Under the pieces are notes generated by a model that worked only from the letters and a program-made list of their open reading frames with translations, did not search any database and was not told the origin of the DNA. This document shows, piece by piece, positions 1-34,485 of a stretch of 34,485 nt of DNA. Numbering within the stretch: position 1 is the first letter of the stretch; every line of letters begins with the position of its first letter. The stretch is taken from IMG/VR virus record IMGVR_UViG_3300033148_006007, positions 1 to 34,485 of that record; one strand, written 5' to 3'. This stretch comes from a virus. The translations under genes and the position numbers were made by a program.

Positions 1-2
1 TA

Positions 3-1751
3 AGGGCCAATGCTACTTTGACAAATACTGCTTTGCTTGTGTCTGCCGCTACAGGGATGGACCATAAAAAAACAGCAGAACTTATGTCTCAGGCACATCT
101 TGAGCTTGGGGCTAGTCTAGAAGAGTCTGCCACCATGTTTGGAAAAATTGCAACTGTTGCCAAAGATTCTGGTTTGAGTTTTGGAAAGGTATCAGAATCT
201 ATAGTTAGTAATGCCGAATCACTTAAAATGTGGGGAGGTACGATTGGAAGTGTAGCGCCGTTGTTTGAGGCTTTTAACAAAACACTTGGTGACGGTCGCA
301 AGGGTTTAACAGCAGATGTACTAAAACAGTATGTTGGTGGATTACAGAGCATGGGTTTTGAAATGCGTGCGCTAATAGGTTTACAAGCCCCAGGCGGAGC
401 ACAAAGGGGCGCATTTGGTGCCGGACTAGAGATGGAAGCGCTTATGGAAGATAAAACTGGTGAAGGTATGGAAAAAATATCAAGTAATCTTATAAGTACT
501 CTCAAACAGTTTAGCGGCGGAAAGATGATTACACGAGAGGAAGCTATTGAGAATCCAGCCCTAGAAAGAAATTTTATTATGCAGCGCCAATTGTTGAAAC
601 AAATGGTAGGTGGTGATGACGCAACGGCAACCAGAATGCTAGATGCATTACAAACAATAGACAAAACTGGTTTAAAAACTGGTAGTGATGCACAAAAGGC
701 ATTTGGCGATCTTCTTGGTGCAGGAGAGAAAGTAAAAGATTCTACTACAGACGTTATAGCAAAAGTGGCTGCACAACAACTTGCCGCACAACATACATAT
801 GGCGAAGAAATGATCTCTGGACTGGCCGCAATTGTAGATAAATTGCCAGGGGCACGCGAATATCTTGGTGCAGCAAAAAAGACAGTTGATAGATCAATAG
901 GAAGAGGATCAATTGGCAAAGGAGATATTGAATATTTTGGCAAGGCATCAGGCAATGAAGCCGGCGCGAAGAAAGTTATTGATTGGGCTGAAGAAATACT
1001 TGGTACCGGTGAGGGACTAATATCTAGGGATCAACAAAAGAAGACGGCCTATGGAGCAAAAGCAGGGGAGTCAGTGGTAGGCAAAACGATGGAGACGCTG
1101 TTCAAAAGATTAGACCCTGATAGAAAATTTATTGGAGGCAAGAGAGTTACCAAGGAACAACGAGAAGAAATTAAAAAAACTGGAGAGATTCCTATTGAGC
1201 TTGCACGGCGTCCGATGCAAAACGCAATGAATTATATGGAACAAAGAATTACGAAAATAATGGGCAATAAAGATCTTGATCAACTCGGCGGCAGAAAAAG
1301 AGCAATGGTTGTTACCCTGGGACGCCAGAGGCAAGAATTGCAGGAAGCATTGGAAAAGAAATCTGTAAAACGAGAAACTTTGGTTGCGCCAACGCCCTCG
1401 TTAGAGGCTTCAAAAGAGGTTGTGAAAACATTAATGACCGTTCCAACACGTCGGGCACCTATGATGCAGGAAAAGCAACCACAAGAGCCACCTTCGTTAC
1501 CTATAGTGCAGGAAAAAGAGTTGGCCAGGGGATATATTAATAGAGCTACGACAGAAGCTGGGTCACATGAGCTTAATACAGGTAAGTCCATCGAGGCCGC
1601 AACGCAAATAGAAAAACGTGTAAAGGAAACAATGGAAATAGTTCAGCCCGAACCTGTAGTAATTGATGTAAAGCTTAATGTAGATAACAATGGAGTTAAA
1701 CAAGAGGTGTTAAAGGAAGTTCGTATAGAGCTTAGAAAAAGATCTAATTAG
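3..1751 (+). CDS. Probable tail tape measure protein, C-terminal part (5' end outside window)
   Basis: The reading frame is open to the left edge (codons run from position 3), so the true start lies upstream; the TTG at 18 is only the first possible start inside the window. About 580 codons are visible, ending in TAG. The product is rich in Ala, Gly, Lys and Glu and looks mostly helical, with short Gly-rich stretches (around codons 125-135) and no signal peptide. Its last 25 residues turn into a short beta-like tail with alternating Val/Ile. The call rests on composition and position: it lies directly before the tube-initiator, hub and spike genes, where contractile phages carry the tape measure protein that sets tail length and is packed inside the tube. 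I see no catalytic domain in the visible part. It could instead be a separate helical structural protein downstream of the tape measure gene. Confidence 0.6.
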   Translation, partial: RANATLTNTALLVSAATGMDHKKTAELMSQAHLELGASLEESATMFGKIATVAKDSGLSFGKVSESIVSNAESLKMWGGTIGSVAPLFEAFNKTLGDGRKGLTADVLKQYVGGLQSMGFEMRALIGLQAPGGAQRGAFGAGLEMEALMEDKTGEGMEKISSNLISTLKQFSGGKMITREEAIENPALERNFIMQRQLLKQMVGGDDATATRMLDALQTIDKTGLKTGSDAQKAFGDLLGAGEKVKDSTTDVIAKVAAQQLAAQHTYGEEMISGLAAIVDKLPGAREYLGAAKKTVDRSIGRGSIGKGDIEYFGKASGNEAGAKKVIDWAEEILGTGEGLISRDQQKKTAYGAKAGESVVGKTMETLFKRLDPDRKFIGGKRVTKEQREEIKKTGEIPIELARRPMQNAMNYMEQRITKIMGNKDLDQLGGRKRAMVVTLGRQRQELQEALEKKSVKRETLVAPTPSLEASKEVVKTLMTVPTRRAPMMQEKQPQEPPSLPIVQEKELARGYINRATTEAGSHELNTGKSIEAATQIEKRVKETMEIVQPEPVVIDVKLNVDNNGVKQEVLKEVRIELRKRSN

Positions 1752-1778
1752 AAAAGAGCTTATACAAACGAGGACAAT

Positions 1779-2645
1779 ATGGGCATTGATACTGATATAG
1801 AAAAAGGTTATGGGGATATTAGGCAGTTTGCTAATGATAATAGCGATACGTTGATGCAGTTACAACAAATGCTTTATGATCCGCCTAATGTTAGGATGGC
1901 GAATGGCATCACAAACCGTAAGCAACAGATAATGACATGGAGATTACCAAATGGAAGCTCTGTCCAAATGTATATTAACCCAGAAAACTTTGTTGTAAAT
2001 GAGAGCAAGCAGATTACCCAAACTCGTACTAAGGGCGGGTTTGTTGTTCAGTATTGGGGAGACAATCTTGCAAAGTTAAGTTTAAGTGGCACAACTGGAT
2101 CTTCTGGTGTTAAGGGAGTACAGGTTTTACGTGACATATATCGTGCAGAAAATCATGCGTTTGAGTTAGTTGCAGCGACACAATTGGAGGAACTAATAGA
2201 TATAGCCAACGACACTTCTGTTAAGGATTCTAATATTGCCAGATCAGTTTTTAATTCCGCCCAAACAATACGAGAAAGAACCTTTATTTTGCGCCCTACA
2301 CTTGCGTCGTTAGCCCTAAGTGTAATGTTGTTTTACCAAGGAATACAGTATCGCGGATTTTTTACAGAATTTTCGGTAACAGAAAGCACAGCACCGTTGG
2401 GTTTGTTTACTTATAATATGTCGTTTATGGTAACCGAAATACGCGGATCTAGGAAAAACTTCCTTCCATGGCACAAAGAACCGTTGGGTGACAGCCTATA
2501 TGGACAGGTTGTTTCTGGAACAATAAATGCGGTTGGCAATTCGTTGAGAAGTTTGGCAGGATTACCGCAACAATCTCAAAATCCTGAAAATTTCCACCCC
2601 GAGGACGCCCCGTTGTCTTTCGGAGATAATTCGTTAGGGATATAA
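1779..2645 (+). CDS. Tail tube initiator / peripheral baseplate hub-like structural protein
   Basis: This 288-aa protein starts at ATG 1779, four bases after a GAGGA ribosome binding site (1770-1774). Around residues 60-110 it has an 'INPENF...' segment followed by 'TKGGFVVQYWGDN' and 'LSLSGTTGS'. This pattern resembles the N-terminal domain of XkdP-type and other tube-initiator proteins, which cap the hub and start tube polymerisation. A second conserved-looking stretch, 'VMLFYQGIQYRGFFTEFSVTE' in part (about residues 190-215), fits the same beta-barrel family. I see no LysM repeat at the C-terminus, which is instead Pro/Asn-rich and probably flexible. Its place between the tape measure end and the giant hub supports a role in tube-baseplate joining. 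The family assignment is by motif resemblance only. Confidence 0.6.
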   Translation: MGIDTDIEKGYGDIRQFANDNSDTLMQLQQMLYDPPNVRMANGITNRKQQIMTWRLPNGSSVQMYINPENFVVNESKQITQTRTKGGFVVQYWGDNLAKLSLSGTTGSSGVKGVQVLRDIYRAENHAFELVAATQLEELIDIANDTSVKDSNIARSVFNSAQTIRERTFILRPTLASLALSVMLFYQGIQYRGFFTEFSVTESTAPLGLFTYNMSFMVTEIRGSRKNFLPWHKEPLGDSLYGQVVSGTINAVGNSLRSLAGLPQQSQNPENFHPEDAPLSFGDNSLGI

Positions 2646-2655
2646 GAATAATATT

Positions 2656-5600
2656 ATGAGTATTATATTTGGTTCAGATGCTGGTATACGAGATGACTCA
2701 TTCGATGGGTTTGTTGGTGATATTACAGATACGTTCAATAAAGTTGCAGATACTGTTAAGAATGCTATCGAAGGAAAAGGTCCTCCTGCTCCTCCGAGAG
2801 AAAACGTACATGTTGATACGGGATTCGCTAACGTTCCCGGCACATCGTTTGTTGGGTCGACTGTTGATAATGTTGATGACATAAAACAAAGACACATAAT
2901 ATCTCAAGAACCAAGTATGACAGTTTATATAAAGAAAAGGGCTTTTTGGGGACTCAAAAGCGAAAATGAATCGAAGTTTATGGACAGCGGCGAGAAGCTT
3001 TTTATGCGTTCTTCTAAAATTCTTTTTGAAAAAAAATGTAATCAAATCGCATCATACGAAGCCTTAACAAAGTTATCGAAACTTGTTACAGAAGATGCGG
3101 GGTTAGACGCACAACATATTGCGGAAATAATGGAATTAATTAAAACCGTATTAGGAAATTCTCATACCGCGTTAGATGATTCTGCTGGAGCCATTAAATC
3201 ACGTGATCCAGATAATTTATCGTTTGTCGCCACGATTGATGAATCATTACTTGATCAAAAAAATACATTAAGTGAATCCGCCGAGGACTTACTTGAGTAT
3301 CTTAGCGAAATAAAGAAGAAGCAAGCAACGTTAAGCCAAGCAACCAATACAACTTGGGTAATCGATCCGAATACAAAAGATATTTCTGGTGTTGGCCGTG
3401 GATCTGGTGTCATAGAACTTACTTTGGTAAGCAACGCAAGTACATCTTTGGGTATACAGGGCGGAGGTACTATAAACTTTACCGCACAGGATCCATATAA
3501 TCTAATGAAGATCACAACAGATGATGTTGAGATTGCCGTTTCTGCTGCCAAACTAGAGAGTGATATATTTAATGATAGCGACAAGTATGGAGGACAAGTA
3601 GAGCTCAAAGGCGCGGCCACAATATTAGATGAAGCAAGAAGTAAAGAAGAAATACTGAGGAACATACGAGAGAACAAGATTGCTAGTATATTGGGCTTTG
3701 ATAGAACGATTGTTGGAAAATCCTCGATGGCTGAGATAGTTTTTGAAATTAACCCAACTTCCTCCGCGACCGATAGAGTTGTGGCGTATACAACATCGGT
3801 AGATGTTCCTCCGTTTAATAAAGATAGTTTCAGGATCGCGATGTTACAACTGCCAGCAGAACAACAGCTTACATCGGAAGAAGACGACTTGGTAGTACAG
3901 ATTTTTGAACTTTTGGGTGATTATGTTGATGCCGTTCAATCGATCAATACAAGAATAATAGATAACAACAAAGATAGCGACGTCACATATGCTAGAAGAC
4001 ATATGCGCGCTCATTATCTTGGTAAATCTATAATTCAGCCTATGGACAGCGTACACGTTTATATGCGTGGCAATACTGTAAAGCACAACGAAATTGTTGG
4101 TCCTCTTAGCACAATATTAAATAATTCCAGCTTTATAGACGAAATTGCCAAAAATAGCGATGTATCCGATGCAGTTATAGAAGCAGAAATGGAACAATTT
4201 GATATTAGTGGCCTAAAGATTCCTGTCGAATTTTACAAAGCCATGAGAACAAGTAGTTTTATGAGAAATGCCGGAACTCATGTTTTTGGCGGAGTTGTTA
4301 GTTCTGTATCTGAATCATATAATGCGAGTAATGGAACATATGTATTAAATGTAAATGGCGAAAGTAATTTAAAATGGCTAAATCTGTCTCGTGTGAATAC
4401 TTCTCCATCACTTGCTCAGCCAAAGGGAATGTTGGAAGACCCACTTACCCCATTTGATTACAAAACAGATGAAGCTACCGGACTCATTACAAAAGAGCCG
4501 CCGTTGTTGAGTATGAATATAGACGCAATGAATGATAACAAAATTAGAGACAAACATGGTGTTGGAAATGGGGCTCTTATTAGAAACAAAAGTGACGGAG
4601 ACCAAGACCAAATACCATTTGAAGAAAAGATGCGTATAGTTTGGAAACATGCGCCTGGGGTTGTATACCAATGGAAACATGGGGTGGCAGTTGCAACGTA
4701 CGATGTTAATTTATCGACATCTTTACAGGGAAAGGAGAATGATCTGGCGTTCCTAACCAGATATGTTGGGCTTACTTTGGTTGATCAGCCGTTTTCTGGA
4801 TTAGATGCTGCGGATATTGTTAGTTTATTGGTCACAGGGTATCCACACAGTGCGGGCAAGTTTTATGACAATGCGAAAGGAATTGGTACATTTACAACTG
4901 CTGGGTCAAATGCCGCCCCAAGCTATTTTCATTCGTTTTTTGATATCACCAGAACTACAAACAATGTGTTAGGAAATTTTCGTCCGTTTCGTGCGGTCGG
5001 CCTAGATGGACGATTAGCAGCTAGAAGATTATCTTTACAAACTTTCCTTAAGGAGGGTTATACAAAAGTAGACCAATTAAGGTCTGAAGTAGCAGCCAAT
5101 AGAGACAGACTTTTGTCAATAGATACGCGGCCAGAGGGAATAGTAACGCTCGAAATATTGCGCCAAAATGTAGAAAATGCAGAAAAGATTTATAAAGATA
5201 CTGGTTCAGATGCACCAGTAATAGAAGCACAAAGAATTTTTGACGAAAATGTAAAATCTGAGGGTAAACGCGATTTAACAAAACGTGCGTTAAAGGACGT
5301 AATAGGTAACCTGGAATCTCGTATAAGAACAGAGCTTGGTAATTTGGCAGAAAGCGCTAATCAGGCAAAAGAAGATAAGGTGATAGCTGACACGAGAAAT
5401 ATAGTTTTCAAACTAGACGAGATCCCAACAGGTTTGCCGAGTGAAGCACAGGAAGAAACAGAAAAAAGTATTAGACTTAGAAACAAAGTATTGCAAGTTA
5501 GAACGCAACATGATTGCAAATTTGGTACCGACGAGAACCTATTTATAGTTTCTGATCACTACGACAATGATAGAGAAATTCAGGCATTTGTAAGTAGGCT

Positions 5601-7461
5601 AAAACAGCAACAAAACTTATTCAACAGCCAATACCAACATCCAATAGAGATTTGTAACCAAGTTGCCGAAACTTTGGATTTTGAATTTTTTTGTGATACG
5701 ATGGGCCACATACAGTTTAGGCCGCCACAATATAATAGGGTTCCGCTATCGCTAGTTCTAAAAATGTTTTTATTGAACAATAAAAACGGTGTGCAGCTCT
5801 ACCCAGAGTTTCTTAAAAAAATGTTTAATACCAAACTCGAAACATTGCAAAATGAGGCTCAAGCGCTAGATAGTGAGATAAAAATTGATGCCCTTTCTTT
5901 AAATATGGATATACAGAAAGAAGAAGCGACAAAAATATTACAAAAATCTGCCTCAAGCGAAGATATTACTGGCAATGTGTATTTTACAACAAACACCGAT
6001 CCAATTAGTAAGAATGATGTTGTAAGTTGTGCAGAAGCAATTGTGGCTTATGCAAACCAGATCGAGGGCTTAACTGGTCGTAAATCAGAATTACAGGATA
6101 TCGATAAGACAACCGAGCATATACTTGCGTTAAATGACCCAAAGAATATACAGGTTAATTCACAAAGATTACGTGTAGCAAATCGTTTGCAGTCGCTGGT
6201 TAGTAAGAAACAGCAAATCGACACATTGTTGTCTAAGCTTGAAAGCCGTGCAAACAAGTTTAAGGAAGCAGAACCGTTTACGAATTTTTCTTCCAAAGAG
6301 GCTGGAGATTTTCTTGCTCCATATCAAGATCTTATTGAGGATGATTTTAATGATTTTCTTGGACCAGGATCATCTAAACGATTCATTATATATGATGACC
6401 AGATAATACGATCTGATTTTACCGAAAGCGATAAAAATGCTTATTGCCGCGTTGATGTAAACGGGCAACATGATTTTATTGGTGCGCCCGGAGAAATTGT
6501 ACAAGGACTTCCATCTGTATGGGCTGGAGCAACAGACTTTGATATGTGGAGAATGTATGGGTATCGTGCTTTACCAACCCAGGTTAAGCCGTTTTTAAAA
6601 GACGCCAAAGACCAATGTGCTCCGTATGCTTTGTTTTTGTTAGCTAGAGCCAAACAAGATGTTGTTACTGGCTCAATAACAATACCGGGAAACGAATATT
6701 ATCAATTAGGGGACGTAATATACATAAACTCAAGAGATATGTTGTTTTATGTATGGAATGTTAAACATGATTTTTCGTATGAAGGCGGTACATTTACAAC
6801 GACTCTTGAGTGTAAATATGGGCATTCGCTTGGTGAATATATACCAACTCCTCTTGATGTTATAGGTAAACAATTAATTCGTGATCAAGAAAAATTTAAT
6901 AGAACGCTTGTGTCTAGAGAAACAACCAGTGATGTTGGTGGGATTCATCTTGGGCTGGTTATTTTTGAAAACGAAGCAAGCGATAATGAAAGAAAAGCAA
7001 TGTTAACAGAACCAAATGCAAGAACCAATATAACAGAGCTTAAAAGATCTTTACTGGTGGCACGAAACTATATACACAGTACTAAACCAGAAGATTTTCC
7101 AAAAGTAGAGGTTCGTGGGTGGATAGATAGCGATGATGATCGAGAAAAAGTAGAAAATAGAATGGCAGAGGTTATTAGTTGGTTGCAACATCCCAGCGGC
7201 AGGTGGCTAAAATATAGTTCTGAGGATAGATATATTGAGATAAAACCAATATACTATGATTCTAAATTGGATGACAATCATATAACAAACAAAGTTTTTA
7301 AAATAGATGACGAACATGATAATGTTACGGCGGTTAATCTTGCGAAGGATTTGGTCGGTGAAGATAAATCAAGACTTAGGATACCAAATGAAGAAGTCTA
7401 TAATGTATCACAATCGAGAGAGCCGTATAATATAATAGAAATAGTTTTATTGCTCAAATAG
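2656..7461 (+). CDS. Giant baseplate hub protein (gp27/gpD-like)
   Basis: At 1601 aa this is about four times the length of T4 gp27 (391 aa). Hub signatures are spread along it. A tudor-like start 'FGGVVSSVSESYNASNG...VNGESNLKWLNL' lies near residues 540-575. A typical hub block 'ICNQVAETLDFEFFCDTMG', then 'IQFRPPQYN', lies near 995-1025. The closing beta-barrel pattern 'YYQLGDVIYINSRDMLFYV', then 'GGTFTTTLECKYGHSLGEY', lies near 1350-1395. Helical, probably coiled-coil insertions lie near 800-910 and 1050-1160. The first 250 residues and the last 200 are not recognised. In phages the hub trimer joins the tail tube to the central spike, and the spike gene follows 12 bases downstream. The start has only a weak ribosome binding site (AGGGA about 15 bases upstream), 10 bases after the previous stop. 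The stop is TAG. Confidence 0.8.
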   Translation: MSIIFGSDAGIRDDSFDGFVGDITDTFNKVADTVKNAIEGKGPPAPPRENVHVDTGFANVPGTSFVGSTVDNVDDIKQRHIISQEPSMTVYIKKRAFWGLKSENESKFMDSGEKLFMRSSKILFEKKCNQIASYEALTKLSKLVTEDAGLDAQHIAEIMELIKTVLGNSHTALDDSAGAIKSRDPDNLSFVATIDESLLDQKNTLSESAEDLLEYLSEIKKKQATLSQATNTTWVIDPNTKDISGVGRGSGVIELTLVSNASTSLGIQGGGTINFTAQDPYNLMKITTDDVEIAVSAAKLESDIFNDSDKYGGQVELKGAATILDEARSKEEILRNIRENKIASILGFDRTIVGKSSMAEIVFEINPTSSATDRVVAYTTSVDVPPFNKDSFRIAMLQLPAEQQLTSEEDDLVVQIFELLGDYVDAVQSINTRIIDNNKDSDVTYARRHMRAHYLGKSIIQPMDSVHVYMRGNTVKHNEIVGPLSTILNNSSFIDEIAKNSDVSDAVIEAEMEQFDISGLKIPVEFYKAMRTSSFMRNAGTHVFGGVVSSVSESYNASNGTYVLNVNGESNLKWLNLSRVNTSPSLAQPKGMLEDPLTPFDYKTDEATGLITKEPPLLSMNIDAMNDNKIRDKHGVGNGALIRNKSDGDQDQIPFEEKMRIVWKHAPGVVYQWKHGVAVATYDVNLSTSLQGKENDLAFLTRYVGLTLVDQPFSGLDAADIVSLLVTGYPHSAGKFYDNAKGIGTFTTAGSNAAPSYFHSFFDITRTTNNVLGNFRPFRAVGLDGRLAARRLSLQTFLKEGYTKVDQLRSEVAANRDRLLSIDTRPEGIVTLEILRQNVENAEKIYKDTGSDAPVIEAQRIFDENVKSEGKRDLTKRALKDVIGNLESRIRTELGNLAESANQAKEDKVIADTRNIVFKLDEIPTGLPSEAQEETEKSIRLRNKVLQVRTQHDCKFGTDENLFIVSDHYDNDREIQAFVSRLKQQQNLFNSQYQHPIEICNQVAETLDFEFFCDTMGHIQFRPPQYNRVPLSLVLKMFLLNNKNGVQLYPEFLKKMFNTKLETLQNEAQALDSEIKIDALSLNMDIQKEEATKILQKSASSEDITGNVYFTTNTDPISKNDVVSCAEAIVAYANQIEGLTGRKSELQDIDKTTEHILALNDPKNIQVNSQRLRVANRLQSLVSKKQQIDTLLSKLESRANKFKEAEPFTNFSSKEAGDFLAPYQDLIEDDFNDFLGPGSSKRFIIYDDQIIRSDFTESDKNAYCRVDVNGQHDFIGAPGEIVQGLPSVWAGATDFDMWRMYGYRALPTQVKPFLKDAKDQCAPYALFLLARAKQDVVTGSITIPGNEYYQLGDVIYINSRDMLFYVWNVKHDFSYEGGTFTTTLECKYGHSLGEYIPTPLDVIGKQLIRDQEKFNRTLVSRETTSDVGGIHLGLVIFENEASDNERKAMLTEPNARTNITELKRSLLVARNYIHSTKPEDFPKVEVRGWIDSDDDREKVENRMAEVISWLQHPSGRWLKYSSEDRYIEIKPIYYDSKLDDNHITNKVFKIDDEHDNVTAVNLAKDLVGEDKSRLRIPNEEVYNVSQSREPYNIIEIVLLLK

Positions 7462-7473
7462 TATGGAGGCACT

Positions 7474-9426
7474 ATGGAAGCACCACTCAAAACAAGTACT
7501 TCGTTGAGACTAGCTACAGTTATTGATGTGGGTACAACGCTTGTGACGTGTAGGTATCTCGGCCGGGCTGGAGAAAACCCATTCGATTGTCCGGTTCCAC
7601 ATCCATATGTCGGAAGAGCAGGGGGAATTTTTATAGGTATCGAAAAAGGTACTGTTGTTTTGGTTTCAGAGGGTCCAAGCGAAGAAAGATTTATTATAGC
7701 TTGCGTTCCAATTAAACAGCAGTTTTTTGATCAAGAGGGTGTAGAGGATACATTGTATAACAATACACCGTATCCAGAGGTTATAGAGGGCCAATTAGTG
7801 CTACGGGCTAGTGGGAATGGATCATATATCGGTATACACCCAGATGGAGACATATCGTTAGATGCCGGAGCTGGCGACGACGGGGCTGATTTTGAATTAT
7901 CTGGAGACTCTAGGGCATTATTTGTTAGGGTAGATAATAAGTATAGTTTCACTGAAGCTGGAAGAAGTATAGAAGGTGTTGTGCGCAGGGATAAGAACAC
8001 AAAAGAGGAAGTTCTTGATACAGAAACTTTTGATTTCTTAACGGGCGAAGGGTATGATAAATTATTAAAACCAATTGGAAGATTGCCACAATATGAAACC
8101 TCACATGATACGCTTAAATTTGAGCGAAACTTTATTCGTAATCCGGCCTTAATCGAGAAACGAAATATTGTATACGAATATGCTGATAGTTTTGTGCTTG
8201 GGAAGTTGACAAACGAATCTAAGGCTATGATCGACATTCAACATGGCGAGCAGGTAGATAGGAATATAGGAGCTAGAAGCAATAGAAGAACCGATATTTT
8301 AAATCTCAACATGCTAAATTATAATCACCTGATCGAAAAGGTCGAGGGCACACTGGTTGATATTTACGGCAATGTATTGAATATAAACAGAGGTGTTATA
8401 GGTTTTCCAGATCTTAAATCATTGGGATTATCGGATGACCAAGGCGCGACACAAACTGCAGTTCAAACCATGTACGACTATATGCGTAGGTCAATCAAAT
8501 ATCACTTCGAAATTAATTCAAGAAAGAACATTGATGACGATGAACCTGCGCGTGGAAAGAACACCATACAGAATCGAGAACACAGCAGGTGGAGCATTGA
8601 TATAGATGGAGAGGGGCTTACTAAACTTAACATTCCTGCTTCGTCTAATGTCGGAAACATCCCAGTGCTCAGCAGATATTTTACATCAAGAAACGAGAAT
8701 GACAAGGAATCCGGAAGCTTTAAGTCGAAAGATAGAAAAGACATTAAGATATCGTCTTTTAGTAATAAAGGTCCAACAATTGTGGACACGTCTTATGTGC
8801 CAGATACTATAGATGAAAGCACTGTTACTGCCGGCACTGCATATCATGATTTATTTCAAGTGGCCGAATCGATTTTTAGTTCAGGGAAAAACAAAACACC
8901 ATCTAATCGTTTGTCTGCCAAAATAAATAATAAAATTGGGGATTCGGATGCCAACGCTGGTGGACGAAGCTTACATGCAAACCTAGATGGAAGTGCCGTT
9001 ATATCAATAGGTGCAGACAACATTGATTCAAAATCGCTATTATTAGATCTTGAGGGTGGTGTTGTCTCTCATTATGGTACAGATAATGATGGTCGAAGCA
9101 TAATTCACCAATCTGATGGAACTGTGCTTATGCAAATTGGATCACAAAATACACCAGGAAGACTTGAACTACATCTGGTAAATGGATCTAATGCACAAAA
9201 AATAATTATAGACGAACGCGGAATGACAATTGATGTACAAGGAAGTATGGTACTAAATGCATCAGAAAATATAGGAATCAACGCCGGTGCAGAAATGATG
9301 ATTGCTGGAGCCCATGTAACAGTACATGGTTCTGTTGATGCAAGTCCCGAAGGCGAAAGACTTGTGAATGCTGGATCAACTACTATAGTTCCAACAGGAT
9401 TGCCACACCTTGGTATGTTTGGTTAA
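7474..9426 (+). CDS. Central baseplate spike protein (gp5/gpV/VgrG-like, OB-fold plus beta-helix)
   Basis: ATG 7474 follows GGAGG (7465-7469). The 650-aa product opens with an OB-fold of the gpV/gp5 type: 'LATVIDVGTTLVTCRYL', 'PYVGRAGGIFIGIEKGTVVLV' and 'RFIIACVP' (residues 11-80). The C-terminal quarter (about 490-650) has short alternating beta repeats such as 'DLEGGVVSHYGTDNDGRS', 'GRLELHLVNGSNAQKIII', 'GMTIDVQGSMVLNASENIGINAG' in part, and 'AGAHVTVHG', as expected for a triple-stranded beta-helix needle. It ends in a Gly/Pro/His-rich tip 'TGLPHLGMFG'. No lysozyme domain like that of T4 gp5 is visible; residues 100-480 are unassigned. The spike pierces the outer host envelope. It sits directly after the hub gene, the usual partner. 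I see no PAAR gene in the window, so the tip may be built in. Confidence 0.82.
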   Translation: MEAPLKTSTSLRLATVIDVGTTLVTCRYLGRAGENPFDCPVPHPYVGRAGGIFIGIEKGTVVLVSEGPSEERFIIACVPIKQQFFDQEGVEDTLYNNTPYPEVIEGQLVLRASGNGSYIGIHPDGDISLDAGAGDDGADFELSGDSRALFVRVDNKYSFTEAGRSIEGVVRRDKNTKEEVLDTETFDFLTGEGYDKLLKPIGRLPQYETSHDTLKFERNFIRNPALIEKRNIVYEYADSFVLGKLTNESKAMIDIQHGEQVDRNIGARSNRRTDILNLNMLNYNHLIEKVEGTLVDIYGNVLNINRGVIGFPDLKSLGLSDDQGATQTAVQTMYDYMRRSIKYHFEINSRKNIDDDEPARGKNTIQNREHSRWSIDIDGEGLTKLNIPASSNVGNIPVLSRYFTSRNENDKESGSFKSKDRKDIKISSFSNKGPTIVDTSYVPDTIDESTVTAGTAYHDLFQVAESIFSSGKNKTPSNRLSAKINNKIGDSDANAGGRSLHANLDGSAVISIGADNIDSKSLLLDLEGGVVSHYGTDNDGRSIIHQSDGTVLMQIGSQNTPGRLELHLVNGSNAQKIIIDERGMTIDVQGSMVLNASENIGINAGAEMMIAGAHVTVHGSVDASPEGERLVNAGSTTIVPTGLPHLGMFG

Positions 9427-9444
9427 TATTATGGAGACAGATTT

Positions 9445-11391
9445 ATGAATATAGATTTTATTAAGGATCCGACAATTTTAGCGGCCTTAGAAGAAATACT
9501 CGATATTGCTGGCCCGAATTATAACTTACCATTTGATTCCGATGCACAGCCATCAGATGGTGTTGAAAGAAATGACGAATCACTTACCCAGTATGATGCA
9601 CCAGGGGGGACAACACTTAAGAGTGTGCAACCACCTGCCGCAAATCCAAGCATGGGCAGCGTTATAAGCAGTGTATTAACAGTATTGTCACCAATATTAA
9701 CTGCATATGGACTTTTATTACCTATACTTGGGATAATTAAGGCGATCATTGAAGTACTATGTTGTTTGATGAATCCGTTTTGTGTAATTGGTGCTGTAAA
9801 ACGTATGTTTGAGAAGTATATTCCTCCATTTATATCATTATTTCCTCCATCAGCCGGAATAATTATAATGAAGAGTACAATCAAATTAATTTTAGCGGTT
9901 GTTTACCAGGTAATGACAGAGGTAATTCCAACGATCCAACATATAATTACTCTTGTTGAGGCTACTTCGGAAGCGTTTGGTAATTCTGATAATGAAAAAG
10001 CAGAGTTATTAAAGAAACAAGTATTATCTCAAATGATAGTTTTGGCTAATAAAATTGGTCTTTTTTCCGTGTTGAAACCGATAATAGAACTTATTATGTT
10101 AATACTTCAATTGGTTTCTGGTTTGCCGTGTGATAGTTCTAGCCCATCAAGTAGCCATATTGCTATGTTTTTTGCAACACCGCCATTTGATACCAGTGCA
10201 CTTGATACTGCGTGCTGCAATAGTGTTCAGTGCCCTGACGAAATTACAAACCCACCAAGTGGTCGTGGGTTGCTAATTCGTACTTTTTATGGAGATGCCC
10301 CTCCAGGATGGTCATGGCAATTAATACCTATAACGGGCGGTCAGAATATTATTAAACTGCGGCCATTTTTGCAAGACTTAAAATCACAATTGGATCCGCA
10401 GCTGGATGAACAAATTTCTATTGCCACCCCAGCTGGTTCGCAAAATGATGCGGCTCATTTTTCTCTACGAATACTGGGAAGAAGGGGTGAAAAATTTTGT
10501 GTTGACAACCAAAACGATATAACCCCAAGCGGAAGTGTAGCCGTTCCAATTGCTGATATTACTGTAAACGGAACGGTTATTATAAATAACGTCACACTGT
10601 TTTCATACGAGGGTGTTGTTGAATATTGTGTTGAACCCAATTATGAACAGCTAATAGGCCGGAATATTATTGCGGTTGGGTGTCATCCAGACATAGTAAG
10701 TGCAAAAGAGAGAATTTCTAACCAGTTCTCTGGTATTATGGAACGGTCTGCACTTGATCGTATTCCAGAAATAGCTGGTTTTGGCGAAGAGTTTGCTGAT
10801 TTTTTTAGTGGACTGCAAAACAATATAGACCAAATAGGTGTGTTAGTTGCCGAACCAACGCTTGATGATATACCACAAATAGAGGAAATCAGAGACAATA
10901 TTGTTAAGGATCTAAATGATTTTAGCAATGTTCTTAAGGGATATCTAAATATCATAGTAACCAGGGTTGTCGACAATATAATTACTACTTTGAGTGTTGA
11001 TAAAAATATTGTTCGTGCAGGCGCAAAAGATAAGGCAATAGTTAGTGTGACGCCGTATGATACAACTGGGACACCTCTAATGCGAAATATGCCTGAAGAC
11101 ACAAATCTTAGTGTAGTTTTGTATACTGATTTTGGAGTTTTACAGAATCAGAAAACAGAAAGCTCAACAGGATCGATTACGGCAGAATTAATATCTCCAT
11201 TTCCAGGAACAGCAAATATTATGGCCAAGGTTGCAGGTAATTTTATCATGACATCTTATGAGGAAGATGCTGCTGTTCAGGTCGAAAAAGTTAAATTCAT
11301 TGCTGACGCAGTATTACCAAAAAGACGCCTTGTGTCCAGATCGCAAGCCAAAACCGGAGTTGTATCTGAGCGTGAGCCTGGGAGCAGATAA
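9445..11391 (+). CDS. Baseplate-region protein with hydrophobic helices and C-terminal Big-1-like Ig domain
   Basis: This 648-aa protein is not recognised as a whole. After a polar 70-residue start, residues 70-220 are strongly hydrophobic, with at least four long stretches of Ile/Leu/Val (near 70-100, 125-165 and 205-225). They look membrane-spanning or membrane-interacting, which is unusual for a baseplate protein. Two Cys-rich spots, 'EVLCCLMNPFC' and 'DTACCNSVQCPDE', follow the first hydrophobic stretch and the last one. Residues 513-605 match the pattern of a bacterial Ig-like group 1 (Big-1, invasin/intimin) domain: 'SVDKNIVRAGAKDKAIVSV', then 'TDFGVL', 'SSTGSITAEL' and 'GTANIMAKVAG'. 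Such domains act as surface adhesion spacers. The ATG follows GGAGA; the stop overlaps the next start (TAATG), so translation is probably coupled. A role in membrane contact during injection is possible but is only an inference. Confidence 0.6.
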   Translation: MNIDFIKDPTILAALEEILDIAGPNYNLPFDSDAQPSDGVERNDESLTQYDAPGGTTLKSVQPPAANPSMGSVISSVLTVLSPILTAYGLLLPILGIIKAIIEVLCCLMNPFCVIGAVKRMFEKYIPPFISLFPPSAGIIIMKSTIKLILAVVYQVMTEVIPTIQHIITLVEATSEAFGNSDNEKAELLKKQVLSQMIVLANKIGLFSVLKPIIELIMLILQLVSGLPCDSSSPSSSHIAMFFATPPFDTSALDTACCNSVQCPDEITNPPSGRGLLIRTFYGDAPPGWSWQLIPITGGQNIIKLRPFLQDLKSQLDPQLDEQISIATPAGSQNDAAHFSLRILGRRGEKFCVDNQNDITPSGSVAVPIADITVNGTVIINNVTLFSYEGVVEYCVEPNYEQLIGRNIIAVGCHPDIVSAKERISNQFSGIMERSALDRIPEIAGFGEEFADFFSGLQNNIDQIGVLVAEPTLDDIPQIEEIRDNIVKDLNDFSNVLKGYLNIIVTRVVDNIITTLSVDKNIVRAGAKDKAIVSVTPYDTTGTPLMRNMPEDTNLSVVLYTDFGVLQNQKTESSTGSITAELISPFPGTANIMAKVAGNFIMTSYEEDAAVQVEKVKFIADAVLPKRRLVSRSQAKTGVVSEREPGSR

Positions 11392-12686
11392 TGGCCAACA
11401 AAAATATTGACTTTAATTTCGAAGAGTATGCCGTTAATACAATCAGGCATATCGATTCATTGAGATCTATATTAACATTTTTTGGGCCCGACATTGTAAA
11501 AGAGGATTCATTGGCAAAACCTCGTGAATCAAGGATAAATGCATTTTATCGTTCTGTAGGGTTGCCAGCCGTTATCCCAAAAGAAATAGAGACAGATAAA
11601 ACAGAATCTATACCAATTAAAGATGAATTCAATAATGGAAACATACATTCCGATTTGGATTTTAAAGATTATGAGACTGATCTTAATCTCAGACAAGATT
11701 CGTTTAATATTGAGCCAAAAGAGGAGGAGATAGAACAGCTTCTTAGGTCGAATGCACAAAGTTTGGATAGTAGTATAGAAACAGACGACGACAAAAACAC
11801 TATACAACGTTCACGAGGAATGTTATTTCCAATGGTTGTAGATGGAAGAATACATGTTAAGCCTCAGCGCAATCGAGTAGCTGGTGCATTTATGTCTGAT
11901 GATGATCGCAAATCCAAAACAAGCAAAGATATAGTACACTATCAGCCATTAATTGAAACAATATTGTATATAAAATTACGTGGCAAAAATATAGTAAATA
12001 CTGTTGCGCAAGATGCACAAACTGATGATTTCAATACAGAGAACATACAAAATCTTCAAAATCCGGATCTATTATCTTTAACAAAATTGGACGCGGACGC
12101 TGATGAAAGACTCACCAACACTCTAAAATGTATTGCCAGTGTACTCAGAGACACTGTACAGAAGTTAGGAAGAGTTAGAAAAAAAACAGGAAGAGAGGTT
12201 AATCCTAATGCAGTTGCGGTAGCACAACAGGATCAAAAAACAAGGGTGGTAGACTCTCAACTAAAGCCATTAGATAGGCAGAAGATACGACAGGATGACA
12301 AGCAAGCTATTGCAGACGCGATATTGTCTCTTTTTGAATATGATACAGTTGATCGTAGGAATATACGCGGCGGTCCTCTTGCCGGGTCGCTCATTAACAT
12401 ACTAACACCAGAAGAAAAATCTGTATCAAAAACAGAAAACGATAGTGTTAAGAAACAACTTGATAAAGAGAAGTTGGCCATTAAGGTCATATACAGATCT
12501 GTAGAATTGTTGTTTGGGACATTTTCTGGCATATCAGGAACCGATATTCTTGCAATAACTACTGCTCTCTATAGGTTGGATACAGATTATTTGATTGATC
12601 TTTTGAATAAGGACGCACAAGCAAGGTTATCAAAAATAAAAAAAAATCGATCTCTCTGCAACCGAAAGCACAAGTGGAGACAGTAG
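11391..12686 (+). CDS. Acidic baseplate-region protein of unknown function, zero-frame form (frame change at A9 near its 3' end)
   Basis: I do not recognise the family. The 431-aa product is hydrophilic and rich in Asp, Lys, Asn and Gln. A probably disordered acidic part (about residues 60-140) is followed by helical segments ('LTNTLKCIASVLRDTVQKL' and 'KLAIKVIYRSVELLFG'). It starts in a TAATG overlap with the gene before and precedes the gp25-like gene, so a wedge or hub accessory role is likely. The zero-frame ending looks unnatural. After 'LSKIKKN' it becomes a short Arg/Cys/Trp-containing tail and stops at a TAG, leaving 105 bases before the next ATG. Frame +1 from the nine-A run at 12638-12646 gives a smooth 43-residue continuation to 12774. 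The full protein is therefore probably about 461 aa. Confidence 0.7.
   Translation: MANKNIDFNFEEYAVNTIRHIDSLRSILTFFGPDIVKEDSLAKPRESRINAFYRSVGLPAVIPKEIETDKTESIPIKDEFNNGNIHSDLDFKDYETDLNLRQDSFNIEPKEEEIEQLLRSNAQSLDSSIETDDDKNTIQRSRGMLFPMVVDGRIHVKPQRNRVAGAFMSDDDRKSKTSKDIVHYQPLIETILYIKLRGKNIVNTVAQDAQTDDFNTENIQNLQNPDLLSLTKLDADADERLTNTLKCIASVLRDTVQKLGRVRKKTGREVNPNAVAVAQQDQKTRVVDSQLKPLDRQKIRQDDKQAIADAILSLFEYDTVDRRNIRGGPLAGSLINILTPEEKSVSKTENDSVKKQLDKEKLAIKVIYRSVELLFGTFSGISGTDILAITTALYRLDTDYLIDLLNKDAQARLSKIKKNRSLCNRKHKWRQ
12638..12646 (+). other. Nine-A homopolymer: candidate slippage site or homopolymer error
   Basis: Nine consecutive A (preceded by AAAAAT) lie where the upstream reading frame turns from a natural to an unnatural sequence. 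Runs of nine A are known sites of RNA-polymerase slippage, as in Thermus dnaX. Loss of one A joins the upstream frame to the extension ending at 12774. Confidence 0.6.
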
Positions 12687-12774
12687 TAGGGTTAAAGAAG
12701 CTATTACGAAACTAGAAGAAAACGTTATACAGGTATTTAAAGAAATACAATCAGAGTCTATTAATATACTATAA
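12646..12774 (+). CDS. Frame +1 continuation of the acidic protein (C-terminal extension)
   Basis: Read in frame +1, from the last A of the nine-A run, the sequence encodes 'IDLSATESTSGDSSRVKEAI' and then an amphipathic helix of the type 'TKLEENVIQVFKEIQSE'. It ends at tandem TAA codons (12772-12777). It has no start codon or ribosome binding site of its own. Its composition (acidic, Lys/Glu helix) matches the upstream protein, and it fills the gap exactly up to the AAAGGAG that serves the gp25-like gene at 12792. It is best read as the natural C-terminus of the upstream protein. That protein would be reached by a net +1 (or -2) shift on the A run, by transcripts lacking one A, or simply if the true genome has eight A here. 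Confidence 0.65.
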   Translation: MDLSATESTSGDSSRVKEAITKLEENVIQVFKEIQSESINIL

Positions 12775-12791
12775 TAAAAGGAGCTTCAGCA

Positions 12792-13220
12792 ATGTCTTTT
12801 GATTTTGCACTAATCAATGGTGATTTAAGTATCCTTCCTAACGGCGATGTTAGAACGATAACAGAAACACAAAAATTAAGGCAGGATGTATTGAAGATTG
12901 TTTTAACGCCACTTGGTAGCAATCGTTTTCATCCGTGGTATGGGTGTACAGTATCGGAAGATATCATTGGCAAAAGTCTTCCAGACAATATGATGTTACT
13001 TGATATTAAAACGTCGATCCAACAAAGTCTTGATAGATTAAGGAAGCTTCAGCTACAACAATTGACCACACAAAAGGTAAGTTTAGCAGAACTAATAAAT
13101 GTTATTGGGGAAATAATTGCTTATAGGGCTCCTGAAGATCGCAGGCAAATTAAAATAGATGTTACTGTATACTCAAGACGTTTGACCGAAGTTAATGAAA
13201 CATTTACACTAACGGAATAA
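12792..13220 (+). CDS. Baseplate wedge protein, gp25/gpW family
   Basis: The 142 aa length is close to T4 gp25 (132 aa). The pattern is typical of the family: an N-terminal beta segment 'DFALINGDLSILPNGDVRTI', then 'LRQDVLKIVLTPLGSNRFHPWYGC' in parts, where the 'L.T..G.....P.YG' element (residues 37-54) is the family signature. A central helix follows ('DIKTSIQQSLDRLRKLQ'), and the protein ends in a beta strand (about residues 118-128) that would pair in the wedge or sheath-start fold. In contractile tails gp25 links the baseplate wedge to the first sheath ring. It begins after a strong AAAGGAG and is followed 13 bases later by the gp6/J-like gene, the usual neighbour order in contractile systems. 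Confidence 0.88.
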   Translation: MSFDFALINGDLSILPNGDVRTITETQKLRQDVLKIVLTPLGSNRFHPWYGCTVSEDIIGKSLPDNMMLLDIKTSIQQSLDRLRKLQLQQLTTQKVSLAELINVIGEIIAYRAPEDRRQIKIDVTVYSRRLTEVNETFTLTE

Positions 13221-13233
13221 TTGGAGATAATCT

Positions 13234-16200
13234 ATGGCCATATACAAAACATTCAATGATTTGGTGATTTCTATGATAGAGCACCTTAGATTATTGCAAC
13301 CAGAACTTGATACAAAGCCAGGGACAGTATCTCGTGATGTCTTTATTGATGCGCCGTCACAACAATTGGCAAATTTATATTCGCAACTTAGGGCAATAGC
13401 AGGGTTGCAATCATTATTTTCTGCGTCTGGATCGGATCTAAATAGGTTGGGAGCAAACTATAGTGTTGCCAGAGCAGGTGGAGCAAGTGCAACTGGTGTC
13501 GCAGTTTTCACAACAAATAACCTGGATATAGATACGTTGATACCTAGTGGTTCTATTATAACTGCACGTAATGGTGTAAATTACGAAACACTAAGTCCGA
13601 TTGTTATGAAGTCTGACAGCGCTAATGTATATCGTGCAACAGCAACTAGGCTTCGTACAGAATTAAATTTAGCCTCGATAACTGATGAGTTTGCGATCGA
13701 GATTACAGTACAATCTTTAACATCTGGGCTCTCTGGAAATATTGGAAGATATTCTATTACATCACATAACATTAGCGGAATATCTAATATAACAAACTTA
13801 GGTTCGTTTTCTGGCGGAAGCAATGCAGAGAGTGATGACGAATACAGAACCAGAATATTAAGCATCTTTGCAGGAAGCAATACTGGAACCGCACTAGGAT
13901 ATGAAACCGCAATAGGCGTAGTTTCTGGCGTATTAGATTCAGAAATTGTTGTATTTGGAGACCCGTTATTAATTCGTGATGGAACACAGGTATCTACAGA
14001 TAGTTCTGGAAATCTTGTTGTATCAGATCCAGGAAGTGGCGGAAAAGTAGATATTTATGTTCTCGGAGAAGACCTAAATGATGAGATAGATTCGTTTATC
14101 TACAGCGATCAAGGCGGAAATGATGATCCAACGAGTCCAAGTAATGATGTGATTCTTGGACAAAAGGGCGAGGACACAACGCTTAATGCTGCTCAACGAC
14201 GTGTAACATTAATAGCAGCAAATGATTTACCGTTTCAGCCTGTTAAAAACATATTGACAGTATCCGGAAGTTCTTCTGGATCAAACTTTATAGAAAAGTT
14301 TGTAGATTCTAACGGAAGAACTAGGGGTAATTTTGAGTTGACCAAAGATGATGGAGATTTTGGAGGAAGTCCGTTTGGTTTTGATAAATTGCACTGGGTG
14401 TCAAACACAATAGAGCTTGAGGGCGAAGATATTACAAAAGGAGTTTTCAATGGATATGATCCTCTAAGTTTTAGTGATGTAAGTGAAATAAAAAGCATTA
14501 CACAAGATTTTTTGATTACGAATGAGAGCCCAATTGTAGATGTAAGTAATAGAAGTTCTATCACATTACGTCATACACCTATACGAAATGTCAGTCGTAT
14601 TGCAAACCTAACAAGCGGAGAGAGATATGTGATAGAAAATCAAAACCCTGATGGTACCGAGGGAAGCCTAAATACTACTGGAAAAGTTACTATTAGTGGA
14701 AATACGCTTCCTGTTGGAACCGATACATTGCAAGCAGATTACACATGGGTGAAGTCCTTTGATGCCGAATTTGATTTTGATAATCTTGATAACTACAATG
14801 AAGTTAGAATTGCACAAGATTCTGTAGATTGGGGTTTCGGGAATTTAGTTAAAAACGAACCAGCGTCCGTTACAGAAGATGCATATGGAAATATTACTGT
14901 AACTGTATCTCACCCAATCTATAGAGTAATATCTGTAAATACATTTGACACAGATACGTCTACAGTTTTAAACAATATTGTTGTGGCCACCAACGATGTA
15001 ACAAATATAATCGATGTGATTCGAGTATCTGATGGGGCAGATCTATTTAACACAGATGCTCGTGATGGATCGTTAACTGGTTCGGTGTCTATACTTTTGC
15101 CAACAGACACAATAGCATCCGATAATGATGTGGTATCATTAAGACTAAATGCTACTGATGTTTTTGACACAACTGATTACGGAATTGGCTCATTTGATGG
15201 TAGCATAATTTCTATACCAGCTGGTGCATCTAATGATGGAACATCTGTGTTAGTCAGTTATATTGCAAATGTGTCTGTGCTAATCCCTGAAAATGGATTA
15301 TCTGACCTGCCCATGGTAAAAAACTCAAATAAGTTTTTGTTTAGCGACAACGTTATAACTGGTGAACAACCTACATCAAATTTGTTAGATAGTAATTCTA
15401 ATTTTACTAATAATTTGCGTCGTGCTGGATCAAATATACGTGTTGAAATATCATCTACTCCGTCTGGCGGCAGCATTATAGTGTCAGGAACAACAGTAAG
15501 AAAAGTTGAAGATGCGCTTATAACTATAACATCTGGGTCTGGGTATGAGGCAGACCTACAATCTGCTATATTAAGTGACTCAGGCGCGTCATCTCTTAGT
15601 TCAAATATACGTATCTCAAAGCTTGTTAGTTTCGAAAGGGTTAATGTTGATAATACTGGTACTGTAACGTCAGTAGACAATACGTACGACATAATAAACT
15701 ATACTCTAAAGGATAGTTCATACGACCTTGATGCTGCTCGTACAGATGTTTCTTTGGGTAATACAGATTTATTGATACCACAAACACTGAACAACATTGC
15801 TGCGGCCCTAGATACCGGTGATATTGTGCGTGTAACATTTTACTACATAGAAACCAGTGTTTCGGAAACACTTTACTACTCAAGAAATGGATCACAGATA
15901 ACTGACAATGTTTTTATAGATATATCACGTATCTCGCTTGGTTCTGGTTTTACCAATGTTTCTGGCGATATTATAGGAAACATATCTGTACATAATTTTA
16001 ATCAGCCAGAAGGAAACACTACATACGGGTCTAGTTACAATTATACCGCTCCAAAGGAAGACGAACGTATAACCGTAACCTTCAATACAAACTCACTTAT
16101 GGGGTTGGCAACAAACGCAATAGAAGGTGTTCGTCCAATTACTGCAGATGTTTTAGTCAAAGAAGCCATAGCAAAAACAATATCTGTTAGTATTAATATA

Positions 16201-16467
16201 ATATTGCTTCCAGAGTATTCGGCACAAGCACAAACGGTAAAACAAGACGCTGTAGATGCCGTAACTTCTTTTCTAAACTCTGGTAGTTTGGGATCAACAG
16301 TTGATGCGTCAGACATAGTGAACACATTATATTCTGTTAGCGGAATAGATCGTGTTCGTATTATAAATTTTAGTGAAGATGGTGGAGGAAATACACTAAG
16401 CGTTTCGGCTGAAAAGAACGAATATCTTAATGCCGGAACAATTACAATAGAGGTAGAGGAGCGCTAA
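13234..16467 (+). CDS. Giant baseplate wedge protein, gp6 / baseplate J family
   Basis: This 1077-aa protein carries the N-terminal J-family pattern: 'KPGTVSRDVFIDAPSQQLANL' in part, then 'DLNRLGANYSVARAGGASATG' in part (residues 26-90). A second conserved block is 'GGSNAESDDEYRTRIL' followed by 'GTALGYETAI', with 'VVSGVLDSEIVVFGDP' after it (about residues 190-248). The C-terminal J block is 'ITADVLVKEAIAKTISVSI' followed by 'VDASDIVNTLYSVSGIDRV' (about 968-1045). Residues 250-950 are a long beta-rich insertion, full of Ser/Thr/Asn/Asp, that is absent from P2 gpJ and much larger than in T4 gp6 (660 aa). gp6/J proteins form the ring that holds the baseplate wedges together and switches on contraction. 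The start follows TTGGAGAT; the next gene begins two bases after the stop. Confidence 0.85.
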   Translation: MAIYKTFNDLVISMIEHLRLLQPELDTKPGTVSRDVFIDAPSQQLANLYSQLRAIAGLQSLFSASGSDLNRLGANYSVARAGGASATGVAVFTTNNLDIDTLIPSGSIITARNGVNYETLSPIVMKSDSANVYRATATRLRTELNLASITDEFAIEITVQSLTSGLSGNIGRYSITSHNISGISNITNLGSFSGGSNAESDDEYRTRILSIFAGSNTGTALGYETAIGVVSGVLDSEIVVFGDPLLIRDGTQVSTDSSGNLVVSDPGSGGKVDIYVLGEDLNDEIDSFIYSDQGGNDDPTSPSNDVILGQKGEDTTLNAAQRRVTLIAANDLPFQPVKNILTVSGSSSGSNFIEKFVDSNGRTRGNFELTKDDGDFGGSPFGFDKLHWVSNTIELEGEDITKGVFNGYDPLSFSDVSEIKSITQDFLITNESPIVDVSNRSSITLRHTPIRNVSRIANLTSGERYVIENQNPDGTEGSLNTTGKVTISGNTLPVGTDTLQADYTWVKSFDAEFDFDNLDNYNEVRIAQDSVDWGFGNLVKNEPASVTEDAYGNITVTVSHPIYRVISVNTFDTDTSTVLNNIVVATNDVTNIIDVIRVSDGADLFNTDARDGSLTGSVSILLPTDTIASDNDVVSLRLNATDVFDTTDYGIGSFDGSIISIPAGASNDGTSVLVSYIANVSVLIPENGLSDLPMVKNSNKFLFSDNVITGEQPTSNLLDSNSNFTNNLRRAGSNIRVEISSTPSGGSIIVSGTTVRKVEDALITITSGSGYEADLQSAILSDSGASSLSSNIRISKLVSFERVNVDNTGTVTSVDNTYDIINYTLKDSSYDLDAARTDVSLGNTDLLIPQTLNNIAAALDTGDIVRVTFYYIETSVSETLYYSRNGSQITDNVFIDISRISLGSGFTNVSGDIIGNISVHNFNQPEGNTTYGSSYNYTAPKEDERITVTFNTNSLMGLATNAIEGVRPITADVLVKEAIAKTISVSINIILLPEYSAQAQTVKQDAVDAVTSFLNSGSLGSTVDASDIVNTLYSVSGIDRVRIINFSEDGGGNTLSVSAEKNEYLNAGTITIEVEER

Positions 16468-16468
16468 T

Positions 16469-19400
16469 ATGGCACTAGCATATGTTCGTACACTTGAGTT
16501 AACTACATCAAACATTAATGTTTTGTTTAATGATGATATAGATACGAATATTGGTGTAGGTAATGTCACTATAGTATCGGAGTTTGACAGCATTCCTAAC
16601 CCAGAAATAAAATCAGTTAGTGTAGAGAATGATATAGTTTCAATATCGTTTAGTGCTCTTTTTCCAAATACTCAATATCGTATTGCCTTTGTGAATACAA
16701 GTGATCAAGCATTTCAGTCAGTAAATGGTGATAGAATTTTTGAAGATGGCAATAGAAACTCTTTCTTTATTGTTAGTCCAGGAGAGGAAGAAAGTGAAAT
16801 CAGAGATGCAATGTTCGATGATACATCGGTTCTATATGAAACTGGAGAGCCGACATTCGTACGTAATTTGATTTCATTAGATGCAAACCAACTACAAAAA
16901 GCATCAGATTCAATTGAGACAACAAAATCATCTAATTACATATCCGTTTTGGTTGAGAACGAGGTTAAAACAAGGGGAGATGGCCCAATTGACAAACTTG
17001 ACCACGGCGGCGCTTTTGAAATATTAAGGGTATCACAATCTCCATCAAGCGCGAATATAGCTTCTGAGCTGGAATTCAATAGCAGTAGGGTCTCGCCATT
17101 TAGTACGAGGGACGATATTATAATCAACCCTATTTTACAAACCCTTACCGGTGACCCAATTAGTGTTCAGTCTATCGATATAATAAGTGAAAAAGTAACA
17201 GATGACATTGGCGCTAGTAACCATTTTAGCGGACTATTGATAAAGGTTTCGAACATACCAGTAATCCAGGTGATTTCTGTTTCGTTAAAACGCGATAATA
17301 TTTATACAGAGTATGATATAAATGAGTTCGGATATGCATTAAAAGACAACAGATACGATACTACGTTGGGTTCGATAAATGTAAATCTATTGGATGGAGA
17401 AATAGCATTATCATCTAGTTCCATTACAGGACTATCTGGAGGTTTCTTATTGCCTCGTGCGGGGGATGAAATATATGTTTCATATGTGTACAAAAAGTTT
17501 GGCAGAAATATCGATTCTGATTCTGTAAACATATCACGAGTTCGCAACTCTGTTCGTGAATTAGTGCCAGCTGTAATTAACCGGTTTACATTAGAGAATG
17601 CGCCTATAGTAACACAGCTTGATACCGTTGCTACATCCAATGGAGTTGCGTTTCTACTTACTCATCTATCAAATGGGCAACCAGCATTTACTGCAGTGCA
17701 TCCTGCGTTTGCCAACGAGATACCATATAATATAACAAGGCTTCCATCTAGTATTGGAGAGTACTCTGTTAATTACGAAACAGGTGATGTTTTCGTATAT
17801 GGTGATGGTATAAATAATAGCGGTACAGGTGATGATACCCCAATTGCTAATTATCTGTATCGTCAGAGTTTTGTTAGTGGCCTGGATTTTACTTTTAATG
17901 GCGATATCGACGAAATTGCTGTAAACTCAACAAGAGGGTTGATAGGGCTGGAAGCAAAAATAACATTTGATTACGAAGATACATTGGCCGTAGGAACAGA
18001 TTACAGAGTGTTGTCACATGTAGAGGTATTAAACGAGAGGGCTGAGAATAGACTAACAAGCGACTTTACAATACAGTCGGAATATTTTCCCGTAACCAAT
18101 GTATTTAGAATTCTTAACGAAACAACCGGGGAATTATATGACTTAGAAAGATTTAATGATACGTCAATTTCATTCACTGGTACGAGGCAACCGAGGCAAC
18201 ATGATATTACTCGTGAGAGAGCGTTATTCGAAAGGGTTCCTCAAGAAATATTATTAGTATCTGATGAGTTTGAAAATTCGCTTGGTTTACGGGTACTGAA
18301 AGTAGATCTTGAAAATAACGGAATTACTGATGCGCAAGGAACATACATAGGTGCTAATTTTGATAGCTCTGTTGTTTTTTCTGATACTGATTTGTTTGTT
18401 AGAGAGTTCTTTTATGAGGATAGGCTGTTTCAGAATGTTGATACCAATATATGTCGTTTAGAGGGTATAGGAGACTACATAATTGATTATACTAATGGTA
18501 TCGTTTATGTTGCTGTTAGTTCTGCACAGGGAACTGATTTGGGAGACATTATATACAGACACAAACAAATAGAAACTCTCAATAAACATATACTTGGTGT
18601 TAACGACATTTATAGAAGCAAAAGCTCAATACAACCAAATATAACCACATATAGTATTGGTACAATAACAGACACGACAGTTGGCATAATTGGTTTAGAA
18701 CAAGTTGGCGCAAGATTTGTTAACAACGATGTGGTGCGAACTTTATTAGTAGGAACCCACAAAAGTGGTGAGGACGGAGTGGCAGTAGCGAATTCGAATG
18801 TATTTTCGTCATTTGGCGCAATATTCACGTCTGCTGATATAGGTAGAACATTAGTTGTTGGTTCGGCATCACAGACTCCAGTACAGGAAGTGCTGATAAC
18901 CGGTATTGTTAGTAATCATGAGGTTACAGTAGATCCCGTGCTAAATTATACAAAAAGCGGACGAGTATGGTCGGTTTTAGACTTATCTACTGGTGCGTCT
19001 AAGACAATTACGTTAGATTACGATATCGTGACAGTTAAAGACATATATACCGTTACACAGGTTGGTTCCTTGCCATTTTCTTTACTTGATGGTTATTTTG
19101 ATGTTGATAACGATACAGTATCGGGAAATACAATTACATTAAGTGACAGTAGTAATTTAAATGTTGGAGACGCAATAGTTGTAAATTACAATCCTGGCAG
19201 TATCTTTGTTGATTATAGATATTTGCAAGATGAGATATTAGTATCATATGAGTATGGTAATAACAGTTTAGATTGGAGTTTAAGTGATGCTTTGCTTGCT
19301 GGAGAAGAGTATTATGTTACATACAAATACGGTGCTCTTCGCGAGTCATTGTTACTTAATTTTGGATCGCTTACTCAGATATCACAATTAACAAATTTTT

Positions 19401-21889
19401 CTCCAAACCTAGATAGAGAGTTGTATCGATCTATTGTTAGCGGAACATTACAGTCATTTGTTGAAGGGCCGACAATTACGTCTTTGGAGAGACTTGTTGA
19501 GTCTTTTACAGATGTAACTCCTGAAATAAGTGAGACTGCATTTGATAATTGGGTGCTTGGAAGAGACAATCTTCATTTAAGAGATCCGGAATATAGTTCT
19601 GGGCAAATGTTTGATATTGGTAAATTTGACAATGGTGTTATAATTGGTGATACAACAACAATTCAGATTCCAGCATTATCACATTTTAAGCTTAGTGAGG
19701 GAACATTAGAGGCTTGGATTAGACCACAATGGAGTGGTATTGCAAATGACGCAACGCTAACATTTGATTTATCAATTGATGGATATTCAGATCCAACCGA
19801 TGTATATATTGGGTTTTCTGGAACAAACCCAACAAGTATTCCATTTTCGTTAAGCGTTAATGACGACATATCTGTTTTCAATGAACCAATAGATCTCAAT
19901 ACCACTACAGGATTTTTTATATGGTTTGATGACACAAACAATACGTGGAATTTTAGATGGAGTGGAGCAACAGAAGAATCAAAAGAATTTTCTGGATCAA
20001 TCACAACAGATGGAGAGTTCTATGGTATTGCTCGGCCAATTGCAAGCGACGGGTATGAAATAAATGAAATAACGGATGTGATCACAAGTACAATACACGG
20101 AATCGATTTTACTGCGTTTATTGATGATCTTGATGCCGTGCGTACATCTGGTGAATTTGCTACTGACGGAATATCTTTTTATGCTGATAATAGTCATTAT
20201 ATTTTTGATATGGCGGAGAAACCAGCAGCCAACAGAGTTTCATTATTTAGAGACGGAACCGGGTATTTAAATTTCCAAGTATTTGATAATATGGCGAATT
20301 TTGGATTGGCTGCTGGGTTTTATAATATTTCTAAAAATATTCGTGATTGGGAGTCAGGTAGTTTACATCACGTTGCAATATCTTGGAAGTTTAACTCGTC
20401 TGATGAAAGAGACGAAATGCACATGTTTGTTGATGGAGAGGAAGTCACCAATCTATTTAAATATGGCGGAAACCCAAAGGCAAGTTCTTTATTTGATTTT
20501 GGTGATGTCTCTGAAGAAACTATAGTTAATTATTCTTTGCTTCCTATATTAGGTGCTCGTGATGGCTCTACAACCGCCGGCTCAACACTGTTTATGTCCG
20601 AATCTGCAGATTTCGGCGGATCTGGTGTGTTGGTAGGACATTTGCTTTACTTATTAGATGACACTGCAGATGGAGTTGGTGATCCTAATTTTGGGGCCAC
20701 ATATACTGTGACTGGGGTAGGCACAACCACCCTAACATTAGACAGAGCACCAACATTAACTATTGGAGATCTACATTATAGTATAAATTCGTTAACCAGC
20801 ACCGTTTCATCGTTGGTTAATATTCAAGACTTTGTCGTAATAGTGTCCGACATATTGGGGAACGAAACAGAATTAAATGGACTTGATTCAGAGTTTCCAG
20901 ATTATTCAGTGCGCCGTGGATCAGATAACACACATGTAATCACAATTAACAATGGAATAAGTGTATCAGATAGTGCCGTAATAAAACCACTCGGATTATT
21001 GTTAAAACGATGCAGAGAAAGGGTTTATGTTTATGACGGAGGGTACGATGAACTTCGTGTAAACTCTGCATCTCCAGTTAGTTTATCTGATATACGCATT
21101 ACATCTATAATATTAGATAGAACCCTAATTGCTACTGGCGATGGGTTTGGAATGGTCGGCACAATAATAGGTGCTCAGCTGGTTTCGATGTTACAGTCAT
21201 ATTTCGATAGTGTTTGCCAACCAAGTAACCAATCTTCCGGTAGGAGATTGGCAATTACTATGTCTGGTAATAATTTTAATTACGACATACATGGCAACAA
21301 AGTTATAATATCAGGAACAACAAATTCTGGCGCGATTAAGGAAACTATATTGTTTACAGAAAGTACAACAATATCGACAAATGAATATTGGACATATATA
21401 GATTCAATAGTGGTTTCTGCTTTGCCAATCGATGCGTCTATAGCTGCAGGAGCTATAGAAATTAAAGAGTACCAGCCAATAACAATATCAGAAAATAATG
21501 GAGATTTTGCAGAAGTTGTAGAATATTCTAATGGTATAATAAGGTTAGAAACATATGGTACAGGTGGAAATCCATTTATATTAAATGGCTGTACATATGA
21601 GATTGATTACCCATCGTATTTAAGGATACGTGTTGATGCGCAACCAGATACTTTTTATATTGGGAGCGATTATGCAGGAGAGAATAGACTCGATGGTATT
21701 ATGGATGAGTTTAGGATATTAGATTATATATCCAGCGATACAAGGGTTGGAGAATTAGTAACATCAGGATCTATCACAACTGATTACACCAACTTACAAT
21801 CATTTTCTGACAACAGTAATACACTATTATTGTTGCATTTTAATGATAGCATAGAAGATTCATCAACATTTAGGGTGGTACAGCGATAA
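16469..21889 (+). CDS. Very large baseplate wedge/fibre protein with LamG-like domain, first-frame part
   Basis: Frame one gives 1806 aa. The N-terminal 100 residues look Ig-like ('SISFSALFPNTQYRIAFVNT'). Repeated beta units follow, for example 'IGEYSVNYETGDVFVYGDG' (about 428-446) and 'IGDYIIDYTNGIVYVAVSS' (about 667-685). Residues 950-1031 form a conserved-looking helical block ('SLTQISQLTNFSPNLDRELY'). Then comes a LamG/concanavalin-like lectin fold: 'LSEGTLEAWIRPQW' (about 1075-1090), 'LHHVAISWKFNSSDERD' with 'MHMFVDGEEV' (about 1298-1325), and after a 400-residue insertion the closing strand 'LDGIMDEFRILDY' (about 1740). Its position after gp25/J suggests a gp7-like wedge or fibre role with glycan-binding ability. 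The frame ends abruptly at 21889 inside the start of the next LamG unit, after 'LLLHFNDS'; see the next entry. Confidence 0.72.
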   Translation: MALAYVRTLELTTSNINVLFNDDIDTNIGVGNVTIVSEFDSIPNPEIKSVSVENDIVSISFSALFPNTQYRIAFVNTSDQAFQSVNGDRIFEDGNRNSFFIVSPGEEESEIRDAMFDDTSVLYETGEPTFVRNLISLDANQLQKASDSIETTKSSNYISVLVENEVKTRGDGPIDKLDHGGAFEILRVSQSPSSANIASELEFNSSRVSPFSTRDDIIINPILQTLTGDPISVQSIDIISEKVTDDIGASNHFSGLLIKVSNIPVIQVISVSLKRDNIYTEYDINEFGYALKDNRYDTTLGSINVNLLDGEIALSSSSITGLSGGFLLPRAGDEIYVSYVYKKFGRNIDSDSVNISRVRNSVRELVPAVINRFTLENAPIVTQLDTVATSNGVAFLLTHLSNGQPAFTAVHPAFANEIPYNITRLPSSIGEYSVNYETGDVFVYGDGINNSGTGDDTPIANYLYRQSFVSGLDFTFNGDIDEIAVNSTRGLIGLEAKITFDYEDTLAVGTDYRVLSHVEVLNERAENRLTSDFTIQSEYFPVTNVFRILNETTGELYDLERFNDTSISFTGTRQPRQHDITRERALFERVPQEILLVSDEFENSLGLRVLKVDLENNGITDAQGTYIGANFDSSVVFSDTDLFVREFFYEDRLFQNVDTNICRLEGIGDYIIDYTNGIVYVAVSSAQGTDLGDIIYRHKQIETLNKHILGVNDIYRSKSSIQPNITTYSIGTITDTTVGIIGLEQVGARFVNNDVVRTLLVGTHKSGEDGVAVANSNVFSSFGAIFTSADIGRTLVVGSASQTPVQEVLITGIVSNHEVTVDPVLNYTKSGRVWSVLDLSTGASKTITLDYDIVTVKDIYTVTQVGSLPFSLLDGYFDVDNDTVSGNTITLSDSSNLNVGDAIVVNYNPGSIFVDYRYLQDEILVSYEYGNNSLDWSLSDALLAGEEYYVTYKYGALRESLLLNFGSLTQISQLTNFSPNLDRELYRSIVSGTLQSFVEGPTITSLERLVESFTDVTPEISETAFDNWVLGRDNLHLRDPEYSSGQMFDIGKFDNGVIIGDTTTIQIPALSHFKLSEGTLEAWIRPQWSGIANDATLTFDLSIDGYSDPTDVYIGFSGTNPTSIPFSLSVNDDISVFNEPIDLNTTTGFFIWFDDTNNTWNFRWSGATEESKEFSGSITTDGEFYGIARPIASDGYEINEITDVITSTIHGIDFTAFIDDLDAVRTSGEFATDGISFYADNSHYIFDMAEKPAANRVSLFRDGTGYLNFQVFDNMANFGLAAGFYNISKNIRDWESGSLHHVAISWKFNSSDERDEMHMFVDGEEVTNLFKYGGNPKASSLFDFGDVSEETIVNYSLLPILGARDGSTTAGSTLFMSESADFGGSGVLVGHLLYLLDDTADGVGDPNFGATYTVTGVGTTTLTLDRAPTLTIGDLHYSINSLTSTVSSLVNIQDFVVIVSDILGNETELNGLDSEFPDYSVRRGSDNTHVITINNGISVSDSAVIKPLGLLLKRCRERVYVYDGGYDELRVNSASPVSLSDIRITSIILDRTLIATGDGFGMVGTIIGAQLVSMLQSYFDSVCQPSNQSSGRRLAITMSGNNFNYDIHGNKVIISGTTNSGAIKETILFTESTTISTNEYWTYIDSIVVSALPIDASIAAGAIEIKEYQPITISENNGDFAEVVEYSNGIIRLETYGTGGNPFILNGCTYEIDYPSYLRIRVDAQPDTFYIGSDYAGENRLDGIMDEFRILDYISSDTRVGELVTSGSITTDYTNLQSFSDNSNTLLLLHFNDSIEDSSTFRVVQR

Positions 21890-22971
21890 AGCTCACAGAT
21901 GATAGGTCATATAGAATAAGTAATGCTAAATCAGTTTTCAATGCAAATGAGGGAACAATTGAATTCTGGGTAAGTCCATTAAATGATTCGAGAGGAGATC
22001 CTAATTATCATTACTATGTGGATATGTCCGCCGTTATAGATGAAAATTTAGAATCTACATCATCGCTAACCGTTACAACCACTACATCAATAAGAGCGGT
22101 TGAGAGTGTTCGATTAGTTACTGATATACACAATTCCGGAACCAACTATTTTACTGGTGGATCTGTTTCCAGTGTTGATTTTAAGACAATTACGTTAGGA
22201 ATACCACTACCGGCACAGAATGTTATGGTAAAGGTGACATTCGTTCCACTAAGAAACCAAGGAGATAGAGTTAGTATATTTATGGATCCTGGTGCACGAA
22301 TTAACTTTTTTGTAAAAGCGTCTAATATTGAGCACATGATAACTATCCCTGTGTCATGGGAAAGGTCAACATGGCATAGAATAATGGTGATGTGGAAAAT
22401 GAACAGTACAGATAATCAAGACCGGTTACGTTTATTTGTAGATGGTAGCGAAAGAGGAATCGTAAAATATGGTACAGGATTAATATATGGTACTGGTGTA
22501 ATTTATGGCCAAGCAGAGGTAAGACCAGGCGTAAACAGATTCTTGGTCGATAATATAGACTTAACGGATACATTTGCACAAATACACATTGGAGCAGATG
22601 TATTTGGATCAAATGGTGCAATGGCATTAATGGATAACATAAGATTCTCAGACATACAGAGGGTTTTGTCAATAAGAATAACATCCAACGACACATTTGA
22701 TATAAATTATTCGAGTAATACTGATTTTGCTGGACCAGTTGTTAATGATATAGATACAACAGCAATATACGATTTCGATACTACGATAAGCGATGTACAG
22801 AATCTGGCAACACTAATTAATGCAGAAAGAGGAATATTTAGATTCATGGTAAGGGTTATAGACTCGTTTGACAAAATATACGACAACGAGGACCTAAGAA
22901 ACCTGTTGGAAGAGCTAATAAATACAATAAAACCAGCTCATTGTGAAAGCGTTATAACCTTTGAGGAATAA
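21874..22971 (+). CDS. Second-frame continuation: second LamG-like domain of the large wedge/fibre protein
   Basis: The frame one base back (-1) is open from 21874, just after its TAG at 21871-21873. It reads 'GGTAIKLTDDRSYRISNAKS', then 'NEGTIEFWVSPLND', a LamG start equivalent to 'SEGTLEAWIRPQW' upstream. Further on, 'WHRIMVMWKMNSTDNQDRL' with 'LFVDGSERGIVKYG' mirrors 'LHHVAISWKFNSSDERD' in the first LamG unit, and 'MALMDNIRFSD' is the closing strand. The first ATG (22018) lies inside the LamG core and has no ribosome binding site, so an independent start there is unlikely. The last residues are helical ('NEDLRNLLEELINTIKPA'). With the frames joined, the protein would be about 2167 aa. The join fits one missing base at the GGG 21873-21875. 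Confidence 0.72.
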   Translation, partial: GGTAIKLTDDRSYRISNAKSVFNANEGTIEFWVSPLNDSRGDPNYHYYVDMSAVIDENLESTSSLTVTTTTSIRAVESVRLVTDIHNSGTNYFTGGSVSSVDFKTITLGIPLPAQNVMVKVTFVPLRNQGDRVSIFMDPGARINFFVKASNIEHMITIPVSWERSTWHRIMVMWKMNSTDNQDRLRLFVDGSERGIVKYGTGLIYGTGVIYGQAEVRPGVNRFLVDNIDLTDTFAQIHIGADVFGSNGAMALMDNIRFSDIQRVLSIRITSNDTFDINYSSNTDFAGPVVNDIDTTAIYDFDTTISDVQNLATLINAERGIFRFMVRVIDSFDKIYDNEDLRNLLEELINTIKPAHCESVITFEE

Positions 22972-22978
22972 ACAAAGG
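22958..22978 (+). other. Short inverted repeat at the end of the LamG gene
   Basis: CCTTTG (22958-22963) and CAAAGG (22973-22978) can pair as a 6-bp stem with a 9-base loop that spans the stop codon. No U-run follows directly, so it is a weak terminator candidate at best; it may be chance in AT-rich DNA. Confidence 0.2.
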
Positions 22979-23104
22979 CTATATATAATAAGGTTTTATT
23001 AGAATGCTTCCGGTGTTCCCAATGGTATATATGTCAAGAATTTTCGATTTTGTCAAGTGAAAAATAACAAATATGTGTAAAAATTTAAAATAAGGGGTTG
23101 CGTA
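22972..23104 (+). promoter_or_regulatory. Largest non-coding spacer in the structural region; possible promoter region
   Basis: This 133-base spacer is the longest true gap between genes here. It is AT-rich and contains TATATATAATA (22979-22989), which loosely resembles phage late-promoter TATA boxes (T4: TATAAATA), and a second AT-rich stretch before 23090. It ends with AAGGGG (the ribosome binding site) before the ATG at 23105. An 18-codon ORF starting at ATG 23004 has no convincing ribosome binding site. The promoter reading is a guess from base composition and position. Confidence 0.25.
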
Positions 23105-25930
23105 ATGACTAGACCTATTCTAAAAAGGGTAAACTTCTTTGATGGCCAAGAGATATCAGAGACAGATATGGATGTTGAACAGACTGCGTGGCACGATAGT
23201 GTTGCCAATAACACAGACTTTTTGGTTGGTACTGGGGTTGAGAAAGAATTTTCTATCCAAAAAGTACTGTTTGATACAAATAGTGTTCCTGCTTCTGTAA
23301 CTACACTTATAAATGGCGTAAATTTTGATGGTGCACCACTATACACAACAGATTCACTTGGGCAAAGTATATTTTTGCAGCCATCTGATAGTACAAATGG
23401 AAATCAGTTTGAAGTTGAGCTATCCGGCGCGGCATTAGACGGAAGCAATGTAACCAGAGTATACCTTTTTGGTACAATTTTTGGAGGATCATTTGTTCAT
23501 GAGGTGATTTCTTTTGAGACAAATGAACCCCAAGTAACTACACATTACTTTACGCAGTTGATTTCTATCATGACACAAGATTTCTTGGGAAATCAGAACA
23601 CAACAATTGATGGAATTGCGTCAAGAAATCTCGGCGGTTGTCTAAGGATAATGGAATCATTGTCAATGACCCTGGCTCGTGACGCTATTATGGCCCAACA
23701 GGCTATAGAGCCAAATATGGACTATGTTAATTTTAAGCCGTCGACATCAACAAAGACATTAGATAATCTTTTGGATGAAATAGCGGCAACAGAAGGGCTG
23801 AGTGCAGACGACTTGAAAATTAATGTTACGGCTACATCAACTCGAAATTTATCAGCAAATAATAGCACTGGTTTAATTGTCGGACAAAAATTTAAGGCAA
23901 CAACAAATAACATTCAAAAAATATCAATTCTTCTGGCAGTAGAAGAAAATACGCTGGCAGTTCCTGGCGAAGAATTTGATTGGTCCGGAGATATTGTGAT
24001 TGGTGTGCGAGCATTACAAACAACAACACAGTGTCCTACCGATACAATTCCAAATACATCTATTGAGTTTGACCCAGAGCTATCACCTATTGCAGAGGTG
24101 TCGTTCGATCAAAATGGATTGGCTGAGCTTGGTGTTTCACTAAATGGATCGCCCCAAGTGGTTGATTTTATTTTTACGCAATCGCTATTGGCCAACCCAA
24201 ATATTGAACCGAGTATTGAGCCAGACAAATATTATATTATTACGATAAGACGGTCTGGAAATATTAGTAATGGAACCATCGTTTTGCAGGAAGCGGCAAA
24301 CACAAATGCAAGCCCAGACGAAACAGACGAAACTATAATGGCAATATTTTCGCAAAATGTGTGGACCGATGTATCAGATACAGATTTATGGTTTCGTGTG
24401 TATACTGATGCCATTAGACTTACTTCCGGAACAGCATTTGATAGTGGTGTTCAAATTACGACACCAAAGATTAAAACGAATGAAACAACCGGTGTAGACG
24501 AAACGTATATTGAGGGCAATATTAGTTTTATCGACGTATCACAAACTACAAAGAATTATGTTATGGTTCAGAAATCAATAAGTTTTACTGACGCTGTAAC
24601 ACACCCATCAACAGGCAATCGGGTATTTTCCAGAATTGAGGATGTGCCGGATATAGCAGTAGTTTCGGAGAGTACTCTTACGACACTAATTGATGCAGGT
24701 AGTGACCCTATTGTGATTGGCTCAGCTCGTGATACAAATCCAGTTGGCAACCCTAATGTTACCGGAGTCACAGAGTTTCCTGGTTTACTTCGTTCCAGCA
24801 CGTTTTCAATTATAAACCCAACATCAGATATACAATTGAACAACTTTGTTGGATCAATTTTGGTTCCGAATTCAAATAAGCCAGAGCTAAAATACAAAAT
24901 TACAAAAATAGAGATAATAGATGATGCGTACGGTGATGTAGATGGTGACGGCACTATTGGATTAGATGATATTACACGCGCACAAGCACTTAATGGGTAT
25001 TCTAAAAACTTACAATCTGGCACAGTTCCGTCAGCCGAACAAAAGGCCGCCATCGTCGCTGGATCTGTCACAATGGAAGAAATTATTCGTGCAGATGTCA
25101 CAAACAATGGTATAATAAACATATTTGACACACAAATGATTCAACAAAATGTTGCGTTTGGAACGGCTTTTACTGCAGGTAGTAGTTTCCGTCGCGCAGT
25201 AGTAACGGTTGAAAATTTAATTGATCCACTTACGACAACTGTGGATATGATTTCTGCAGATAGTACATTCAATGATGTTCCATTTGTGTCACTTCCGTTC
25301 AGGATTGACTTTGTTCCATTATGGGCGCCACATAATATTGAAATTACAGATCTAAGAAGGTTTATTCCAAAAACATTCACACAAATCGAATCAACTGATA
25401 TCACAGGAAGTGTACCAAACGGAGGCAAAAACACTTCGTTTGTGCCAGGCGACATTCTTTTGGGAGGTGATATATTATCACCAGATGGAAGTGTTTATAA
25501 GATTGATATGGAGACAAGTACAATAGCCATAGATCTTCCAGAGGGGTCGACACAAGGAGAGGTTGATATATTCTCGAACTTCATCAAAGGCCAGATGAGT
25601 TTCTATGACGGAACCATTGTTGCGACTGGAGCGTTGGAGGCTGATCAGGTTAGGGTATCGGCAGCTATACAGTCATTCGTTAAGGACTCAAGCGGTCTCG
25701 ATTTTGACTCGGGTGATGGGTATGTTGAGGTCGAAACAACAGTTGCTTTGCTGTATAACCAAACATCAGGCTTGTTAAGAATAAGAGCAAATAACATTAG
25801 AAATATAGTTACAATGCCAGAATTGCGCACTAGGGTAATCCTAACGGTATTTCTCAAAAAGGCAGGATTCAACAACACAGAAGTTTCGGTTTCAGCAGCA
25901 AGGTTACAAGAATTGTTGGTTTTTGTGTAA
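23105..25930 (+). CDS. Tail fibre/baseplate structural protein with embedded dockerin-like domain
   Basis: This 941-aa protein starts at ATG after AAGGGG. The N-terminus 'LKRVNFFDGQEISETDMDVE' resembles the opening of DUF4815-type phage tail proteins ('R-V-x-(F/Y)-F-D-G-Q'), which attach to the baseplate. A helical block covers residues 150-200, and the middle (220-560) is beta-rich and Thr/Asn-rich. Residues 609-685 hold two dockerin-type calcium-loop helices: 'DVDGDGTIGLDDITRAQAL' and the weaker 'DVTNNGIINIFDTQMIQQNV'. Both keep the 1/5/12 ligand pattern (D611/D615/D622; D664/N668/D675). The final 100 residues are beta-rich, with 'DGYVEVETTVALLYN' and 'GLLRIRANNIRN'. It closes the structural run; the next gene is a homing-type endonuclease. 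A fibre or fibre-connector role is inferred. Confidence 0.65.
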   Translation: MTRPILKRVNFFDGQEISETDMDVEQTAWHDSVANNTDFLVGTGVEKEFSIQKVLFDTNSVPASVTTLINGVNFDGAPLYTTDSLGQSIFLQPSDSTNGNQFEVELSGAALDGSNVTRVYLFGTIFGGSFVHEVISFETNEPQVTTHYFTQLISIMTQDFLGNQNTTIDGIASRNLGGCLRIMESLSMTLARDAIMAQQAIEPNMDYVNFKPSTSTKTLDNLLDEIAATEGLSADDLKINVTATSTRNLSANNSTGLIVGQKFKATTNNIQKISILLAVEENTLAVPGEEFDWSGDIVIGVRALQTTTQCPTDTIPNTSIEFDPELSPIAEVSFDQNGLAELGVSLNGSPQVVDFIFTQSLLANPNIEPSIEPDKYYIITIRRSGNISNGTIVLQEAANTNASPDETDETIMAIFSQNVWTDVSDTDLWFRVYTDAIRLTSGTAFDSGVQITTPKIKTNETTGVDETYIEGNISFIDVSQTTKNYVMVQKSISFTDAVTHPSTGNRVFSRIEDVPDIAVVSESTLTTLIDAGSDPIVIGSARDTNPVGNPNVTGVTEFPGLLRSSTFSIINPTSDIQLNNFVGSILVPNSNKPELKYKITKIEIIDDAYGDVDGDGTIGLDDITRAQALNGYSKNLQSGTVPSAEQKAAIVAGSVTMEEIIRADVTNNGIINIFDTQMIQQNVAFGTAFTAGSSFRRAVVTVENLIDPLTTTVDMISADSTFNDVPFVSLPFRIDFVPLWAPHNIEITDLRRFIPKTFTQIESTDITGSVPNGGKNTSFVPGDILLGGDILSPDGSVYKIDMETSTIAIDLPEGSTQGEVDIFSNFIKGQMSFYDGTIVATGALEADQVRVSAAIQSFVKDSSGLDFDSGDGYVEVETTVALLYNQTSGLLRIRANNIRNIVTMPELRTRVILTVFLKKAGFNNTEVSVSAARLQELLVFV
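24929..25159 (+). other. Dockerin type I-like double calcium-binding motif (residues 609-685)
   Basis: The first loop, D611-x-D613-x-D615-G-x-I-x-x-x-D622, is followed by a helix beginning 'ITRAQAL'. The second loop, starting at D664, keeps D, N, N and D at positions 1, 5, 9 and 12 and is followed by the helix 'TQMIQQNV'. About 40 residues separate the loops, somewhat longer than usual in dockerins. In bacteria dockerins bind cohesin domains; here a structural calcium-binding hinge is equally possible. Confidence 0.6.
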
Positions 25931-25952
25931 TTTTTGTGTTATTTGGTGTAAT
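25922..25952 (+). repeat. Three imperfect copies of TTTGTGTAAT before the endonuclease gene
   Basis: TTTGTGTAAT (25922-25931), TTTGTGTTAT (25933-25942) and TTTGGTGTAAT (25942-25952) run from the last codons of the structural gene to the ATG of the endonuclease. They fill the whole junction and leave no clear Shine-Dalgarno site. Confidence 0.4.
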
Positions 25953-26930
25953 ATGTATAATAGGGCAATAGTGAAGAAGGGAATAATATACAAAGCTACT
26001 GGCCCAACTGGAAAGGTGTATATTGGAAAAACTGTTCAAGGTTTAAAAAATAGAATAAAAGGACATAAAAATACATCTAATAATCCAAATAGCAAAACAT
26101 ATGGTTGCCACTTTGCCAGAGCTATTCGTAAATATGGAATAAAAGAGTTTGATTGGGAAATATTATTGGACAATATTCCGGCGACATATTTGGGCGATGT
26201 AGAAAAAATTATTATAAGTTTGTATAATTCTTACGAGCGTGGATATAATTCTACAATTGGCGGAGAAGGAACTACAGGAAGAATGTTGTCAGAAAGCGAG
26301 AGAAATGCCATATCAGAAAGGCAGCGTGGAAAAAATAATTCGTTTTATGGGAAAACACATACCAATGAAGTCAAAAAGATGTTAAGTGATAAAAGCAAAA
26401 TGATGTCAGGTCCAAATCACCCACAATACGGAAAAAGTCTTTCTGATGCAACCAAATCAAAAATGTCTAAAGCTTTGTCTGGGGAAAGTAATCCATTTTA
26501 CGGAAGATCTCATTCTGTTGAGGCCAAGTTAAAAATATCAAGGGCACGTCTCGGAACGTCCATGTCCGAAGAAACTAAGAAGAAAATATCAAAAACAATG
26601 TCCAAAAAACATTCTGGTAAAAATAACCCATTCTATGGCAAAAAACACTCGAAAGACACCAAAGACAAAATATCGCAATGGTCAAAAGAATTTGTAAGAA
26701 CCGAATCGCATAAAAACAAAATATCTGAATCGAACAAGAGAACTAAAAGAAAAAACTCTATGAAGTCTGCTGTGCCGTTTGTTGTTAGGGAAAATGATAA
26801 TATTGTGGGAGAGTGGTTGTTGGCAGTAGAGTGTGCCGAAGATCTAAATCTGGATTACGGCAGCATACTCAAATGTCTCAAAAACAAACAAAAAATCCAC
26901 AGAGGATATACATTTAAATTTAAGGAATAA
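25953..26930 (+). CDS. GIY-YIG homing endonuclease with NUMOD3 repeats (Seg/I-TevI-like)
   Basis: I choose ATG 25953 (325 aa); the open frame reaches back to a TTG at 25923, but that overlaps the upstream gene. The GIY-YIG nuclease domain covers residues 8-106: 'GIIY' (10-13), 'YIG' (23-25), R34, H38, catalytic E84 and N99 in 'GYNSTIGGEG'. Residues 126-245 hold NUMOD3 DNA-contact repeats such as 'NPFYGRSHSVEAKLKIS' and 'NPFYGKKHSKDTKDKIS'. The end, 'LLAVECAEDLNLDYGSILKC' to 'GYTFKFKE', fits a NUMOD1-type helix-turn-helix. This is a free-standing, all-residues-present enzyme of the kind that cuts related phage genomes and spreads itself and its flanks. The ribosome binding site is poor. The gene carries the Shine-Dalgarno site (AAGGA 26922-26926) of the next gene in its last codons. 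Confidence 0.9.
   Translation: MYNRAIVKKGIIYKATGPTGKVYIGKTVQGLKNRIKGHKNTSNNPNSKTYGCHFARAIRKYGIKEFDWEILLDNIPATYLGDVEKIIISLYNSYERGYNSTIGGEGTTGRMLSESERNAISERQRGKNNSFYGKTHTNEVKKMLSDKSKMMSGPNHPQYGKSLSDATKSKMSKALSGESNPFYGRSHSVEAKLKISRARLGTSMSEETKKKISKTMSKKHSGKNNPFYGKKHSKDTKDKISQWSKEFVRTESHKNKISESNKRTKRKNSMKSAVPFVVRENDNIVGEWLLAVECAEDLNLDYGSILKCLKNKQKIHRGYTFKFKE
26328..26688 (+). repeat. NUMOD3 repeat block in the endonuclease gene
   Basis: Four full repeats and one partial one follow the pattern G-x-x-N-P-F-Y-G-K-x-H-S-x-x-T-K-x-K-I-S. They lie at residues 126-245, are rich in Lys and Ser, and are typical DNA-backbone-contacting modules of homing endonucleases. Confidence 0.8.
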
Positions 26931-26933
26931 ACA

Positions 26934-28130
26934 ATGGTTCTTGACATTAGGGCATATACATGGCTGGCCCAAGGGCTCAGCTGGGCATATGTGGTCGAAA
27001 GGCTTATCAATGCGTTCGATGATATGGGACATAATACACACATAGTGTCAACAAACGGCATTAACGAACAAGCATTTAGCGAAAACAAAATGACGAAATC
27101 GATCATTGGGCTTCAAAAATTTGGGCCAGGCAAAAAAGCTATAGATATCGATTTCTGCTATACGGTTCCAATCAATTTTCCAAAACGGTTTCTCGCCAAC
27201 TCAAAACACAAATGCGCAATTTATAATTACGAAACAACTTTGTGGCCGAAAGATTGGAAAAGATACTATCATCTTGTTGACTATTATTTTCCAAGTTCAA
27301 ATTTTTCTGCCGAGGTTTTTTATAATAATGGAATACCACCAGAGAAAACATTTGTTATCCCTCATGGCGTAGACAAAAAGGTATTCAATAAAGATATTAA
27401 GCCCATCAAACTAAAGACAAAAAAGAAATTTAAGTTTGTTGCTGTTGTCGCCCCACACTTTAGAAAGAATATTCCGGCATTATTAGAGGCATATTGTCAA
27501 GCATTTACGAAAGATGACGATGTATGCCTAGTCCTTAAAACAAAATCATACAAACATTCTGATGGAATGTATCATATGCAAAAGAATCCAAGCGGCCGAA
27601 AAGGGTTTGAGATTATACTTGGAGATGTGTTTAGAGACATATACAAAAAATATGGTAACAACATTCCAGAAATAGAATTGTTAAATGGGCATGTAGAAAA
27701 CGTTTCAAGTATTTATAATGTTTGTAATTGTCACATTTCAACTACCGGCAGTGAGGGGTGGGGAATGCCTTTTATCGAGTCAATGGCTTGTGGATTATTA
27801 AACATAGCTCCTCGATATTCGGGGCATTTGCATTTTATGAATGATGATAACTCTCTGTTAATAGATACTACAATAAGATATGCAAGAAATGTTGAACAAT
27901 ACTGGACATTTAACCCAAAAAGCAAAATTGGAGAAGTAAAAATAGGTCATACTGTTGATCTTATGAGAAAAGCATACAAAGAGTATGACCAACTAATAGA
28001 AAAATTTACACCCAGTATGAACGAGGTGGTTGATAGGTTTAGTTGGGAATATGCAGCACAACTAATAATAGATTCTGTGGAAGGCAGAAACCCACATTAT
28101 GTACCAGGAACGTATGGTTTACCAAAATGA
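26934..28130 (+). CDS. GT4-type (GT-B fold) glycosyltransferase
   Basis: This 398-aa protein has the GT4 pattern: an N-terminal acceptor half opening with 'WLAQGLSWAYVVERLINAF' and including 'FVIPHGVDKKVFN', and a C-terminal nucleotide-sugar half. The latter has 'VVAPHFRKN' (R177, K178) and the E-x7-E motif in 'GSEGWGMPFIESMACG' (E274, E282). It would transfer a sugar from a nucleotide donor, with retention of configuration in most GT4 enzymes; donor and acceptor cannot be told. No signal peptide or membrane helix is visible, so it should act in the host cytoplasm. It starts four bases after the upstream endonuclease, uses the AAGGA inside that gene, and its stop overlaps the next start (ATGA). 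It heads a run of glycosyltransferases. Confidence 0.88.
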   Translation: MVLDIRAYTWLAQGLSWAYVVERLINAFDDMGHNTHIVSTNGINEQAFSENKMTKSIIGLQKFGPGKKAIDIDFCYTVPINFPKRFLANSKHKCAIYNYETTLWPKDWKRYYHLVDYYFPSSNFSAEVFYNNGIPPEKTFVIPHGVDKKVFNKDIKPIKLKTKKKFKFVAVVAPHFRKNIPALLEAYCQAFTKDDDVCLVLKTKSYKHSDGMYHMQKNPSGRKGFEIILGDVFRDIYKKYGNNIPEIELLNGHVENVSSIYNVCNCHISTTGSEGWGMPFIESMACGLLNIAPRYSGHLHFMNDDNSLLIDTTIRYARNVEQYWTFNPKSKIGEVKIGHTVDLMRKAYKEYDQLIEKFTPSMNEVVDRFSWEYAAQLIIDSVEGRNPHYVPGTYGLPK

Positions 28131-28819
28131 CCACAAAGGGCAAAATGAAAAAAGTTAGTATTATAATTCCAGTGTATAATCAGCTTAAGATGACCATAGA
28201 TTGTCTTGGCGATGTTATACGAACATATGGCGTTGAAACAGAGATAATAGTGGTTGATGATTGGTCAAAAGAACCAATAAGCAAAGCCATACCAAAATTA
28301 TTCCCAGATATTAAGCTATTAACGAATGAGCGTAATGTTGGGTTCGCAAAGACAGTGAACAAAGGGATACAGGCCGCGTCTCATGATTTGGTTTGTTTGT
28401 TAAATAACGATATTAGACTTCCAAACCCTGCGTGGCTTAAAATAATGACAGATTCAATGGACGAATATGATTTAACGGCCCCTGCAGGTGGAAGAATGGA
28501 CTCTAAATGGAATTATCAACCAGGAGAAGCAAAAAAACGAGGAGATAGGTTTTCTTATCTGCCGTTTTGGTGTATATTAATAAAGCGAGCGGTCTTCGAT
28601 AAAATTGGCGATATCCCAACGGATTTCTCAAAAGGTTTTTTTGAAGACGTGCTATGGGGATACCGGGCAAAGAAAGCAGGATTTAAAGCAGGAATAACAG
28701 AGAATACAGGAGTACAACACCTGTATCACGCAACGTTTAAGGCAGCAGGATATAATTTAGCAGAAGAGTATCAGGTTAAACGAAAAATATTTTTAGACAT
28801 TTTGGGAAAGGAAAAATAA
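28127..28819 (+). CDS. GT2-type (GT-A fold) glycosyltransferase
   Basis: I choose ATG 28127, which overlaps the previous stop as ATGA; the open frame extends upstream but only inside the preceding gene. A second ATG at 28145 after AAAGGG is possible. The 230-aa product has 'VSIIIPVYNQ' (9-18), 'VVDDWS' (41-46), 'NERNVGFAKTVNKGI' (67-80), 'LLNNDI' (90-95, the DxD-equivalent metal site) and 'FFEDVLWGYRAKKAGF' (170-185, catalytic-base region), with H197 and H200 after it. This is a compact GT2 enzyme without membrane helices. Members add sugars to glycans, proteins or lipids; the substrate cannot be read from sequence. Coupling to the GT4 gene suggests that the two act in one pathway. Confidence 0.87.
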   Translation: MTTKGKMKKVSIIIPVYNQLKMTIDCLGDVIRTYGVETEIIVVDDWSKEPISKAIPKLFPDIKLLTNERNVGFAKTVNKGIQAASHDLVCLLNNDIRLPNPAWLKIMTDSMDEYDLTAPAGGRMDSKWNYQPGEAKKRGDRFSYLPFWCILIKRAVFDKIGDIPTDFSKGFFEDVLWGYRAKKAGFKAGITENTGVQHLYHATFKAAGYNLAEEYQVKRKIFLDILGKEK

Positions 28820-29104
28820 ATGTTAACACCAAAGTTTATGACAGAAGAGAGTTGGAACGGTCACGGAGATGTAGATATATGGTTTGTAGATAATACCTCA
28901 GCAGACCTCAGAGACCGAGTATGCAGCGAATTAAACGAAATGATTCCAAGATTACACATGCATGCAAGAAGCGTATATCACGTTGAGCAATTGGTAGACA
29001 GAATATTTTTAAATATGCGTAAGAATAATAATTTGCGAAGAAATGCAAGGACCAAGCAATGGGCATGGGCCGAAGAAATATTGGGAGTCACAAGGGTGGC
29101 CTAG
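28820..29104 (+). CDS. Small protein of unknown function inside the glycosyltransferase run
   Basis: The 94-aa gene starts directly after the preceding TAA and has a good AAAGGA site (28807-28812), so it is probably translated. I do not recognise it. It is charged, with several Trp and His residues in the first half ('EESWNGHGDVDIWFVDN') and an Arg/Asn-rich helix at the end ('NNNLRRNARTKQWAWAEEIL'). That last helix looks like the C-terminal helix of GT4 enzymes (pattern 'lr-x-NA-x3-W-x-W-x-x-E-x-I'). It could therefore be a remnant of a larger glycosyltransferase or a helper subunit. It stops 16 bases before the next gene, and the ribosome binding site of that gene follows its stop. Confidence 0.6.
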   Translation: MLTPKFMTEESWNGHGDVDIWFVDNTSADLRDRVCSELNEMIPRLHMHARSVYHVEQLVDRIFLNMRKNNNLRRNARTKQWAWAEEILGVTRVA

Positions 29105-29120
29105 CACAAGGATTGGGAAT

Positions 29121-29945
29121 ATGTCAATTGATATTATTACAACTACTTATCGCAATGTAGATAAACTTAAGGCCTGTTTATCTACAGTTACGGAAAAAAC
29201 AAAATATGTCGATTATACGTGGTATGTTTGGGCAAATGTTCCGACAGAAGAAGTAAAAAAAGTTATCAACGACTCAATGTACATAGATGACATTTTGTTT
29301 AACGACAGGATAGAACCAATATTTAATGATACTAATAAAAACTCCTTTAGCCAGAACAATAACGAGGCCGCTGCAGAGGGAGATTCTGAGTATATACTGT
29401 TTCTTAACGATGATGTTATGCCGCTAAGAGATGATTGGCTTCTTAGTATGGCCAGTATACTCGATACTGATCCAAAAGTTGGCGTAGTTGGGTCGTTATT
29501 ATTATACCCAGATAAGAAAACAATTCAGCATTGTGGTGTATTTTTTAGTCACACAACTAATAATTTACCATTTCATATGTTTTACAAGCAATCAATAACA
29601 AAGGTTGGAAAGTTTATATCTGTTCCAAGATATTATCAGGCAGTAACTGGTGCATGTATGTTGGTTAGACGAAAGGATTTTGAGTCGGTGGGTGGTTTTT
29701 CTACAGACTATTTTTATTCTTTTGAAGACATCGACTTGTGTTTACAAATAAAAGATACATTAGGGAAAAGATGTGTTTTTTGCCCACAATCGATTTTAAT
29801 TCACGATGAGGGTGTTTCCAGCACCCAACCAAGATTGAAAGAAAATGTAGCCGCGTTTAGAAAAAATTGTTCAGAAAAATACTTTAATGATTTGGAGTTT
29901 TATAAATCAAACCAAAAGTTTATGATTTATAAACCAAAAAGTTGA
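29121..29945 (+). CDS. GT2-type (GT-A fold) glycosyltransferase
   Basis: ATG 29121, eight bases after AAGGA (29108-29112), is the chosen start (274 aa). An upstream extension of the frame to 29043 overlaps the previous gene and carries no family signature. Motifs: 'IDIITTTYRNVDKLKACL' (3-20), 'NNNEAAAEGDSEYILFLNDD' (79-98; metal site N96-D97-D98), 'YYQAVTGACMLVRRKDFESV' (171-190) and 'FEDIDLCLQI' (201-210, base region), then a His in 'ILIHDEG'. The 'YQAVTGACFL' and 'EDVDLCL' elements recur in the first transferase domain of the next gene, so the two are probably paralogues. Soluble, no membrane segment. Donor and acceptor unknown. Confidence 0.87.
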   Translation: MSIDIITTTYRNVDKLKACLSTVTEKTKYVDYTWYVWANVPTEEVKKVINDSMYIDDILFNDRIEPIFNDTNKNSFSQNNNEAAAEGDSEYILFLNDDVMPLRDDWLLSMASILDTDPKVGVVGSLLLYPDKKTIQHCGVFFSHTTNNLPFHMFYKQSITKVGKFISVPRYYQAVTGACMLVRRKDFESVGGFSTDYFYSFEDIDLCLQIKDTLGKRCVFCPQSILIHDEGVSSTQPRLKENVAAFRKNCSEKYFNDLEFYKSNQKFMIYKPKS

Positions 29946-29968
29946 TGTAGTTCGAAAAAACAAAAAAC

Positions 29969-29986
29969 GGGGAGAATGATCAATTG
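29969..29986 (+). promoter_or_regulatory. Ribosome binding site deciding a TTG start
   Basis: GGGGAG (29969-29974) lies nine bases before TTG 29984. The nearby ATG 29976 is in another frame and hits a stop after eight codons, and the next in-frame ATG lies 93 bases inside a conserved-looking beta domain. TTG is therefore the best start. Confidence 0.65.
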
Positions 29987-32137
29987 GCTGTTACAACAGT
30001 AATAGGCGGAAACGGATATCGGTGGCGCGGAAGATCAATTAGGTCTATTCAAAAAGACAACGTAACGTGTGTTACAATGCCTCGTCCAGAGTCAATGATT
30101 ATGGTTCCTTGTACTGTAATTGACAGCATACAGTATAGGGTTACAATTACTGCATCAAAAACCAGTGGAAACGGATCCCTACTTGTTAATTTTTTTGGAG
30201 GAAAACACTATGACGGTACACCAATCGCAATAAACATTACAAGCGTTGCGATGCGTGATTATACAATAGCGGTTCCTGTTCCAAAGTTTCCAAGAAGTTT
30301 GCCAATGTACCTTAGGGTGTGGAAATCAGACAAATCAACTGGAAACACTTATGTTAAGGGTATACGTTTTGAGGTTATTGGCGGAAGACCAAAAATTCCA
30401 AGAGATTCCCGTCCGCCAGTTATAATGGGCAAAAAGAAAATATCTGAAATGCCTCCAAGGCCAAAAAGGATAAAGGAAAAAAAGAGAAGACCAAGGCCTA
30501 GACCAAAGGTCACCAAGCCCGAGCCAGCAATGCCTCCGAAGGAAAACAAGGTAATGAAATTTAAGCCATATAACAAAGGCAAAGCAACTACTACGGCTGC
30601 AAAAGTGCTTATACGGAATCCAGAAGATGTTCCGATGGTAAGTATTATTACTCCAACACGCGATGGCATAGAGTTGCTCAAGAAGTGTTATGCGGCTATT
30701 AATGACAACACAAGTTATCCAAATTGGGAGTGGATTATAGGTGACAGTGATTCAAAGGATGGAACGGCAGAATGCGTAAAGTCATGGAACAATCCAAGGG
30801 TAAAACTTGTAGAAAGAGGGACCACAGAGGGATCATTTTCGTCCATTAATAACGAACTTGTTGGTTTCTCTAGCGGCGAGTATCTTATGTTTTTGAATGA
30901 TGATACCAGACCGCAACCATTTTGGCTATACGAGATGATGTCAAAAATAATTCGTCATCCGAAAATAGGTATAGTCGGCGCAAAACTGATGTATGGCGAA
31001 AATAAAATTCAGCACGCGGGAATAGCATTTGTGCCACAGGGCCCGGCAAATTTGGGCAAATCTGTTCTTGGTTCGTTTCCAAGTGAGTTTGCAAGTCACG
31101 ACAGGTTTTATCAAGCCGTGACTGGGGCGTGCTTTTTAATGCGTACTAGTGACTTTCATTCAGTTAACGGGTTTGATCCAATATATTATTTTTGTTATGA
31201 AGATGTGGATTTGTGTCTTAAAATTGGGCATAATCTGGGTAAAAAAGTTTTGTATGCTGCAAATGCTGTTGTGTATCATGCAGAAAGCGTAACACAAAAA
31301 AAATACAAAACAGCAGGCGTGAAACAGAAAAAAGGCATCGAGGCATTTAAGAACAGGTGGATGAGGAAGGTTGATATAGATTTTAATAAGTATCGCAACA
31401 ATAATGACAAGGGCCTGAGAAAGATCGATGTGTCGTTTGTAACTTGTGTAAATAACTTGACACAGTATAGAAATTATATTGTTGGATCTTTGTTTAAGAA
31501 CGATACGTCACGCACATACGAAACCATACCTGTGCTAAATTTTGGGAACCCGTATTCTGCCGCCGCCGCGTTAAATGTTGGTATTGAGAAAGCTAGATCT
31601 AACATTGTTGTGCTGTGCCATCAAGATGTATTGTTCTATAAAGAATGGGTTGACATGATGTTCGAGCGTATCGAGGAGATAGAAACAAGGACAAAAAAAT
31701 GGGGTGTTATTGGTACGGCAGGAATTAGTCGTAGGGATGATACGGTTGGGGTCGTACACAATATGAAGGGAAGGCTACAGTGGCAAGCATCAAAGAGAGC
31801 ACGAGTATATCCGGTACAAACGGTTGATGAACATTGTATGATTATAAAAAAGAACACAGGGCTTCGTTTTGATTCGGTGATCTTTAATGGATTCCACTTT
31901 TATGGTCCAGATATATGTTTGGATGCAGCAAGCAAAGGGTATATGAACTTTGGTATTCTTTGCCCATTAGTTCATGATTCTGGATCCGGAAGTTTGGTTT
32001 CAGGAAAAAAAGAGTTTATGAGGTTGCTAAATGCGTTGGCCAAAAAGTGGCGACCAAAGTATACACACATTAGGACCCCAACATCAGTAATACGCAGACG
32101 ATCAGTGCGAACATTTGTAAGGTTTAAAAGAAAATGA
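29984..32137 (+). CDS. Dual glycosyltransferase with N-terminal beta-sandwich and Pro/Lys linker
   Basis: This 717-aa protein starts at a TTG. Residues 1-130 form a beta-rich domain of carbohydrate-binding-module type ('GNGSLLVNFFGGKHYDGTPI', 'YLRVWKSDKSTGN'); this is by appearance only. Residues 133-205 are a Pro/Lys/Arg-rich linker. A first GT-A domain (about 218-440) has 'VSIITPTRDGIELLKKCY', 'FLNDD' (N305-D307), 'YQAVTGACFLM' and 'YEDVDLCLKI' (E406, D407). A second GT-A domain (about 480-690) has 'VSFVTCVNN', 'SAAAALNVGIEKARSNIVVL' with 'CHQDVLF' after it (H546-D548), 'DEHCMIIKK' and 'FHFYGPDICLDA'. Two transferase domains in one chain suggest two successive sugar additions or a polymerase of a disaccharide unit. 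Its stop overlaps the next start (ATGA). Confidence 0.85.
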   Translation: MAVTTVIGGNGYRWRGRSIRSIQKDNVTCVTMPRPESMIMVPCTVIDSIQYRVTITASKTSGNGSLLVNFFGGKHYDGTPIAINITSVAMRDYTIAVPVPKFPRSLPMYLRVWKSDKSTGNTYVKGIRFEVIGGRPKIPRDSRPPVIMGKKKISEMPPRPKRIKEKKRRPRPRPKVTKPEPAMPPKENKVMKFKPYNKGKATTTAAKVLIRNPEDVPMVSIITPTRDGIELLKKCYAAINDNTSYPNWEWIIGDSDSKDGTAECVKSWNNPRVKLVERGTTEGSFSSINNELVGFSSGEYLMFLNDDTRPQPFWLYEMMSKIIRHPKIGIVGAKLMYGENKIQHAGIAFVPQGPANLGKSVLGSFPSEFASHDRFYQAVTGACFLMRTSDFHSVNGFDPIYYFCYEDVDLCLKIGHNLGKKVLYAANAVVYHAESVTQKKYKTAGVKQKKGIEAFKNRWMRKVDIDFNKYRNNNDKGLRKIDVSFVTCVNNLTQYRNYIVGSLFKNDTSRTYETIPVLNFGNPYSAAAALNVGIEKARSNIVVLCHQDVLFYKEWVDMMFERIEEIETRTKKWGVIGTAGISRRDDTVGVVHNMKGRLQWQASKRARVYPVQTVDEHCMIIKKNTGLRFDSVIFNGFHFYGPDICLDAASKGYMNFGILCPLVHDSGSGSLVSGKKEFMRLLNALAKKWRPKYTHIRTPTSVIRRRSVRTFVRFKRK

Positions 32138-33045
32138 GAGATATCGGGGTTATATATAAAATAGTATTTCCTAATGGAAAGGAGTATATTGGCCAAACAA
32201 TTCGTTCTGTGAAAGAAAGATTAAGATCACACATAAATGACTCATATAATATAAAATACAAAACATATAATACTAAAGTAGCAAGAGCAATAAGAAAGTA
32301 TTGTGGTGTAGAAAAAGATATTTCTGAACTAAAGTTAGTTACAATAAAACAAGATGTGCCTATTTTGTTATTAGACAAATATGAGATTAAATATATAAAA
32401 AAATATAATAGCATAGAGTGTGGGTATAATATAGCAAAGGGTGGAAAAGGAATTAGGGGCTACAAGCATACCAAAAAAGCAAAAGAAAAAATATCTAAAA
32501 GGGCTAAACTTCAAGTAGGTGAAAACGCTACAAATAATAAAGCTAATTGGCAAGATGTTAACAAGATTAGAAAAATGTATTTGTCTGGAACCAAAGTATG
32601 TAAAATAAATGACGAGTTTGGGTATATACATTACAACACAATACAGGATATAATTAAAAACAGAACCTGGTCCAATAAAGAATATAAAAATAAAATACAA
32701 AATATAAAAAAGATGAATATGGGTGTCGCCAGGAAGATAAGAAAAGATTACAATAGTGGAAAGTTTACTTTAAAAAGATTATCTAAAAAATATTTTTTAT
32801 CTATTGGGCAGGTACACAACATAGTGTCAAACAAATCATGGAGAGACAAAAGGAACAAAAACATTTCGAAAAACAAAGTGGCCACTAAAAATATAAAATC
32901 TGCATCTAAGTTAAATAAAGAAATTGTAAACATTATTAGGCGCAAACATAATAGTGGAAAATATACATGTTTTGGGCTTGCAACTAATTATGGCGTCTCA
33001 AGTGCCACAATATCTAATATAGTTAATTACAAAACATGGAAATAA
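32134..33045 (+). CDS. GIY-YIG homing-type endonuclease with tandem helix-turn-helix repeats
   Basis: This 303-aa gene overlaps the previous stop (ATGA), so it is probably translated by re-initiation. The GIY-YIG domain covers residues 3-106: 'GVIY' (5-8), 'YIG' (18-20), R29, H33, E84 and N99 in 'GYNIAKGGKG'; all catalytic positions are present and spaced as in the other endonuclease. One NUMOD3-like unit follows ('GYKHTKKAKEKISKRAK', about 108-125). Then come three related helix-turn-helix units, each ending in an 'I-(K/V)-x-(R/K)-(T/S)-W' element, with Trp at 179, 236 and 302. The gene is visibly richer in A and in Lys/Ile/Asn codons than its neighbours, which suggests separate ancestry. 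It probably cuts and recognises a site in related phages that lack it; the target cannot be read. Confidence 0.88.
   Translation: MRDIGVIYKIVFPNGKEYIGQTIRSVKERLRSHINDSYNIKYKTYNTKVARAIRKYCGVEKDISELKLVTIKQDVPILLLDKYEIKYIKKYNSIECGYNIAKGGKGIRGYKHTKKAKEKISKRAKLQVGENATNNKANWQDVNKIRKMYLSGTKVCKINDEFGYIHYNTIQDIIKNRTWSNKEYKNKIQNIKKMNMGVARKIRKDYNSGKFTLKRLSKKYFLSIGQVHNIVSNKSWRDKRNKNISKNKVATKNIKSASKLNKEIVNIIRRKHNSGKYTCFGLATNYGVSSATISNIVNYKTWK
32548..33039 (+). repeat. Three degenerate helix-turn-helix units in the endonuclease C-terminus
   Basis: Units at 32548-32670, 32722-32841 and 32914-33039 share the order: helix with 'IRK', 'SGK', a turn with Tyr-Gly/Phe, 'I-x-x-I' and a final Trp. They read like winged or simple helix-turn-helix modules used for long DNA sites. 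Confidence 0.65.
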
Positions 33046-33098
33046 ATTGATTAGACTATCCGGTATGATAGACCGAGAGATGAAAGGAATTATAAACC

Positions 33099-33419
33099 AT
33101 GGGCCTAAAAGAAATAACAAAAAGATGGAGAGATGTCGCGATTATTGGTTTAGAGCCATATGATTTGGTCGAAATCGATAACGAATATTACTCACTTGTT
33201 AAGAATTATCTAGAGGAATACATTATTGTAAATAGATTTAACTCTGGGGAATACACGGAGAAATATACGTTTAAGGAATTATTAGATGCCAAAAGCTTGC
33301 ACCCAAACATAAGAACAATGTTATCGTACGTTTCTATAAGAAAAGACAAATGTGTATGCGGCGGCACATCAGCAAACACTACACATTCTGATTGGTGTCC
33401 AAAGTATTTAGAGGTTTGA
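33099..33419 (+). CDS. Small protein with a C-terminal putative zinc-binding motif
   Basis: This 106-aa gene starts ten bases after AAAGGA (33083-33088). Residues 1-80 are a charged alpha/beta domain without recognised family ('DLVEIDNEYYSLVKNYLEEY', 'YTFKELLDAKSLHPN'). The end contains Cys-x-Cys-Gly-Gly followed by 'THSDWCPKY': three Cys and a His placed to hold one zinc ion. Similar C-x-C-G...H-x-x-W-C-P endings are common in small uncharacterised phage proteins. It lies between an endonuclease and a glycosyltransferase and shares no obvious link with either. Its role is unknown. Confidence 0.7.
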   Translation: MGLKEITKRWRDVAIIGLEPYDLVEIDNEYYSLVKNYLEEYIIVNRFNSGEYTEKYTFKELLDAKSLHPNIRTMLSYVSIRKDKCVCGGTSANTTHSDWCPKYLEV

Positions 33420-33494
33420 TGCGAATAAGTTAACGTTATTTAGGGTACCCGGCGCATTGTTAAAAAAGCAACAGCAGAAAAGAGGAAAACGATA

Positions 33495-34328
33495 ATGACA
33501 AACAAACTAATGAGCGTAATAGTCTTATCATGGAATAGATTGGAATACACCAAACTCACCATAGAGAACATTATTAAAAGAACAACAGTGCCACATATTT
33601 TGGTATTGGTTGATAACAATAGCGCCAAAGAAACTGGGGTTAATGATTATTTGCACAGCATTACTAAATCAAATACAAATGCCGAAGATGTTTTATATGT
33701 TGATAATTTAAAAAATCTTGGAGTTGCAGGAGGCAGAAACAGCGGCATTTGTGCTGTAGAACAAAGTAAGTACGAACAAGAGTATATTTTTAATATTGAC
33801 GATGATATTATTGTGCCAGAAAATTATGACAAACGCATTGTGGAAATTTGTAACAAGGTTCCAAAAATTGGTTTAACTGGAATAAATGTAGAGCCCAATA
33901 AATACCCAATTGTGACGATTAATGGAATAAAAGTGCAGATCAAAAGTGCCGGAAATCTTGGCGGAGCTGCTTTGGCGATTCCACGTCGTGTTTTTAAGAG
34001 AACCGGGTACTATGGTTTTGGAAATGGCACCCTGTATGGACATGAAGACTCCTATCTACGCTCAAAGCTTGATATACTTGGGCTTATAAGCGCGTATATA
34101 CCTGGACGTGGGACTCATCTTGATAAATACAAGGATAAGGCGTACAGGGTAGCAAAAAATAACGCACATAAAAAAGGATCAATCCAATTAAGGGAATTAT
34201 CAAAATCCGTAATAGAGATGCGGAAAACAGGAAATGTATACACCCCATATATTGGCCCAGATATATACACACCAGTCGACGAGGATATTTTTACAGCCGA
34301 TCTGATTATGGACGGAAGACAAAAATAA
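33495..34328 (+). CDS. GT2-type (GT-A fold) glycosyltransferase
   Basis: ATG 33495 follows AGAGGA (33481-33486). The 277-aa protein carries 'MSVIVLSWNRLEYTKLTIEN' (6-25), 'VLVDNNS' (37-43), 'NLGVAGGRNSGI' (74-85), 'FNIDDDIIVP' (99-108; metal site D102-D104), 'GNLGGAALAIPRRVF' (153-167) and 'YGHEDSYLRSKL' (181-192; H183-E184-D185). These are the usual GT2 positions in order. A C-terminal 60 residues after the core are basic and then acidic, of unclear use. The stop overlaps the next start (TAATG). It is the sixth glycosyltransferase domain in about 7.4 kb, separated from the main run by the second endonuclease and the zinc-motif gene. Confidence 0.87.
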   Translation: MTNKLMSVIVLSWNRLEYTKLTIENIIKRTTVPHILVLVDNNSAKETGVNDYLHSITKSNTNAEDVLYVDNLKNLGVAGGRNSGICAVEQSKYEQEYIFNIDDDIIVPENYDKRIVEICNKVPKIGLTGINVEPNKYPIVTINGIKVQIKSAGNLGGAALAIPRRVFKRTGYYGFGNGTLYGHEDSYLRSKLDILGLISAYIPGRGTHLDKYKDKAYRVAKNNAHKKGSIQLRELSKSVIEMRKTGNVYTPYIGPDIYTPVDEDIFTADLIMDGRQK

Positions 34329-34485
34329 TGGTATTTGCTGTAGACAAGATGGTGTTGCATGATATGTATATTGTACAGCATATGAGAATAATTGATATCG
34401 CCAAAGCATATGGGTTTTTATCTTCTGATCCCATTCGAAGGGAGCTAAAGAGACACGGAATTAAAATTCGCAAAAGAGGCTCTGG
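34328..34485 (+). CDS. N-terminal part of a helix-turn-helix protein (3' end outside window)
   Basis: An ATG overlapping the previous stop (TAATG) opens a frame without stops to the right edge (52 codons). The visible part, with 'RIIDIAKAYGFLSSDPIRRE' followed by 'LKRHGIKIRKRG', fits a helix-turn-helix: 'I-x-x-I-A-x-x-Y-G' as first helix and turn, 'x-x-I-R-R-x-L' as recognition helix. It ends with a 'GI-x-I-R' element common in DNA-binding ends of phage regulators and homing endonucleases. The rest of the protein is not in the window, so a regulator, an HNH endonuclease or another DNA-binding enzyme are all possible. Confidence 0.6.
   Translation, partial: MVFAVDKMVLHDMYIVQHMRIIDIAKAYGFLSSDPIRRELKRHGIKIRKRGS

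Follow-up and report, generated by a model that had tools for sequence, protein, structure and literature searches.

Residues 605–693 of a 941-residue protein encoded in the window (the whole 34,485-nucleotide stretch of viral DNA analysed here) are, judged by profile matches, conservation and predicted fold, a genuine dockerin with two calcium-type F-hands folded like those of cellulosomal dockerins. The module was gained before the family of this protein split and is now a fixed, integral and ancient part of it: in a wide lineage of uncultured phages, many of them giant, a bacterial docking module has been domesticated and become a permanent component of the tail machine. We demonstrate here its predicted fold, the conservation of its loops, its vertical inheritance and its gene context (Table 1).

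The dockerin module and its predicted fold

Residues 609–685 of the protein (YGDVDGDGTIGLDDITRAQAL...EEIIRADVTNNGIINIFDTQMIQQNV) form two loop-helix units, the first with a near-canonical loop, DVDGDGTIGLDD (D-V-D-G-D-G-T-I-G-L-D-D), and the second with a weaker one, DVTNNGIINIFD (D-V-T-N-N-G-I-I-N-I-F-D). Type I dockerins have two duplicated F-hand calcium loops with Asp at positions 1 and 12 and Asn or Asp, infrequently Ser or Thr, at positions 3 and 5 (PMC5590126). In the family alignment the ligand positions 1, 3, 5 and 12 are complete, with D, N, S or T at the first three and D at the last, in 92 of 93 rows for loop 1 and in all 93 for loop 2. The second loop, which the preliminary description had called weaker, is firmly established by the homologues, all 93 of which read D/N664, D/N/T/S666, D/N668 and D675, position 664 being Asp in 90 rows and Asn in the remainder. 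Only 31 columns of the whole protein are invariant across the 93 rows, and G610, D611, D622 and D675 are four of these. The strict pattern of loop 1 did not occur in 5000 shuffles of the protein, and a loose loop pattern matches it exactly twice, at 611 and 664; by composition alone, two or more loose matches arose in 11 of 2000 shuffles.

Table 1. Features of the dockerin-bearing protein and of the genes upstream of it, in window coordinates.
Feature	Residues	Positions	Strand	Basis or remark
gp25-like baseplate wedge subunit		12792..13220	+	PHROG_2669, 120, 43
gp6-like baseplate wedge (Baseplate_J)		13234..16467	+	PHROG_6, E 2.4e-40; PF04865, E 9.8e-22
Giant gene, gp7 position		16469..22971	+	Laminin_G_3/concanavalin-like matches; split in window
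Dockerin-bearing baseplate protein		23105..25930	+	open ORF, 941 aa; 98 non-identical family members, from uncultured phages
Jelly-roll lectin-like domain	193-435	23681..24409	+	AF2 model, VIA-align
Beta strand into dockerin	597-608	24893..24928	+	DSSP on AF2 model
Dockerin module	605-693	24917..25183	+	VIA-align to dockerin structures; Dockerin_1 match 609-682
Calcium loop 1 (D1 D3 D5 D12)	611-622	24935..24970	+	G610, D611, D622 invariant, 93/93
F-hand helix 1	620-628	24962..24988	+	AF2 model
Linker between the two F-hands	633-656	25001..25072	+	helix 644-652; ~100-aa beta-rich domain inserted here in 47-row 'long' clade
Calcium loop 2 (D1 T3 N5 D12)	664-675	25094..25129	+	D675 93/93, D/N664 93/93, R662 92/93
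F-hand helix 2	673-685	25121..25159	+	AF2 model
Beta strand out of dockerin	694-704	25184..25216	+	DSSP on AF2 model

When the segment was excised, the Pfam profile Dockerin_1 (PF00404) matched it over profile positions 1–55 of 57 (E = 7e-4), and the whole protein gave E = 0.021. At 20.1 bits the window protein alone remains below the curated cut-off (gathering threshold, 22.9 bits), but the profile is significant (E < 0.01) in 60 of 64 relatives, comprising 26 of 29 with a short linker and 34 of 35 with a long one (best E = 8.4e-13). Eight of 18 phage records score above the cut-off, with matches confined to the dockerin-bearing gene. Searches of PDB sequences with a profile of the family placed dockerins first when only the module was used (8x39, 4e-11; 4uyq, 5e-10; 1ohz, 7e-8), and with the whole protein ranked dockerins (from 7.8e-10 down) above calmodulins.

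An AlphaFold2 (AF2) model made with the 93-row alignment reached a mean pLDDT of 86.2 and a pTM of 0.78; a run on five close relatives was discarded at a pLDDT of 31. Per 10-residue block, pLDDT was about 85–93 over the calcium loops and helices and 66–83 in the linker at 631–660, with helices predicted at 620–628, 644–652, 657–663 and 673–685. By VIA-align, residues 605–693 of the model superpose on the dockerin crystal structures 8x39 (Z 9.4, 2.0 Å over 66 residues), 4uyp (Z 9.3) and 4fl4 (Z 8.9), and the module on 2ccl (Z 8.6, 1.9 Å over 60 residues, 33% identity). The dockerin-like loop pair proposed at 609–685 from the sequence is thus borne out by the Dockerin_1 matches of the relatives, by conservation and by the predicted fold, in which both loops are present.

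In the same model the dockerin sits inside a beta domain of the baseplate protein; both ends of the module enter strands of that domain, from which it would project as a tethered knob. The jelly-roll domain nearer the N-terminus, taken to residue 477, resembles residues 568–1026 of a baseplate protein of Staphylococcus phage phi812 (9euj chain G; Z 14.5, rmsd 3.1 Å over 157 residues), which has the jelly-roll alone in common with the window protein and has no reported dockerin match, and it also resembles the lectin-like domain of Cwp84 (VIA-align Z 12.4). The stretch at the end of one family member of 1508 aa (locus L090, positions 3–4526) gives a match at E = 7e-4 to phrog_972, a tail-fibre proximal subunit, and a weak one to the C-terminal domain of a depolymerase, which suggests that the C-terminus can carry a fibre.

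Family and inheritance

Searches of IMG/VR found 24 loci with a five-row alignment as query, at least 80 with a 19-row alignment, and 72 and 79 with two other alignments. Pooled, these gave 98 non-identical proteins, which fell into 93 clusters at 88% identity and supplied the aligned rows (n = 93). The contigs that carry the family reach 481 kb, and full-length identity drops to about 30%. All 82 distinct full-length relatives found with a bait from outside the dockerin region of the protein keep both calcium loops. The spacing between the loops is 34–52 aa, or about 125–170 aa where a beta domain is nested between them, giving an unusual architecture of a domain within a dockerin within a beta domain. 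In a tree built without the dockerin region, all 47 members with the nested domain lie beyond one branch (SH-aLRT 100), indicating that the insertion was gained, or lost, once. The divergence of the dockerin follows that of the remaining sequence (Mantel r 0.75, reached in 0 of 300 permutations; 0.78–0.90 for other 58-column blocks of the protein), so the module has been inherited vertically and not exchanged as a cassette.

A first scan of contigs from a collection of bacterial and archaeal genomes found no family member, and only one contig in that collection, of 383 kb and from a Chitinophagales bin, was found to carry one. It has the same order of a giant ORF followed by the dockerin ORF, and is therefore probably phage. 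Among 50,697 phage records, no relative was found with the window protein, two distant members or the Chitinophagales-bin member as query; a query of the dockerin only gave one weak match, in Ruminococcus phage NatCom_28274 (E = 0.7). The loci beside the gp6 homologues of phage G and Tunturi_5 likewise hold no family member. The best match in a viral structure library is A0A6J5RS54 of an uncultured Caudovirales phage, a full-length structural homologue (Foldseek E = 1.2e-83, query TM-score 0.71, 23% identity) whose 1332 aa resemble the long-insert clade. It is named 'Dockerin domain-containing protein' in UniProt, so a domain label already exists, and this label looks automatic. In the paper library searched, we found no paper that describes or analyses this dockerin-bearing phage family; two phage papers mention dockerins, in connection with a CBM match from modelling and an observation made with blastp, and not with this baseplate family.

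Gene context

The dockerin gene adjoins homologues of gp25 and gp6, as in the baseplate wedge region of T4-type phages, and a gene resembling a tail-tube initiator also lies upstream. The dockerin-bearing protein itself matches no PHROG family. Directly 5′ of its gene, in every relative inspected, stands the giant gene. We conclude that the product is a peripheral baseplate protein, encoded 3′ of gp25, gp6 and the giant gp7-position protein, and the label of phage tail protein that the window's gene had received agrees with its place within a baseplate gene block. In 14 relatives the giant gene is a single ORF of 2180–2385 aa; the window instead has two ORFs, 16469–21889 (1806 aa) and 22018–22971 (317 aa), about 130 bases apart, a split due either to a sequencing error or to a real disruption.

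A homing-endonuclease-like gene (25923–26930; NUMOD3 repeats, E = 9e-35; I-HmuI NUMOD-like), a mobile gene inside the structural operon, overlaps the dockerin gene at its end. After the baseplate block come two glycosyltransferase genes (26934–28819, families 1/4 and 2), which may modify virion or host glycans.

Proposed role and recognition face

We suggest that the dockerin probably serves the baseplate as an element of its structure or assembly that is stabilised by calcium. Calcium binding would fold and rigidify the dockerin knob, and the folded knob would keep the beta domain around it in shape, or else its contact with an adjacent baseplate chain; with the shape of the knob held by calcium, the baseplate would, on this proposal, need calcium for assembly or for staying competent. 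Our inferences are the calcium occupancy of the loops, the partner contacted and what calcium does in the baseplate. If calcium does gate the dockerin, there would be a concrete basis for calcium-dependent adsorption or assembly in jumbo phages.

Dockerins contact their cohesins at positions 18 and 22, among others. The positions with which cellulosomal dockerins read cohesins also include 11 and 15 (PMC5429695) and 10 and 17 (PMC5590126). In the phage family, positions 10, 11, 17 and 18 of both F-hands lie between the 78th and 97th percentiles of variability within the protein, whereas the calcium ligand positions lie between percentiles 0 and 16, with the exception of position 3 of loop 2, at 34. 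At an intermediate percentile (57) lies position 22 in the second F-hand, where 69 of 93 rows have R or K. Variable contact positions beside constant ligands argue that selection acts on the calcium fold and not on one fixed cohesin contact; the same variability would also be expected if each phage docked its own co-evolving partner.

The structural role, to which the calcium-controlled hinge of the preliminary description corresponds, is more likely than docking to another virion protein, in which the dockerin would plug into a cohesin-like beta domain, most plausibly of the giant protein encoded upstream, and form a calcium-dependent joint in the baseplate. Docking of proteins is the established function of dockerins, the giant ORF is adjacent in every locus inspected and its product has lectin-like beta domains, but the contact positions are unconserved and the partner fold that the preliminary description had envisaged elsewhere in the genome did not emerge: no window protein matched a cohesin profile, none in the window and 17 related records (18 in all, mostly partial) scored over the cut-off, in a search that cohesin-like folds can escape, and the fold matches of the whole-protein model include nothing cohesin-like for the C-terminal beta region. 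One sub-threshold match of 14.5 bits, to the hub protein of one phage, was judged to be chance because the window's hub homologue gives none. We therefore regard such docking as possible but rather doubtful. More speculative still, and in our judgement unlikely, is a calcium-gated joint between the dockerin and a cohesin-like domain inside the virion, in which a captured cellulosome docking module would act as an assembly or triggering switch in the baseplate of this jumbo-phage lineage, taking up calcium outside the cell and losing it in the cytoplasm, where calcium is low and the particle is assembled.

The preliminary description had also considered that the dockerin might bind a host cohesin, and a device for recognising the host by plugging into a surface cohesin of a cellulosome or adhesion scaffold would be compatible with a baseplate location and with recognition positions that vary as they do in species-specific dockerins. 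We consider this very improbable. The dockerin is present in every full-length member of a family that is only about 30% identical, it has been inherited with the protein and not exchanged, unlike receptor-binding tips, it presents no conserved contact face, and in the model it is bounded at both ends by strands of a beta domain and does not hang from a flexible tail. There is no sign of cellulosomal hosts, the only cellular contig found being the phage-like one of 383 kb from the Chitinophagales bin. To our knowledge, Chitinophagales are not a cellulosome lineage. Least credible of all is that these are generic EF-hand-like calcium loops which resemble dockerins by convergence, even with a window score under the Pfam cut-off and weak matches to EF-hand models, as the family profile favours dockerins over calmodulins by several orders of magnitude, 60 of 64 relatives match Dockerin_1, and the model superposes on dockerin structures over 60–67 residues at 1.9–2.4 Å and 18–33% identity.

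With type I dockerins (PF00404; 8x39, 4uyp, 4fl4, 2ccl/1ohz) the phage module thus shares two duplicated F-hands with Asp at 1 and 12 and Asn or Asp at 3 and 5, a helix after each loop, and the same predicted fold (Z 8.6–9.4). Unlike the cellulosomal type I modules, which are terminal in an enzyme or scaffoldin, it is inserted internally in the beta domain of a virion protein; it further differs in its unconserved recognition positions, in a loop spacing of 34–52 or about 125–170 aa, and in that no cohesin was found. The protein does not qualify as a cellulosome component, lying in a myovirus-type baseplate gene block with no cohesin over the cut-off, and the word 'dockerin' in a phage genome should be read with caution before a cellulosome link is drawn from it. 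A different viral protein, of 319 aa (locus L306, positions 2794–3750), carries a dockerin at its N-terminus and resembles the present family in the dockerin alone.
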